Shown: positions 1 to 64,000 of the stretch, piece by piece
How the letters are laid out: every line of letters begins with the position of its first letter
Position numbering within the stretch: the stretch's first letter is position 1
Assembly (NCBI RefSeq): GCF_005771425.1
Contig: NZ_VBTZ01000005.1
Coordinates: 62,001 to 126,000 of the forward strand
Direction of reading: 5' to 3'
Source of the DNA: Methylocystis sp. B8
GTDB taxonomy: Bacteria > Pseudomonadota > Alphaproteobacteria > Rhizobiales > Beijerinckiaceae
Length of the DNA stretch: 64,000 nt
The notes under the pieces: model-generated
Databases searched by the model: none
The model's input: only the letters and a program-made list of their open reading frames with translations
Told to the model about the DNA's origin: nothing
Made by a program: the position numbers and the translations under genes

Positions 1-196
1 GATCGCGCGATAGAAGATTTGTCGCGATTTCGCGAAAACGTGAAAAAGGCGCCCTTGGCCGAGCTTGTTGGCGGGCTCCGTGATGGCCGCAAATATTGAC
101 CGCTTCGTCATCGACGGGTCGATCTTGCGGGTTCCGAGCGTGCCGAGGCGCGTGCGTCCCGCGCGGTGGCGGCTGTGTAGCGCTTGTCGAATAGGA
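1..196. other. left-edge stretch downstream of truB, no supported gene
   Basis: This stretch lies downstream of truB, where rpsO and pnp usually follow in alphaproteobacteria. No rpsO start is visible, so the gap to the next gene exceeds 196 bases. A minus-strand frame opening with ATG at 111 stays open to the window edge for about 37 codons, but it has no Shine-Dalgarno and no recognisable family. I do not call it. Confidence 0.4.
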
Positions 197-1099
197 TCAG
201 AACGGCAGATTGAAGACGCGCGCCGGCGCGAGCGCGCCCTGGACGATCTCGCCGAAGGCGACCGGCACGCCGCCGCAAGCAGCGTAGACGACGCCCTCAT
301 GCGGCGCGTCGCGGCCACGCAAAATCACCGAGCCGCCGCGCCGCAGCCGCGCCGCAGCATCACGATCGACGATGACGCAAGGCAGTTCGGCCAATCCGGC
401 CTCGACCGAAAGCAGCGCCTCTCCAGCCATGTTCTGATTTTCGATTTCGTCGAGCGTATAAGCGTCTTCCTCGACAAAGGGCCCAACGCGCGTGCGTCTT
501 AGCGCCGTGACATGGCCGAAACAGCCGAGAACCCGGCCAAAGTCGCGCGCGAGCGCGCGCACATAGGCGCCCTTGCCGCATTCCATGACCAATGTCGCCT
601 CGTCGGCAGACGACTCGATCAACGTCAACGAATGGATCCTGACGGCGCGCGGCTTCAATTCGACCTGTTCGCCTTCGCGCGCGATGTCATAGGCGCGTTC
701 GCCGGCGATCTTGATCGCCGAGAATTGCGGCGGCGTCTGCAAAATCTCGCCGGTAAACTGAGGCAGCAAGGCTTCGATGGCGGCGCGCTCCGGCCGCGCC
801 GCGCACTCGCGCGTCATGCATCCATCGGAATCGTCCGTATCGGTCTCAATGCCCCAACGCACGGTGAAGCGGTAGGCCTTCTCGCCATCCTGCACGAAAG
901 GCACGGTCTTGGTCGCTTCGCCGAAAGCGACGGGAAGAATGCCGGAGGCGAGCGGATCGAGCGTCCCCGCATGACCGGCTTTTTGGGCGTTGTAAATGCG
1001 CTTGAGGCGCGACACCGCCTGCGTCGACGTGAGGCCGACAGGCTTATCCAGCGCCACCCAGCCGTCGACGACGGCGCGGCCCGATCTCTTCTTGCTCAT
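197..1099 (-). CDS. truB: tRNA pseudouridine(55) synthase TruB
   Basis: Converts U55 of the T-loop of tRNAs to pseudouridine in the cytoplasm. The 300-residue protein has the family N-terminus (motif KPVGLTS near residue 20) and the catalytic block [12 protein letters not shown], with Asp48 as the expected nucleophile. The C-terminal third fits the bacterial TruB tail. The ATG start overlaps the TGA stop of rbfA by four bases (ATGA), which implies translational coupling at the distal end of the rimP-nusA-infB operon. Length and motifs are normal for the family, and the identification is secure. Confidence 0.96.
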
Positions 1100-1524
1100 T
1101 CCTTGACGCCATCCTCTTCGGCGTTGTCGCCGCCGGCGAGATCGCGCTTCACATGTTCGGAGCCAAGCAGCGCGTCGATCTTCGATACGTTGTCGAATGT
1201 GTCGTCGATACGGAACCTGATCTCGGGCGCGAACTTCAAATTCACCTCATGCGCGATCTCGCCACGCAGAAATCGCTTGTGACGATCGAGCGCGGCGAGC
1301 ACCTCCGGCTCGTCCTGGCCGCCGAGCGGCATGACGTAAATCGTCGCAAGCTTGAGATCGGGGCTCATCTTTACGCGCGAAACCGTCACGACATGATGTT
1401 CGAGCACGGGGTCGCTGATCTCGCCGCGTGAGAGCATCTGCGCCAGAGCGTGACGGACGAGTTCGCCGACGCGCAACATGCGCTGCGACGGCGCGCCGGA
1501 ATGTGAGTGATGGGCTCTGGACAT
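1096..1524 (-). CDS. rbfA: 30S ribosome-binding factor RbfA
   Basis: Small KH-type protein that binds the immature 30S subunit during 16S rRNA 5'-end maturation and cold adaptation. I use the ATG at 1524 (142 residues). A longer reading up to 1722 would run through a palindromic intergenic repeat and into infB, so it is rejected. Family features include an N-terminal helix around [15 protein letters not shown], a strand containing [12 protein letters not shown], and the closing helix after [10 protein letters not shown]. The acidic tail (GGDNAEEDG) is typical of alphaproteobacterial members. It lies between infB and truB, its standard place. Confidence 0.95.
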
Positions 1525-1577
1525 ATTCGGACCCGATGATCGCGACGCATGCCGCGCTTGTGGCGCAGCTCGACCGA

Positions 1578-1610
1578 CGTGGATGGCCGGGACAAGCCCG
1601 GCCATGACGT
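1578..1610. repeat. 33-bp palindromic intergenic repeat, copy 1
   Basis: A 33-base sequence whose core 1583-1605 is a perfect 9-bp inverted repeat (ATGGCCGGG / CCCGGCCAT) around a 5-base loop. The identical 33 bases recur in the same orientation at 59270-59302. It sits in the gap between infB and rbfA, inside the operon transcript. Read in one frame it gives the peptide fragment GLVPAIH, which often appears spuriously in rhizobial ORF calls. Confidence 0.85.
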
Positions 1611-1631
1611 TTCGCGGCGCGGCCGCGCCGC

Positions 1632-4247
<2,616 letters not shown>

Positions 4248-4278
4248 CCAGTTCCCAATCCTGGGTCGCTAAGACCCG

Positions 4279-4953
4279 TTAACCTTTTTTTGCGCCGCCA
4301 TTCGGCTGCGCTTCGATTTCATCGTCCGTCGTCGCCGTCTCGCCGTCGAGGCTTACGCCTCGATAAGCGGCGAGTCGACGGCATCGCGCAACAAAAGTCG
4401 TCGTGGGCCCGCCCTCGGCGAGGGCAGCATGTATCACATTTGTGCGGCCCAACGCCAAATCCAATTGCAGCGACGAAAATAAGCCGATGACGGGCGCCGT
4501 CGATCCTGCGCGGCGGGCCGCTTGGGCAAGCTTGCGCTTGCCGTCTTCGCCGCCATCGTTCGCTTCGATAAGCGCGCCGACGGAACCTTGTGCGAGGGAG
4601 TCTGCGACCTTGCCGAAGCCCGCCATGACGGCGCCGGCCTTGTTGGCGAGAGACAGCATCTGAAGACAATCGGCTTCAAGCAATCGATCGACGTCGTCGG
4701 CGAGTTGCGGCGCCGCATCGACCTGCGTTTTTAGGGAACGCGTGAACAGCCGCTTGCGCGCCGCCTGCGCGACAAGGTCGGCGCGCGCCGTCACCCAGAC
4801 CCCGCGACCAGGCAGACGCGACTTGATGTCTGGCGCAAGCGCGCCATCCGGTCCGCACACGAATCGGATCATCGCCTCGGGCGCGCCGCGCTGGCGCGTC
4901 ACGATGCAGGTCCTCTCCGAAACGTGCGGGTCGCGCGTCATGCCTTCGATCAA
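4279..4953 (-). CDS. YlxR-type RNA-binding protein (DUF448) with L7Ae-like C-terminus
   Basis: Nucleic-acid-binding protein always found between nusA and infB. The N-terminal domain (about residues 10-85) carries the YlxR signature RTCIVTRQRG...MIRFV and the GRGVWV loop. The remainder (about 95-190) contains LSLANKAGAVMAGFGKV, as expected of an L7Ae/L30e-like domain, and is followed by an acidic tail. Such two-domain versions are common in alphaproteobacteria. The TTG start used here overlaps the nusA stop (TTGA). An ATG four codons in (4941) is the alternative. Precise function is not established for the family, although a role in transcription or ribosome assembly is inferred from context. 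Confidence 0.88.
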   Translation of the reverse strand: MIEGMTRDPHVSERTCIVTRQRGAPEAMIRFVCGPDGALAPDIKSRLPGRGVWVTARADLVAQAARKRLFTRSLKTQVDAAPQLADDVDRLLEADCLQMLSLANKAGAVMAGFGKVADSLAQGSVGALIEANDGGEDGKRKLAQAARRAGSTAPVIGLFSSLQLDLALGRTNVIHAALAEGGPTTTFVARCRRLAAYRGVSLDGETATTDDEIEAQPNGGAKKG

Positions 4954-6566
4954 ATCCGCTGTTCGTCTTGCGCCTGAGCTTCAGCCTCGACCTCAGTTTC
5001 GATTTGGGCCGCCGCAACGGGCTCCTCGATCCAGCCGGCGCGCACGCGCGCGGCCATGATCATCGCTTCTGCCTCTTCGCGCGAAAGGTCGATGCCCTCG
5101 AAGAAGCCCTCGTGCTTGACCGTCTCGCCTTCCTTCTTCTCGGTCCAGCCGACAAGATCGTCCGGCACGCAGCCGGCGAAATCCTCCATCGTCTTCACAT
5201 CGTTTTCGCCGAGCTTCACCATCATCGCGGTCGTGAGGCCCTCGATCTCGCGCAATTCGTCGACGACGCCGAGCTCCTTGCGGCGCGCTTCATTCTCCGC
5301 CTCGATGCGTTCCAGATAGTTCTTGGCGCGATTCTGAATTTCGCCCGCCGTCTCCTCGTCGAAGCCTTCGATCGACGCGAGTTCGGGAAGATCGACATAG
5401 GCGAGTTCCTCCACCGAACGGAAACCCTCGGAAGCCAGTAGCCGGCCAACGACTTCGTCGACGTCGATCGCGCCCATGAACACTTTCGTGCGCTCGATGA
5501 ATTCCTTCTGACGGCGTTCCGACTCTTCCGCCTCGGTGAGAATGTCGATGTCCCAGCCGGTGAGCTGCGATGCGAGACGCACATTCTGGCCGCGACGGCC
5601 GATCGCGAGCGAAAGCTGATCGTCGGGAACGACCACCTCGATGCGCGAACTGTCCTCATCGAGAACGACCTTGACGACTTCCGCTGGCTGCAACGCATTA
5701 ACGATGAAGGTCGCGGCGTCCGCCGACCAGGGAATGATGTCGATGCGCTCGCCCTGCAACTCGCCGACGACCGCCTGAACGCGGGAGCCGCGCATGCCGA
5801 CGCAGGCGCCCACCGGATCGATCGAAGAGTCGCGCGAGACGACAGCGATCTTGGCGCGGGAGCCGGGATCGCGCGCGACCGACTTCACCTCAATGACGCC
5901 GTCATAGATCTCCGGCACTTCCTGCTTGAAGAGCTTCGCCATGAATTGCGGATGGGTGCGCGACAGGAAAATCTGCGGGCCGCGCTGCTCGCGACGCACG
6001 TCATAGACATAGGCGCGCACGCGATCGCCCGGACGGAACATTTCGCGCGGGATCATCTCGTCGCGGCGGATGATGGCCTCGCCGCGGCCAAGATCGATGA
6101 TCACATTGCCATATTCGACTCGCTTGACCACGCCATTGACGATCTCGCCGATGCGATCCTTGTATTCTTCATATTGGCGGTCGCGCTCGGCCTCGCGTAC
6201 CTTCTGCACGATGATCTGCTTCGCCGATTGCGCCGCGATGCGGCCGAAGTCGAAAGGCGGCAGCGTTTCCGAAATCCAGTCGCCGGCCTGCGCCGCAGGG
6301 TTGCGCTTGCGCGCGTCGGCGAGCGAAATCTGCGTCGCGTCGTTTTCGACCTCCTCGACGACGAGCAGCAGCCGCGAGAAGCGGACTTCGCCGGTCTTGG
6401 AATTGATCTCGGCGCGCACCTCGGTCTCCTGGCCGTAGCGCGAGCGCGCCGCCTTCTGCAGCGCGTCCTCCATCGACGCGATGACGATCGAACGATCGAT
6501 CGACTTTTCGCGCGCGACGGCCTCGGCGATCTGCAAAATCTCAAGTCGGTTGGCGCTGACGGCCAT
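4950..6566 (-). CDS. nusA: transcription termination/antitermination protein NusA
   Basis: Binds RNA polymerase and modulates pausing, termination and antitermination. The 538-residue protein has the N-terminal polymerase-binding domain (about 1-130), an S1 domain around [16 protein letters not shown], and two KH domains ([21 protein letters not shown] and [17 protein letters not shown]). Two C-terminal helix-hairpin-helix acidic repeats end in an Ala/Glu-rich tail. I prefer the ATG at 6566 over a GTG six bases upstream, because AGGGGAG sits six bases before it. The start is two bases after the rimP stop, so the genes are tightly coupled. Confidence 0.96.
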
Positions 6567-6568
6567 CG

Positions 6569-7321
6569 TCACTCTCCCCTCGAACGGCCTGCGGGCTTCG
6601 GTTTACCGCCGGCCTTCTTGAACTGAGTTTGAACGCCGGCCGGAGCCAGCGGTTTGGGTTTCGGCGCGGGGCCGCGAAAGCGTCCCGGTCCGCGGCGCGG
6701 GCGGTCCTCCGCCTCGGCTTCATCTTGCTTCTCTTCAGCCTGCTGGAGCTTGCCGGCGCGAAGCGACTCGCGGATCAGCGCTTCGGTGAGCACCAAACGG
6801 CCTTCGTCGAGATCGGCGAGCGGCAGCGACACGGTCTTTTCTTCGTCTGAACGCGCGTCGGTGCGCTCGAGCGTAAGCAGCGCCCCATGGCCTTCGCCTT
6901 CGACGCCGCGAATGATGCCGCGAAAACGCTTGCGTCCGCTTGCGAGCGGATGCGTCAATTCGATCTTCGCCTCGTGGCCCACGGCGCGAAGAAAATCAGA
7001 CAGGCGCACCAGTGGACGGTCGACGCCCGGCGACGAAATCTCCAGGCGATATTCGTTGACGATGAGATCGGCGACGTCGAGTTCGGGCGACAGCGCCTGG
7101 CTCGCCGCTTCGCAATCGTCGATGGTCATCGCGCCGTCCGGACGCTCCGCCATGATCTGCAAAGTCTGCCCGTTCTGCTGCAAAAGCCGCACGCGCACGA
7201 TGCGATAGCCCAATTGCGCCAGCACCGGCTCTATAAGATGCGCAACGCGTGCGGCGACGCCCGTGTCCGTGACGAGACGCGGTTCGTCGAGGGTCGCGAT
7301 GGCGGCGGCGTTTTGCGTCAA
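6569..7321 (-). CDS. rimP: ribosome maturation factor RimP
   Basis: 30S-subunit assembly factor (DUF150). The N-terminal domain covers about residues 10-100 ([20 protein letters not shown], then [18 protein letters not shown] and [14 protein letters not shown]). The C-terminal SH3-like domain follows to about 170. A long basic, Pro/Arg/Lys-rich tail (about 195-250) makes it longer than the usual 150-200 residues, as in other alphaproteobacteria. I chose TTG at 7321 because AAGGAC lies six bases upstream. A TTG at 7351 is also open but has no such site. It is the first gene of the operon and has a hairpin leader. Confidence 0.93.
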
Positions 7322-7351
7322 GCTTTGTCCTTGAAGCTCTCGGCCGATCAA

Positions 7352-7386
7352 AACAAAAAGAGCGGGTCCCCGGGGGGCCCCACTCT
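7352..7386 (-). terminator. hairpin plus U-run in the rimP leader, attenuator-like
   Basis: On the minus strand a GC-rich stem runs from AGAGTGGGG to a complementary CCCGCTCT arm, with a G:U pair and one mismatch, and is followed directly by TTTTTG and more T. It lies downstream of the proposed promoter and about 30 bases before the rimP start, so it would act as an intrinsic attenuator of the ribosome-assembly operon. Rfam does contain rimP leader families, but I have not compared them. Confidence 0.6.
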
Positions 7387-7434
7387 CAATCGGCGATCAC
7401 CCGAGAATGATCGTTATGAGATGAAGTTAGGCCC

Positions 7435-7463
7435 TATATGGCAGGAGAAGCGCGAAAAATCAA
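7435..7463 (-). promoter_or_regulatory. candidate sigma70-type promoter for rimP operon
   Basis: Minus-strand -35 TTGATT (7458-7463) and -10 CATATA (7435-7440) are separated by exactly 17 bases. The transcript would start near 7428 and carry the hairpin at 7352-7386 in a leader of roughly 100 bases. The call rests on spacing and consensus only. Confidence 0.45.
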
Positions 7464-7560
7464 GAAAAACAGTTGATACGCTTCATTCCCGCCGACGACC
7501 GACGCGTCCGCTCCCGCAGCAGTCTGATTTCCAAAGCTTTCGACAGACCTTCGGCCGCCG

Positions 7561-8445
7561 CTATTTCGCTTCGATCAAGCGCCGGACGCAGGGATCGAGA
7601 GACTGCCGCCATTGCGGCAGCATAATCCCGTAGCTCGCTTGAAGCTTGGCGTTGTCCAGCCGCGAATTGAGCGGTCGGCGCGCCGGCGTGGGATAGTCGG
7701 CGGACGCGATGCGCTTGATGCGCACGGGCTTGCGGCCCCGCGCCTCAGCAGAAGCAAAGACCGCTTCCGCCATGTCGGCCCAGCTCGCTTCGCCCTGCCC
7801 CGTCAAATGGAAGACGCCGCGCAGGCGCGGATCGGAATCGTCGACCAATCTTTCGGCGATGGCGAGCAGCGCATCGGCGATATCGAGCGCGCTCGTCGGA
7901 TTGCCAATCTGATCGGCGACGACGCCGATTTCGTCGCGCGTCTCGCCGAGATTGAGCATCGTCTTGACGAAATTCGTCCCGAACGGACTGTACACCCACC
8001 CCGTGCGCAAGATGACGCAATTCTCGCAGCGCGCCGCGATCTGCCTTTCCCCCTCGAGTTTCGACCGTCCATAGGCGCAGGCCGGGCTTGGCGCGTCATC
8101 TTCCCGATAGGGGCGATCAAGCGTCCCATCGAAGACGTAGTCACTCGACAGATGCAGAAGCGGCGTCTTCAGTTCGGCCGCGGTTTCGGCGACGAAGCCC
8201 GCGCCCACGCCATTGATGCGCATCGCCACCTCAGGCTCGCTTTCGGCCTTGTCGACCTGGGTGTAGGCGGCGGCGTTGATGATGGCGTCGCAGCGGATGT
8301 TGCGCAGCGACGCCAGAACCATGTCGCGCGAGGAGAGATCGAAGCGGGGTCGGCCGAGCGCGAGCATTTCGACGCCTCTCGGCGCACGCTCGATGAGCGA
8401 GCTGACAACTTGGCCGGTGAGGCCGGTGACGGCGATGCGCTTCAT
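7561..8445 (-). CDS. rfbD: dTDP-4-dehydrorhamnose reductase
   Basis: Last step of dTDP-L-rhamnose synthesis: NAD(P)H reduction of dTDP-4-dehydro-rhamnose in the cytoplasm. The 294-residue protein is an extended SDR with TGLTGQV at the N-terminus (a variant GxxGxxG), NAAAYTQVDKAE, the SSDYVFDG segment, and catalytic YGRSK. VLRTGWVYSPFGTNFV is an RmlD hallmark. I use ATG at 8445; a TTG three codons upstream is open but not better supported. The other rhamnose genes (rmlA, rmlB, rmlC) are not next to it. It is transcribed away from the orphan gene at 8665. Confidence 0.92.
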   Translation of the reverse strand: MKRIAVTGLTGQVVSSLIERAPRGVEMLALGRPRFDLSSRDMVLASLRNIRCDAIINAAAYTQVDKAESEPEVAMRINGVGAGFVAETAAELKTPLLHLSSDYVFDGTLDRPYREDDAPSPACAYGRSKLEGERQIAARCENCVILRTGWVYSPFGTNFVKTMLNLGETRDEIGVVADQIGNPTSALDIADALLAIAERLVDDSDPRLRGVFHLTGQGEASWADMAEAVFASAEARGRKPVRIKRIASADYPTPARRPLNSRLDNAKLQASYGIMLPQWRQSLDPCVRRLIEAK

Positions 8446-8664
8446 CTTGCCCAATTACGCGAGACCCTCTAGCAGATCGCTTCGCCGTCCGCCGCTTCGG
8501 CCGCGACCGACGAGAACATGCGTGAATCCTGTGGCAATGAAAAGCCGCGCTTTTCGCCATCTTCTCGCCTGCATTGCGCGACCGCTCCAGCCGCGGATAT
8601 GCTTGCGCCGACTTCAGCTTCGCATGGCGGCCGGCGGCCATGCTCACCCTCGGGCCCGGCCGCC

Positions 8665-10680
8665 ATGTGGAGAGAGCAGTTCGACTATTTCTGGGACGGC
8701 AGGCGCCGGTTGGCTATCGGTTGGTTCGATGGCGCCGAGCGCGTCCCCGCCGCCGCGGCGCGGCCCGAACTCACGGTCGTCTCGGCGCTGGACGAAGGCT
8801 TTGCGAGCGCGCCCACGCTCGCAGACGTTATCGATGCGACCCGCTGGCGCGCGCGCATCATTCTTATCGATCTGCCGCCTGAGCATCGATTCGTCCGGCT
8901 GACCGCCGCCGACGGCGCCGAACTTGTCCTGGTTCTCGCCGCAGAGCGCGACCTGCCGCAAGGCGGCGACTGGCGTTTGCTCTTAACGATGCTGCCGGAC
9001 GCCGGCGGCGCTGACCCCGTCGCCTTTCGGCTGGCCGCCTTTCCGGCGCGTGGGGATGTCGAGCGGCTTTCGCGCGAACAGACCGCCGCGGCCGGCGCGC
9101 GGCTTGTCTGGGCGATCGGCCAGCGCCGCGTCGTCGAGCGTTCCAACGGCGTGGTCGTCATGCGAATTGGGCCGGCCCGGCGCGTCTTTCCTTCCCATCA
9201 AAACCGGATCGTTCTCGAGGCGGCGCCTGTCGAATCCTCGGTTGCAGGCGACGCGCGCGAAGCGCCCCTCGCCATCATGGAGCATTGGCTACGCGAATCC
9301 GGCGCGCCGCGCGTCATTCTTCGCCTTCGCATTCCCGATTCGATCGAAGAAAGCGCTGCGCTGCTCGGCCGATGCAGCGTCGCGCTGGCGATGAACCAGC
9401 GCCGAAGGCTCAAAGGCTGGACGCTCGAACAGCGTGGGGCGGGCGAGGCCGCCGTCGATCCGCTGACGTTCGACGACCTGCGACAGGCGACCGGCGACCC
9501 GCTCGAGCATCCTGACGCCGCGGAAACATCGGAGCCGGTCGTCGTCGGCAATCTTCTGGCGATGCTCGTCGATCCTGATGAGGCGGCGGCCGACGGAATT
9601 GCGCTGCGTCGCAGTCGCGAGAAAACGGCGCCCGGCACGGGTGAGACCATCGACATCGAATTTTATGCGGCGGCGCTCGGCGACGACGTTGGGGTCGTCT
9701 GCCCTGCGGCGGGACCGGGTGATCTCGGCGTCGCGCCGATCGACCCAGGCGGGCCGCCTTTCGCGCGGCTCTTTCGCGTCGAAGGCGATGGGCTCGCGCC
9801 TCGACGCGCGACAGATGACGAGGGCGTGCTCGACGAGCTGATGCGCCGCGCCGCCGACGCGGCGCGCGCCGCGACAGGCGCCGCCGCCCGCACCGTCGCC
9901 GAACGCGCCGCCGGACTGAAAGGCAGGCGCGACAAGCTCGTGGCGTCTCTGAACGGGGCGCTCGCCCGCGCGGAAGTCGCTGCGCGCTTCGAGCCGCCGG
10001 GCTTATGGGATGCGCTCGAGCCTTTGGCGCAAGCAAGTTTCGCCGCGCTCGTCGTCAGCGCGCCAACGTCGATCCGGGCGCGTCTTCAGCAATTTGGCGG
10101 CTACAGCGCTTTTTGCGCCGATCCGTCGCTCGCGGCGGCCGTCGCGCAAGGCGGCGAATTTGCGCAATCCGCGCGTCCCTTCGCCGAGTTCGCCATCGCG
10201 CGCGGCGCGCCGTCTCTCCTTACGCGTTATCTTGAGGCCTGCGAGGCACAAGGCATGGCGTCGGAGGGTCTCGACGCCATTCAGGAAGCGCGGCTCGTGC
10301 GCGCGCTTCTTAAGGAGCCGGAAATCGCGGCTTTGCGCGAAGCCCGCATCGCACTGGCGATCGGCGAGAGCGCAAGGCGCGAAGCTGCGAATGCGTCGCA
10401 TCTGCTCGCTGACATTGCAGCCGTCGAGAAGGTGCAAGCGCACTTCGAGGAGGCGGACGAGACCGACGCCGCCGACATGCTCGGCGCCTATCTCGAGTTG
10501 CGCCGCGCCGGCGGCTGGACGCCGCCAGATGAAGCGCCGACTCTCGCCGCGCTCGTCGCGCGCGCCGGCGCCGAACTCGACGCTGCGCGGCTCGAAGCCG
10601 AAAACCTCGCACAGACGCCGCTCGCTCAGCAAAAACCCAAGGGATTATTCGCGGCGATGCGCGGCTTCTTCGGAGGTTAG
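8665..10680 (+). CDS. large protein of unknown function
   Basis: A 671-residue protein that I do not recognise. I start it at ATG 8665 (MWREQFDYFWDG); the reading frame is open to 8518, but those extra codons look non-coding. No signal peptide and no membrane segments are evident. The first 200 residues look like a beta-rich domain (repeated RLVW, VVVMRIGPARRVFP, VILRLRIPDS). An Ala/Arg-rich helical stretch lies at about 390-440, and the C-terminal half is helical. The C-terminus GLFAAMRGFFGG is short and hydrophobic. It is divergent from rfbD and convergent with the deaminase-like gene, so context gives no function. Codon use is like its neighbours. Confidence 0.7.
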   Translation: MWREQFDYFWDGRRRLAIGWFDGAERVPAAAARPELTVVSALDEGFASAPTLADVIDATRWRARIILIDLPPEHRFVRLTAADGAELVLVLAAERDLPQGGDWRLLLTMLPDAGGADPVAFRLAAFPARGDVERLSREQTAAAGARLVWAIGQRRVVERSNGVVVMRIGPARRVFPSHQNRIVLEAAPVESSVAGDAREAPLAIMEHWLRESGAPRVILRLRIPDSIEESAALLGRCSVALAMNQRRRLKGWTLEQRGAGEAAVDPLTFDDLRQATGDPLEHPDAAETSEPVVVGNLLAMLVDPDEAAADGIALRRSREKTAPGTGETIDIEFYAAALGDDVGVVCPAAGPGDLGVAPIDPGGPPFARLFRVEGDGLAPRRATDDEGVLDELMRRAADAARAATGAAARTVAERAAGLKGRRDKLVASLNGALARAEVAARFEPPGLWDALEPLAQASFAALVVSAPTSIRARLQQFGGYSAFCADPSLAAAVAQGGEFAQSARPFAEFAIARGAPSLLTRYLEACEAQGMASEGLDAIQEARLVRALLKEPEIAALREARIALAIGESARREAANASHLLADIAAVEKVQAHFEEADETDAADMLGAYLELRRAGGWTPPDEAPTLAALVARAGAELDAARLEAENLAQTPLAQQKPKGLFAAMRGFFGG

Positions 10681-10697
10681 CGGACTTGAAAAACGCC

Positions 10698-11456
10698 TCA
10701 ATAGGGATGCCGGTCCTTCTTGTCTTCCCATGCCTTGTACGCCGTTAGTCCGACGTCGCGCTCAAAATTCGGCGTCACTGCGATGCTCCGCTGGTCCCAC
10801 GGCTTCTTGAAATCAGCGTATTGGAAAGCGTCGTCAAATCCGATGTGGCTCGTATCTTCAAGGCTCGCTGCGAAATATACGTGGCTGATGCGCGACCAAT
10901 ATATTGCGCTCATGCACATCGGACACGGCGCCCCATTGATGTAAATTTCACAGCCCTTCAGCATCTTGGCGCGCTCGGGGACAAGATCCGGAGAGCCGGC
11001 TTCGCGCGGAATCATTTCGAGTATCGTGCCGGCGCCGTAATCGCTGCCGAGCAGCGCCTTGGGATTTAAGCGTTGCGAAGCGTCCATGATCGCGGTGATC
11101 TCGGCGTGATAGACGGGACAGCCTGTCAAAAGGACGCGATTCTGTCCGCGTCCGATGACTTTTCCGTCCTTGACGATCACCGCGCCGAAGGGCCCGCCCC
11201 ATCCTTTTTCGACGGACTCCGTCGCGAGCGCCGCGGCCTCTTCCATGAATTTGCGCTTCTCTTCCAAAGCCTGGATGGGGACCGCCGTATCCGCCACCGG
11301 CTGCGTTGGAGCGGGGGCATTGTCCTTCGGCGATTTTGCGCGAGCGTCGGCAAATCCGCCCGTGGCGGCGACGCCTGCAGCGACTGCGGTGCATGTGATG
11401 AAGCTGCGTCGTCCGAATTCTGGCATGTGAGAATGCTTGCAGTCGAAGCCGGCCAT
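10698..11456 (-). CDS. Tat-exported cytidine/guanine-deaminase-fold protein
   Basis: The 252-residue protein has a zinc-dependent deaminase fold: the HAE motif in CPVYHAEITAIMDAS and PCPMC in INGAPCPMCMSAIYW supply His, Glu and two Cys. The closest recognisable relatives are nucleoside/guanine deaminases. The N-terminus is a twin-arginine signal (GRRSFI, then a hydrophobic Ala/Gly/Val stretch and a cleavage-like ADARA), implying a periplasmic location, which is unusual for this family. ATG 11456 is chosen because AAAGGAACG stands six bases upstream. It lies 96 bases downstream of a Tat-exported FAD oxidase on the same strand, and the two may form an operon. The substrate is unknown. Confidence 0.8.
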   Translation of the reverse strand: MAGFDCKHSHMPEFGRRSFITCTAVAAGVAATGGFADARAKSPKDNAPAPTQPVADTAVPIQALEEKRKFMEEAAALATESVEKGWGGPFGAVIVKDGKVIGRGQNRVLLTGCPVYHAEITAIMDASQRLNPKALLGSDYGAGTILEMIPREAGSPDLVPERAKMLKGCEIYINGAPCPMCMSAIYWSRISHVYFAASLEDTSHIGFDDAFQYADFKKPWDQRSIAVTPNFERDVGLTAYKAWEDKKDRHPY

Positions 11457-11552
11457 GAAACGTTCCTTTACAAGCTTTGAGAACAGAAGCGTGAGCATTG
11501 TTCTACGGAGAGATGCGCGCCGCAAGACTTACCTTGCGTTCATGCGACCCTC

Positions 11553-13076
11553 TTATCGCAGCCCGTCGAAATAGTTGAAAAACACGCCCGTCGGATCATG
11601 CTTCTTCCGCAGCTCCTCAATGCGCTGAAAGTCAGCGCGACTCGCAAAGGCGTGTCTCACATGATCGGGATAGCTGACGGTATCGCTCTCGCCGATGTAG
11701 TGACCCATTGTGAGGGGCTTCAAAATTTCCTGATATTTCTTATGCCAGCTTAGATTCTTTTCGTCGTCTCGCGCGTCTTTCCACATCGACCAAGGTCCGC
11801 CGTAGAGTCGCGCGCGCATTGAAAAAGCCGCGTCATTTGGCGCCGCCGGCGGCACATTGGGTCCGGTAAAGAATGCATAGAGTATGAGCGACTCGGGCGA
11901 AGGCGCCCTCATAAAATGCTCCCTAAGAGCCTCCAATAACTCCTTTGGACTCGAATTCGAAAACATCGCCTCGACTTGATTTCGGCGGTTCGCTGGCCAC
12001 ATCGCGCCGGACTTGTCGAAGAGGCGATCGAAATTGACATGCTCATTTACTGTCTTCGAAAGGCATTCCCCGATGAGCGGACTTTGCTCCAGAAGCGCGG
12101 TGGCGCGTCTCGCCTCTTCTTCCGAGTCGGCGAAGGTTGTCGCCGTCACCAAAGAAACTTTACCGGATTGGCCTTTACATTTTTCGGCGAGCTCCGGCGG
12201 GGCGGAGACGAGAAACAGGCTTAGCTCCACATTCGCCTGCAGCTTGCCTGCTATGTCGCCTAGCCATTCAGCGACGACGCCGACCTTATCGAGGTTATAG
12301 TAATAAGAACTGGCGGCGATATGTTTCGGCAACGGATAGAGTTTCAGATGGTAGCGGACGGCGACGCCGAAAAAGCCGTAGCCCGCGCCACGCGCGGCCC
12401 AGAAATAATCGACGTTCTGATCTTTGCTGGCCGTGATCAGATCGCCCTCTGCGGTGACGACGTCGACGGCTTCCACGCTGCCCGCGCCGGGACCCCAGAC
12501 GCCCTGATTCCAGGACATGCCGCCGCTCAAGAGATAGCCGCTGAGTTTCACCTGCGGACAGTGGCCGCTCGGATATGACAAACCGTGCGCGTTCAGATGC
12601 CGCTGCACGTCTCGATTACTGATAATGGGTTGAAGCGTGGCGACGCGAGACTCTGCGTCAATCGAAATGATTTTGTTGAGATTGCTGAGGTCGATGAGCA
12701 TTCCGCCATGACGCAGCGATGGGTTGCACCAATTGTGCCCGCCGCCGCGCACGACAACTTTCAATCCGTTATGGCGCGCAAATCGGACCGCTGCGCAAAC
12801 GTCCTGCTCGTCTTCGACCCTTGCGATGATTTGCGGTAATCTATCCGTAGGATGAAGCTCGTTCCATAGCCCCTCGAACAGCAGCTCATCGAAATCAGCG
12901 CTCTCAGGCGTGACGATTTTGCCCCTGATCTTGTGACGAAGCGCATCTGCCTTGATCGCCCGGCACTGTTCGCGCGCCACGCCGGCCATTGCCTCCGCAC
13001 AGACTGATCCGCCGACAAGCGCGCCGCCCACCATCAGCGCACGGCGGCTAAAATCCCCATCCCGCGCGTTTCCCAC
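11553..13076 (-). CDS. Tat-exported FAD-linked oxidase, berberine-bridge type
   Basis: FAD-binding PCMH-type oxidoreductase of 507 residues. The FAD domain includes VVVRGGGHNWC (the His expected to bind FAD covalently), then GHCPQVKLSGYLLSGGMSW, whose Cys sits where bicovalent enzymes have theirs. Further along is WAARGAGYGFFGV, and the C-terminal BBE segment ends near NYFDGLR. The N-terminus FSRRALMVGG plus a hydrophobic stretch looks like a twin-arginine signal, so a periplasmic sugar, alcohol or aromatic oxidase is likely. Start is GTG 13076 with AGAGGGG five bases before it. It is probably the first gene of a pair with the exported deaminase-like protein. Confidence 0.85.
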   Translation of the reverse strand: MGNARDGDFSRRALMVGGALVGGSVCAEAMAGVAREQCRAIKADALRHKIRGKIVTPESADFDELLFEGLWNELHPTDRLPQIIARVEDEQDVCAAVRFARHNGLKVVVRGGGHNWCNPSLRHGGMLIDLSNLNKIISIDAESRVATLQPIISNRDVQRHLNAHGLSYPSGHCPQVKLSGYLLSGGMSWNQGVWGPGAGSVEAVDVVTAEGDLITASKDQNVDYFWAARGAGYGFFGVAVRYHLKLYPLPKHIAASSYYYNLDKVGVVAEWLGDIAGKLQANVELSLFLVSAPPELAEKCKGQSGKVSLVTATTFADSEEEARRATALLEQSPLIGECLSKTVNEHVNFDRLFDKSGAMWPANRRNQVEAMFSNSSPKELLEALREHFMRAPSPESLILYAFFTGPNVPPAAPNDAAFSMRARLYGGPWSMWKDARDDEKNLSWHKKYQEILKPLTMGHYIGESDTVSYPDHVRHAFASRADFQRIEELRKKHDPTGVFFNYFDGLR

Positions 13077-13145
13077 GCAAGCCCCTCTGAGAGAACTCTA
13101 AGCGATGAGCATAGCTTTTCTACCATGGGCTGGGGAGCCCGTAAG

Positions 13146-13274
13146 CTAGAAGAGCCCCGCATTGTAGACGGCGACGTGGCTGAACTCGCCGAAAGCCATG
13201 ACGACATTGAGGACTTCGGCCGCCAAAGCGATGGCGACAACTCCGAAAATTCCCGTAGCGATCACTGGTTTCAT
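13146..13274 (-). CDS. small single-pass membrane protein, 42 aa
   Basis: The frame from ATG 13274 to TAG encodes 42 residues with one hydrophobic segment (TGIFGVVAIALAAEVLNVV) and a short polar end. AGGAG lies six bases before the ATG, a good ribosome-binding site, which is the main reason for calling it. It lies just upstream of the FAD oxidase on the same strand and divergently from the kdp region. No family is recognised. Confidence 0.5.
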   Translation of the reverse strand: MKPVIATGIFGVVAIALAAEVLNVVMAFGEFSHVAVYNAGLF

Positions 13275-13319
13275 GACTTTCTCCTTTTGCGTTGCTCAGA
13301 ACCTAAGGAGAGGCGCGCC

Positions 13320-13430
13320 ATGGCGCTGTGCGCCGCGACACACGCGGCGCCAGGCGACGAATTCGTTGCCAAGTCCGATCTCGAGCTGGGGAAATCCGAT
13401 GGAGCGCTCGTCCCGCAGAAGCGGCTATGA
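13320..13430 (+). CDS. possible 36-aa small ORF
   Basis: ATG 13320 follows AAGGAGAGG with seven bases of spacing, and the frame ends at TGA 13428-13430. The peptide is polar with no membrane segment and no known family. Its only support is the strong Shine-Dalgarno-like sequence, so it may be chance. The remainder of 13275-13557 shows no other gene; the kdp promoter probably lies there, but I could not pick it out. Confidence 0.25.
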   Translation: MALCAATHAAPGDEFVAKSDLELGKSDGALVPQKRL

Positions 13431-13557
13431 AGAGACTCGCCTGGCGAAGCTGAAATCCTAATAGCCTCTTTATGCCAAGTGCGAGCACATACCGCGTCGC
13501 GCCGTCCTCTTTGGCGACCGCCAAAGCGCGAACGCGACATTAAAGTGAGACGCAGCC

Positions 13558-13671
13558 ATGCCTGACTCTCTCATTGGCCTCGGCGTCGCAGCCTTGGTCT
13601 TTCTGATCGCAAACAATCTCGTCGCCGAAGTTCGCGCGCGTCGCGCGCGTGACGGCTCGCGACGCCCATAA
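13558..13671 (+). CDS. small membrane protein upstream of kdpF, 37 aa
   Basis: ATG 13558 opens a 37-residue frame with one transmembrane segment (LIGLGVAALVFLIANNLV) followed by an Arg-rich tail, giving an N-out/C-in or monotopic orientation by the positive-inside rule. The ribosome-binding site is weak (GTGAGA). It is the first of three consecutive micro-ORFs leading into kdpA, 13 bases from the next. No family is recognised. A role with the Kdp pump is only suggested by position. Confidence 0.5.
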   Translation: MPDSLIGLGVAALVFLIANNLVAEVRARRARDGSRRP

Positions 13672-13684
13672 TCGGAGGAGCATA

Positions 13685-13768
13685 ATGCTCGACATTCTGT
13701 ATATCGGCCTCGGGCTCCTGCTTTTCGCGATCATCACCGCCTATGCGCGGGTCTGCGGACGCCTTTAG
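13685..13768 (+). CDS. small membrane protein upstream of kdpF, 27 aa
   Basis: A 27-residue frame from ATG 13685, preceded by GGAGGAG with good spacing. It is nearly all one hydrophobic helix (LYIGLGLLLFAIITAYA) with a short basic end. It lies 10 bases before kdpF and on the same strand. Similar tiny proteins are known near kdp operons in some proteobacteria, but I cannot name this one. Confidence 0.55.
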   Translation: MLDILYIGLGLLLFAIITAYARVCGRL

Positions 13769-13778
13769 GAGAGCCGGC

Positions 13779-13865
13779 ATGTCCGAACCCGTCATTGGAC
13801 TGATCGTCGCCATTCTGCTCGGCGCCTACCTCGTCTACACGTTGCTTCACCCCGAAAAATTCTAA
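13779..13865 (+). CDS. kdpF: K+-transporting ATPase subunit KdpF
   Basis: A 28-residue hydrophobic peptide that stabilises the KdpABC complex in the inner membrane. It matches the KdpF pattern well: one helix (VIGLIVAILLGAYLVYTLL) closed by HPEKF, like the LVYAL...F ending of the E. coli protein. AGGAGA stands about six bases before the ATG. It is the first subunit gene of kdpFABCDE. Below normal gene-finder length, but supported by family pattern and position. Confidence 0.9.
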   Translation: MSEPVIGLIVAILLGAYLVYTLLHPEKF

Positions 13866-13901
13866 AGGAGGCCCGGCGAAAAACCGGGCGTTTCGCCAAT
13901 G
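13864..13901 (+). promoter_or_regulatory. kdpA ribosome-binding site bridged by a hairpin
   Basis: AAAGGAG (13864-13870) directly follows the kdpF stop but is 28 bases from the kdpA ATG (13899), too far to act linearly. Between them a 6-bp perfect stem GCCCGG/CCGGGC (13871-13876 with 13884-13889) folds out 19 bases and leaves a 9-base spacer, a normal distance. No closer Shine-Dalgarno is visible. Confidence 0.55.
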
Positions 13902-15608
13902 ACTTCCATTGGGCTGGCGCAAATCGCTATTGTCCTCATAGCCGTCGTCGTCGCTGCGATTCCGCTCGGCGGCTACATCGCCAGAGTTCTGGCAGGCGAG
14001 CGCACCCTGCTCTCTCCCGCGTTCTCGCCTGTCGAACGCGCCTTCTACAAATTCTCCGGCGTCGATCCCGCGCGGGAGCAAAGCTGGCTGACATATACGA
14101 TGGCGATGCTCGCCTTCAGCGTTATCGGATTTATATCGCTCTACGCCCTGCAACGGCTCCAAGCCTATCTGCCGCTCAACCCTCAAGGCTTCGGCGGCGT
14201 TCCCGCCGACCTCGCCTTCAACACCTCGATCAGCTTCGTCACCAACACCAATTGGCAGAACTACGGCGGCGAGACGACAATGAGTCATCTCACGCAGATG
14301 CTCGGCCTCACCGTGCATAATTTCGTCTCGGCGGCGACTGGCCTTGCGATGGCTTTTGCGCTGGTGCGCGGCTTTTCGCGTGCGGAGTCGCCGACGGTCG
14401 GCAATTTCTGGGTCGATCTGACGCGCGCGACGCTCTATGTGCTGCTGCCCATGTCCGTCGTCGTCGCGCTCGTCCTCATCGCGCTGGGCGTTCCGCAGAC
14501 GCTCCAGGGCTCTATTGAAGCGACGACGCTGGAAGGCGCCAAGCAGGCCATCGCTATCGGCCCTATGGCGAGCCAGGAGGCGATCAAAGAACTCGGCACC
14601 AATGGCGGCGGCTTCTTCAACGCCAATTCGGCGCATCCTTTCGAAAGCCCGAATGCTTTTTCCAACATGCTGGAGATTTGGGCTCTGCTCGTCGTCCCCT
14701 TGGCGCTGGCTTTCGCCTTTGGGCGCGCCGTCTTAGACCATCGACAAGGCCGCGCGATCGCCATCACCATGATGATTGTGCTCGTTGCGGGCGCACTCGT
14801 CGCTTACTGGGCCGAGGCAAACGGAAATCCCTTGCTGACCGCGATCGGCGTCGATCCGTCGCCGGGCAATATGGAGGGCAAGGAAGTGCGCTTCGGCGTC
14901 GCGACCTCTGCGCTGTTCGCCACAGCGACGACAGGCACAAGCTGCGGCGCGGTCAATTCCATGCATGACTCCTTCATGCCGCTCGGCGGGCTCGTGCCCT
15001 TGTTCAACATGCTGATGGGCAGCATCGCGCCGGGCGGCGTCGGCGCCGGTCTCTACGGGTTTCTGGTGCTAGCGATCATCGCCGTCTTTGTGGCTGGTCT
15101 CATGGTCGGCCGCACGCCGGAATATCTCGGCAAGAAGATCGAGGCGCGCGAGATGAAGCTCGCGATGCTGGCGGTGCTGATCTATCCGCTCACCGTTCTT
15201 GGCTTCACCGCCATCTCGGTGATGCTCGAGACGGGCCTTGCCAGTCTGAACAACGCCGGCCCGCACGGGCTCTCCGAGATCCTCTACGCATTCGCCTCGA
15301 CCACCGACAATAACGGGTCGGCGTTCGCGGGGCTGACAGGCAATACGTTGTGGTACAACACGACGCTCGGCGTCGCCATGCTGCTTGGACGCTTCGCCTA
15401 CGTCATTCCCGTCTTGGCGATCGCCGGCTCGTTCGCGGCGAAAAAGAAAACCGCCGCGTCAGTCGGCACCTTCCCGACGCATGGGCCGCTCTTCATCGGC
15501 CTGCTGATCGGCGTCATCATCATCCTCTATCTGCTGCAATATTTTCCGGCGCTCGCGCTCGGCCCCATCGTGGAGCATTTCGCGCTGTTTGCTGGAAAGA
15601 CCTTCTAA
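13899..15608 (+). CDS. kdpA: K+-transporting ATPase subunit KdpA
   Basis: The 569-residue channel-like subunit that binds and translocates K+ in the inner membrane. It contains the four repeated selectivity-filter loops of the SKT superfamily: [11 protein letters not shown], the [17 protein letters not shown] loop, [16 protein letters not shown], and [13 protein letters not shown]. About ten membrane helices are apparent, and the length matches E. coli KdpA. The start is ATG 13899, with the unusual ribosome-binding arrangement described separately. It leads straight into kdpB. Confidence 0.97.
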
Positions 15609-15619
15609 GGAGCATGTCC

Positions 15620-17668
15620 ATGTCGCATAAGGTCGCCGCTCCCGGCTTGTTCGACGCCGGGATCATCAAGCGCGCCGCCGTCGACGCCTTCAAGAAGCTT
15701 GATCCGCGACGGCTTGCGCGCAATCCGGTGATTTTCGTCACGGAAATCGTGTCGGCGGTCGTCACGGTCTTCTTCGTGCGCGATCTCGTTGCGCAGAACG
15801 GCGTCGCCTATTTCTCTGGCCAGATCGCCGCCTGGCTCTGGTTCACGGTGCTTTTCGCCAATTTTGCCGAGGCTGTCGCAGAAGGGCGTGGAAAGGCGCA
15901 GGCGGACGCTTTGCGCAAGACCCGCACCGACACGCACGCCAAGCGGTTGATCGACCGGCAAAACAGAAGCGGGATGACGGACGTCTATGAAGGCGTGTCG
16001 GCGCTCGATCTCAGGCTCGGCGATGTTGTGCTGGTCGAAGCGGGCGACCTCATTCCTGGCGACGGCGAGGTGATCGAAGGCGTCGCCTCGATCAACGAAT
16101 CCGCGATCACAGGCGAATCCGCGCCTGTCATTCGCGAGGCGGGCGGCGATCGTTCGGCTGTCACCGGCGGCACCACGGTTCTCTCCGACTGGGTCAAGGT
16201 GAAGATCACCGCCGCGCCAGGTTCGACCTTCATCGATCGCATGATCGCGCTCGTCGAGGGCGCGCAGCGCCAGAAAACGCCGAATGAGATCGCGCTGTCG
16301 ATCCTGTTGTCGGGGCTGACAATCATTTTCCTCATCGTCTGCGTGACACTGTGGCCGCTCGCGATCTACTCGGGCACAACGCTTTCAATCACTGTGTTGA
16401 TCGCGCTGCTCGTCTGTCTGATCCCGACGACCATCGGCGGCCTCCTGTCCGCGATCGGCATCGCCGGCATGGATCGGCTGATCCGATTCAATGTCATAGC
16501 GACCTCCGGTCGCGCGGTTGAGGCCGCTGGCGACGTGGATACGCTGCTTCTCGACAAGACGGGCACCGTGACCTTCGGCAACCGCATGGCCGACGAGTTC
16601 ATTCCTGTCCAGGGCGTTTCGGAGCGCGCCTTCGTCGACGCCGCGCTGCTGGCGTCGCTCGCGGATGAAACGCCCGAGGGCAGGTCGATCGTCGCTCTGG
16701 CCAAGAGCGTTCTCGGCTCTTCGACGCCGACCCTCGGCCCGGAGGCGCAGATCGTTCCGTTTTCCGCGCACACGCGGATTTCCGGCGTCGATCTTCCCGG
16801 CCAGACGCTGCGCAAAGGCGCGGTCGATGCAGTCACCGCGCAAGTCAAGTCTGTTCCTGTCGATTTCGAACGCGCCGTGGAGCGGATTTCGCGCGCAGGC
16901 GGCACGCCTCTCGCCGTGTCGGAAAACGGCAGGCTGTTGGGCGTGATTCATCTCAAAGACATTATCAAGCCCGACATCAAATCGCGCTTCGCCGCCTTGC
17001 GCGCCATGGGCATCAAGACGGTGATGGTTACGGGCGACAATCCGATTACCGCCGCGGCGATCGCCGGCGAAGCTGGTGTCGACGACTTCATCGCGCAAGC
17101 CAAGCCCGAGGACAAGCTCGCCTATATTCGCAGGGAACAGCAGGGCGGACGCCTTATCGCCATGTGCGGCGACGGCACCAATGATGCGCCGGCGCTCGCT
17201 CAAGCGGATGTCGGCGTCGCCATGCAGACCGGCACGCAAGCGGCGCGCGAAGCCGGCAATATGGTTGACCTCGATAGCGATCCGACAAAACTCATCGAGA
17301 TCGTCGCGATCGGCAAACAGTTGCTGATGACGCGCGGATCGCTGACGACCTTCTCGATCGCCAATGACGTCGCAAAATATTTCGCGATCATTCCAGCGCT
17401 CTTTGTCGTCGCCTATCCGGAGCTCGAGGCGATCAACGTCATGAAGCTCGCCTCGCCGCAGTCCGCCATCCTCTCGGCGGTGATCTTCAATGCGCTCATC
17501 ATTATCGCGCTCATACCGCTGGCGCTGAAGGGCGTTCCTTACCGGCCTGTCGGCGCCGCCGCCTTGTTGCGGCGGAATCTGCTGATTTACGGGCTAGGAG
17601 GTCTGATTGCGCCCTTCGTTGGCATCAAGATCATCGATCTCGCCGTTTCGGCCATTCATCTCGCATAA
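15620..17668 (+). CDS. kdpB: K+-transporting P-type ATPase subunit KdpB
   Basis: Catalytic subunit coupling ATP hydrolysis to K+ uptake. It has 682 residues, the same length as the E. coli protein. The actuator TGES motif lies near 164-167, the phosphorylation site DKTGT has Asp312, and the [10 protein letters not shown] hinge and MVTGDN are present. I chose ATG 15620 because AAGGAG is seven bases upstream; the ATG two codons earlier (15614) is too close to that site. The frame is open far upstream, but that part overlaps kdpA and is not coding. Confidence 0.97.
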
Positions 17669-17679
17669 GGAGCTTCTAG

Positions 17680-18279
17680 ATGCTCTCCCAAATTCGCCCG
17701 GCGATCGTCATGATCGGTCTCTTCACCGCGCTCACCGGATTGGTCTATCCGCTCGCGATCACCGGCGTCGCTCAACTCGCGATGCCGACGCAAGCGAATG
17801 GAAGCCTGATCGAAGGCGATGGAACGGTCATCGGCTCGACGCTGATCGGGCAGAACTTCGTGTCCGATCGCTACTTCCATGGTCGGCCTTCGGCGACGAC
17901 CGCCCCCGATCCTGCTGATCCTTCAAAAACGACCGACGCGCCCTATAACGCATCGAACTCGATGGGCTCCAATCTCGGACCGACCTCGAAAAAGCTCGTC
18001 GATCGCGTGAATGCTGCGATCGAAGCGGAGTTCGCCGCCGGTCGCATCGATGTCGTCGCGGCTGACGCCGTGACGACTTCCGCCTCCGGCCTCGATCCAC
18101 ATATTTCACCCCAGTTCGCGCTTGCCCAGGCGTCAGCCGTCGCCAAGGCGCGCAATCTCAGCGAGATGCAAGTGCGCGCCCTTGTCGAGGCGAATACCGA
18201 AGGGCGCGTTCTTGGCGTGATCGGCGAGCCGCGCGTAAATGTGCTCTTGCTCAACATGGCCCTTGATCGGCTAAAATGA
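17680..18279 (+). CDS. kdpC: K+-transporting ATPase subunit KdpC
   Basis: Single-pass periplasmic-facing subunit of the KdpFABC complex. The 199-residue protein has one N-terminal membrane helix ([25 protein letters not shown]). Conserved blocks follow: [37 protein letters not shown], and the C-terminal [14 protein letters not shown] with [16 protein letters not shown] precedes the ATG. It follows kdpB by 11 bases. Confidence 0.96.
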
Positions 18280-18305
18280 GATGAAGCCCCAGAGGGTGGA
18301 CGTCT

Positions 18306-21005
18306 TTGGCACGCGACGACGGAGATTTCGACCGCCGGCCTGACCCCGATGCTCTCCTTGCCCTGAGCGACAAGGAGAGCAAAGGAAAGCTACGCGTTTT
18401 CCTTGGCGCCGCGCCGGGGGTCGGCAAGACCTATGCGATGCTGGCGCGCGCGCAAGCCGCAAAGGCTGAGGGCGTCGATGTTGTCATAGGCGTGGCGGAA
18501 ACCCATGGGCGCGTTGAGACGCAGGCGCTCGTCAATGGTCTCGAAACGCTCCCCCGCCGCAAATGCGAATATCGCGGTCGCATCATCGAAGAATTCGACA
18601 TCGACGCGGCGCTCGCTCGAAAGCCTCAGCTCATCCTCGTCGACGAGCTGGCGCATACCAACGCGCCAGATAGCCGTCACCCCAAACGATGGCAGGATGT
18701 CGAAGAGCTGCTTGAAGCCGGCATCGACGTCTGGACGACGCTCAATGTCCAGCATCTTGAAAGTCTCGCCGACGTCGTATCGCGCGTCACCGGCGTCGCC
18801 GTGCGAGAAACCGTGCCGGATCGCGTCCTGCAGAACGCCACCGACGTCATCCTTGTCGACATTACGCCGGACGAACTGCTCCAGAGGCTGAAGGAGGGCA
18901 AGGTCTACGTTCCTGAGACCGCGAAGCGTGCGATTCAAAATTTCTTCACGCCACGCAATCTCACCGCCTTACGCGAACTTGCGCTGCGGCGTACGGCCGA
19001 GCGCGTCGACGACCAGATGGTCGACTTCCTTCGTCAAGGAGCGATCGAAGGACCATGGGCGACGGCGGAACGCCTGCTGGTTTGCGTTGGCCGCGATGCA
19101 ACATCCGAAGCCGTGGTTCGCGCCGGCGCGCGACTCGCAACGGCCCTCAACGCCACATGGATCGCACTTTATGTCGAACGCGCCGGCCAGGAAGAACAAT
19201 CTGCGGAGGTCGTGAGAAACGTCGACCGGGCGTTACGCCTCGCGGAGCGGCTTGGCGCCGAAGTCGCGCGCATCTCGGGAGACGATCTTGTAGACGAAGT
19301 GCTGCGTTTTGCGCGACGCGAAAATATTACGCAGATTGTGCTCGGCCGCTCGCAGGCTCGTCCTTTCTCCCGATTATTCCGGCGTTCGCTCACCGACGAA
19401 ATTCTTCGGCAATCGACGGATATCGCCGTTCATGTCGTCGTCCAAGAGGATGGCGCGCTTGAAACCAGGCGTCGTCCCAAATTGCCGACCTTGTCGCAGG
19501 CGTGGCTTGGCGTCGGCGGCGCCGTCCTCGCGGTCACGATTACGGTTTTCATCGGCTATGCGCTCGACCGCTGGCTCGGCCTAGCCAATCCGTCGGTCAT
19601 CTTCCTGCTTCCCGTCGTGCTTTGCGCTGCGCGCTTTGGGATGTGGTCTGCGATCGTCGCGGCCGTTCTCTCCTTTCTTGCCTGCGACTTCTTCTTTTTC
19701 GATCCGCGTTATCAGCTCACAATCTCGGAACCGCAGGAATTCCTTTCGCTGCTCGTTGCCCTGGTCGTCGCCGTGATCACAGGAATGCTCGCAAGCAAAA
19801 TGCGCGATTATGCGCAAAACATGCGGCAGCGGTCCCAAGCCGTGCAGTCGCTGTTCGAATTTTCTCGCAAGCTGTCGACGATAACGACGCTTGAGGACAT
19901 TCTCTGGGTTTCTGCCCTGCAAATTCAGAAAGCCGGCGAAGCATCCTGTGTCGTGATGCTGATGCCGGAAGATATCGGGCTGAGAGTCGCGGCCGCCTGG
20001 CCGCCGGTCGATGAAATGGACGCCGGCGAACTCGCCGCCGCCCGATGGGCACTCGAAAAAAACGAGCCCGCCGGATGGCGGACCGATACGCTGCCCAATG
20101 TACGCTTTCAGTTCAGACCTCTCGCGACGGCGCGAGGCGTCGTCGCCGTTTGCGGAATCGAACCCAAGACGCCTGACGAGCCGCTCTCCGCCGCGTCGGA
20201 AAGCACGATCTCATCGCTCATTGAACAGACGGCGATCGCGATCGACCGATCGATGCTTGTCGGAGAATCCGTCAAGGCGGCGGCTTTGGAAGAGAATGAA
20301 AAACTGCGGACCATTCTTTTGTCCGCCCTGTCGCATGATCTGCGCACGCCGCTAACCTCGATCACCGGCGCGGTCACGAGCCTGCGCGAGCTCGGCGAGA
20401 AGCTTTCGCCCGAGGATCGCAAGGACCTACTCCTGTCGATCGAAGAAGAGACCGGGCGCCTCTCTCGTTTCATCGCCAATATGCTCGATATGTCTCGCAT
20501 TGAATCGGGCGCGATCTCGCCAGGGAGCGATCTCGTCAATGTGGCCGAGGTGATCCGCAATGTCCTCGAGAGATCCAAAAAAACTTTTCCCGGCAAGGAT
20601 ACCTCAATCAGCATCGCTCCTGACTTGCCGTCTATTCGTGGCGACGCCAATCTCCTCGGCCAGGTCCTCTTCAATCTGATCGACAATGCGCATAAATATG
20701 GCGGACCGACCGGCGCGATCATTCATGCCCGGCGCGAAGGCGGCGACGTCGTCATCACCATAACTGATGAGGGGCCCGGCGTGAAATCCGCGGACCTCGA
20801 GCGCATCTTCGAGAAATTTTATCGCAGCGGGCGCATTGACGGCCGTAAGGCCGGAACCGGGCTCGGCCTCTCGATCTGCCGCGGACTCGTTAAGGCCATG
20901 GGTGGAACCATTGTCGCGCAAAGCCCCGCCGTCCGCCGCAGAGGAACGAGGATTGTCATGCGTTTCCCCGCCCCGAGCGAGTCGAAGCAGGGCGTGGCGG
21001 CATGA
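18306..21005 (+). CDS. kdpD: osmosensitive K+ channel histidine kinase KdpD
   Basis: Inner-membrane sensor kinase controlling kdp in response to low K+ or turgor. It has 899 residues, close to E. coli KdpD. The N-terminal KdpD domain carries Walker A GAAPGVGKT (34-42) and LVDELAHTNAPDSRH. A universal-stress-like domain follows (about 245-370), then four clustered membrane helices (about 400-500) and a GAF-like region. The HisKA motif is SHDLRTPL with His677, and the ATPase domain has N and G boxes (FNLIDNAHKYG, GTGLGLSI). The start is TTG, preceded by AGAGGG. It ends in a 4-base overlap with kdpE. Confidence 0.95.
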   Translation: MARDDGDFDRRPDPDALLALSDKESKGKLRVFLGAAPGVGKTYAMLARAQAAKAEGVDVVIGVAETHGRVETQALVNGLETLPRRKCEYRGRIIEEFDIDAALARKPQLILVDELAHTNAPDSRHPKRWQDVEELLEAGIDVWTTLNVQHLESLADVVSRVTGVAVRETVPDRVLQNATDVILVDITPDELLQRLKEGKVYVPETAKRAIQNFFTPRNLTALRELALRRTAERVDDQMVDFLRQGAIEGPWATAERLLVCVGRDATSEAVVRAGARLATALNATWIALYVERAGQEEQSAEVVRNVDRALRLAERLGAEVARISGDDLVDEVLRFARRENITQIVLGRSQARPFSRLFRRSLTDEILRQSTDIAVHVVVQEDGALETRRRPKLPTLSQAWLGVGGAVLAVTITVFIGYALDRWLGLANPSVIFLLPVVLCAARFGMWSAIVAAVLSFLACDFFFFDPRYQLTISEPQEFLSLLVALVVAVITGMLASKMRDYAQNMRQRSQAVQSLFEFSRKLSTITTLEDILWVSALQIQKAGEASCVVMLMPEDIGLRVAAAWPPVDEMDAGELAAARWALEKNEPAGWRTDTLPNVRFQFRPLATARGVVAVCGIEPKTPDEPLSAASESTISSLIEQTAIAIDRSMLVGESVKAAALEENEKLRTILLSALSHDLRTPLTSITGAVTSLRELGEKLSPEDRKDLLLSIEEETGRLSRFIANMLDMSRIESGAISPGSDLVNVAEVIRNVLERSKKTFPGKDTSISIAPDLPSIRGDANLLGQVLFNLIDNAHKYGGPTGAIIHARREGGDVVITITDEGPGVKSADLERIFEKFYRSGRIDGRKAGTGLGLSICRGLVKAMGGTIVAQSPAVRRRGTRIVMRFPAPSESKQGVAA

Positions 21006-21691
21006 GCGGCGCGAGCATTCTCGTCGTCGACGATGAACCGCAAATACAGCGCGTCTTGCGGCCTTCCTTGACGGCGAGCGGCTATGAGGTTCTCGAAGCG
21101 GCGACAGGCCGCGAGGCGCTCGCGGCTGTATCCGCGAATTCTCCCGATCTCGTCATCCTCGACCTTGGTCTTCCCGATATGGACGGCAAGGAAGTTTTGC
21201 GAAAGCTGCGAATCCTCACGCGAACGCCGGTGATCGTTCTCTCGGCGCGCGACCGTGAATCGGAAAAGATTGCGGCGCTCGACCTCGGCGCGGATGACTA
21301 TGTCGAAAAGCCATTCGCCATGGGAGAATTGCTGGCGCGCATGCGCACAGCGTTACGTCACTCACAGAGTGCGTCTTTGGAGTCAGACCACGTCGTCGCC
21401 AACGGTCTCGCCGTGAATGTTCAAAAGCGCATGGTCACAAAAAGCGGCGCGCCGGTGAAATTGACGCCCAAGGAATTTGATCTTCTGGCCTATCTCGCGC
21501 GACACGCCGGCCGGCCGCTGACGCATCGCGAAATCCTGAAAACAGTTTGGGGTCCGGCGCATCAGAACGACAGTCAATATCTGCGCGTGTTCATCGGCCA
21601 GCTGCGGGCGAAAATAGAAGACAACGCCGCGACGCCCAAAATCATTACGACGGAACCGGGCGTCGGCTATCGATTTATAACGTCTGAGTGA
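21002..21691 (+). CDS. kdpE: response regulator KdpE
   Basis: OmpR-family response regulator that activates kdpFABC when phosphorylated by KdpD. The receiver domain has the acidic pocket (VVDDEP), the phospho-acceptor Asp54 in VILDLGLPDMDG, and the Ser/Lys switch residues (LSARD, VEKPF). The winged-helix DNA-binding domain contains LTPKEFDLLAYLARHAGRPLTH. The 229-residue length is standard. The ATG overlaps the kdpD stop (ATGA). It ends 19 bases before a convergent gene. Confidence 0.95.
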   Translation: MSGASILVVDDEPQIQRVLRPSLTASGYEVLEAATGREALAAVSANSPDLVILDLGLPDMDGKEVLRKLRILTRTPVIVLSARDRESEKIAALDLGADDYVEKPFAMGELLARMRTALRHSQSASLESDHVVANGLAVNVQKRMVTKSGAPVKLTPKEFDLLAYLARHAGRPLTHREILKTVWGPAHQNDSQYLRVFIGQLRAKIEDNAATPKIITTEPGVGYRFITSE

Positions 21692-21710
21692 CGATCTCTC
21701 GCCTGGCGCC

Positions 21711-22529
21711 TCAATAGGGCGAGAAAAACGGCGGCGCGAATGCGCGCGGAATAAACCCGAAAAGCTCCCGACCGAAGCGGCGTCTGGGCGGCGGCTCGGC
21801 GTATGGGCGCTCGCGAACATCGCCCAAAATTTCACCCTTTTCCGTGACCACAACCCACCGACCTGCGCGCTCGCGGAGCGCCACCACCCGGCCAGCGCCC
21901 GGCACGATTTCGCCCGGCTCGACCCCGATCATTCCGCCGTCATATTCGACGAGCGCCGCGCCATGATAGACGTCGCGCACCCTGTAGCCGCTCAAGACCT
22001 TTGACGTCGGCGGGGCCATTTCGCTGGGCGTCACGCCAACTTTGGCGGTTTCATTCTTGGCTGCGCGAGGCACTTTGGTCTCGGCTTTTTCGGAGGGAGA
22101 CGGCGCGAGGGCAGCTTGCGTTGCGCTTGCGGCAGGCTTGCTTTCGATGGATGAGGGCTGCGGGGCGACAGCTTGCGCGCTGACCTTTTCAGCTTCTTGC
22201 CGCTTCTCCACGGCATCCAGTTTTGTGCGCAACTCGCGCACTTCGTCTTGAAGAGCGGCGACTCGACGCTTCGTCGCTTCGTCCGGCGCCGCCGTGGTCA
22301 CCTGTTTTGGCGACTCGGCAGAGGTTTTTTGCGCGATCGCTTCTTTTGGATGGTCGGACCCATAAAAGCGCGCGCCCGCGACCGCGGCGAGACCAACGAT
22401 CGCGACGATCAGACCATAGCGGAGCCGCCGACGCCCACTCCGATCGATCACGATCTCTATCGGCAGGCTTGACGGCGCGGCCTTCTTTGTCGGCTGCGAA
22501 GGCTCCGGCGGAATAATCAGCTCGTTCAT
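21711..22529 (-). CDS. single-pass envelope protein with coiled coil, PilP-like C-terminus
   Basis: A 272-residue protein of unknown role. Residues about 37-55 form one membrane helix (YGLIVAIVGLAAVAGARFY) after a basic cytoplasmic segment, so the rest should be periplasmic. A short coiled coil follows (KRRVAALQDEVRELRTKLDAVEK, about 85-107), then a Pro/Ala/Ser-rich linker. A compact C-terminal domain (about 178-235) contains VRDVYHGAALVEYDGG...PGEIVPGAGRV and GRWVVVTEKGEI, reminiscent of the small domain found in PilP-like and conjugation-associated proteins. No pilus or secretion genes are nearby, so that likeness does not establish function. It is convergent with kdpE. Confidence 0.7.
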   Translation of the reverse strand: MNELIIPPEPSQPTKKAAPSSLPIEIVIDRSGRRRLRYGLIVAIVGLAAVAGARFYGSDHPKEAIAQKTSAESPKQVTTAAPDEATKRRVAALQDEVRELRTKLDAVEKRQEAEKVSAQAVAPQPSSIESKPAASATQAALAPSPSEKAETKVPRAAKNETAKVGVTPSEMAPPTSKVLSGYRVRDVYHGAALVEYDGGMIGVEPGEIVPGAGRVVALRERAGRWVVVTEKGEILGDVRERPYAEPPPRRRFGRELFGFIPRAFAPPFFSPY

Positions 22530-22693
22530 GCGTAGAAATCCTAATTTTGGACCGACGCGAAGCCTTTACCGATGCGCCTGAATCGCGGCGAAATGGAGTC
22601 GAAGCGATAAATCGTTCCTTACAAAAGCTTAATTTGGCGTTTGCGGGCGCGGACATACATGGGGCCTAACCGTCCACCCCATCGAGGCCCGTC

Positions 22694-23197
22694 GTGCGTA
22701 AACAACTTCTCACCATGATGTCCGTAGCGATGTTCGCTGCGGCCGGTCTCTCAGGGACCGCCCTTGCCGAACCGCCTGCAACCGATCAGCCTGCTAAGGC
22801 TGAGGATCACGGTTTCTCTCCAGAAGACCGCGCCGCGTTCCTAGACGCCCGGATCGCGGCGTTAAAAGCTGGCCTGAAGCTCACTCCGGCCCAGGAAAAA
22901 GCGTGGCCCGCGCTCGAAGCCGCTTTGCGCGACGTCGGTAAGGCGCGCGCGGATCGCGCGGCCGACTGGCGCGAAAAATGGGAAGACATTCGCGAGCATC
23001 ACAATGTTATTGAAGGCCTGCGGCTGCGTTCCCAGGGACTTGCGACACGCGGCGCAGAGCTCGGCAAGCTCGCGGACGCAGCAAAACCGCTCTTCGACAG
23101 TCTCGACGAAGCGCAAAAGCATCGTTTCGGCGTTCTTCTCTTCCATGTCTTGAAGCCGCATGGACATGGCCACTGGGCAATGCACGGCGATCATTGA
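22694..23197 (+). CDS. Spy/CpxP-like periplasmic LTXXQ-motif protein
   Basis: Small exported protein (167 residues) with an N-terminal signal peptide (cleavage likely after GTALA). The body is helical and carries the LTPAQEKAWPALEAAL motif typical of LTXXQ-family periplasmic chaperone-like or stress proteins. The C-terminus is His-rich (PHGHGHWAMHGDH), which might bind metal. GTG start at 22694. It is divergent from the membrane protein on the left; a shared control region 22530-22693 is plausible but shows no recognisable operator. Confidence 0.85.
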   Translation: MRKQLLTMMSVAMFAAAGLSGTALAEPPATDQPAKAEDHGFSPEDRAAFLDARIAALKAGLKLTPAQEKAWPALEAALRDVGKARADRAADWREKWEDIREHHNVIEGLRLRSQGLATRGAELGKLADAAKPLFDSLDEAQKHRFGVLLFHVLKPHGHGHWAMHGDH

Positions 23198-23276
23198 TAG
23201 AGGCGATGGCTGGGCGCGGGCAGGAAACATCGATCTTGCGCGCGCCCGCCGAATCTCCGGATAGCGCCAAGCGGCG

Positions 23277-23912
23277 TTACATTCCCCACTCCACAAGGGC
23301 CCTCTCGGCCACCCCTACATCGTTTCTTATCCTGTAAATTGTTTGCCGCGTCAGGCCGCTCGCGACAGCTATCATGCCGATGCGTGTCCCCTGAGCGAGC
23401 ATGTCGCGGACCGCGTTGAACTGCTCTCGCGAGTAGCTCGGTTTCCGACCTCGATATTTGTTCGCGTTATTCGCCTTCGCGTGTTCGATCCCCGCCCGCT
23501 GCGCCTCCTTCGTGGCTTCCGCTTGGGCTTGGTCCGTCGCCGCCATGAACGCAATCAGCGCGTCCCGCACGGCTTGCTGCACGGGGTCCGCGGTCGCGCC
23601 GTCAAAGGTCAGTCCATTGATGACTGTCCGAACGATGACGCCCCGGCGCATGAACTCTCGAATGGCGTCCGTTGCGTCGGCGTAGCTGCGCCCTAATCGA
23701 TCAACCCAACGGACCACCAGCGTATCGCCTGAGCGCAACATATCGAACAGGCGACGACCTTGCGCTCGCTCTGCAAGGCGAACGCGGACGCCGGAGACGC
23801 CCTCATCCCAAACAACCTGGTCGATGGCGAACCCGGCCGCGCTGGCCTGCGCCTCTTGGTCCGCAATTGTCTGGCTCAAGGTTGAGGCGCGGGCGTATAG
23901 GATCGTGCTCAA
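23277..23912 (-). CDS. serine resolvase/invertase family recombinase
   Basis: Small serine recombinase (211 residues). The catalytic N-terminal domain starts STILYARAST with Ser10 as the nucleophile, followed by the active-site arginines (Arg8 and those in VVRWVDRLGRS). The long E helix is about 100-140, and a C-terminal helix-turn-helix reads IGMIAVASGLTRQTIYRIR. I use TTG 23912 because AAGGAG lies eight bases upstream; a longer upstream reading has no support. No transposase accompanies it. The res-like site immediately upstream overlaps its ribosome-binding region, as in Tn3-type tnpR, so autoregulation is likely. Confidence 0.93.
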   Translation of the reverse strand: MSTILYARASTLSQTIADQEAQASAAGFAIDQVVWDEGVSGVRVRLAERAQGRRLFDMLRSGDTLVVRWVDRLGRSYADATDAIREFMRRGVIVRTVINGLTFDGATADPVQQAVRDALIAFMAATDQAQAEATKEAQRAGIEHAKANNANKYRGRKPSYSREQFNAVRDMLAQGTRIGMIAVASGLTRQTIYRIRNDVGVAERALVEWGM

Positions 23913-23925
23913 GCATGCGACTCCT

Positions 23926-24039
23926 TGTCCGTTAGGATAGCGTCCGCACATTCATATGTCCGTTAGCCTATGTCAAACCTTACGGACACATTGAAATTTG
24001 CCGTTTCGCAATGTCTGTTTAGATATACCCTTACGGACA
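23926..24039. other. complete Tn3/gamma-delta-type res recombination site
   Basis: Three subsites with arms related to TGTCCGTTAG occur upstream of the resolvase. Site I is 24012-24039 (28 bp, arms TGTCTGTTTA and CTTACGGACA, centre AT). Site II is 23956-23989 (34 bp, arms TGTCCGTTAG and CTTACGGACA). Site III is 23926-23950 (25 bp, one good arm). The spacers are 22 bp (I-II) and 5 bp (II-III). Lengths, order and total (114 bp) coincide with the classical gamma-delta res, with site III nearest the resolvase gene. Confidence 0.8.
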
Positions 24040-24169
24040 CCTTCCATCATTTAGGCCGATTATTCCGCAAGAGTTGCTTGGCTTCCCATCCGCCCGGCTG
24101 ATAAAATCCACGCCTCGGCTAAGCCTCTTCCCGCGCCATCCGTAACGAGTAGCCTGGAGTTTCTGCGTC

Positions 24170-24400
24170 ATGTCTGACGACAGTCACGACGACATTCTTA
24201 ATTTGACCGATCCGGCGGAATACGCCGACGCGGTCTCTCAGCGTACGATGGCGTTTTGCCATTTGGCTAAGCTGGCCGATAGCGTTCAGGATGAGACCGT
24301 CAAGGAACTCTGCGTGACGATGCTGCGCAAACTCAATTCCAGCATGCGGGCGCCTGCCGCGGCCGAACTGCGCTCGATTGAAGGCGCGTCGAGAAACTAG
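24170..24400 (+). CDS. small soluble protein of unknown function, 76 aa
   Basis: A 76-residue acidic, helical protein from ATG 24170. It has no signal peptide or membrane segment. The central part (RTMAFCHLAKLADSVQDETVKELCVTMLRKL) looks like a helical pair. No family is recognised and the neighbours give no clue: it sits between the res site and tRNA-Leu. Codon use is in keeping with the host, so I regard it as a real gene with modest confidence. Confidence 0.6.
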   Translation: MSDDSHDDILNLTDPAEYADAVSQRTMAFCHLAKLADSVQDETVKELCVTMLRKLNSSMRAPAAAELRSIEGASRN

Positions 24401-24576
24401 GGACGCGCTGCGCCATAATCCAGAGACAAACGTTACATCTCTGTGAGCCGGTCGACGGCGCGGCCATCGGCTAGCGATCAAGAGCGTCGCGCCTTCGCCA
24501 GTCTTGTGTTGCGGCGGGAACGCAGAAAGCCAAATCAATTCAGGAAGCGCAGATAGCAAACGGCTATCACATTGTT

Positions 24577-24661
24577 TGGTGCCCAGGAGAGGACTCGAAC
24601 CTCCACGGCTTTCACCACTGGTACCTGAAACCAGCGCGTCTACCAATTCCGCCACCTGGGC
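24577..24661 (-). tRNA. tRNA-Leu (CAG), CCA encoded
   Basis: The minus-strand sequence from 24661 folds as a class II tRNA. Acceptor GCCCAGG pairs with CCTGGGC, the D-arm includes GGTAGACGC, the anticodon stem CTGGT/ACCAG encloses loop TTCAGGT (anticodon CAG), and a variable arm and T-arm GGTTCGAGTCC follow. Discriminator A and CCA are encoded. The long variable arm confirms Leu. Confidence 0.96.
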
Positions 24662-24846
24662 ATCGCGCCCGTCTCATAGGGGCGGCGGACGCTCCCTGTC
24701 AATGCGCGCCTTGACCAAAAACGCCGGACCGGCCTGCGCGGAACGCCGCGCTTCCTCGCGCATTTCCTTCGTCGTCAAATTTCGCTAGAGCGTTGGCGAC
24801 CATTTCACCGGCGGGAGCCGGCGCGGCGCAAGCGGAGCACATCTCG

Positions 24847-25872
24847 ATGATCGGCGACAATAACCTGACCATTGGCGCGGGACGCGTGGTGACGGTATTC
24901 GGCGGCTCTGGCTTCGTCGGCCGTCATGTCGTGCGCGCCTTAGCGCGCGATGGCTGGCGCGTGCGCGTCGCCTGCCGGCGGCCTGACCTCGCCTTCTATC
25001 TCCAGCCGCTCGGCCGCGTCGGCCAGGTGATGGCGGTGCAGGCCAATGTGCGCCATCCGGAGTCGATCAAGGCGGCTCTGCGCGGCGCATCCGCCGTCGT
25101 CAATCTTGTCGGTATTCTCGCCGAAACCGGCGCGCAGAAATTTGCGACCGTGCAGGCAGGCGGCGCGCACGTCATCGCCGAAGCGGCGAAAGAGGCCGGC
25201 ATCGACAATGTCGTGCATATTTCCGCAATCGGCGCCGACCCGGAATCTCGCTCGGCCTATGGCCGCAGCAAGGCGGAAGGCGAAGCGGCCATGCTCGCGG
25301 AGATTCCTTCCGCGGTCATCCTGCGTCCATCGATCATCTTCGGACCGGAAGATGATTTCTTCAACCGCTTCGCGACGATGGCGCGCTACTTTCCCGTCGT
25401 GCCGATCGTCGGCGCCAATACCAAATTCCAACCGGTCTATGTGGGCGACGTCGCTCACGCCGTCGCGACCGCGCTTGCGGGGCGCGCTAAGGCTGGCGCC
25501 GTTTATGAGCTCGGCGGCCCCGAGGTTAAAAGCTTCGCGGACATCATCGACTATGCCCTTAAGGTCGCGCAGCGCGAGCGCCGAGTCCTGAAACTTTCCT
25601 TCGGCTTCGGCAAACTCATGGCCGTCGTGACGCAAATGCTGACGAAACTTTCCTTGGGCCTCTTCCCGAAACTCTTGCGCATGACGCGAGATCAAGTCGA
25701 GCTGCTGAAGCACGACAATGTCGTCAGCGAGGCGGCGAAGGTTGAAGGGCGCACGCTTCAAAGCCTCGGCGTCTGTGATCCGCAATCGATCGAATCGATC
25801 GTGCCGACCTATCTCTACCGCTATCGCAAGGTCGGACAGTATCAGACGCAGCGAATGGGCGAATCCGTCTAG
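24847..25872 (+). CDS. NDUFA9-type NAD(P)-binding protein (atypical SDR)
   Basis: The 341-residue Rossmann protein of the complex I NDUFA9 subunit family. The N-terminal cofactor motif is VTVFGGSGFVGRH. Further family marks are VVNLVGILAE, HISAIGAD, YGRSKAEGE (an active-site-like Tyr and Lys) and ILRPSIIFGPEDDFFNRFA. In alphaproteobacteria such proteins can associate with NADH dehydrogenase, but no nuo genes are near, so a role in ubiquinone metabolism or complex I assembly is only inferred. I prefer ATG 24847 with GGAG upstream; an in-frame TTG at 24793 would add 18 residues. Confidence 0.88.
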   Translation: MIGDNNLTIGAGRVVTVFGGSGFVGRHVVRALARDGWRVRVACRRPDLAFYLQPLGRVGQVMAVQANVRHPESIKAALRGASAVVNLVGILAETGAQKFATVQAGGAHVIAEAAKEAGIDNVVHISAIGADPESRSAYGRSKAEGEAAMLAEIPSAVILRPSIIFGPEDDFFNRFATMARYFPVVPIVGANTKFQPVYVGDVAHAVATALAGRAKAGAVYELGGPEVKSFADIIDYALKVAQRERRVLKLSFGFGKLMAVVTQMLTKLSLGLFPKLLRMTRDQVELLKHDNVVSEAAKVEGRTLQSLGVCDPQSIESIVPTYLYRYRKVGQYQTQRMGESV

Positions 25873-25879
25873 CGTTGAG

Positions 25880-26584
25880 CTAGCGCCGATCGCCAAACTG
25901 CGCCGTTCCCTCGCGAAGCCCTGGCGATAGCATCCGATGGATGCGCGTCATGAAGGCGACGGCAAAGAGCGGCGTCAGCACGTTCAGTCCCGGCGTCGCC
26001 ACAAAAACGGCGATGAACAGTCCGGCCACGAACAGCCATGGCGCATGGCGGCGGCGCATTTCCTCTGATTCTTGCAGCGATCGAAAACGCGTCGAGGCGA
26101 AAAGAAAATATTCGCGGCCGAAGAGATAGGCGTTGGCGATAAGAAACGCCGCCGCGTTTATTCCCGGCACGAAGAGCAGCAGCAGCGCGAAGAAATTGAC
26201 GATCGCCGATACGCCGGCGAAGCGCAGCGCCATGAACATCGCCTGAGTCGCAGGAATGGCGCGGCCGCGCCGCCCCGGCGGATAGAGGTCCGCTTCGACA
26301 TGGTCGGCGAGATCGTCAAGGAACAGTCCTGAAACCAGCACGGAGACCGGGGCGATGAGAAACGCCATCAGGAAGAACAGTCCCGCGCCCGTCGCATAGG
26401 CCAAAGCCGTCTGCAGCCAGGGATGATCGACCATCACAAAGGACATGGCGAGCTTGTCGAGGCCGACCCAGGCCAACGCAAGCAACAGGAAGGTCATTCC
26501 CAGACTTTTGACGAGGACCGCGCGGAACGGCGGCGTCACGATCTGACGCAGAGCCGCCAAAGCGGCGTTGAACATTTCGGTCAT
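25880..26584 (-). CDS. CysZ-like/EI24 family membrane protein
   Basis: A 234-residue inner-membrane protein with several hydrophobic segments (about 25-50, 62-95, 120-150, 180-210). It matches the EI24/CysZ family. CysZ itself is a sulfate channel in enterobacteria, but the family in alphaproteobacteria is not tied to cys genes, and none occur here. The central soluble loop contains DLADHVEADLYPPGRRGRA, a region conserved in the group. It is convergent with the NDUFA9-like gene, 7 bases apart. Confidence 0.82.
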   Translation of the reverse strand: MTEMFNAALAALRQIVTPPFRAVLVKSLGMTFLLLALAWVGLDKLAMSFVMVDHPWLQTALAYATGAGLFFLMAFLIAPVSVLVSGLFLDDLADHVEADLYPPGRRGRAIPATQAMFMALRFAGVSAIVNFFALLLLFVPGINAAAFLIANAYLFGREYFLFASTRFRSLQESEEMRRRHAPWLFVAGLFIAVFVATPGLNVLTPLFAVAFMTRIHRMLSPGLREGTAQFGDRR

Positions 26585-26703
26585 TGGGATTCGATCATCG
26601 CGAGTGGATCATGGGATCGCGCACGCCGGGCGCGTTGCGCTCACCGTGCAGATGGCGTCTTGCGTCGAGCGACGCAAGCGCCGCTCACCCATATCGGCCG
26701 GCG

Positions 26704-27291
26704 TTATTTGCTTAAATACGCGCCGAGATTTTCGAGACCTTTCTCGAATTGATCGCCAATCATCTTATCGCGGCTCATGAAGATGTTCATGGCCCTGCTC
26801 ATGAAGCTGGCGTCGCCGGACATGCTCCACACGACATGAGTTTTACGGGCTGCTGACTCGCCGCCAAAACCAAGCGCGCGCGCCAGCCATCGACCTTCGG
26901 TGAATTCGCCGTCAGGCGCCAGAAAAAAGGTCACGTCGTTCGCCGCCGCAAAAGGCTTGCGCATATCGAGCTTCAGGTCGACGCGCTCGCTTGGCAGGCT
27001 GTCCACGATCGTCAAACGCCCCGCGCCGACCTTCTTGTCGCCGGACCATTCGAAAGCCGCGCCGGGACCCGTTGTGGGCCCTTCGTAATGGGTTTCAGCA
27101 TTTGGATCGAGCTTCGCCCAAGGCGACCATGACTCCCAATTGCGCAGATTGTTGATCGCCGCGAAGACTTGGCGCGGCGGCGCATTGATGACAGCCTCTC
27201 GCCGCACGATGAAGCTATTGGGCTGGAGAAATATGGCCAATGCAAGCAAAGCCGCAGCGTAGCAAATGACGATAAATAGCATTCCGGCCAT
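26704..27291 (-). CDS. SRPBCC-fold polyketide cyclase-like protein
   Basis: A 195-residue protein with an N-terminal membrane anchor (MLFIVICYAAALLALAIFL) and then an SRPBCC/START-like domain. Family signs are INAPPRQVFAAINNLRNWESWSPW near the start of the domain and GLENLGAYL in the C-terminal helix. The family binds hydrophobic ligands; the ligand here is unknown. ATG at 27291 is supported by GGAGGAG. It lies downstream of the phosphopantetheinyl transferase on the same strand, 64 bases apart, and might share its transcript. Confidence 0.82.
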   Translation of the reverse strand: MAGMLFIVICYAAALLALAIFLQPNSFIVRREAVINAPPRQVFAAINNLRNWESWSPWAKLDPNAETHYEGPTTGPGAAFEWSGDKKVGAGRLTIVDSLPSERVDLKLDMRKPFAAANDVTFFLAPDGEFTEGRWLARALGFGGESAARKTHVVWSMSGDASFMSRAMNIFMSRDKMIGDQFEKGLENLGAYLSK

Positions 27292-27355
27292 AAATCTCCT
27301 CCAATGCCTGTGCGATTAAGAACTCGCGATGAAACTAGCGCGCCGGGCTCGAGCT

Positions 27356-27955
27356 TCAAACGACCTGAATCAGCTCAGACGGACGCGCTTCCTCGACACG
27401 AAAATTTGCTTCGCCGCCGCGCGCCGCCGCGGCGATGAAGAAACCGCCGCGACGCCATTGCGCCAGGGCGTAAGTCTCCTCTGATTCGCTGCTAACGGCG
27501 AGCGGCGACAGGCTGACGACAAAGCTGTCGAGTCCGCGCGCCAATCCCCGCCCATCGGCCTTTAGCACGGCTTCCTTGAGGGTCCAGATCGCGAAGAAAA
27601 CTTCGCTCTGCGACGCCGGATCAAACTTGGAGCGCACGAGCGCCGCTTCTTCTGGCGCAAAAAATCGCTCCGCCACTTTCAAGGCGTCTCGGGGCTTCGC
27701 AAATGACTCGACGTCGACGCCAACGTCGTACCCTTGCGCGATCGCCACAGCGACCATGCCGCGCGTATGCGAGAGGCTGAAGTCGAGGCCGACGGGCGGC
27801 GAAAACAGAAAGGGCTTGCCGTGAGACGTCGCGCCGAAACGCCATTCGGCGGGCGCGATTCCCTTAGCGCGGTCAGAGAGGCGCGCGCGCAGCAGAGCAT
27901 GCGCGGCGACATAGGCGCGTCGATCGGCCTCAAACGCAAAACGCGCAGCCCGCAC
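27356..27955 (-). CDS. 4'-phosphopantetheinyl transferase superfamily protein (Sfp type)
   Basis: Transfers the phosphopantetheine arm of CoA to carrier-protein serines. Visible motifs are DFSLSHTRGMVAVAI, the magnesium-binding GVDVESF, and the FFAIWTLKEAVLKADGRGL signature of the Sfp/AcpT group. From GTG 27955 it has only 199 residues and lacks the usual first 30-40. The frame is open further upstream with family-like residues (FIDLAAIGDDEW, AALLDEAE), but no ATG, GTG or TTG lies in that part. A CTG at 28081 overlaps the stop of the upstream reductase gene. The true N-terminus is therefore probably longer than drawn. Confidence 0.85.
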   Translation of the reverse strand: MRAARFAFEADRRAYVAAHALLRARLSDRAKGIAPAEWRFGATSHGKPFLFSPPVGLDFSLSHTRGMVAVAIAQGYDVGVDVESFAKPRDALKVAERFFAPEEAALVRSKFDPASQSEVFFAIWTLKEAVLKADGRGLARGLDSFVVSLSPLAVSSESEETYALAQWRRGGFFIAAAARGGEANFRVEEARPSELIQVV

Positions 27956-28077
27956 TGTTTCAGCTTCGTCGAGGAGCGCCGCAAGCCTTGGCCATTCATC
28001 GTCGCCGATCGCCGCGAGGTCGATGAATGAAACATCGACGAAGGCGGTGAAACTTTTTTCAGTGGCGTCGGCCGGCG

Positions 28078-29238
<1,161 letters not shown>

Positions 29239-29309
29239 TCAGCGCCGTCCCTGTCGTCTATCGCATTTGTCGAGAGATTCAAACCCGCGCAGTTTAGAAG
29301 ACTTACGCG

Positions 29310-29699
29310 TCACCCCTGCTGGGCGGGGGTCGTCACGACGAGCCCTTCGAGCTCCGGCCTGACGGTGATCTGACAGCAAAGCCGCGAATTCGGTTTCACG
29401 TCAAAGGCGAAGTCGAGCATATCCTCTTCCATCTGCGACGCTTTGCCGGTCTTTTCAGTCCAGTTTTCATCGACATAGACGTGACAGGTGGCGCAGGCGC
29501 AGGCGCCGCCGCACTCCGCGGCGATCTCCGGAATGTCGTTACGACGCGCGGTCTCCATCACCGTCGAGCCGACCTCGCCTTCAACGGTGCGGGCCTGGCC
29601 CTGCGAATCCACGAAGGTGATCTTGACCTTTGTCGGCGCGCCGCCACCCGGTTCGGCGCCATAGCGGGTCGCAGCATCCTCAAAGCTCATCTTCGCCAT
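29310..29699 (-). CDS. 2Fe-2S ferredoxin, adrenodoxin/FdVI type
   Basis: Electron carrier of 129 residues. Cysteines 63, 69 and 72 and Cys109 are spaced C-x5-C-x2-C-x36-C, the adrenodoxin-type cluster pattern (CGGACACATCHVYVDENW and SRLCCQ). A short N-terminal extension of about 25 residues precedes the ferredoxin fold. ATG 29699 is chosen; a longer reading from 29777 adds non-family residues. It lies 182 bases upstream of the reductase on the same strand, suggesting an NADPH-reductase-ferredoxin chain for P450s, Fe-S assembly or a monooxygenase. Confidence 0.93.
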   Translation of the reverse strand: MAKMSFEDAATRYGAEPGGGAPTKVKITFVDSQGQARTVEGEVGSTVMETARRNDIPEIAAECGGACACATCHVYVDENWTEKTGKASQMEEDMLDFAFDVKPNSRLCCQITVRPELEGLVVTTPAQQG

Positions 29700-29975
29700 G
29701 ACGCCTGTCTCTTCCTCATCCATGCTGGTTCTTGCCGCGCTTTCCCGATTGTGATCGAGCCGAACGCCGCAGGCCATTGTTCTTACGCGGCGCGCCCAAG
29801 TCGCCGTTCAGTTAGCACCCGCCTGTTTGCTGCGCTAGCCCCTCTCGGATGCGCGCGACCCTAGGCCACATTCAATGTGATTCGATGGCGCAGCGCCCAG
29901 AGAGGCGCGCCGCAAAATCCCTAGTTTCGCGTTAGGAAGGCGTTTTTATTGAACAATGCGCGCGCGTTCGCGCCG

Positions 29976-30572
29976 CTACAACCGAGCGCGCGTCCATTGG
30001 CCGATACGCAGCGCGACTTGCGCCGCTGCGTCGCTCAGCGCCCGCGCGGCCTGCGCCCCGATATGGTCAGGCGCCGGCGTTTCTTCGATAAAGATCCGCG
30101 CCGCCCGCGCCCGGCCGTTGTTCACGTCGATCAGTTCGACGGAAACTTCGATGACCGCAAGATCGCGGGCGATGTCGATCTCGAAGCGACGCAGGTCTGT
30201 CTGCAGTCTGGTTTGCGCGCCCATGCCGGCGGAAGCCGAAAGCCCGCAGCGCTGCAAGCTTTCGATCAGGCGTCGCTGAAAAAGAAGCGGCAAAGGCTCC
30301 GACCATTGCACGCCGGGAAGTACGGCGACACTATCATCGGCTGCGCGAACGACGATGCGATCTGACGAGGTTGGGGCGACAGCCGCCGGTTCGCTGACAA
30401 AGACCGGGGGGCCGCCGCGCAAAGCGATGCCGCGCAACCCGGCCATGTCGCTCGTCAGATCAAACGTCTCGCGCGTCGCCTGCGCGCAGGCGCCCACGAC
30501 AAGCGCAAGTAACGCGATCGCCGCCATCCGCGCGGCCTTGCGTCGCGTCGCCATGGACGCTTTCAGTTTCAT
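29976..30572 (-). CDS. ABC-type transport auxiliary lipoprotein (PqiC/LptE-like)
   Basis: A 198-residue outer-membrane or periplasmic lipoprotein. The signal ends in a lipobox LLALVVGAC after a basic stretch (KLKASMATRRKAAR). The mature part matches the ABC_trans_aux group that accompanies MCE/Mla transporters (RIVVRAADDSVAVLPGVQWSEPLPLLFQRRL, then ALSDAAAQVALRI). It is the last gene of mlaE-mlaF-mlaD, 96 bases after mlaD, and probably links the MCE protein to the outer membrane. Confidence 0.88.
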   Translation of the reverse strand: MKLKASMATRRKAARMAAIALLALVVGACAQATRETFDLTSDMAGLRGIALRGGPPVFVSEPAAVAPTSSDRIVVRAADDSVAVLPGVQWSEPLPLLFQRRLIESLQRCGLSASAGMGAQTRLQTDLRRFEIDIARDLAVIEVSVELIDVNNGRARAARIFIEETPAPDHIGAQAARALSDAAAQVALRIGQWTRARL

Positions 30573-30668
30573 CGCCGACCCGCAGCCCCAATCTCGCCCG
30601 CGCGCCGAGTCGGGCTTTCGTCCTTCTAACCGATCCGCGCATCGCCATAAAGCCACGCTCAGGCCGTT

Positions 30669-31574
30669 CTACTGACCTTGATATTCGGGCACCGACTGGG
30701 ACGGTCCAAAGATAAATTGTGATGGATTTTTCTCGACTGAACGCAGCGTGCGGTCGAATGTGCCGATCGCCTTGCGCCCATCCACCGCAAGCTGCTCATA
30801 CTCGCGAAGCCCTGTCCCGGCGAAACGGTTGATACGTTCCGAAGCGCCGGCGATGTTGCCGGTGATCGCCTTGATCTGCTTTGGGTCGACCGCCTTGATC
30901 GTCTGATCGGCGGCCGCAAGCACCTTGTCGAGCCGCGCCGCCACTGGCTTCATTGACTGCGCGACATCGGACGCGTCGCGAATGAACCTTACGATCGAAG
31001 CGGAATTGTCCGAGAGCGACTTGCTGACCGTCTCTGCGTTTTTGAGCGTCGCCGTCAGCGCCGGACCGCCTTCGTCGACGAGCTTGTCGAGTTTGGTGAT
31101 GAGTTCGGCGGCCTTCGTCGACAGGTTCTGAACATTGACGAGCAAGTTCTGGAACTCGGAAGGGTGGGCCTGAATCTGAGGATATTTTTGATCTTTTTGA
31201 GCCGTGAGATCCGGCGCGCCCGGCGTGCCGCCGATAAGCAGAACGTCGGCGACGCCGGTAAATCCGCGAAACTCCAAGCGCGCGCGCGTGTCGGTCTTCA
31301 CCGGCGTCCGATTGTCGATCTTGACAAGAACGTCGACTCTGCTCGGATCTTGTTCGGAAATGCCAAGATGCGTGACTTCGCCGACCTTTACGCCATTGAA
31401 CAGCACCGACGCCCCGCGAGTCAGTCCTGACACAGACCCCGGAAAAATAATTTGATAGGTTTCCTGCCGGCCGATCTGACTGGGTCCGGAAAACCAATAG
31501 ACGAAGAGGAAGGCGGCGAAGGCGGCCGCCAGCGTAAAAGCGCCGATCAGGGCGTAGTTGGCGCGGGTTTCCAT
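30669..31574 (-). CDS. mlaD: MCE family protein MlaD, lipid transport
   Basis: Membrane-anchored MCE protein of 301 residues. The N-terminal helix is ALIGAFTLAAAFAAFLFVYWF (residues about 8-30). The MCE domain follows (about 38-120: IIFPGSVSGLTRGASVLFNGVKVGEV, then TRARLEFRGFTGVADVLLIGG). The long C-terminal part is helical. It forms the periplasmic hexameric ring through which phospholipid passes. The start overlaps the end of mlaF by 28 bases. Confidence 0.94.
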   Translation of the reverse strand: METRANYALIGAFTLAAAFAAFLFVYWFSGPSQIGRQETYQIIFPGSVSGLTRGASVLFNGVKVGEVTHLGISEQDPSRVDVLVKIDNRTPVKTDTRARLEFRGFTGVADVLLIGGTPGAPDLTAQKDQKYPQIQAHPSEFQNLLVNVQNLSTKAAELITKLDKLVDEGGPALTATLKNAETVSKSLSDNSASIVRFIRDASDVAQSMKPVAARLDKVLAAADQTIKAVDPKQIKAITGNIAGASERINRFAGTGLREYEQLAVDGRKAIGTFDRTLRSVEKNPSQFIFGPSQSVPEYQGQ

Positions 31575-32404
31575 TCTTCGTCCTTCTGCTCGACGCGCGC
31601 CGCGCTCAGACGGCCGCCGCGCACGCCGTGGAAATAGGCTCTCAGCCAGGGATGGTCGGACGCGAGCAAGGTTTCCAACGGCCCTGAGGCGATGACCCGA
31701 CCTTCGGCGAGCGCCGCCACCCTGTCGCAGATCGAATACAGGCTGTCGAGATCGTGTGTCACCATGAACACGGTCAGCCCGAGGGTCTGCTGCAGCGTGC
31801 CGATCAACTCGTCAAATTCGGCGGCGCTGATCGGATCGAGCCCCGAAGTCGGCTCGTCCAGGAACACAAGCTCGGGATCAAGCGCCAAGGCGCGCGCCAG
31901 GGCCGCGCGCTTCACCATGCCGCCCGACAATTCTGACGGAAATTTGTCCGCCGCGTCGGATCCAAGCCCTACAAGCTCAAGCTTGAGCATGGCCAGCTCG
32001 TCCATCAGAGGCTGCGAGAGTTCGCGGGTTTCCCGCATCGGCATCTGAATATTCTGCTTGACCGTGAGGCCGGAGAACAGCGCGCCGTTCTGAAACAGCA
32101 CGCCCCAGCGCTGTTCGAGGGCGCGGCGTTCGATCGGCCCCAGCGCATCCCGATCCTGCCCAAAAATGCGAATAGCGCCGCCGCGCGTCGGCACGAGGCC
32201 GAGGATCGCGCGCGTCAGCACCGACTTGCCCTGCCCGGACCCTCCGACGAATCCGAGCACCTCGCCGCGGTAAACGTCGAGATTGAGCCCTTTCATGATC
32301 GTTTTGTCGCCAAAGCCGACGACGAGATCGCGCACGCTGATGATGATGTCGCGGTTAGGCCGCGGTTGAAGCGCGCCGTTGAGAGTGGTGGAGGAGTTGG
32401 TCAT
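31547..32404 (-). CDS. mlaF: ABC transporter ATP-binding protein MlaF
   Basis: ATPase of the Mla/MCE lipid transporter (285 residues). Walker A is GGSGQGKSVL, the Q-loop is in VLFQNGALF, the signature is ELSGGMVKRAALARAL, Walker B is LVFLDEPTSGLD, and the switch His is in MVTHD. The C-terminal extension (RGGRLSAARVEQKDEE) is usual for this group. ATG 32404 follows the mlaE stop by seven bases. Confidence 0.95.
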   Translation of the reverse strand: MTNSSTTLNGALQPRPNRDIIISVRDLVVGFGDKTIMKGLNLDVYRGEVLGFVGGSGQGKSVLTRAILGLVPTRGGAIRIFGQDRDALGPIERRALEQRWGVLFQNGALFSGLTVKQNIQMPMRETRELSQPLMDELAMLKLELVGLGSDAADKFPSELSGGMVKRAALARALALDPELVFLDEPTSGLDPISAAEFDELIGTLQQTLGLTVFMVTHDLDSLYSICDRVAALAEGRVIASGPLETLLASDHPWLRAYFHGVRGGRLSAARVEQKDEEWKPAPTTP

Positions 32405-32411
32405 CGCCCGC

Positions 32412-33560
32412 TCAATAGTCGATCGACGCGAAAAACACGGCGAACAACCCATCCATCACGATGACCATGAAGATGGATTTCACCACCGAGGATGTGACCT
32501 GCCGCCCCAGCGACTCGGCGGAACCCTTCGTCGCGAGCCCGTCCATCGAGGCGATGAGGCCAATCACCAGGGCCATGAAGGGCGCCTTGATGATGCCGAC
32601 CATAAACGTATGCAACGCGATCGCGTCCTTGAGCAACGACGCGAAAGCGACGGGGCTTATTCCCCCGTACCACCAGGACACGACCATGCCGCCAAAGAGC
32701 GCCGCCATGTCGGCGATGAAGGTCAGAATCGGCAGGGAGATGATGAGACCCAACACGCGCGGCGCGATCAGCACCTCGATGGGAGATAGACCCATCACAA
32801 GCAGCGCGTCGATCTCCTCGCGCATCTTCATGGAGCCGAGTTCGGCGGTGATCGCCGAGCCCGAACGGCCGGCGATCATGATCGAAGTGAGCAAAACGCC
32901 GAGTTCGCGCAAAACGAGGATGCCGATCAGGCTGACCGTGTAGCTGGAGGCGCCGAACTTCAGGAGCTGAAAGATGCCCTGTTGCGCCACAATGCCGCCG
33001 ACCAACACATTGATCAGCACGATGATCGGCACGCTACGAAAGCCGATGAGTTCGATCTGCGCAACGAGCGATGTGAACCTGAATCGCTGTGGATGCGTCG
33101 CCACATAGATCATCGAGGCCATGAATTCCCCGAGGAACGAAACGCCGCGGTAAAATTCGCGCAGCGCATCGACAGCCGATTCGCCAAGGTCCGAAAGTAG
33201 GGCGAAGACCAAATTAAGTCTCGGCCGCGCAGGCGCCTCGAAGGCGCGATAGTGCGTTTCCTCGAGCAACGTCAAATATTCCGGGCGCACATGTTCGAGC
33301 GCGACAGCGATGTCGCGGCGTGCGAGGTCATGCCGCGCGCGATTGATCAGCCAGGCGCCGGCGGTGTCCAGTTGTGAGACCGCCGAAAGATCGATGGCCA
33401 CCATTCGGTCTCGTCGCGCCTCATCGACGATGCGGCGCCCCTCGTTCTCCAGATGCTGGGAGGCGACAAGAGTCCAGTCTCCCGAAAGCGACAGGCGGAC
33501 GCCTTCGGCTGAGGCTTGACGCATGACCTTTGGGGGACGCTGCACCGCGGCGACGGTCAT
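32412..33560 (-). CDS. mlaE: MlaE-family permease with N-terminal STAS-like domain
   Basis: Inner-membrane permease (382 residues). Residues about 15-105 resemble a STAS domain (VRLSLSGDWTL, MVAIDLSAVSQLDTAGAWLINRA), fused here where E. coli has a separate MlaB. The MlaE/YrbE domain follows, with signature IALINVLVGGIVAQQ-like sequence, ELGVLLTSIMIAGRSGSAITAELGSMKM and about five helices. It heads the operon mlaE-mlaF-mlaD-lipoprotein, which maintains outer-membrane lipid asymmetry. The ATG at 33560 faces the divergent epimerase gene across 176 bases. Confidence 0.94.
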   Translation of the reverse strand: MTVAAVQRPPKVMRQASAEGVRLSLSGDWTLVASQHLENEGRRIVDEARRDRMVAIDLSAVSQLDTAGAWLINRARHDLARRDIAVALEHVRPEYLTLLEETHYRAFEAPARPRLNLVFALLSDLGESAVDALREFYRGVSFLGEFMASMIYVATHPQRFRFTSLVAQIELIGFRSVPIIVLINVLVGGIVAQQGIFQLLKFGASSYTVSLIGILVLRELGVLLTSIMIAGRSGSAITAELGSMKMREEIDALLVMGLSPIEVLIAPRVLGLIISLPILTFIADMAALFGGMVVSWWYGGISPVAFASLLKDAIALHTFMVGIIKAPFMALVIGLIASMDGLATKGSAESLGRQVTSSVVKSIFMVIVMDGLFAVFFASIDY

Positions 33561-33736
33561 CGGGATTCGCTCTGCGCTCGCGTCAACAACCGGCTCATCG
33601 ATGGCGTCATCCTATCCGCCGATTATGGCGCGCCGCCGACGCCACAGGCGCGGCCGCTTGCAAAAACGTGATAACTCCGTGAATTGGCGTCAGCAAGCGC
33701 GTCGGCGCACATCACCGCGCCCTTGCGCTGCGCGGA

Positions 33737-34741
33737 TTGCGGGCCTCGGAGAGAGATTTGAAGCGGAAATTATCCATCGCTGTCGAGACTTACCCGATCG
33801 CCGGCCGCTTCGTGATCGCCCGCGGCGCCAAGACTGAAGCCGTGGTCGTGACCGCGACTTTGGCCGAAAGCGGCGCCCTCGGACGGGGCGAATGCGTGCC
33901 CTACGCCCGTTATGGCGAAAGCGTCGAAAGCGTTGTCGCGACCATTGAAAGCGTGCGCGAAGCCCTCGAAGCCGGCGCCAATCGCGCCGCCTTGCAGCGT
34001 CTGTTGCCGGCGGGCGCGGCGCGCAATGCGCTGGACTGCGCGCTCTGGGACCTCGAGGCCAAGCTTTCGGGCGTTCCTGCCCATCTATCCGCGGGTTTTG
34101 ACGCGCTCTCGCCGCTCGTCACGGCCTATACGATCTCGGTCGGCGCGGCTGACGAGATGCGCGCCGCAGCTGAAAAGGCCGCCGGTCGGCCGCTGTTGAA
34201 AATCAAGCTCGCCGGAGAGGGCGACGACGCGCGCCTCGCCGCCGTACGCGCCGGCGCGCCGACTTCGACCCTTATCGTCGACGCCAATGAATCATGGGAC
34301 GCGGAAACCATTGCCCGCCGCCTTGCCGCCTGCGCCGATTGCGGCGTCGCGCTCGTTGAGCAGCCGCTGCCGGCCGGCCGAGACGAAGCGCTCGCGAGCT
34401 TTGCGCATTCCGTGCCAATCTGCGCCGACGAAAGCGTGCATGACCGCGCATCGCTCGCGCCGCTGAAAAGCCGCTACGACGCCATCAACATCAAGCTCGA
34501 TAAGACCGGCGGCCTCACCGAAGCGCTGGCCCTTGCGCGCGCGGCGCAAGATATGGGCTTTTCGATCATGGCCGGCTGCATGGTGGGAACTTCTCTCGCC
34601 ATGGCGCCCGCCGTTCTCGTGGGGCAGATGGCGGCCTATGTCGATCTCGACGGACCGCTGCTTCTTGCGCGCGATCGCTCGCCAGGACTGTCCTACGAGG
34701 GTTCGACGCTCCTGCCGCCAGCGCCGGAGCTCTGGGGATAG
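33737..34741 (+). CDS. L-Ala-D/L-Glu (dipeptide) epimerase, enolase superfamily
   Basis: Epimerises the Glu in murein-derived Ala-Glu dipeptides for peptide recycling. The catalytic lysine pair is in LLKIKLAG and INIKLDKTGG. The metal ligands are in LIVDANESWD, VEQPL and CADESVHD. The DKTGG motif after the second lysine is the hallmark of the dipeptide epimerase branch. A closing GCMVGTSLAMAPA loop is also present. The start is uncertain: TTG 33737 gives 334 residues and TTG 33758 is an alternative. Its product fits with a murein amidase encoded far downstream at 62.0-63.4 kb. Confidence 0.9.
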   Translation: MRASERDLKRKLSIAVETYPIAGRFVIARGAKTEAVVVTATLAESGALGRGECVPYARYGESVESVVATIESVREALEAGANRAALQRLLPAGAARNALDCALWDLEAKLSGVPAHLSAGFDALSPLVTAYTISVGAADEMRAAAEKAAGRPLLKIKLAGEGDDARLAAVRAGAPTSTLIVDANESWDAETIARRLAACADCGVALVEQPLPAGRDEALASFAHSVPICADESVHDRASLAPLKSRYDAINIKLDKTGGLTEALALARAAQDMGFSIMAGCMVGTSLAMAPAVLVGQMAAYVDLDGPLLLARDRSPGLSYEGSTLLPPAPELWG

Positions 34742-34764
34742 CGGGACGCCTCAAATTGGACTTA

Positions 34765-34793
34765 TTGACCGGTAGCTCTGTCATAAACTAAGT
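34765..34793 (+). promoter_or_regulatory. candidate promoter for the leader and efflux operon
   Basis: A -35-like TTGACC (34765-34770) is followed after 17 bases by a weak -10 (CTAAGT, 34788-34793). A transcript starting near 34800 would begin with the structured leader. The -10 match is poor, so this is tentative. Confidence 0.3.
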
Positions 34794-34799
34794 TTTAAC

Positions 34800-34900
34800 G
34801 GATGGGGATGGAGTTCCCCGACAACCGCCGAAAAGGCTGATGACTCCTACGAACTCGCCGCCGCGTTCTTCGATCGTTGGTGCAGTGTAGGAGTATCCTC
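34800..34900 (+). promoter_or_regulatory. structured leader RNA that can mask the ribosome-binding site
   Basis: The stem GGGGA/TCCCC (34804-34808 with 34815-34819) displays loop TGGAGT. A second small stem is GCC/GGC at 34827-34829 and 34835-34837. ACTCCTAC (34843-34850) can pair by its ACTCC with loop GGAGT (34810-34814), a pseudoknot. Alternatively all eight bases can pair with GTAGGAGT (34887-34894), which contains the AGGAG ribosome-binding site of the next gene. The two pairings are mutually exclusive, as expected of a translational switch. The ligand is unknown. I recall similar leaders near alphaproteobacterial cation-transport genes, but cannot verify this. Confidence 0.6.
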
Positions 34901-36526
34901 TTGGATCGAGAGCCCGCAGCACGTCGTGCGCGCCTACGCCCCGGCCGCGGGTCTCTGCGGGTAGGCCCGACTGGGCTGTGCGCGCGTCGCCGTCGGCTAT
35001 TCCGCGGAATCCCGATCGCGCTTCTTCTCGCCGGCTGCACGCCAACCGCCCAGCTGGAGCGCGCGCAATTTCTCGGCGCGCCGGCCATGGAGCGGACGCT
35101 GGCGCGATCCGGGCTCGCGGTCTCCGACGACACAGGCTGGCCGCGCGAAGAATGGTGGCGCGCCTTCCGCAGCCCCGAACTCGACGGCGTCATCGACAAG
35201 GCGCTGCGCGACAATCAGAGCTTGAGAAAGGCGGAAGATACGCTGCGCGGCGCGGACGCTCTCGTGCAGGTCGCCGGCGCAAGACTCCTGCCGGAAGTTC
35301 AGGCGACCTTCGGCATGCGGCAATCCCGCAACCCTCTGCACGGCGTCGTGGCCTCCTACAATCCGGCGCAGGGCGGATTGGAGAAGACCATGGCCTTCAT
35401 GAATCCGCTGGCGCTGACTTGGGAGTTTGATTTTTGGGAGAAGAACCGCGCCCTGCTCGACGCGGCGATCGGCGAGTCGGCGGCGCAAGAAGCCGAACTC
35501 GAACAGGCGCGCCTATTACTGACTACGGCAGTCGCCCGCGCATATTTGCGCGGCTACGCCGCGGCGCGACAGCTCCAGGTCGCAAGAGCCCTGACGCGCC
35601 TGCGCCGCGATCTGGTGGCGCTTGCCGAGACCCGCTATCGGACCGGGCTCGACTCATTAGACGGGGTGCAGATCGCCCGCGCCGAATTTGAGAACGCCGT
35701 CCGGCGCGAAGCCGCCGCGCAGGCGTTCCTGACTTTGCAACAGGATGCGCTCGCCCGGCTGATGGGCGAAGGACCCGACGCCGCACGAAACCTCTACGCT
35801 AGCCGAGGCGCGCCAGAGCCCGCATTGCCGCCGCTGCCGCGAAGCCTGCCCATCGAACTGCTCGTCCATCGTCCCGATCTAGCCGCGGCGCTGCGCCGCG
35901 CCGAGGCGGCGGCGGCGCGTATCCATGCGGCGAAGGCGCTTTTTCTTCCCTCAATCGATCTTGCGATCACCGGCGGTTTTGAAGCCTCCGTGACCTCGAC
36001 GAAGATCAGCAAGCTCGCAGGTTTTCTCTTCACGCCCTCCGCAATCGGCTACGCCGTTTCGCCCGGACTGCGCCTGCCAATTTTTCAAGGCGGCAGACTC
36101 AGCGGAAATCTCGAGGGGCAGCGCGCCGATTACGATCAGGCGGTCGACGTCTATAACGAGACGCTACTGCAGGCGGCGCAGCAAGTCGCCGACTCCATCG
36201 TCAATCTCAAACGCGCGTGCACGGAATATGAGGCGCAGAGCCGCTATACGCGCTCAGCTCGCGCGCAATACGACCTCGCGCAATCGCGCCTGCGCGACGG
36301 GCTTAAGGATCGGCGAGAAATGGTCGCCGAACGCGTCGATCTTCTCGAGTCGGGCTTCGTGCAGCGCGCGCTCGAAGGCGACCGGCTCATCGCCGCCGTA
36401 GACCTTTATCAGGCGCTCGGCGGCGGCTATGCAGACGGCCCCTCACCCGCCGCGCCAAAACCTGCGCCGGAAAACGACCCTCTGACGCCGGCCGTCGAGG
36501 CGATCCAGGCGCTTGGCGGCGGCTGA
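34901..36526 (+). CDS. NodT-family outer-membrane efflux lipoprotein
   Basis: TolC-like outer-membrane channel of a tripartite efflux system (541 residues). The lipobox is IALLLAGC. Two OEP repeats follow, with long helical hairpins (VVASYNPAQGGLEKTMAFMNPLALTWEFDFWEK is broken across the first; AYLRGYAAARQLQVARALTRL; LLVHRPDLAAALRRAEAAAARI). TTG 34901 is the chosen start: AGGAG lies seven bases upstream and is exactly the sequence masked in the leader RNA. Earlier in-frame TTG/GTG codons lack such a site. A Pro-rich tail closes the protein. The HlyD gene follows after 37 bases. Confidence 0.9.
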   Translation: MDREPAARRARLRPGRGSLRVGPTGLCARRRRLFRGIPIALLLAGCTPTAQLERAQFLGAPAMERTLARSGLAVSDDTGWPREEWWRAFRSPELDGVIDKALRDNQSLRKAEDTLRGADALVQVAGARLLPEVQATFGMRQSRNPLHGVVASYNPAQGGLEKTMAFMNPLALTWEFDFWEKNRALLDAAIGESAAQEAELEQARLLLTTAVARAYLRGYAAARQLQVARALTRLRRDLVALAETRYRTGLDSLDGVQIARAEFENAVRREAAAQAFLTLQQDALARLMGEGPDAARNLYASRGAPEPALPPLPRSLPIELLVHRPDLAAALRRAEAAAARIHAAKALFLPSIDLAITGGFEASVTSTKISKLAGFLFTPSAIGYAVSPGLRLPIFQGGRLSGNLEGQRADYDQAVDVYNETLLQAAQQVADSIVNLKRACTEYEAQSRYTRSARAQYDLAQSRLRDGLKDRREMVAERVDLLESGFVQRALEGDRLIAAVDLYQALGGGYADGPSPAAPKPAPENDPLTPAVEAIQALGGG

Positions 36527-36563
36527 GCGTACCAAAGACTTATAGAAGAACGCGAACTCGTCG

Positions 36564-37751
36564 ATGGCGCTCTCCCGCAAAAGCATCCGCTCCCGCAGAG
36601 AACTCCTGCTCAAGATCGTCATCGCGGCGGTCCTTGTCGGGGCGCTGATGGCTTTGTCGCGATGGTATTTTTATGACCGCAACTGGGTGACGACCGACAA
36701 CGCCTTCGTCACCGGAAACATCATTCCGGTGCAAGCCGACGCCACCGGAGTCGTCGCCGCCGTGCTGGCCGAAGAAACGCAGCTCGTGAAGAAAGGCGAC
36801 GTGCTCGTTCGACTCGACGGGCAGCGCGCACGAGCGGCGCTGGCGCAGGCGGAGGCCGAGCTTGGTCGCGCGGTTCGCGCCGTCGGCGCGCTTTTCGCTC
36901 TGCGCGCTCAAGTCTGTCAAAAGATCATTTCCCGCGCTGCGCTTCGCGACAGGACTCGCCACGATCTCGCGAGATACAGACAGGCGGCTTCTAGCGGCGC
37001 CGCGTCGCATCAAGTGTTGCAAAACACCGAGGATCAGCTCGCCGCGCAAGAAGCCGATCTGCGCGAGACGCGGGCCGAATATCAAGCCGTCGAGGCGCGC
37101 GTGGTCGGCGTGACGCGCATGAATCATCCCGACATTGAAGCCGCCAAGGCGCGCTACAACGACGCTTACCTCGAATTCGTGCGCCAGAACATCCGCACGC
37201 CGGCGACCGGCTACGTCGCCAAGCGCCGCGTCCAGGTCGGCCAACGCGTGCGTCCCGGCGATGGGATTCTCAACATCGTTCCGCTCGACCACCTTTGGAT
37301 TGAGGCGAATCTCTGGGAAAACAGAATGGCCCGCATTCGTCCCGGGCAACCGGCGATCATCAGGGTCGATCTCTATGGATCGGACCAGATCTACCACGGA
37401 GAAGTGGCGGGACTTGTTCCTGGCTCTGGAGCAGTCTTTGCGACTCTTCCCCCAGACAATGCGACCGGCAACTTCATTCGCATCGTTCAGCGCATTCCGG
37501 TGCGCATCGACTTGCGGGCGGACGAGCTCGAAAAGCAACCCTTGCGTCCCGGCTTGTCGACAGTCGCGTCGATTGATGTGTCCGGCCCGCTGCAATCGCC
37601 GAATAAATCCATCGTGAAAACGACGACCGACGAATATCTGACGAACATCTACGATAAGGATCTCGCCGAGGCGAAATCGCGCGCTGACAAGATCGTGAAG
37701 GATAACGTCGCGGGGGCGTCGGACGACGTCGGCTGCACAGCCACAGAATAG
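36564..37751 (+). CDS. HlyD-family membrane fusion protein (EmrA-like)
   Basis: Periplasmic adaptor (395 residues). It has one N-terminal membrane helix (LLLKIVIAAVLVGALMALSRWYF), the biotinyl-lipoyl half (VTTDNAFVTGNIIPVQADATGVV), a long coiled coil (about 85-180), a second lipoyl half (IRTPATGYVAKRRVQVGQRVRPGDG) and a beta-barrel domain. The architecture is that of EmrA partners of MFS pumps. No DHA2-type MFS gene follows directly; the MFS gene of this cluster is the sugar-porter-like one at 41.3 kb. The C-terminal 40 residues are an unusual charged extension. Confidence 0.92.
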   Translation: MALSRKSIRSRRELLLKIVIAAVLVGALMALSRWYFYDRNWVTTDNAFVTGNIIPVQADATGVVAAVLAEETQLVKKGDVLVRLDGQRARAALAQAEAELGRAVRAVGALFALRAQVCQKIISRAALRDRTRHDLARYRQAASSGAASHQVLQNTEDQLAAQEADLRETRAEYQAVEARVVGVTRMNHPDIEAAKARYNDAYLEFVRQNIRTPATGYVAKRRVQVGQRVRPGDGILNIVPLDHLWIEANLWENRMARIRPGQPAIIRVDLYGSDQIYHGEVAGLVPGSGAVFATLPPDNATGNFIRIVQRIPVRIDLRADELEKQPLRPGLSTVASIDVSGPLQSPNKSIVKTTTDEYLTNIYDKDLAEAKSRADKIVKDNVAGASDDVGCTATE

Positions 37752-37860
37752 ATTTCCAAGGTTAATTCGACTTGCGCTTCGGCGACGCTATTGGCGGGAC
37801 CCCGATCGCGCCCTAACATCCATCCGGATATTTTTGATCTATCGCATGCAGAGAGAGATC

Positions 37861-40416
37861 ATGCCGGACGTCAGCGCCAAATCTCCGGCGGCCCAATCTT
37901 CGCCGTCCCAAGATCCGATACAGGCGAAGATCGCGCAGCGACTCGAGTCGCTGAAAGCGACGAAGGACGGCCTGACCGCCGGTGAAGCGGCGCAACGCCT
38001 CGCCGAATATGGCCCCAACGCGCTTGAGGATAAGACGGAAAGCAAATGGCGCCGTCTGCTCCGCTATTTCTGGGGGCCGCTGCCATTCCTCATTGAAGCC
38101 GCGGCGGTCATTTCCGCCGTGCGGCGGGACTGGCCGGACTTTGGCGTGGTCACTGGTCTTCTTCTCTATAACGCCATCGTCGGCTTCTGGCAGGACAACA
38201 AGGCGGCGAACGCCCTCGCCGCCTTAAAGAAAAACCTCGCGCCGCGGGCGCGCGTGTTGCGCGACGGCGCCTGGACGACGATCCCAGCCGCCGAACTGAC
38301 GCCGGGGGATATCGTCAGCGTCGCCGCTGGCCAGATTATTCCCGCCGATCTCTTGCTCATCGAAGGGGACTACTTAAGCTGCGATCAGGCGGCGCTCACC
38401 GGCGAATCCCTGCCGGTCTCCAAGAAGATCGGCGACGACGCCTATTCCGGCGCAATCGCCAAACAAGGCGCGATGACAGGCGTCGTAACGGCGACGGGCG
38501 GGCGCACCTTCTTCGGCCGCACCGCGAAGCTCGTTGGAGCCGCCGGGGCCGTTTCGCATTCGCAGCGCGCCGTGACGCAGGTCGGCGATTTTCTTCTGTT
38601 GCTCGCGTTTTTTTTGGCGCTGATCCTCGTCGGCGCGCAGCTTTACCGGGAAGTCATCGCGCCCGATGATTGGAGCTGGAACCGCGTCGGCTCCATTACA
38701 CAATATGTTCTGGTGCTGCTAATCGCGTCGATTCCGGTGGCGCTGCCGGCGGTGATGTCGGTGACCATGGCGATCGGCGCTTATGCGCTCTCCTTGCAGA
38801 AAGCCATTGTTTCACGCTTGAGCGCGATCGAAGAGCTTGCCGGAGTCGACGTGTTGTGCAGCGACAAGACCGGCACGCTGACGATGAATAAGCTCACGGT
38901 GCAAAGCGCCACTCCTTACGGCGCTTTCAAGAGCGACGACGTGCTGCTTTTCGCCGCGCTGGCGACGCAAAGGAGCAGCGAAGACGCGATTGACCTCGCG
39001 GTGATGGCGGCGCTGCCAGCTCACGATTCGCTCGACGGTTTTAAGCAGAAGGCCTTCACCCCGTTCGACCCGGTAAGCAAACGCACGATCTCGACGGTCG
39101 CAGATAGCTCTGGCGGCGTCCGCCATTACGCCAAGGGCGCGCCGCAGGCGATTACCGCGCTTGTCCGGCCCGATTCGCAAACTCTGCAACGCTATCAGAA
39201 TGACGTGGCCGCGCTCGCCGCAAAGGGCCAGCGCGCGCTGGGCGTGGCGATGTCGGAGGACGGCGCGAGGTGGCAGCTCGTTGGACTAATCTCAATGATG
39301 GACCCGCCCCGCGCCGACGCCAAGGCGACCATTGCCGAGGCGCGCGCGCTCGGTCTCAACGTCAAAATGGTGACCGGCGATGATGTCGCCATTGGCGACG
39401 ATATCGCCGAACAACTCGGCATGGGCTCGCATCTTCTCGTCGCAAGCGACATCTTCAAAGAGGGCGCAAAGGATGGCGCTCTGTCGCGCAGCGTCGTCGA
39501 AGCGGTGGAGCGCGCCGACGGCTTCGGCAGGGTGTTTCCCGAGCACAAATATGAAATCGTCAAGGCGCTCCAGTCGGTCGGCCATATTGTCGCGATGACT
39601 GGCGACGGCGTGAACGACGCGCCAGCGCTCAAACAGGCGGATTGCGGCATCGCCGTCAGCGGCGCGACCGACGCTGCGCGCAGCGCCGCCGCGCTCATCC
39701 TGACGGCGCCGGGACTTTCCACCATCATCAACGCGATCCGCGTGTCGCGACAGATTTTCCAGCGCATCGAAAGCTACATTCATTACCGGATCGCCATGAC
39801 GCTCGACATTATGATCGTCGTCGTCGCGTCAATCGTCTTGTTCGAGTTTCAGCCGCTCACCGCCATCATGATCGTCGCGCTCGCGCTCCTTGATGACATT
39901 CCGATCATGACCATCGCCTACGATAATGTTCCCGTCGCGCCGCGGCCGGTGAGATGGGACATGCAGCGCATCTTCTTTTTCGCATCGCTGATGGGACTGG
40001 TCGCAGTCGCGGAGACGTTCGGGTTTTTACTGATCGGCATGCGCTGGACGCTTGACGACTCACTGCAGGCCATGATTCCGATCGACCCCGGCCAGTTGCA
40101 GACGCTTCTCTTTTTGCAGCTCGCCGTCGGCGGCCATCTGTTGCTCTTCAGCGTGCGCACGAAGAAAGCGATCTTTGCGCCGCCCTACCCGAGCGCCAGA
40201 CTGTTCTGGGCGATTGTGGCGACTCAAGTCGTCGCCATACTGCTCTGCCTCTATGGAATCGGCGTCGACGCCGTGCCGGGCGCGGCGATCGTCGGCGTTT
40301 GGCTTTACTGCCTTCTCTGGGTCGTCGTGGCGGAAATCGTGAAGATCATATCCTGGCGTCTGGCCGGGCGGCGTGACAGGAACCTGACGGCCAACCGCGT
40401 CACGCTCGCCGGTTGA
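37861..40416 (+). CDS. P-type ATPase, plasma-membrane proton-efflux type (P3A)
   Basis: The 851-residue ion pump has actuator TGES (near 180), phosphorylation Asp335 in SDKTGTLT, the hinge GDGVNDAPAL, and conserved KMVTGDDVAIG. It most resembles fungal/plant-type H+-ATPases and their bacterial relatives (YDNVPVAPRPVRW and LAEYGPNAL are family marks). About ten membrane helices are present. ATG 37861 is preferred, preceded by a GAGAGAGA purine tract; TTG and ATG codons up to 37834 are in frame. The cation has not been proven; H+ is inferred from similarity. Confidence 0.92.
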   Translation: MPDVSAKSPAAQSSPSQDPIQAKIAQRLESLKATKDGLTAGEAAQRLAEYGPNALEDKTESKWRRLLRYFWGPLPFLIEAAAVISAVRRDWPDFGVVTGLLLYNAIVGFWQDNKAANALAALKKNLAPRARVLRDGAWTTIPAAELTPGDIVSVAAGQIIPADLLLIEGDYLSCDQAALTGESLPVSKKIGDDAYSGAIAKQGAMTGVVTATGGRTFFGRTAKLVGAAGAVSHSQRAVTQVGDFLLLLAFFLALILVGAQLYREVIAPDDWSWNRVGSITQYVLVLLIASIPVALPAVMSVTMAIGAYALSLQKAIVSRLSAIEELAGVDVLCSDKTGTLTMNKLTVQSATPYGAFKSDDVLLFAALATQRSSEDAIDLAVMAALPAHDSLDGFKQKAFTPFDPVSKRTISTVADSSGGVRHYAKGAPQAITALVRPDSQTLQRYQNDVAALAAKGQRALGVAMSEDGARWQLVGLISMMDPPRADAKATIAEARALGLNVKMVTGDDVAIGDDIAEQLGMGSHLLVASDIFKEGAKDGALSRSVVEAVERADGFGRVFPEHKYEIVKALQSVGHIVAMTGDGVNDAPALKQADCGIAVSGATDAARSAAALILTAPGLSTIINAIRVSRQIFQRIESYIHYRIAMTLDIMIVVVASIVLFEFQPLTAIMIVALALLDDIPIMTIAYDNVPVAPRPVRWDMQRIFFFASLMGLVAVAETFGFLLIGMRWTLDDSLQAMIPIDPGQLQTLLFLQLAVGGHLLLFSVRTKKAIFAPPYPSARLFWAIVATQVVAILLCLYGIGVDAVPGAAIVGVWLYCLLWVVVAEIVKIISWRLAGRRDRNLTANRVTLAG

Positions 40417-40448
40417 GCCAAAACGACGGGACGAAGGGGACGGCGCAA

Positions 40449-41297
40449 ATGAATTTGCTCAAAAAGTTCCGCGTCGAGCCAGGCTCGAATGTCGATCTCG
40501 GATCGATCGATCCAGCGTTCCACGGCCACTACGCAAACGACGCCGAAGCGGCGCAGGACTTGCAGCGCCATCTGGCGCGCATCACCGAGCTGCAACGCAA
40601 GCTCTACGCCGACCGCACGCACTCCCTGCTGATTGTCCTGCAGGGCATCGACAGCGCCGGCAAGGACGGCACCTGCTGGCACGTCATCAGCGCCATGGAC
40701 CCGCAAGGCGTCGAAGTGACCGGGTTCAAGCAGCCGACTCCTGAGGAACAGGAGCATGATTTTCTGTGGCGCGTTCATCCACATGCGCCGCGGCGCGGCT
40801 ACGCGTCGATCTTCAATCGCTCGCATTATGAAGACGTGCTCGTCGTGCGCGTGCATAAGCTCGCGCCGAAAGAGGTGTGGAAGCCGCGCTATGACTTCAT
40901 CAATGAATGGGAAAAGATGCTCGCCGTCGAGAACAAGACGACGATTCTAAAATTCTTCCTTTATATCTCCAAGGACGAGCAGCTGAAGCGCTTCAAGGCG
41001 CGTCTCGACGATCCGGCGCACCAATGGAAGATCAGCGCGAGCGATTACACCGAGCGCGAGAAATGGGATGATTACATCAAGGCCTTTGAGGCCGCCTTGT
41101 CGCGCTGTTCAACCGAACATGCGCCATGGTTCGTCATTCCATCGAATCACAAATGGTTTCGTAATCTGGCGGTTTCCAGCATCATCGCCGATACGCTCGA
41201 CAATCTCGACCTGAAGCTGCCGAAGCCTACCGTCGACATCGACGAGATTCGCAAGCTCTATCACGAAGCGAAAGACAAAGAGGACAAGGGCCATTGA
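40449..41297 (+). CDS. ppk2: polyphosphate kinase 2 family protein
   Basis: Polyphosphate:nucleotide phosphotransferase (282 residues), cytoplasmic. It has Walker A-like GIDSAGKDGT, then PQGVEVTGFKQPTPEE and the lid region RRGYASIFNRSHYEDVLVVRVH, all family-defining. The Walker B-like block is FEW-type (YDFINEWEKML). ATG 40449 is preceded by GAAGGGGA with eight bases of spacing; a TTG overlapping the ATPase stop is the alternative start. Located right behind a P-type ATPase gene, it could regenerate nucleotides from polyphosphate. Whether it acts on ADP or AMP cannot be told here. Confidence 0.93.
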   Translation: MNLLKKFRVEPGSNVDLGSIDPAFHGHYANDAEAAQDLQRHLARITELQRKLYADRTHSLLIVLQGIDSAGKDGTCWHVISAMDPQGVEVTGFKQPTPEEQEHDFLWRVHPHAPRRGYASIFNRSHYEDVLVVRVHKLAPKEVWKPRYDFINEWEKMLAVENKTTILKFFLYISKDEQLKRFKARLDDPAHQWKISASDYTEREKWDDYIKAFEAALSRCSTEHAPWFVIPSNHKWFRNLAVSSIIADTLDNLDLKLPKPTVDIDEIRKLYHEAKDKEDKGH

Positions 41298-42721
41298 CGG
41301 CGTCGCCATCGCACGCCGACTCGCTCTTTTCGGCGCTCGATAAAGCGCCGATGACCTGGCGCCATTACGCCTATTGGCTTGCGGCGAGCGGCGGCGCATT
41401 TCTGGATGGTTTCTCGGTATCTGGACTCGGCGTCGCGCTGCCGCTGCTCAAACGCGACTTTCCGATCAGTCCGTTTTTCGTCGGGCTTATTGGCTCGGCT
41501 CTTGTCCTCGGCGCAGTTGCGGGCTCAGCGCTCGGCGGGATTGGCGCGGACAGGTTCGGCCGCAAGCGCACATTCATCGCCGACATGGCGATCATCGCGC
41601 TCGCATGCTTCATCGGGGCGGCGGCGACGAACCCCCGCTTGATCCTGCTTTCGCAATTTCTGCTTGGCGTCGGTGTTGGCGTCGATTTCCCGACGAGCGG
41701 CGCCTATGTGTCCGAGCTTATGCCGCGCAAAACGCGCAACAGGATGACCGTCGCGACGATATCCTTGCAGTCGGTCGGCATGGCGGCGGCGGCGCTTGCC
41801 GGACTCGCAATATTGAAGCTGCGGCCTTCGACGGAAGACTGGCGGCTGCTGTTTGGCGCCAGCGGCGCGATTGCGTTGCTTTTCCTTATCGCGCGCCTAT
41901 GGGCGCCGGAAAGCGTGCGCTGGCTGGTGACAGAGGGACGTATCGGCGAAGCGACGGCGCTGCTCAAGACCTTATCAAAGGAGTTCGGCGAGAAAGCCGT
42001 GGACCCGGATGCGGAAGAAGTAGCTGTCGCGGCATGGAGGCCGGACCCGTCGCCGCACGCGCAGGACGTCGGCTATTCGACGCTGTTCAGCGCGGCCTAT
42101 CGTGCGCGCACGATGCTCGTCTCGTTGCCCTGGATGTTGATGGACGTCGCGACCTACGGCGTTGGCCTGTTCACGCCCGTCATTCTCGGCGCCATGCATC
42201 TCAGCGGCGCCGAGGCCGGGCCAATCGCCGCGGACTTCGCCGACGCCGAAGGCAGCGCGGCGGTCGACGCCTTTCTCGTCATCGGCTTTGTGGCGAGCCT
42301 CTTCGCGGTTCCGCGCTATGGCCGCATCACGATGCAGGTTGCAGGCTTCAGCGGCATGGCGCTCGGCATGCTGCTGTTGCTCTTCGCCGCGATGACCGAC
42401 AATGGCGCGAAAGAACATCTCGCTTTTGTCATCGGCGGCTTCGTGCTGTTCAATTTTATGATGAACGCCGGACCGAACGCCACGACCTTTACTCTTGCGC
42501 CGACGCTGTTCCCGACGGCGATCCGCGCCTCGGCGAGCGGCTTTGCCGCCGCCTGCGCTAAGATCGGCGCAAGCGTCGGCACTTTTGTGGTGCCGCAACT
42601 TCAAGACGCATGGGGGCTCGTCGGCGTCGTCGCGGTCATGGTCGCCGTCAGCGTCGCCGGGCTGATGGCGACGGCCGGCTTTGCGCATGCTGTGAATGAA
42701 GAAGGCGCGCTCGAGGAATAG
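41294..42721 (+). CDS. MFS transporter, sugar-porter-like
   Basis: A 475-residue, 12-helix transporter. Signature GADRFGRKRTF lies between helices 2 and 3, and FPTSGAYVSELMPRKTRNR after helix 4. The second conserved loop is present in weaker form. It resembles the sugar-porter/metabolite:H+ symporter branch, not drug exporters. The TTG start overlaps the ppk2 stop (TTGA), implying coupled translation. As a likely H+ symporter it could use the gradient built by the upstream ATPase. The substrate is unknown. Confidence 0.88.
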   Translation: MTASPSHADSLFSALDKAPMTWRHYAYWLAASGGAFLDGFSVSGLGVALPLLKRDFPISPFFVGLIGSALVLGAVAGSALGGIGADRFGRKRTFIADMAIIALACFIGAAATNPRLILLSQFLLGVGVGVDFPTSGAYVSELMPRKTRNRMTVATISLQSVGMAAAALAGLAILKLRPSTEDWRLLFGASGAIALLFLIARLWAPESVRWLVTEGRIGEATALLKTLSKEFGEKAVDPDAEEVAVAAWRPDPSPHAQDVGYSTLFSAAYRARTMLVSLPWMLMDVATYGVGLFTPVILGAMHLSGAEAGPIAADFADAEGSAAVDAFLVIGFVASLFAVPRYGRITMQVAGFSGMALGMLLLLFAAMTDNGAKEHLAFVIGGFVLFNFMMNAGPNATTFTLAPTLFPTAIRASASGFAAACAKIGASVGTFVVPQLQDAWGLVGVVAVMVAVSVAGLMATAGFAHAVNEEGALEE

Positions 42722-42729
42722 GGCCGCTA

Positions 42730-42842
42730 GAGCAGGTTCCGAAAAAGTTGAAAGACTTTTTCGATGAGAACCTGCTCCAACGTTTTGATTTTGAGCGATT
42801 CCCTATCGATCACATGATTCCATGTGATCGGGAAGCGCTCTA
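42730..42842. repeat. palindromic intergenic repeat with two stems
   Basis: The first stem has a 10-bp outer arm pair (GAGCAGGTTC/GAACCTGCTC, 42730-42739 and 42768-42777) and a 9-bp inner pair (CGAAAAAGT/ACTTTTTCG). The second stem is GATCACATG/CATGTGATC (42808-42816 and 42821-42829). It ends in AAGCGCTCTAA. It lies between convergent genes, so it may also terminate transcription. No second copy was seen in this window. This resembles intergenic repeats common in Rhizobiales. Confidence 0.8.
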
Positions 42843-42956
42843 AGACAGTCGCGCAACGAGCATCCAGGCGCCGAGAAAAATGATCATCACGACGCAAAGC
42901 GCCGAAAGGACGATGAGGATCGCCTTATTGGCGGCGCGATGATCGTCTCTTCTCAT
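42840..42956 (-). CDS. small membrane protein at the end of the cox cluster, 38 aa
   Basis: ATG 42956 opens a 38-residue frame ending TAG. It has a basic N-terminus (RRDDHRAANK) and one hydrophobic helix (AILIVLSALCVVMIIFLGAWM). Its place, 42 bases after the subunit IV gene on the same strand, suggests a small oxidase-associated membrane peptide. Small single-helix peptides occur in many terminal oxidases, but no specific family is recognised here. Confidence 0.55.
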   Translation of the reverse strand: MRRDDHRAANKAILIVLSALCVVMIIFLGAWMLVARLS

Positions 42957-42998
42957 CCGCACTGATCTCGCAGACCGCCTGCGAAGTTTGCTCGGCCG

Positions 42999-43376
42999 TC
43001 ATCCGAAGAAGAACTCGCGCAGATATTTGGTGTATTCGCCCTCCCACGCCATCATCGCCATCAGCACGAGAACCGCCATCGGCGGCATAAGAATAGCGAC
43101 GACCAGCGCAAGCCGCTCCCAGGCCATGTGCATGAAGACGGCCACGATGAGCCCTGCCTTCAGCAACATGAAGACGACGATCAGGAACCAGCGCAGATAG
43201 CCCTGAACGTCGAAATAATCGACGAGATAGGAGCAGGCGCTCAGCACGAAGAGCAGCGCCCACACCAGAAGATAGAGCTTGATCGGATGCTGCTGGCCAT
43301 GCGCCTGCGCCGCGGGCTGCGCCGCTTGCGCGACAGGGACATGGCCATGCGTCATATCGTCCGTCGTCGCCGTCAT
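42999..43376 (-). CDS. cytochrome c oxidase subunit IV-type protein
   Basis: A 125-residue protein with three helices (LYLLVWALLFVLSACSYLV, WFLIVVFMLLKAGLIVAVFMHM, LALVVAILMPPMAVLVLMAMM) and the VFMHMAWE motif of prokaryotic CoxD/CyoD-type subunit IV. The N-terminus is Gln/Ala-rich and soluble. ATG 43376 has AGGGGGA just upstream; the longer frame from 43454 overlaps the subunit III gene. It is the fourth or fifth subunit gene of the minus-strand oxidase cluster. Confidence 0.88.
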   Translation of the reverse strand: MTATTDDMTHGHVPVAQAAQPAAQAHGQQHPIKLYLLVWALLFVLSACSYLVDYFDVQGYLRWFLIVVFMLLKAGLIVAVFMHMAWERLALVVAILMPPMAVLVLMAMMAWEGEYTKYLREFFFG

Positions 43377-43396
43377 TTTTCCCCCTGTCGAAGACG

Positions 43397-44125
43397 TCAC
43401 CACAGATAGAAGAAAGCGAAGATGAAGACCCAGACAAGGTCCACGAAGTGCCAATATAGGCCCATGATCTCGACGATCTCATATCGGCCCTTGCGGCTCG
43501 TAAAAAAGCCGCGCCGGCCGACGTCATAATCGCCGCGCCACACGGCGCGCGCGATAAGGAGCAGGAAGATCACGCCGACCGACACGTGGAAACCGTGAAA
43601 GCCCGTGATCATGAAGAAGCTCGACCCAAACTGCGCGGCGCCGAAAGGATTGCCCCAAGGCCGCACGCCCTCGTGAATGAGCTTGCTCCACTCGAAGGCC
43701 TGCATCCCAACGAAGGCGGCGCCGAAGAAGGCCGTCACCAGCATCAGGATCGCGGCCTTCTTGCGCTGTCGCGCATAGGCGAAGTTGACCGCCATCGCCA
43801 TGGTGCCCGAACTCGTGATGAGATCAAAGGTCATGATGGCGATGAGAATGAGAGGAATTTTCTTGCCGCCGATGTCGAGCGCGAAGATTTCGCTGGGGTG
43901 CGGCCATTCCACAGTCGTGGACATGCGCACGGTCATGTAGGAAATCAGGAAGCAGCTGAAGACGAAGGTGTCGCTGACGAGAAAGATCCACATCATCGCC
44001 TTGCCCCAGGAGGCGCTCTTGAACGAGCGCTGATCCGAGGACCAGTCGGCGACGACGCCGAGCGCACGGCTCCGCAGTGTTGGCTCAATCGTCACATGCT
44101 CAGTCGAAACATGTTCCGCCGTCAT
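43397..44125 (-). CDS. cytochrome c oxidase subunit III (second copy)
   Basis: Heme-copper oxidase subunit III, 242 residues. Family marks are MMWIFLVSDTFVFSCFLISY, the conserved FEWSKLIHEG, FFMITGFHGFHVSVGVIFL and YWHFVDLVWVFIF. It differs from the subunit III just upstream, so the cluster carries two. ATG 44125 is used. The two genes are separated by 13 bases. The order II-I-III-III is like Bradyrhizobium coxMNOP, where this position is coxP. Confidence 0.92.
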   Translation of the reverse strand: MTAEHVSTEHVTIEPTLRSRALGVVADWSSDQRSFKSASWGKAMMWIFLVSDTFVFSCFLISYMTVRMSTTVEWPHPSEIFALDIGGKKIPLILIAIMTFDLITSSGTMAMAVNFAYARQRKKAAILMLVTAFFGAAFVGMQAFEWSKLIHEGVRPWGNPFGAAQFGSSFFMITGFHGFHVSVGVIFLLLIARAVWRGDYDVGRRGFFTSRKGRYEIVEIMGLYWHFVDLVWVFIFAFFYLW

Positions 44126-44138
44126 GGCGCATTCCCTT

Positions 44139-44849
44139 TTACGAAAGCAGACGCCGGCAGATGACGCCAAATCCATCGGCCCAGCCGATAAGCATGGCGA
44201 ACATCAGCAGCCAGACAAACAGCAGAAAATGCCAGTAGATGGCGCAGAGCTCGACGCTCGTGGTCAGCTCTTTGGTGATCCGCGTCGCGTTGCGAACCTT
44301 GTCGGTCGTGCGCGCGAGCGCCACGAGGCCGCCGACGAGATGCAGCGCATGCACGCCCGTCAGCAAATAGAAAAAGGCGTTCGCCGCGTTGCTCGAGGCG
44401 AAGAATTTCAGTTCGATCAGTTCGCGCCACGCCCACATCTGTCCAATCAGGAAAAAGCCGGCCGTCGCAGCTCCAATGAGCAAGGCGGTCTTCACGCGCT
44501 CGACGTCAGCCCGACGGGCGGCGACGAGCGCAGCCTGCAAGGCGACGCTGCTCGCCGCGAGAAGAAATGTGTTGAACCAGAGAACGCCGGGGATCGGCGG
44601 CATCTGCCAGTCCGGCGCATCGCCGCGCATGAAAAACGCGGCGGCGAGCAGCGAGAACAGACAGCCGGCGACGGCAAGAAAGATTGCGAGCGCCACTTTT
44701 GTGGCGGGCGGCGGCTCAGCGCCGGCGGCGCGACGGTAATGCGCGACCTCGCCTTCCTCGAGCCAGGGCGACTCCATGACGCCCTGGCGCGCCAACCAGA
44801 GAATCGCAACCGTGAAGATGAAGATGAAGAAGAGACCCATCACGCTCAT
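44139..44849 (-). CDS. cytochrome c oxidase subunit III-like protein (first copy)
   Basis: A 236-residue membrane protein with the subunit III core in its C-terminal two thirds: WFNTFLLAASSVALQAAL, FFLIGQMWAWREL, FFYLLTGVHALHLVGGLVAL and YWHFLLFVWLLMFAML. The N-terminal section contains an additional helix and a soluble loop. It resembles coxO of coxMNOP clusters. ATG 44849 overlaps the coxA stop (ATGA). Sequence identity to the neighbouring subunit III is low, so this is not a recent duplication. Confidence 0.88.
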   Translation of the reverse strand: MSVMGLFFIFIFTVAILWLARQGVMESPWLEEGEVAHYRRAAGAEPPPATKVALAIFLAVAGCLFSLLAAAFFMRGDAPDWQMPPIPGVLWFNTFLLAASSVALQAALVAARRADVERVKTALLIGAATAGFFLIGQMWAWRELIELKFFASSNAANAFFYLLTGVHALHLVGGLVALARTTDKVRNATRITKELTTSVELCAIYWHFLLFVWLLMFAMLIGWADGFGVICRRLLS

Positions 44850-46612
44850 GGCGAACGCTCTCCTCTGACCGGCGGCGCGTTCTGCGGCAGGTAATCTTCG
44901 GGGGCGCCGGGAACGCTGTAACCGTACGGCCAGCGATAAACGACCGGAAGCTGTTTGCCCCAGTTGCCATGGCCCGGTGGCGTCTCGGGCGTCTGCCATT
45001 CGAGCGAGGCCGCGCGCCACGGATTGCCGCCCGCTGGCGCGCCATATTTCAAGCTCTTGAAGAGATTGTAGAAGAAGATCGACTGAGCGAAGCCAACCGC
45101 CAGCGCCGTGATGGTGATGAAAATATTGAGCGTCGTGGCCGAGGCCGGAACGAAGGCGGTTTCGCCCATCTCGTAGAAGCGTCGCGGCATGCCGAGAACG
45201 CCGAGATAGTGCATCGGAAAGAAGATCGCATAGGCGCCGAGGAAGGTGATCCAGAAATGGATCTTGCCGAGCCGCTCATCCATCATGCGGCCAGTGATTT
45301 TCGGATACCAGTGATAGATCGCGCCAAAAATGACGAGCACTGGCGCAATGCCCATCACCATATGGAAATGCGCGACAACGAAGAGCGTCGCTGATAGCGG
45401 CACGTCGACGATCACGTTACCGAGATAAAGGCCGGTGATGCCGCCATTGACGAAGGTGACGAGGAAGCCGAGCGCGAACAGCATCGGCGTCGTGAAGTGG
45501 ATGTCGGCGTGCCAAAGAGTCAGCACCCAGTTGTAGACCTTCAACGCCGTCGGCACCGCGATGGCGAGCGTGGTGACGGCGAAGAAGAACCCGAACCACG
45601 GGTCCATGCCGCTCACATACATGTGATGGCCCCACACTACCATGCTCAGCACGCCGATCGCGATGATGGCCCAAACCATCATCCTGTAGCCGAAGATGTT
45701 CTTTCGCGCGTGCACGCTGATGAGATCGGAAACAATGCCGAACGCCGGCAGCGCGACGATGTAGACTTCCGGATGGCCGAAGAACCAGAACAGGTGTTGG
45801 AACAGGATAGGACTCCCGCCGACATATTCCTTGTGTTCGCCAAGTTCGACGATCGACGGCACGAAGAAGCTCGTGCCGAGCGTGCGGTCGAGAAGCAGCA
45901 TGACGCAGGCGACGAAAAGTCCGGGAAAAGCGAGAAGCGCCATCACCGCGGCGGCGAAAATGCCCCATACCGTGAGCGGCATGCGCATCAATGTCATGCC
46001 GCGGGTGCGCGCCTGCAACACGGTCACGACGTAATTCAATCCTCCCATCGTGAAGCCGATGATGAAGAGGATCAAAGAGGCGAGCATCAGAATGATGCCC
46101 CATTCATGGCCCGGCGTGCCGGTTAAAATCGATTGCGGCGGATAAAGAGTCCAGCCGGCGCCGGTCGGTCCGCCAGGAAAGAAATAGCTCGCCACAAGGA
46201 CGAGCGTGGCAATCAGATAAACCCAGTAGCTGAGCATGTTGACGTAAGGGAACACCATGTCCCTCGCGCCGACCATCAGTGGAATGAGATAGTTGCCGAA
46301 GCCGCCGAGAAAGATGGCGGTGAGCATGTAGACGACCATGATCATGCCGTGCATGGTCACGGACTGATAATAGACTTGGGCGTCAATGAACGGGATCGCG
46401 CCTGGGAAAGCGAGCTGCAGGCGGATCACCCAGGACAGCACGAGCGCCAGAATGCCGACGGTGATGGCTGTGCCGGCATATTGAATGGCGATGACCTTGG
46501 CGTCCTGGCAGAAGACATATTTCGTGATCCAGCTGTGAGCGTGATAAAGCTCGACGTCTTCCACTTCCGCCGGCGGCGGAGCGACGTTCTGCGGTACGCT
46601 GGCGTCGGTCAT
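44846..46612 (-). CDS. coxA: cytochrome c oxidase subunit I
   Basis: Catalytic subunit of a heme-copper terminal oxidase (588 residues, about 12 helices). Heme and CuB ligands are visible: the helix II His in TMHGMIMVVYM, HPEVYIVALPAFGI (His and Tyr), the WGHHMYVSGM His pair, and the helix X pair in VVAHFHMVMG. The HPEVY motif supports an A-type oxidase. The C-terminus is a long hydrophilic tail (PYGYSVPGAPEDYLPQ). ATG 46612 has GGAGGAG six bases upstream. Equivalent to coxN of coxMNOP, an alternative aa3-type oxidase. Confidence 0.95.
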   Translation of the reverse strand: MTDASVPQNVAPPPAEVEDVELYHAHSWITKYVFCQDAKVIAIQYAGTAITVGILALVLSWVIRLQLAFPGAIPFIDAQVYYQSVTMHGMIMVVYMLTAIFLGGFGNYLIPLMVGARDMVFPYVNMLSYWVYLIATLVLVASYFFPGGPTGAGWTLYPPQSILTGTPGHEWGIILMLASLILFIIGFTMGGLNYVVTVLQARTRGMTLMRMPLTVWGIFAAAVMALLAFPGLFVACVMLLLDRTLGTSFFVPSIVELGEHKEYVGGSPILFQHLFWFFGHPEVYIVALPAFGIVSDLISVHARKNIFGYRMMVWAIIAIGVLSMVVWGHHMYVSGMDPWFGFFFAVTTLAIAVPTALKVYNWVLTLWHADIHFTTPMLFALGFLVTFVNGGITGLYLGNVIVDVPLSATLFVVAHFHMVMGIAPVLVIFGAIYHWYPKITGRMMDERLGKIHFWITFLGAYAIFFPMHYLGVLGMPRRFYEMGETAFVPASATTLNIFITITALAVGFAQSIFFYNLFKSLKYGAPAGGNPWRAASLEWQTPETPPGHGNWGKQLPVVYRWPYGYSVPGAPEDYLPQNAPPVRGERSP

Positions 46613-46727
46613 CGAACGCTCCTCCCTTCGCCTCCGTCGCGCCTGCGGCGATTGATCGAGCGCCATGGCGGCGGCGCCCTCTCGGCGGCGATGAATGTCA
46701 ATGCGGCGCGACGAGCGTCGGTAAGCG

Positions 46728-47624
46728 TCATTGCGCAGAAGCCCGTTTGTCTCGGCCTGCGTCGCTCTTTCGCGATTGCTCGAACGTCTGCTGCGCCGTA
46801 CGCCAGGCCTCGAAGTCGGCTTCAGACTCGACGATCATCTTGCCGCGCATCTGCGGATGCCCCGTGCCGCAATAGGCGGCGCAGAGTATCTCATATTCGC
46901 CGATCTTGGTCGGCGTGAACCAGAAATATGTGACGATGCCCGGCACGAGATCCATTTTCGCCCTGATTTCCGGGACGTAAAAATCATGTAGGACGTCGAT
47001 CGAGCGCAACAGGACCTTGACCGGCTTGCCGAGCGGAAGATGCAGTTCGCCGGCCGTGACCAGCAGATCGTCCTGTCCCTTCGGATCGGCCGGGCTCAGA
47101 CCGAGGGCATTGGCGGAGTCGATATAGCGAACGTCGCTCGAGCCGAGCTGATTGTCGGCGCCCGGCAGGCGAAAGCTCCAGTTCCACTGGACCCCCACCG
47201 CTTCGATCTCCATCGCGTCTTTGGGCACGGTGATGAACTGGCCCCAAACCAGCAGGCCAGGCGCCAGCAGAATGATGACGGCGATCGTCGTGACGATTCC
47301 AAGCCAGGCTTCGAGCTTCTGGTTTTCGGGCTCATAGGCCGCGCGGCGGCCTGGCTGATGGCTAAAGCGGTAGAGGCAATAGGCCATGAATAAAATGACG
47401 GCGACGAAACCTGCGCCAGTCACCAGAAAGGTGAGCCCCATCGTATCGTCGATGAAGCCCCAATTCGAAGCGATCGGCGTCGCCCGCCAGGGACTCAAAA
47501 TATGGAACAGAATGGAACCGACAACCACCAGGACCATAACGAGGGCGATGTACATGCGCTGTCTGTCCTCGCCGCGAAATTGGGCCGATACGTCAATATA
47601 GACCGGGCTTTCGGTTTGCGTCAA
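46728..47624 (-). CDS. coxB: cytochrome c oxidase subunit II
   Basis: CuA-carrying subunit (298 residues) that receives electrons from cytochrome c. CuA ligands are His213, Cys248, Cys252, His256 and Met259 (CAAYCGTGHPQM). The usual SEL between the two cysteines is AAY, a departure from mitochondrial-type subunit II. Three N-terminal hydrophobic segments (about 26-45, 62-84, 106-128) are visible instead of two. No heme c domain is fused. It is first in the cluster, 115 bases before coxA, and corresponds to coxM. Confidence 0.93.
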   Translation of the reverse strand: MTQTESPVYIDVSAQFRGEDRQRMYIALVMVLVVVGSILFHILSPWRATPIASNWGFIDDTMGLTFLVTGAGFVAVILFMAYCLYRFSHQPGRRAAYEPENQKLEAWLGIVTTIAVIILLAPGLLVWGQFITVPKDAMEIEAVGVQWNWSFRLPGADNQLGSSDVRYIDSANALGLSPADPKGQDDLLVTAGELHLPLGKPVKVLLRSIDVLHDFYVPEIRAKMDLVPGIVTYFWFTPTKIGEYEILCAAYCGTGHPQMRGKMIVESEADFEAWRTAQQTFEQSRKSDAGRDKRASAQ

Positions 47625-47734
47625 AGTGACGCGCGCCCCAAGCGAGCGCCAAGAGTTTGGCGAATCTCCGTGATTAAGTTGCAGAGGACGAGGCCGCGGA
47701 GAAGGTCTTTCGCTGCAGCACGCCGTCCAGGCGA

Positions 47735-47770
47735 CAAAAAACCCGCGCGGTCCAAAGTCCCGCGCGGGTT
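47735..47770 (-). terminator. rho-independent terminator after ialB
   Basis: Read on the minus strand, a perfect 11-bp GC-rich stem (AACCCGCGCGG with CCGCGCGGGTT) around a 9-base loop is followed directly by TTTTT. It lies 22 bases past the IalB gene stop and separates it from the oxidase cluster. Confidence 0.85.
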
Positions 47771-47791
47771 AGGATTAAGTTCTGTGAGAAC

Positions 47792-48508
47792 TTATTTTTT
47801 CGGCGCAGCTGGCGCGCCGTTTTGCACGGTCGGCGCGGCGCCCTTCTGAGCCTCGAGCCTCTTGCGCTCTTCCTCTGCCTTCTTCTGCAGCTCTTCCTGC
47901 AGCTTCTTCTGCTGCTCCTCGAGCACCTTCGGATCGATCGCGGGACCGTCGAAGGCTTTGCCGAAATTGGCGAGCGGCAGATAGAAAGTGACTTCGGCGT
48001 TCGCCTGATTCTTGACGATCACCGTCATCTTCTCGGCCTTCTTCATGCCGTCGACGACCGCCTTTTTGACCTTAGCTTCGGCGAAGCAGCCGTTCGGGAA
48101 GCAGATTTCAAACGCGCCGGCGTCCTGCGGGCCTTTGTCGATCGCAAAGCGGAAGCCAGGCTTCAGCATGAGGCCCGGCGGCAGCAGCAGGCGGATGATC
48201 TTCTGGTCGTCGCCTTTAGGATCGTAGATCGCGAGCGCGAGAAGCGGCTGCGGCGCTTCCCCTTCCTTCGCCGAGACGCCGAAGTCCCGCGTCGTGTAGC
48301 AGACCTCCTTTTTGGTCTGCTGATCCGCGCCGCAAACCTTGGTCCAGTCGGGCTGCACGGCGACGAGATCGGCGGCGATCGGTCCTTGAGGCTGCTGTTG
48401 CTGCGGAGCGCCGGCCGCGGGGGCCTGCTGAGCCAACGCGCCCCCGCTGACGAACAGCAACGCTCCCGCAAGAGCTATCGCGCGAGAACGCGAGAAATGG
48501 GTCGACAT
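47792..48508 (-). CDS. invasion-associated locus B (IalB) family protein
   Basis: Secreted protein of 238 residues with a clear signal peptide (cleavage after GGALA). The IalB core is marked by DWTKVCG...EVCYTTRDF, FEICFPNGCFAEA and VIVKNQANAEVTFYLPLANFGKAF. The C-terminal 60 residues form a charged Gln/Lys/Glu coiled coil (VLEEQQKKLQEELQKKAEEERKR) and a Pro/Ala tail not in the shorter family members. The Cys pairs suggest disulfides. The family is common in non-pathogenic Rhizobiales, so invasion is not implied. Confidence 0.92.
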   Translation of the reverse strand: MSTHFSRSRAIALAGALLFVSGGALAQQAPAAGAPQQQQPQGPIAADLVAVQPDWTKVCGADQQTKKEVCYTTRDFGVSAKEGEAPQPLLALAIYDPKGDDQKIIRLLLPPGLMLKPGFRFAIDKGPQDAGAFEICFPNGCFAEAKVKKAVVDGMKKAEKMTVIVKNQANAEVTFYLPLANFGKAFDGPAIDPKVLEEQQKKLQEELQKKAEEERKRLEAQKGAAPTVQNGAPAAPKK

Positions 48509-48819
48509 CGGAAGTTCCTTTCGATTGTCCTGCTGGCCGGCGCCCCCAGGCTCCGGATCTTTTTTAAGGTCGCGTCGTAACGGGAGGCCGCCTTCGCGCT
48601 ACAGCGCCGTGGAACCCTGACCAGCCGTGTTCCAACGCGATCGCGAGACGCCGACGAGACGACGGCAACGCTCTTACATGGTCGGCGCAGTAAATTCCAG
48701 CCGGGGGACGCGCTCAATGCTTAAGGAGACCGCATTTTTTGCGAAAATTTCACAAAAAATGGCCGAAAACTCCGGCGCGGCTGGCTTCTTGCCCCGGGAC
48801 GTTGGATTATGGTCCGCCC

Positions 48820-50730
48820 ATGAAGATCCGTCTGATTTCTGCGAGGCGCCCCGCCGGCGGCGAACGGCGCATGCGGGGCCACTGCCCGCCAAGCTTGGCG
48901 CCGCCGCTCATTCTCATGATCGCCCTCATGGTCGCGGCCCTCTTGGCGTTGCCCGGCGCAGAGGCGGCCCCGACCCCGTCGTCTTCCGAAATCCCCTGCC
49001 CGACGCATGGGATCGCCATGCATGGCGCGCCCGCCTTGCCGAGCGATTTCAATCATTTTCCTTACGCGGAGCCAGGCGCCAGAAAGGGCGGCAGACTTCG
49101 CGTCGGCCTCTCCGGCACTTTCGACAGCCTTAACCCCTTCAATCTCAAGTCGGGAACCGCCGCGCAGGGGCTTGTTGGAAATGTTTTCCAAACCCTGATG
49201 GCCCGCTCCCAGGACGAGCCCTTCACGCTCTACGGCTTGATCGCGCAATCGATCGACATCGATCCGGCGCGCTCGCAGGTGACCTTCCATCTCGACCCCC
49301 GCGCGCGCTTTTCCGACGGAAAGCCGATCACCGCCGAAGACGTGCTGTTCTCTTTCAGCCTACTGAAGACGAAAGGCCGGCCGCAGCAGCGCATCGCCTA
49401 TGGGCTCGTCAAATCGGTGGACGCGCCCGACGCACATACGGTGCATTACGACCTCACGGGCGTCGGCGACCGGGAGCTGCCGCTCATTCTCGCGATCATG
49501 CCGGTGCTTCCCAAACATGCGACTGACGTTGAACGCTTTTCCGACGCCACGCTCGCGAAGCCGATCGGCTCCGGGCCCTATGTGATTGATGACGTCAAGG
49601 TGGGCGAGCGCCTCTTGCTACGCCGCAACAAGGACTATTGGGCCGCCGATCTGCCGAGCCAGCGCGGGTTCAACAATTTCGACGAAGTCGACATACAATA
49701 TTTCCGCGACGGCAATTCGCTGTTTGAAGCCTTCAAGGCTGGACTTCTCGACTATCGCGACGAAACCAGCACCACGCGCTGGGCGAGCGGCTATGACTTC
49801 CCCGCGCTGGCCGAGGGGCGCGTGGTGAAGGAGACGCTGAAGAACGAAAATCCCAAAGGCATGGAAGGATTCGTCTTCAATACGCGCCGCCCGCTGTTCA
49901 AGGACATCCGCCTGCGCGAAGCGCTCGGCATGATGTTCGATTTCGAATGGGTCAACGCCAATCTCTACGCCGGACTTTATACGCGCACGAAAAGCTTCTT
50001 CGACGAATCAGAATTGTCTTCCTCGGGCCGCCCGGCGTCCGAAGGCGAGCGCGCCTTGCTCGCGCCGTTCCCCGGCGCGGTGCGCGAAGACATTCTGGAA
50101 GGGCGCTGGCGTCCGCCCGTCAATGACGGATCTGGCCGCGACCGCGAGATGGCGAAGCGCGCGCTCGCCTTGCTTGAAAGCGCCGGCTACAGCATCGATG
50201 GCGGCGCCTTGAAGAAGGACGGCGCGCCGGTCTCCTTCGAGATCATGGTCAAGGACCGTAATCAAGAACGGCTCGCGCTCAACTACGCCGCGTCGCTGCA
50301 ACGAATCGGCGTCGACGCTCGTGTGCGTCTCGTCGATGAAGTGCAATATCAGCGTCGGCGCCAGAAATTCGATTTCGACATGATGCTCGGTCAATGGGTG
50401 GCTTCGGCCTCGCCCGGCAATGAGCAGCGCATGCGCTGGGGTTCTGCAAGTGCGAACCAGGAAGCCTCGTTCAATCTCGCCGGCGCCGCTTCGCCGGCGA
50501 TCGACTCGCTCATCGCCGCACTGCTCGCGGCGACGAGTCATGACGATTTCGTCACCGCCGTGCGCGCCTATGATCGCGTGCTGCTTTCCGGCTTTTATAT
50601 CGTGCCGTTGTTTCACGCATCCGAACAATGGCTCGCGCATTCGACCGACATCGCTCGGCCAGCGCAATTGCCGCGCTATGCATCGCCGATGTTCAGCCCG
50701 ACTCTCGAAAGCTGGTGGAGACAGCGCTGA
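48820..50730 (+). CDS. ABC transporter periplasmic peptide-binding protein (family 5, YejA-like)
   Basis: Solute-binding protein of 636 residues. The signal peptide spans about residues 25-50 (LILMIALMVAALLALPGAEA). SBP_bac_5 marks are SLNPFNLKSGT, PRARFSDGKPITAEDVLFSF, PIGSGPYVI and FNTRRPLFKDIRLREALGMMFDFEWVN, the last typical of the YejA/microcin C group. Permease and ATPase genes (yejBEF) do not follow; instead the accessory patch starts, so the transporter partners must be elsewhere. ATG 48820 is chosen as the start because the preceding residues lack signal-peptide character. Confidence 0.88.
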   Translation: MKIRLISARRPAGGERRMRGHCPPSLAPPLILMIALMVAALLALPGAEAAPTPSSSEIPCPTHGIAMHGAPALPSDFNHFPYAEPGARKGGRLRVGLSGTFDSLNPFNLKSGTAAQGLVGNVFQTLMARSQDEPFTLYGLIAQSIDIDPARSQVTFHLDPRARFSDGKPITAEDVLFSFSLLKTKGRPQQRIAYGLVKSVDAPDAHTVHYDLTGVGDRELPLILAIMPVLPKHATDVERFSDATLAKPIGSGPYVIDDVKVGERLLLRRNKDYWAADLPSQRGFNNFDEVDIQYFRDGNSLFEAFKAGLLDYRDETSTTRWASGYDFPALAEGRVVKETLKNENPKGMEGFVFNTRRPLFKDIRLREALGMMFDFEWVNANLYAGLYTRTKSFFDESELSSSGRPASEGERALLAPFPGAVREDILEGRWRPPVNDGSGRDREMAKRALALLESAGYSIDGGALKKDGAPVSFEIMVKDRNQERLALNYAASLQRIGVDARVRLVDEVQYQRRRQKFDFDMMLGQWVASASPGNEQRMRWGSASANQEASFNLAGAASPAIDSLIAALLAATSHDDFVTAVRAYDRVLLSGFYIVPLFHASEQWLAHSTDIARPAQLPRYASPMFSPTLESWWRQR

Positions 50731-51017
50731 ACGCGGAGCTTGGACCGGCTGGCGGCCGTCGCTCGTCGAAACCGCGGCGATCGTCGCAGGCCAACCTGTT
50801 GATCGCCATTGTCGGCAAAAAGACGCTGCAGCGATTTTCGAGCGCCGATTTCGAAGAGAACAAGAGCATCTGCCGATTTGCGAATTGATGCCGAGCGTCC
50901 GTCAAAAGACACTTTGCAAGACGCGTAGGGAATTCGATGCCTTCGTCGCGGGGTACATGGAGGAACAAAAAAACCTGCACATGCACTTCACACAAAAGGA
51001 CATTGTGCAACCCGAAA

Positions 51018-51533
51018 TTAAAGCCCAAGAGGCCAGCACCGCGAACGCCACCGCTGCCAAATCCGGCGCGGCCGACTCCACGTCTTTTGCAACCGTGTCA
51101 GGTCGGCGTAGGTCTCGGCGCAGCCAGGCTTTGCCCGCTCAAAATCTATGAGCCGTTTTGTGTCTATATACGCTCGAACCATCTCGTACTCCCAGAAGTC
51201 GTAGCAGATGCGTTCGTCAAGTATCTTGTTGTTTATACCAATTGCTATCAACTCGTGGATATTTAAACATTGGCAAATTTTTGTGTACGCATCTGTGCTT
51301 TCGAACTCCTTCATCGACTGCGCATTATTCAACTCCTTGACCGCATTTTCGAAATCATTAAACGCCTTCACTATCTTATCATCCATCTCAGTCTTTAAGA
51401 ACAAATCTATAGCTGCTCGCCGACGAGCGATTTGTCTCTGAACACATAGTGTACACAATGCCAATACGAAACCGAGAATGGCAGCAGTGGCGGTCGCGAT
51501 TGGAGCGTTTTGTTGAAAATCTGTGAGTGTCAT
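51018..51533 (-). CDS. DUF4760-like single-pass membrane protein
   Basis: A 171-residue protein with one N-terminal membrane helix (IATATAAILGFVLALCTLCVQ) followed by a helical cytoplasmic region (ARRRAAIDLFLKTEMDDKIVKAFNDFE is the start of it). This pattern fits DUF4760 proteins. The coding sequence is visibly richer in A and T than its surroundings, and its 3' end is Trp/Arg-rich and may run past the ancestral stop. Function unknown. Signs of recent acquisition: base composition, no operon partners, position in an accessory patch. Confidence 0.6.
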   Translation of the reverse strand: MTLTDFQQNAPIATATAAILGFVLALCTLCVQRQIARRRAAIDLFLKTEMDDKIVKAFNDFENAVKELNNAQSMKEFESTDAYTKICQCLNIHELIAIGINNKILDERICYDFWEYEMVRAYIDTKRLIDFERAKPGCAETYADLTRLQKTWSRPRRIWQRWRSRCWPLGL

Positions 51534-51791
51534 TGTCCGTCCATCCACGCCAAAAAATACGATTCCTGACCATTTCACAAGGCAGCGCTTCCGAGATCAT
51601 GATAGGTTAAGGGAATAGGGCAAGACAAAATGTCGCTTTGCCGCTGCCGAACGCTCGCCGAGAATCCTGTCCGCGGCGTCCGCTCTCTAACCCATCGCGT
51701 CGATTATCGAAATTCGTGAATTTCAGGAATGCTAACCCAAGTTCCATAATGCGCGTCACGCGCTACTGCAAAAGGTAGACCCCTTTTGCAA

Positions 51792-52109
51792 TCAAATTAT
51801 CGCCCCAAGGCCGCGCGCTTTCACGATTGAGAGCAGCTTGGGCGAGGGGCCGCTTGGCTTCTTTTCGCCGCGCTCCCATTCGCTCACCAGTTTGGGCTTT
51901 ACGTTCAGGACGCGAGCGAACACGCCTTCGCGCTCGCGCAGCGCAAGGATTTGCGCGCCCGTCAGCGGCTCGATCATGGTGAGACACGCCGCATCAAATT
52001 CGCGCATCGTCTTGGCGTCGAGCACGCCAATGCGATGCAGGCCGCTTGCCGTCTCGTGCGCGGCTTCTGCGCTTTTGCTGCGAAATTTCTTCTTGGCCTT
52101 AGTCGTCAT
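51792..52109 (-). CDS. HTH antitoxin-like regulator (HigA/NadS type)
   Basis: A 105-residue DNA-binding protein with a basic N-terminus and a C-terminal XRE-type helix-turn-helix (LTGAQILALREREGVFARVLNVKPKLVSEWERGEKKPSG). This is the usual fold of the antitoxin encoded second in RelE/HigB-type operons. ATG 52109 overlaps the end of a truncated toxin frame. With the toxin partner broken, it may be an orphan repressor. Surrounding composition is slightly lower in GC than average. Confidence 0.82.
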   Translation of the reverse strand: MTTKAKKKFRSKSAEAAHETASGLHRIGVLDAKTMREFDAACLTMIEPLTGAQILALREREGVFARVLNVKPKLVSEWERGEKKPSGPSPKLLSIVKARGLGAII

Positions 52110-52305
52110 GTTCCACCTCGATGAGTTCGCCTTCCTCGATTGCCCTTTCAATCTCCGCTGCGTTCATGAGCAAGAATTGCCGCGCCAGCTTTTTCAAAAG
52201 CTCCAAATCATCCGCGTCGATATTGTCCCGCTCGTTCTTGGCGAAGCCGTAAAGAAAAATGCTTCGCTCCTTCACACGGTAGGCAATGATGGTGCGGAAT
52301 CCGCC
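52099..52305 (-). pseudogene. truncated RelE/HigB-type toxin, C-terminal half
   Basis: The minus-strand frame (68 codons plus stop) encodes the second half of a RelE/HigB-like toxin: FRTIIAYRVKERSIFLYGFAKNERDN, then LELLKKLARQFLL and a Glu-rich end. Family members have about 60 further residues before FRT, but here an in-frame stop (52306-52308) and then a palindromic repeat (52324-52449) take their place. No family-like N-terminus is found on the other side. The frame overlaps the antitoxin ATG, as in intact operons. Confidence 0.7.
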
Positions 52306-52323
52306 TCAAGGTAATCAGGCGAA

Positions 52324-52449
52324 GGGTCTCCTCATCCTGAGGAGCGGCCGAAGGCCGCGTCTCGAAGGACGAGGAGACCCTTCGTGCGCGCTCTGTGGCT
52401 CGCCCTCGTGCTTCGAGACGGCTCCTGCGGAGCCTCCTCAGCATGAGGG
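52324..52449. repeat. 126-bp composite palindromic repeat, copy 1
   Basis: The left half (52324-52380) ends in GGGTCTCCTC and GAGGAGACCC and contains CTCATCCTGAGGAGC and TCTCGAAGGACGAGG. The right half (52402-52449) repeats these inverted (CCCTCGTGCTTCGAGAC, CCTCCTCAGCATGAGGG), so the whole is one large imperfect palindrome. A close relative is at 59101-59225. It replaces the 5' half of the toxin gene. The rest of 52450-52612 shows no gene. Confidence 0.85.
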
Positions 52450-52612
52450 CGAAGATGGCTGTCCTTCACCAGACTACCTTGGGAATCCGTGCGAGCTGCC
52501 CCCGCCATCCCGCGCAACCCTCTGCTTGAATAAGGATGCTCTCTATCATAGCGATTGTTCGCCCTAAGCCATTATAATCTGCAGAACCATGGCCGCTTGA
52601 GCCGATTCGCCC

Positions 52613-54391
52613 ATGCCTATTCGCCGTCTCGATCCAATTCTCGTCGACCGCATCGCCGCCGGCGAAGTGGTCGAGCGCCCTAGCTCCGCCGTCAAGGAGC
52701 TCGTCGAGAATGCGCTCGACGCCGGAGCGAGCCGCATCGATGTCGCCATCGAAGAAGGCGGCAAGAGGCTCATCCGCGTCATCGATGATGGATGCGGCAT
52801 GGACGAACGCGACCTTGCGCTCGCCATCGAGCGCCATGCCACATCGAAAATCCCAGACGGAGATCTGACCAATATCGCGACGCTCGGTTTTCGCGGTGAG
52901 GCGCTGCCCTCGATCGCCGCGGTGGCGGATCTGACCATTGAAACCCGCGCGACGGGCGCCGCGCACGGCTTTTCGATCCGGGTCGAATCCGGCGAAAAGC
53001 GCGGTTTGAGCCCCTCCAATTGGCCGCGCGGAACCAAAATCGAAGCGCGCGCGCTCTTTGCGGCGACGCCGGCGCGGCTGAAATTCTTGAAAACCGAACG
53101 CACCGAAACCGCGGCGATCGTCGACGTCGTCAAACGTCTCGCCATAGCGAATCCGCAAGTGAGATTTTCGCTTGCCGCCGACAGCGGCGCGCTCTTCGAC
53201 TATTCCGCATGCAGCGACGATCCGGCGCGGCGCATTTTTCAAATTCTTGGCGAAGAATTCAGCTCAAACGCCTTTGAACTCGAGGCCGTTCGCGAAGGCT
53301 TGCGCCTTTCTGGTCTTGCCGGCCTGCCGACCTATCATCGCGGCAACGCGCAGATGCAATATGTCTATGTCAACGGCCGGCCGGTGCGCGACAAGCTCTT
53401 CGCCGGCGCCATTCGCGCCGCCTATCTCGATTACTTAAGTTCCGACCGCCATCCTGTCGTCGCGCTCTTCATTGAATGCGATCCGCGCATCGTCGACGTC
53501 AATGTGCATCCGGCAAAAGCGGAAGTGCGCTTCGCGGATCCCGGACTCGTGCGTGGCCTCGTCGTTGGCGCTCTGAAACAGGCGCTTGCCGAGAAAAGCC
53601 GCCGCAGCGCCGATGCGAACGCGCGCGTGGCGATCGACGCTTTGGCGCGCACAAATGGCGCGCCCTATCGCGCGCCGGCGCCTGCGAATTGGAATTTGTC
53701 GCGCTCTCCTTATGCGCCCTCGGGCTTCGAAGAGCCGCCGCAGCACGCCTTCGACCATGGCGCGCCAATGGCCGACGCGCGCGCGCATGACGTGGCTGCA
53801 CAAGACGTCGACTCTCCTCTCGGCGCCGCGCGCGCGCAGCTGCATGAAACCTACATCATCGCCCAGACTCTCGACGGACTCGTCATCGTCGATCAGCACG
53901 CCGCGCATGAACGCATCGTCTACGAGAAGTTCAAACGCCAGTGCGAAGAAACTGGCGTCGCACGCCAATTGCTGCTGATCCCGGCGGTCGTCGAACTCGA
54001 TGAGGCGCGGATGAATGCGCTCGCGCCGGCGCTCGACGAGCTCGCGGCGCTTGGTCTCGCGCTCGAACCTTTCGGCCCGGGCGCTGTGCTCATGCGCGAG
54101 ACGCCTGCGCTGCTCGGCGAAGTCGACTGCAAGCGGCTCGTCGAGGACATCGCCGATCTCTTGGCGGAAGATGGCGACGCGCGCGGCCTTTCGCGCAGAC
54201 TCGATCACGTGCTCGCGACCTGCGCCTGCCATCATTCGGTGCGGGCCGGAAGGCGGCTTTCAGCGCCCGAGATGAACGCGTTGCTGCGCGAGATGGAGGC
54301 GACGCCGGGCGCGGGTCAATGCAACCATGGCCGGCCGACCTATATTGAGCTGAAGCTCGCTGATATCGAGAAGCTCTTCGGGCGCAGGTGA
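52613..54391 (+). CDS. mutL: DNA mismatch repair endonuclease/ATPase MutL
   Basis: Mismatch-repair coordinator of 592 residues. The GHL ATPase motifs are clear: the ENALDAGA motif I, DDGCGM motif II, ATSKI and FRGEALPSIA motif III. The transducer domain contains NVHPAKAEVRF. A Pro/Ala-rich linker (about 340-400) leads to a C-terminal dimerisation domain with DGLVIVDQHAAHERI and ACHHSVRAGRRL, and the C-terminal CxHGRP motif (CNHGRP). It lacks the DQHA(X)2E(X)4E endonuclease set only if strictly read: DQHAAHERIVYE is in fact present. mutS is not nearby. Confidence 0.96.
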   Translation: MPIRRLDPILVDRIAAGEVVERPSSAVKELVENALDAGASRIDVAIEEGGKRLIRVIDDGCGMDERDLALAIERHATSKIPDGDLTNIATLGFRGEALPSIAAVADLTIETRATGAAHGFSIRVESGEKRGLSPSNWPRGTKIEARALFAATPARLKFLKTERTETAAIVDVVKRLAIANPQVRFSLAADSGALFDYSACSDDPARRIFQILGEEFSSNAFELEAVREGLRLSGLAGLPTYHRGNAQMQYVYVNGRPVRDKLFAGAIRAAYLDYLSSDRHPVVALFIECDPRIVDVNVHPAKAEVRFADPGLVRGLVVGALKQALAEKSRRSADANARVAIDALARTNGAPYRAPAPANWNLSRSPYAPSGFEEPPQHAFDHGAPMADARAHDVAAQDVDSPLGAARAQLHETYIIAQTLDGLVIVDQHAAHERIVYEKFKRQCEETGVARQLLLIPAVVELDEARMNALAPALDELAALGLALEPFGPGAVLMRETPALLGEVDCKRLVEDIADLLAEDGDARGLSRRLDHVLATCACHHSVRAGRRLSAPEMNALLREMEATPGAGQCNHGRPTYIELKLADIEKLFGRR

Positions 54392-54468
54392 TTTTAGAAA
54401 TTTATCTGGGGCGGCGTAACATTTCCCGGCGCTCGAACGAATGAGGACGAGAACGCAGGAGCCCGACT

Positions 54469-54996
54469 GTGAATCGTCGTAGTCTCTTATCAGGCGCCGC
54501 CTTTCTGGCCTTTGCACGGAACGCGCATGCCGCCGCAGAAATGGTCGAGATTGAAACATTCGACGCAAATGGCAAAAGCCTCGGGCTTTCGCGCGTTGAA
54601 AAGATCGTCAAGACCGAGCCGGAATGGCGCGCGCAGCTCTCGCCGCTCGCCTTCGAGGTGACGCGCAAGGATGGAACTGAACGCGCGTTCACAGGTCCCT
54701 ATTGGGACAATCACGCTGACGGACTCTATCGATGCGTCTGCTGCGATACGGCGCTGTTCGATTCAAAGACCAAATATGATTCCGGCACGGGTTGGCCGAG
54801 CTTCTTTGCGCCGATTTCGAAGGCGAATGTCGTCGAAAGCGCAGATAACTCGTTCGGCATGAGACGCGTCGCCGTCTCCTGCAAACGCTGCGACGCGCAT
54901 CTTGGCCATGTCTTCGCCGACGGACCAAAGCCGACAGGATTGCGCTATTGCATGAATGGCGTTGCGCTGCGTTTCGTCGGGCGCGGACAAGCGTAG
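54469..54996 (+). CDS. msrB: peptide-methionine (R)-S-oxide reductase, exported
   Basis: Reduces methionine-R-sulfoxide in proteins (175 residues). The MsrB domain is complete: zinc cysteines 89, 92, 138 and 141, GTGWPSF, and catalytic Cys161 in LRYCMNG. The N-terminus [20 protein letters not shown] is a twin-arginine-type signal, so the enzyme should act in the periplasm. GTG start at 54469. It is followed at 11 bases by msrA, also with a signal peptide: an exported MsrB-MsrA pair. Confidence 0.93.
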
Positions 54997-55007
54997 GAGA
55001 CATCGCC

Positions 55008-55682
55008 ATGAGGCTCGCCGCCGCGCTCGTCGCCGCACTGATAATTTTCGCCGCGTGTCCCGCCAGCGCCGCCGAGCGTGCGATCGTCTTGCCAGCGCCT
55101 GCTTACGATCCGCCGGCCGCGAGCGGGAGCGAACAAAGGCTTGTCGTCGCCGGCGGCTGCTTTTGGGGCGTGCAAGGCGTGTTTCAGCACGTCAAGGGCG
55201 TCTCGCACGCAATGTCCGGCTATGCCGGCGGCGGCAAGGAGGCGGCGCGTTACGACAAGGTTTCACAGGGCGACAGCGGCCATGCGGAATCGGTCGAAAT
55301 CACCTATGATCCGAAAATCGTGAGCCTTGGAGAATTGCTGCGCGTCTATTTTTCCGTCGCGCATGATCCGACGCAATTGAACCGTCAGGGCCCTGATGCA
55401 GGCGCACAATATCGTTCGGCGATTTTTGTCGCCAACGCCGAGCAGGAAAAGGTCGCGCGCGACTATATCCAGCAGCTGTCGAGCGCGCAGGCCTTTTCAG
55501 CGCCGATCGTCACGACGCTCGAACCGCTCAAGGCGTTCTATCCGGCGGAGGTCTATCATCAGGACTATCTTATCCGCCATCCGGCGCAGCCTTACATCGT
55601 CTATAACGACATGCCGAAGATCGATCACCTGAAGCGCCTCTTTCCGTCGCTCTATCGCGAAAGCCCGGCGCTGACGAATTGA
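55008..55682 (+). CDS. msrA: peptide-methionine (S)-S-oxide reductase, exported
   Basis: Reduces methionine-S-sulfoxide (224 residues). The catalytic motif GCFWG is at 50-54 (Cys51), followed by GYAGG, a block around GHAESVEITYDP, and VYHQDYL. The first 22 residues (LAAALVAALIIFAACPASA) form a Sec-type signal peptide, making it periplasmic. TAGGAGA lies before ATG 55008; the ATG at 54948 is too far upstream. It forms a unit with msrB. Confidence 0.94.
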   Translation: MRLAAALVAALIIFAACPASAAERAIVLPAPAYDPPAASGSEQRLVVAGGCFWGVQGVFQHVKGVSHAMSGYAGGGKEAARYDKVSQGDSGHAESVEITYDPKIVSLGELLRVYFSVAHDPTQLNRQGPDAGAQYRSAIFVANAEQEKVARDYIQQLSSAQAFSAPIVTTLEPLKAFYPAEVYHQDYLIRHPAQPYIVYNDMPKIDHLKRLFPSLYRESPALTN

Positions 55683-55905
55683 GATATCGGCGATTGGTCA
55701 ACGGGCGCGCTTCGCGCGATGGCACTGCACCTTAGATTCCAAAACTTCTAACTTTCGGCCAAGAAAGCGTTTTGTGCGGACGTATTCCCCGCATCGCAAT
55801 ATCTCTGGTAACAATGCCGGCTCGAATCGGAGGAAATGCTCCTTGCCCTTCAACTGACCCTTTCCTCCTGGGCGAGAAAAGGGGATAGCCGAAGATTTCG
55901 CCATC

Positions 55906-57999
55906 GTGTCGACGCTTCTTGTTCGCTCCCCTCGCAACCAAATAGCGCTGTTACCCTGGGCGCTCGTCTTCGCCCTTGTGCTGTTCTCGCTCTACACGCT
56001 CGCGCTCTCGCGCGGCGAGCCGGTCAACGCCATGTGGCTCGTGACGGCGGCGATCGGAACCTACGCCATCGGCTATCGCTTCTATTCGCGCTTCATCGCC
56101 GAGCGCGTGCTGGGCTTAGATGCGCGCCGCCGCACGCCCGCGCTTCGCCGCAACGACGGGCTCGATTATGTGCCGACCGACAAATGGGTGCTGTTTGGCC
56201 ATCATTTCGCGGCGATCGCCGGCGCCGGACCGCTGGTCGGGCCGGTGCTCGCGGCGCAAATGGGCTATCTGCCGGGAACATTGTGGCTCTTAACTGGCGT
56301 CATTTTCGCCGGCGCCGTGCAGGATTTTCTTGTTCTGTTTATTTCCACACGCCGCGACGGTCGTTCGCTCGGCGATCTGATCAAGGCAGAGATGGGGCGC
56401 GTGCCCGGCGTCATCGCGATGTTCGGCATTCTTACGATCATGATCATCCTGCTCGCGGTGCTGGCGCTCGTCGTCGTCAAAGCGCTCGCCGACAGTCCGT
56501 GGGGCGCCTTCACCGTTTTCGCGACGCTACCGATCGCCGTGTTCATGGGCGTCTATGGCCGCTATCTACGGCCGGGCCGCATCGGCGAAATGTCGGCGAT
56601 CGGTTTCGTTCTGCTGCTCGCAAGCATCGCCTTCGGCCGCACCGTATCTGAAAGCGCGTTGCTTGCGCCGCTCTTCAGCTTCAAGGGAGAGACGCTGGCC
56701 TTCATGCTCATCGGCTATGGCTTCGTCGCTTCAGTTTTACCAGTCTGGCTGTTGCTCGCGCCGCGCGACTATCTCTCGACCTTCTTAAAGATTGGCACGA
56801 TCCTGTCGCTCGCGCTTGGCATCTTTATTGTCTGGCCCGATCTCAAAATGCCGGCGATCAGCCGCTTCATCGACGGCACTGGCCCGGTCTTCGCCGGCAG
56901 CGTCTTTCCGTTTCTGTTCATCACCATCGCCTGTGGCGCCGTGTCGGGTTTTCATGCGCTTGTTTCTTCCGGCACGACGCCGAAGATGATCGGCGACGAA
57001 ACGCAGACCCGCTTCATCGGCTATGGCGCGATGCTGATGGAATCCTTCGTCGCGGTCATGGCGCTTATCGCCGCAAGCGTGCTTGAGCCCGGCGTCTATT
57101 TTGCCATGAACAGCGCGCCGGCGCTGATCGGCGCAACGCCCGATTCCGCCGCGGCGGCGATCTCCTCCTGGGGCTTCGCGGTCACGCCGGAAACGCTGTC
57201 CGGCGTCGCCGCCGAGGTCGGCGAGAAGACGATATTGTCGCGCACTGGCGGCGCGCCGACGCTCGCCGTCGGCATGGCGCATATTCTCTCCTCCGCCGTC
57301 GGCGGCTCGGCCATGCGCTCCTTCTGGTATCATTTCGCCATTCTCTTCGAGGCGCTGTTCATCCTCACCACGATCGACGCCGGCACGCGCGTCGCGCGTT
57401 TCATGATCCAGGATCTCTTCGGCGCCTTCTTTCCGGCCTTCGGCAACACCCGCGCCTGGGCGCCGAATCTCGCCGCGACCGCCATCGCCGTCAGCGGCTG
57501 GGGCTATTTCCTCTATCAGGGCGTGATCGATCCGCTCGGCGGCATCAATACGCTGTGGCCGCTGTTCGGCATCGCCAACCAAATGCTCGCGGCGATCGCG
57601 CTGACGCTTTGCGTCGTGGTGCTCTATCGGATGAAGCGCGAGCGCTACGCCTTTGTCGCCATCGCGCCGACGGCATGGCTCTATATCTGCACGCTGACGG
57701 CGGCGTTTGAAAAAATCTTTCACGATGATCCGCGCATCGGCTTCCTGGCGCACGCCAGAAAATTCGCCGCCGCCGCCGAGAAAGAGCAATTGCTGGCGCC
57801 GGCGAAGACGCTTGCCGAAATGCAGCGCGTCATCTTCAACGATTATGTCGACGCGACGCTTTGCGCCATCTATGTCACGCTGGTTCTGGCGATGCTCGGC
57901 TTCGCCATCAGGGCCATTCGCGCCGCGCGCGCCGCTGAACATGTCACCACGCGGGAGACCGAGGATGAATTGCACGATCTGCGGCCTGCCCGGGCTTGA
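55906..57999 (+). CDS. cstA: carbon starvation protein CstA family transporter
   Basis: Large inner-membrane protein (697 residues, about 16 helices) of the CstA/BtsT family, transporters of pyruvate or peptides induced on starvation. Conserved blocks are LDARRRTPALRRNDGLDYVPTDK, LFGHHFAAIAGAGPLVGPVLAAQ, CGAVSGFHALVSSGTTPK and FEALFILTTIDAGTRVARFM. GTG start at 55906. The preceding 223 bases (55683-55905) hold no gene; the promoter is likely there. It overlaps the ybdD-type gene by 35 bases, a standard partnership. Confidence 0.93.
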   Translation: MSTLLVRSPRNQIALLPWALVFALVLFSLYTLALSRGEPVNAMWLVTAAIGTYAIGYRFYSRFIAERVLGLDARRRTPALRRNDGLDYVPTDKWVLFGHHFAAIAGAGPLVGPVLAAQMGYLPGTLWLLTGVIFAGAVQDFLVLFISTRRDGRSLGDLIKAEMGRVPGVIAMFGILTIMIILLAVLALVVVKALADSPWGAFTVFATLPIAVFMGVYGRYLRPGRIGEMSAIGFVLLLASIAFGRTVSESALLAPLFSFKGETLAFMLIGYGFVASVLPVWLLLAPRDYLSTFLKIGTILSLALGIFIVWPDLKMPAISRFIDGTGPVFAGSVFPFLFITIACGAVSGFHALVSSGTTPKMIGDETQTRFIGYGAMLMESFVAVMALIAASVLEPGVYFAMNSAPALIGATPDSAAAAISSWGFAVTPETLSGVAAEVGEKTILSRTGGAPTLAVGMAHILSSAVGGSAMRSFWYHFAILFEALFILTTIDAGTRVARFMIQDLFGAFFPAFGNTRAWAPNLAATAIAVSGWGYFLYQGVIDPLGGINTLWPLFGIANQMLAAIALTLCVVVLYRMKRERYAFVAIAPTAWLYICTLTAAFEKIFHDDPRIGFLAHARKFAAAAEKEQLLAPAKTLAEMQRVIFNDYVDATLCAIYVTLVLAMLGFAIRAIRAARAAEHVTTRETEDELHDLRPARA

Positions 58000-58192
58000 T
58001 CTCAATCGCCTCGCGCGGAAGCTCCGCGATGGCGCGAAGCTGATGGTCGGACAGGGCGATTATGACGCCTATGTCGCGCATGTCCGCGAGCGGCATGAAG
58101 GCGCGCCGGTCATGACGCGCGATGAATTCTTCCGCGCGCGGGAGAATGCACGTTTTGGCGCCGGCGGCGAACGCGCGTTTCGTTGTTGTTGA
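57965..58192 (+). CDS. YbdD/YjiX family protein
   Basis: A 75-residue protein that accompanies cstA in many proteobacteria. The motif ARKLRDGAKLMVGQGDYDAYVAHVRERHEG is typical, followed by VMTRDEFFRAREN. ATG 57965 lies inside the cstA 3' end and the frame is shifted. The N-terminal CTIC and C-terminal CC cysteines are unusual additions. In E. coli the partner affects transport by the CstA-type protein; the same is inferred here. Confidence 0.9.
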   Translation: MNCTICGLPGLDLNRLARKLRDGAKLMVGQGDYDAYVAHVRERHEGAPVMTRDEFFRARENARFGAGGERAFRCC

Positions 58193-58230
58193 TCGCGCCC
58201 CGGCGATGACGGCTGTCGCCGGCTGCGATA

Positions 58231-59073
58231 ATGTCGCTTATGGCCTTGCCTCCGACGCCCGAAACTCGCGCCGCGCTTCTTGCGCTCCTCGACTGGTATG
58301 CCGAAAGCGGCGTCGATCTCGCGCTCGACGAGACGCCGCACGATCGCTACGCGGACAGCGCGCGGGTGGACGTTGCGTCGTTTCCTGAGCCGCAGGAATC
58401 AGCAGCGAGTCTTTCAGTCGCAGCGCAGCCGCCAATCGCCGAACGTCCCCGTCCCCCCGCGGCGCCGATGGTCGCGCCCGATGAAGCCATTCGCGCCGCA
58501 GAGGCGGCGGCGGCCGGCGCGCGCGACCTTGACGAACTCGCTGCGCGTCTCGCCGATTTTCCGCATGCGCCGTTTCGCGACATGGCGCAGCATTTTCTTT
58601 TCGGCGCTGGCGCCGCCGACGCGCGGCTCGTCGCCTTCGACGCCGCGCCGGGCGCGACGGAGGAAGCAAGCGGCGAAGCGTTTTGCGGGCTCTCGGCGAA
58701 GCTCCTCGACAATATGCTCGCGGCGATCGGACTCGAGCGCTCAAGCGCCTCGCTCGCCTATGTCTCGCCATGGCGCCCGCCCGGAGATCGCGCGCTGACG
58801 CCGCATGAGGCGGCGATCTTCGCGCCTTTCGCGCGCCGGCGGGTGGAGCTGGCGCGGCCAGACGTTCTGCTGCTTTTTGGCGAAGCGCCAGCGCGGATCA
58901 TGCTCGCGACGAACGAGCCGGTCGGAAAGCTGCGCGGCAAGATGCATGAAGCGCGCTACGGCGCGCATGTCGCGCGCGCTTTCGTTTTCTCTAGTCTCGA
59001 GGCGATGCTGAAAAGCGCGGCGCTGAAACCCGCCGCCTGGCGCGATTTGCGAAGGGCGGCGGAGGCGTTGTGA
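58231..59073 (+). CDS. uracil-DNA glycosylase-like protein lacking Fe-S cysteines
   Basis: A 280-residue protein whose C-terminal two thirds resemble the family-4 UDG fold: FDAAPGATEEASGEAFCGLSAKLLDNML corresponds to the GEAPGxxED...G motif, and PDVLLLFGEAPARIML to the second motif. Residues 1-95 are Pro/Ala-rich. The four cysteines that bind the 4Fe-4S cluster in family-4 enzymes are absent; only one Cys is visible. It is therefore a degenerate or divergent member, and activity is uncertain. It follows ybdD by 38 bases but is not obviously related. Confidence 0.75.
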   Translation: MSLMALPPTPETRAALLALLDWYAESGVDLALDETPHDRYADSARVDVASFPEPQESAASLSVAAQPPIAERPRPPAAPMVAPDEAIRAAEAAAAGARDLDELAARLADFPHAPFRDMAQHFLFGAGAADARLVAFDAAPGATEEASGEAFCGLSAKLLDNMLAAIGLERSSASLAYVSPWRPPGDRALTPHEAAIFAPFARRRVELARPDVLLLFGEAPARIMLATNEPVGKLRGKMHEARYGAHVARAFVFSSLEAMLKSAALKPAAWRDLRRAAEAL

Positions 59074-59100
59074 TTGCTGCCAAAGGGTGGGGAATTGTGA

Positions 59101-59225
59101 AGGGCTTCCTCATCCTGAGGAGCGTGCGCAGCACGCGTCTCGAAGGACGAGGAAGCCCTTTTCGCGTACATTTTGTCACCCTCGTCCTTCGAGACGCCGC
59201 CTGCGGCGGCTCCTCAGGATGAGGG
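59101..59225. repeat. 125-bp composite palindromic repeat, copy 2
   Basis: Same architecture as 52324-52449. The left half, bounded by AGGGCTTCCTC/GAGGAAGCCCT, holds CCTCATCCTGAGGAGC and GTCTCGAAGGACGAGG. The right half has CCTCGTCCTTCGAGAC and GGCTCCTCAGGATGAGGG, making a near-perfect long inverted repeat with a central loop at about 59160-59180. It lies between convergent genes. Confidence 0.88.
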
Positions 59226-59269
59226 TGAGGAAACCAATCCTTCGCTCGACTCCTTCATCAAACGGCGCG

Positions 59270-59302
59270 CGTGGATGGCCGGGACAAGCCCGGCCATGAC
59301 GT
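59270..59302. repeat. 33-bp palindromic intergenic repeat, copy 2
   Basis: Identical over 33 bases to 1578-1610, in the same orientation, with the 9-bp arms ATGGCCGGG and CCCGGCCAT. It sits 44 bases after the larger palindrome (59101-59225) and 10 bases before the ispG stop, so two families are nested in one gap. Confidence 0.88.
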
Positions 59303-59311
59303 GCGAGAGAC

Positions 59312-60610
59312 TTACTCCGCCGCTTCGCCCTTCTCGCCGCCGCCGAAGCGGCGGGTGACGTAATCATCGACGATGCGGGTGAATTCCTCGGCGATGCCCT
59401 CGCCGCGCAAGGTCATCGCCTTCTTGCCGTCGATGAAGACGGGCGCGGCGGGCGTCTCGCCAGTGCCGGGCAGCGAAATGCCGATGTCGGCGTGTTTCGA
59501 CTCGCCGGGACCGTTCACGATGCAGCCCATCACCGCGACATTGAGCGTCTCAACGCCGGGATAGTGCATGCGCCAGACAGTCATGCGCTCGCGGATATGC
59601 GCCTGGATGTCGCGCGCGAGTTCCTGAAACACGGTCGAGGTGGTGCGCCCGCAGCCCGGACAGGCAGCGACGAGCGGCACGAAGGTGCGAAAGCCCATCG
59701 TTTGCAGAATTTCCTGGGCGACGCGCACTTCAAGCGCGCGGTCGCCCCCGGGCTCCGGCGTCAGCGACACGCGGATCGTGTCGCCGATTCCGTCCTGCAG
59801 CAGCACGCCGAGCGCGGCGGAGGACGCGACGACGCCCTTCGAGCCCATGCCGGCTTCGGTGAGCCCCAAATGCAGCGCATAGTCGCTGCGCGCCGCGAGC
59901 ATGCGATAGACGGCGATGAGGTCCTGCACCGCCGAGACCTTCGCCGAAATGACGATGCGGTCTTTTGAGAGGCCGATCTCCTCGGCGCGCCGCGCCGACA
60001 TCAGCGCCGAACGAACCAGCGCCTCGCGGGTCACGGCGCGCGCATCGAGCGGCCGGTCGGAGGCGTGGTTCAAATCCATGAGATAGGTCAGGAGCTCCTG
60101 GTCGAGTGAGCCCCAATTGGCGCCGATGCGCACCGCCTTGCCGTGCTTGGCGGCGAGTTCGACGATCGAGGCGAACTGTCTGTCCCGCTTCTCCTTGAAG
60201 CCGACATTGCCCGGATTGATCCGGTATTTGGCGAGCGCCTCGCCGCAGGCCGGATGATCGGCGAGCAGCTTGTGCCCGATGTAATGGAAGTCGCCGACGA
60301 GCGGGACGTTTATGCCCTTCTGGTCCAGCCTGTCGCGGATATGCGGCACAGCGGCGGCCGCCTCGTCGCGATCGACGGTGATGCGCACGAGTTCCGAGCC
60401 GGCCTGCGCCAGCGCCGTCACCTGGGCGACGGTTGAGTCGACGTCCGCCGTATCGGTGTTGGTCATGGACTGGACGACGATCGGGGCGCCGCCGCCAACC
60501 ACCACGGCGCCGGGCCCGGAGCCGATCTCGACCGCGCAAGTGCGCCGACGCGGCGCCGGCTCGGCGGCGACCGGATCAGGCAGGCGGGTCTCTTGCGCGG
60601 CTTCGTTCAT
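59312..60610 (-). CDS. ispG: (E)-4-hydroxy-3-methylbut-2-enyl-diphosphate synthase
   Basis: Fe-S enzyme of the MEP isoprenoid pathway (432 residues), converting cyclic MEcPP to HMBPP. Motifs: [21 protein letters not shown] at the N-terminus, RINPGNVGF, and [14 protein letters not shown] with [21 protein letters not shown] supplying the cluster ligands. The N-terminal Pro/Arg tail and C-terminal acidic tail are ordinary. ATG 60610. Monocistronic in appearance; the next gene upstream is 79 bases away. Confidence 0.96.
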
Positions 60611-60689
60611 AGGCTCGCTTCGGCGGTCATTGCGGACGCCAGATAGGTCGCCTGTAAAGGCGGCTAGGTCAAGCGCGACGCCCCACCGC

Positions 60690-61103
60690 TCAGGCGTTTT
60701 GCTGGGGTCTCGGCGTCATCCAGGCGACTATGGCGCCGCCGGGCTCCTGTAGCACAGCCATGCGGCCCACGCCCGGGATGTCAAAAGCGTCCTTGCAGAT
60801 TGTCGCGCCGGCGGCCTTGGCTTTCCCCACGCGCGCATCAACGTCGTCGACGCCGATGTAGGTCAGCCAGTGTTCTGGAACGCCCTCGAATTCGGGACCT
60901 TTCATCTCGAACATGCCGCCGACTCGCGCGCCATGGGAACTGATGATCCAATAGGTGAAGCCGCCCATCGGCATGCCCTCAAAGCTCCAGCCGAGAGATT
61001 CGCTGTAGAACTTCTTGGCGCGCTCCACGTCATGGACATTGAGCTCGTTCCAGCAGATCGCGCCATGTTTTGGCCGCGCGACAGGTTCATTGGCGCTGGA
61101 CAT
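60690..61103 (-). CDS. VOC family protein (glyoxalase/bleomycin-resistance fold)
   Basis: A 137-residue protein of two paired beta-alpha-beta3 modules. The first module includes [24 protein letters not shown], the second [25 protein letters not shown] and [13 protein letters not shown]. Metal-ligand positions of the fold (N-terminal Glu and C-terminal Glu) are plausible. It resembles small 27 kDa-antigen-like VOC halves. Substrate unknown; no operon partner. Confidence 0.88.
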
Positions 61104-61164
61104 AGGCTTCTCCTTTTTCAGCTCAACATCGTTCCAGACAATTGGAAGGCTCGCCGCGGGACGA

Positions 61165-62016
61165 CTATTTCGGCAGCAACCCCAGCCGGCGCGAGGTCAG
61201 CCGGTCGAGGAGCCTCGCCGGCAACAGGCTGCGCAGCGTGTAATCAGTAAAGCGATTGCGGACGACGGGAATGCGAACCGGCGGGCGCGGCGTCGTCAAT
61301 GCCCGCAACACGGCCTGCGCGACGACCTCAGGCCCGGGCGCGGCGCGGCCCTCCCCGACAAGCCATTTCAGCATTCTTCGGCCCGGCGCCGCATAGGCGG
61401 TGCCTTCAAACATGCGAAGATCCGTGTCGTCAGCCTTGTCCCATATCGGCGTCGCGATTATCCCTGGCTCGATCAGGATGACGTCGACGCCATAGACCAT
61501 CAGCTCGCGCCGAAGGGCGTCCGACAGGCCTTCAAGCCCGAATTTCGAGGCGTTGTACGCGCCAAGAAACGGCGCCGCGAAGCGACCGGCGACCGAACTC
61601 ATATTGACAATGCGGCCGGGCCTGCCGCGCCGTTCCTCGCCGGCCCCAAGCAGCGGCGCGAAGGCCTGAATGACCTGAAGCTGCCCGACCAGATTGATCT
61701 CGAGCTGGCGCCGGAAGTCTTTGATCGGCAGATGCAGCAATGGGCCTGGAACGGCGACGCCGGCATTGTTGACGAGGCCGGCAAGCGTTTCGCCCTCGAG
61801 ACGCGCCTCGACGCTTCGGGCGGCGGCCTTGATGGCCTCATCGTCAGTCACGTCGAAAAGGAGCGGAACGACCGACGCCCCGTGCCGGGCCGCGAGCGCC
61901 GCGGCGTCGCTCTCCTTGCGGACTGAGGCAAAAACGAGGAACCCCTCCTCAACCAATAGGTCGACACAGGCTGCGCCAATACCCGTCGAGGCGCCCGTCA
62001 CGACGATAGTCTTCAA
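61165..62016 (-). CDS. SDR family oxidoreductase
   Basis: Classical short-chain dehydrogenase/reductase (283 residues). It has TGASTGIG near the N-terminus, the NNAGVAVPG block, a catalytic Ser in MSSVAGR, and YNASKFGLEGL with Tyr and Lys. The longer C-terminal part, with PGRRMLKWLVGEG, is like membrane-linked members of the group. The TTG start overlaps the stop of the ThiE-amidase fusion gene (TTGA), so the two are co-translated. Substrate not predictable. Confidence 0.9.
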   Translation of the reverse strand: MKTIVVTGASTGIGAACVDLLVEEGFLVFASVRKESDAAALAARHGASVVPLLFDVTDDEAIKAAARSVEARLEGETLAGLVNNAGVAVPGPLLHLPIKDFRRQLEINLVGQLQVIQAFAPLLGAGEERRGRPGRIVNMSSVAGRFAAPFLGAYNASKFGLEGLSDALRRELMVYGVDVILIEPGIIATPIWDKADDTDLRMFEGTAYAAPGRRMLKWLVGEGRAAPGPEVVAQAVLRALTTPRPPVRIPVVRNRFTDYTLRSLLPARLLDRLTSRRLGLLPK

Positions 62017-63380
62017 ACGCGTTCCCCCAAGGCGGCGACGAGACGCGCAAGCGCGACGCGCGTTTCGCCGTCGGCCAGACCGTCGACCTTCGCGCGGCGG
62101 AAGTGGCGCTGAAACGCCTCGACAGCCTGTACGGTCTGAGCGTCATAGACGCCGGTCTCATCGACGCCATAGCCGTAAGCCGCAAGATCGCGCTGCAGCG
62201 AAGCGACCTTGGCGCCCTCGTCGCCAAGCGCGATCGTCGTCGCGCCTTCATAGGCGCTCTGGTCGACAACACGCCCGACGCCTCGACGGGCAAGCTCGTC
62301 CCAAGGGAAGAATTCGCCGGGATCGCGCTTGCGGCCAGGGGCGATATCGGAATGCGCCAGCACGCGCTCCGGCGTTATCGCGTGGCGTCGGCAAATGTCC
62401 TTGGCGAGCGCCGCGGTCGCCTCGATTTGCGCCGCAGTATAGGGACGCGGATCGAGGTAACCGGGATGAACGATTTCGATTCCGATCGAAGCGGAATTCA
62501 TGTCCGTCTCGCCGGCCCAGAAGCTTATTCCTGCGTGCCAGGCGCGCTGCGACTCCGGCACGAGCTGCAGCACGCGCCCATCTTCCTCGACAAAATAATG
62601 CGCCGAGACCTTTGAGCGCGGATTGCAGAGCAAAGCGAGCGCCGACTCCGAAGTCGGCATCCCCGTGTAGTGGAGCACCAGAGACGAGATCGGCCGCAAT
62701 CGCGCGCCACGATTGGGCGAGGGACATACTTTCGCCTCGGCGTAGTCGGGCTCGAAAAAACCCTCGCCGTCGCGCCAGGGCTGCGTCGCTGACAACCATT
62801 CCCGCGTGCGCGCCTCCGGATCGGCGCTGCGCAAAACGTCGGTGACAACGCAGGCGCTGTCAGCGCCCGCCGCGAGCGCGGCGATGGCGCGATCGGGGGT
62901 CAGCCCGCCGATGGCGACAAGAGGCGTTTCGCCGATTTGCCCCTTCCAGGCGCCGATGCGGGCGAGCCCTTGCGGCGCAAAAGCCATTTGCTTCAGGAGC
63001 GTCGGATAGATCGGCCCGAGCGCGACATAGTCGGCGCCGACGGACAGCGCACGGTCGAGTTCGGCTTGGTCATGAGTCGATACGCCGATTCTGACGCCGG
63101 CGCGGCGCAACGCCGTGATATCAGCGCCATCAAGATCGCTCTGGCCGAGATGGACGAAGTCGCAGCCTTCCTCGATCGCCAGCCGCCAATAGTCGTTGAC
63201 GACGAGCTGAGCGCCATGTCGCGCGCACAATTCCCGCGCCGTCGCGATCTGCGCGCGGACCTCCGGCTCAGAACGATCCTTTACCCGCAACTGCACGAGC
63301 TTAACGCCTTGCGGCAGCACGCGAGAAAGCCAATTGGCGTCATCAACGATGAGGTAGAAGGGATCCAGAAACACGCTCAC
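62013..63380 (-). CDS. thiamine phosphate synthase fused to N-acetylmuramoyl-L-alanine amidase and PG-binding domain
   Basis: A 455-residue single reading frame with three domains. Residues 8-185 are ThiE-like: VQLRVKDR, LVVNDYW...HLGQSDL, GVSTH, GPIYPTLLK and VAIGGL, all active-site features. Residues 231-360 form an AmpD-type amidase_2 domain with zinc ligands His237, His343 and Asp353 (LHYTGM, AHSDIAPGRKRDPG) and SIGIEIVHPGY. Residues 386-448 are a PG_binding_1 repeat (LGDEGAKVASLQRDL). The linker 186-230 has no stop. No signal peptide, so a cytoplasmic enzyme. GTG start. Other thi genes are absent here. Confidence 0.85.
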   Translation of the reverse strand: MSVFLDPFYLIVDDANWLSRVLPQGVKLVQLRVKDRSEPEVRAQIATARELCARHGAQLVVNDYWRLAIEEGCDFVHLGQSDLDGADITALRRAGVRIGVSTHDQAELDRALSVGADYVALGPIYPTLLKQMAFAPQGLARIGAWKGQIGETPLVAIGGLTPDRAIAALAAGADSACVVTDVLRSADPEARTREWLSATQPWRDGEGFFEPDYAEAKVCPSPNRGARLRPISSLVLHYTGMPTSESALALLCNPRSKVSAHYFVEEDGRVLQLVPESQRAWHAGISFWAGETDMNSASIGIEIVHPGYLDPRPYTAAQIEATAALAKDICRRHAITPERVLAHSDIAPGRKRDPGEFFPWDELARRGVGRVVDQSAYEGATTIALGDEGAKVASLQRDLAAYGYGVDETGVYDAQTVQAVEAFQRHFRRAKVDGLADGETRVALARLVAALGERV

Positions 63381-63413
63381 ATGTCAGTCAGGTTTGCGTC
63401 GACCATTCAAAAG

Positions 63414-64000
63414 CTAGCTTTTCCGCGCACTGTGTGCGGCCCACAATCGATCGCCTAACTTCTTTATTTTAGGCGAACCTAAGAGACCGCCCACTGTGGA
63501 AAGTAGTTCGGAAACTTTCTTCAAAAGAAAAGGCGGAAAATATCGGTGTACAAACACCGGCGCCCCGCGCTCCAAAGCGCCGAAGTTCAGATCGGAAATT
63601 AAGCGCCTTCTTGAAGGAGGCGCGCTATCGACAAAAGCCTTCGGCCATTCCCTCACATGGCCGATATGGCGCGCCCAGGAAGCACGATAACTGCAAAATA
63701 CCATGTGCTGAGTGTAACCCGAGACATTGACGCCGCCTGCATGCACGGTGTTGTGCAAGAATATGACGGCGTCGCCGGCCTTGGTTAGGAGCGTTACCGC
63801 CTCCTCTTTGAGCATTTCCATGTCTGAGGCGGGTTGCAGGTCATAGCGGGTGTGGCTGCCGGGCACTATGGAAAGCGGCGCATGTTCCAGCGTCATGTCG
63901 CTTAGATAGCAGATGACATTGACCCAAAGTGCGGAAGAATTCCGATAGTCTCCCTCCGGTTCTAGAATTCCATAATCAACGTGCAGCGCCGTGCGCTGGG
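63414..64000 (-). CDS. phytanoyl-CoA dioxygenase (PhyH) family protein, partial
   Basis: The gene continues beyond the right edge, so its start is missing; 195 codons are visible. LHVDYG supplies the first His and Asp of the 2-oxoglutarate/iron facial triad, and HNTVHAGG the second His; HMVFCSYR supplies an Arg able to bind 2-oxoglutarate. The segment SIVPGSH is also typical. The family hydroxylates diverse small molecules, and the substrate is unknown. It is transcribed towards the ThiE-amidase gene; 33 bases separate them. A palindrome AAAAGCTAGCTTTT lies at its stop. Confidence 0.88.
   Translation of the reverse strand, partial: QRTALHVDYGILEPEGDYRNSSALWVNVICYLSDMTLEHAPLSIVPGSHTRYDLQPASDMEMLKEEAVTLLTKAGDAVIFLHNTVHAGGVNVSGYTQHMVFCSYRASWARHIGHVREWPKAFVDSAPPSRRRLISDLNFGALERGAPVFVHRYFPPFLLKKVSELLSTVGGLLGSPKIKKLGDRLWAAHSARKS

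Follow-up and report, generated by a model that had tools for sequence, protein, structure and literature searches.

The window analysed here, a 64-kb stretch of Methylocystis sp. B8 DNA (64,000 nucleotides), encodes a small serine resolvase preceded by a three-part res site. Judged from sequence comparison across genomes, this pair is probably the resolution module of a former mobile element (a phage, plasmid or integrative island) that is now chromosomal in Methylocystis. The pair most likely once served to split multimers of such elements and is now a remnant or retired. An earlier note had described arms related by sequence that form a three-part res beside a solitary serine resolvase, and this description was confirmed: the window contains four exact matches to the motif TGTCCGTWAG, every one within the res, and the mean count of the motif was 0.04 in 100 shuffles, none of which reached four. 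The pairing of resolvase and res without a transposon also proved real, with no transposase gene beside it.

The res spans 114 bp (23926–24039) and ends 13 bp ahead of the resolvase TTG at 23912, in agreement with the earlier reading (Table 1). Its six arms, in order on the resolvase strand, are TGTCCGTAAG, TGTCTGTTTA, TGTCCGTAAG, TGTCCGTTAG, TGTGCGGACG and TGTCCGTTAG, and they form three dyad subsites upstream of the resolvase gene with site I distal, as in a Tn3-type tripartite res. By analogy with Tn3/gamma-delta, we infer that site I is the crossover site. In one arm register the window res reads 28/23/32/6/25 (site I/spacer/site II/spacer/site III), with centre distances of 53.0 and 34.5. 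The subsites had been given as 28, 34 and 25 bp with 22- and 5-bp spacers, the same as gamma-delta. Alignment to the gamma-delta res, read from the F plasmid, upheld the dyad arms, the 28- and 25-bp sites, the total of 114 and the centre distances, but not site II, which is 32 bp, or the spacers, which are 23 and 6. The values of 34, 22 and 5 bp are obtained by extending site II by a base on either side, and the claim of identical lengths depends on this padding, because gamma-delta reads 28/22/34/5/25 in the same arm register. Since total length and centre distances equal those of gamma-delta, the geometry of the window res is of Tn3 type; exact gamma-delta lengths are not required of the wider tripartite group, because SGI1 differs too. 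The smallest subsite had been said to overlap the ribosome-binding region, whereas the AGGAG adjoins site III instead.

Table 1. Positions of the resolvase, its res subsites and neighbouring features in the window
Feature	Position	Strand	Basis
Small serine resolvase, 211 aa, TTG start	23277–23912	minus	Pfam Resolvase 4e-22, HTH_7 1.4e-11
AGGAG, likely ribosome-binding site (role inferred)	23921–23925	minus	read from sequence; abuts site III
res site III, 25 bp	23926–23950	minus	arm scan
res site II, 32 bp in arm register, contains TTGACA	23957–23988	minus	arm scan
res site I, 28 bp, presumed crossover site, central AT, right half-site weak	24012–24039	minus	arm scan
76-aa gene, divergent from resolvase	24170–24400	plus	adjacent in three genomes (window, G036, G018)
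tRNA-Leu(CAG), synteny boundary with relatives	24577–24661	minus	integrase abuts in two of three relatives inspected

Across related loci the commonest geometry was 28/22/32/6/25 (24 of 38 loci), with a 22-bp spacer between sites I and II, and the window and its relative G036 are therefore one base longer there; a spacer of 23 also fits locus L114 and, in variant form, L053. Half-site IR (TGTCTGTTTA), the right half of site I, is weak in the window, scoring 2.8 bits against a minimum of 3.0 among 34 clade copies from outside the genus, narrowly the lowest. A consensus scan detected no promoter within the res, and the TTGACA in site II is only a suggestion of a promoter element. Searches for RNA families in 22500–25500 returned the tRNA only.

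The resolvase combines an N-terminal Resolvase domain with a C-terminal HTH, the architecture of small serine resolvases (about 180–210 aa), and keeps R8, S10, Q14, Q19, D36, R49, R72 and R75, residues with catalytic roles. Among solved structures, Sin and gamma-delta were nearest by sequence match, Sin being the best (E = 1e-14). The protein belongs to a distinct alphaproteobacterial clade, in which S10 is present in 39 of the 40 readable copies from 45 loci, window included. Two further open frames with a Resolvase domain, at G000:C1:708886 and C25:74536 (559 and 581 aa), are probably large serine recombinases.

The 45 loci comprised the window, seven relatives, 31 of 33 genome loci and six plasmid records; L041 and L047, the same places as L034 and L036, were left out before counting, as were plasmid matches H4 and H5, which were of the same species and identity as H3. 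Upstream regions were scanned with arms learned from the window alone, small length changes being allowed at a penalty. At 38 of the 45 loci (37 of 44 without the window) the upstream region scored above the highest of 1,289 control windows drawn from the same loci, counts that do not represent independent events as the clade loci are mutually related. The res was recognized by eye at three more loci (L056, L061 and L065, with a weak site I in L061), ahead of a 58–71-aa ORF that precedes the resolvase. This arrangement suggests a two-gene unit behind the res. No clear res was seen at four loci, three of them (L070, L073 and L113) genes without an intact 5' part and the fourth (L071, 49% identity) with diverged sites. 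The outcome that the earlier note had named as refuting its reading, close relatives with the resolvase but no upstream repeats, did not arise at most loci examined. The comparison of arm scores left out the seven loci without an adjacent res. In IMG/VR, 12 of the 23 loci found were clade members (52% identity or more), and all ten with enough upstream DNA scored above the control maximum (12.7 to 52.8 versus 4.8). A DNA pattern scan of the viral contigs gave one match with no resolvase nearby, which was taken as chance.

Clade members also reside on plasmids. In M. nodulans, an intact copy lies on the 12.6-kb plasmid pMNOD06, which also encodes a primase/polymerase, while the copy on pMNOD07 is split between frames and the longest ORF of that on pMNOD03 begins at residue 66; further copies occur on large plasmids of Pseudochrobactrum, Neorhizobium and Agrobacterium. 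The search of plasmid records, which covered at most 5,000, gave at least seven matches at 60–80% identity and one further clade member at 59%, the other matches listed being at 41% or less. All 142 matches in phage isolate records were below 60% identity, the best 15 of the 142 being at 36% or less. Proteins encoded next to the resolvase on viral contigs (97 of the 109 ORFs listed, after removal of the 11 that encode resolvases and of one that overlaps a resolvase) matched integrase, terminase, portal, tail, head, primase and partition families (among the top 25 families). Around the genome and plasmid loci (129 of 200 listed ORFs), integrases, primases, ParA and tail proteins recurred (among the top 25 families), and ordinary chromosomal families recurred as well. 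Resolvase and ORFs overlapping it aside, no neighbour family was common to more than five loci. A home-made profile detected a tyrosine-recombinase homologue, in some cases a fragment, in the fetched flank of 22 of the 45 loci and not in the other 23. Of the three origins that the earlier note had offered, that of a phage or plasmid module is favoured, because relatives of the resolvase occur on viral contigs and plasmids and in the neighbourhood of integrases. Among the papers listed by our literature searches, none dealt with this resolvase clade or with phage-borne res.

The four Methylocystis copies form one clade (100/99). Two of the relatives, G036 and G018, are metagenome bins. The window and G036 are near-continuously alike from 14461 to 33334. 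G018 shares 23278–24417 (resolvase, res and 76-aa gene) with the window, but at another place; there the shared part is near a contig end and begins 83 bp past a segment that many genus genomes conserve. A sequence of about 55 bp that includes a partial hairpin (L036:14509–14565) recurs at many sites across genus genomes; its end lies 33 bp from the G018 resolvase stop. Four other fetched genus genomes contain homologues of the 76-aa gene (63–65% identity); the DNA just upstream of the gene includes a highly conserved stretch, and the gene has no Pfam match. To its right, homology of the window to G018, G005 and G024 begins at the 3' end of the tRNA-Leu (24577) and extends for roughly 1.3 kb in G018 and for at least 5 kb in both G005 and G024; on the left side, blastn found no similarity of the window to any of these three. 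This synteny break may partly reflect only conservation of the tRNA. In G005 and G024 (L118 and L119) the 3' end of the tRNA-Leu is directly adjoined by a gene for a tyrosine integrase that has an Arm-DNA-bind_3 domain; beyond it lie DUF1156 and SNF2-helicase genes in G005 and, in G024, a gene for a DNA methylase. No integrase was seen by eye at the tRNA-Leu of G018. These integrases make tRNA-Leu(CAG) an apparent hotspot for islands in the genus. Against descent from a mobile element, the window's contig gave no integrase match, and no duplication of the tRNA 3' end as an att repeat was found elsewhere in the genome (up to 2 mismatches over 19 bases).

Whether the module is maintained or decaying was assessed from its divergence among the Methylocystis copies. 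Decay into a remnant without present function, which is compatible in origin with a former mobile element, is a serious possibility that falls somewhat short of an even chance. It is suggested by half-site IR, narrowly the lowest of the 35 compared, and by the occurrence of the clade in only 4 of 39 genus genomes. IR is weak or lost in three of the four Methylocystis copies, representing two distinct sequences: the window and G036 are identical at 2.8 bits, and G018 scores -3.1 bits. The G018 copy (L036:14598–15233) carries S10A in an open frame together with the lost IR, the only loss of S10 in the 40 readable copies. It is a natural candidate for a non-recombining resolvase. In G036, decay extends beyond site I: among the 35 copies compared, it has the lowest score at arm IIL and the second lowest at IIIL. 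In the comparison of the window with G036, dN/dS was 0.30 for the resolvase, above the 0.08 of kdpD and the 0.03 of the 76-aa gene. Against decay, both of these copies are open and keep the catalytic residues, and their 33 differences (17 synonymous, 16 nonsynonymous) include fewer nonsynonymous changes than expected under neutrality (P = 0.001, simple binomial). The res arms have also changed less than the rest of the res, at 5 of 60 positions versus 18 of 54 (P = 0.001). Synonymous divergence was lower in the resolvase (0.116) than in kdpD (0.293; P = 0.0001). Despite this low value, the spacer between sites I and II (23989–24011, compared with L034 of G036) has changed at 11 of 23 positions; by eye, no other part of the 1.5-kb alignment has changed as much.

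Descent from a Tn3-family transposon that has lost its transposase and ends would account for the three-site res of Tn3 type, and the genome does contain a Tn3 transposase fragment with a stop; this fragment, the sole Tn3 transposase match in the genome, lies on another contig (C4), and no TnpA accompanies the resolvase in the same element. Among 34 carrier genomes, Tn3 transposase had no match in 25, and in the remaining nine the matches were not near the resolvase and lay on other contigs, except that in G108 and G116 the distance is at least about 80 kb by coordinate, with membership of the same contig unsettled. Many of these genomes are drafts in which a link across contig breaks is possible, and some resolvase contigs are short (for example, 3.9–5 kb). 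The search took 27 of the 33 genome loci, leaving out the plasmid records as well as L041, L047, L054, L060, L072 and L073; of these six loci, all but L073 lie in genomes or organisms that were searched anyway. Tn3-family terminal inverted repeats are about 38 bp long. A generic repeat scan of 22500–25000, which did not use Tn3 end sequences, gave inverted pairs of at most 18–21 nt at 71–84%, none convincing. Within the limits set by short draft contigs, the clade appears not to be one of Tn3-transposon resolvases, and we regard a Tn3 relic as unlikely.

A change of function in Methylocystis, from recombinase to DNA-binding regulator that would control the divergent 76-aa gene through the shared intergenic res, fits the erosion of parts needed only for strand exchange (IR in three copies, the catalytic serine in G018), and the window and G018 keep good site II and III arms, an open frame and the divergent 76-aa neighbour. 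This reading is made less likely by the weakness of G036 at IIL and IIIL, and we judge it quite improbable. Use of the res as a chromosomal site where incoming elements that carry the same res would land, as the earlier note had proposed, or as a target of res-hunting transposons is very improbable: res-hunting is reported to account for insertions located upstream of resolvase genes (PMC12217951; PMC7765201), but the window res contains no insertion, the homology limits to G018 are not at site I, and the search for a second res copy suggested in that note found none in the genome.

As the resolution module of a former mobile element, the pair would, by analogy with Tn3/gamma-delta and SGI1, work as follows. 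Each of the three sites would be bound by resolvase dimers. When the element is present as a dimer or multimer, two of its res copies in direct repeat would pair in a synaptosome, and the central AT of site I would be the point of strand exchange, which would yield monomers. Binding at sites II and III, just upstream of the gene, would repress the resolvase. As a single res was found in the genome, the resolvase would normally lack a substrate, and the window copy may therefore be either idle and autorepressed or acting only on rare tandem copies. Since no substrate is visible in the window, the module is probably idle or decaying.

Collectively, these observations tie a three-part res and its resolvase to alphaproteobacterial phages, plasmids and islands rather than to transposons. 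They also provide dozens of natural res variants, including spacings of sites I and II altered by one or two bases and a copy that lacks the catalytic serine, for testing how much variation the geometry of a Tn3-type synaptosome tolerates. For the window alone, the gain in annotation is modest.

Comparison with known systems places the module nearest to tripartite res. The res of Sin (Tn552-type), whose protein is the best solved-structure match, has two sites. The half-sites of Sin site II are direct repeats (PMC9943657), unlike the three dyad sites of the window. The same text describes the Tn3/gamma-delta model for dimer binding, pairing and recombination at site I (PMC9943657). Gamma-delta (Tn1000) shares with the window three dyad sites, a length of 114 with centre distances of 53 and 34.5, TGTC-type arms and a gene directly downstream of site III; it differs in its 34-bp site II (32 bp in the window), in having a transposase gene, which is missing next to the window resolvase, and in the A/T run in the middle of site II, a run of six or more being present in just 2 of 38 clade sites. 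A global alignment of its TnpR with the window resolvase, which was gappy, gave identity at 60 of 175 residues aligned. In the integrative island SGI1, gene S027 encodes a Tn3-like resolvase and is preceded by a tripartite res (PMC12217951); that res is given as 107 bp (28/22/30/2/25, central AC), compared with 114 bp (28/23/32/6/25, central AT) in the window. Resolution is reported there to speed the loss of island multimers (PMC12217951). Judged by res layout, SGI1 appears to be the closest known case of the working mode suggested here, in which an island-borne resolvase and a tripartite res remove multimers.
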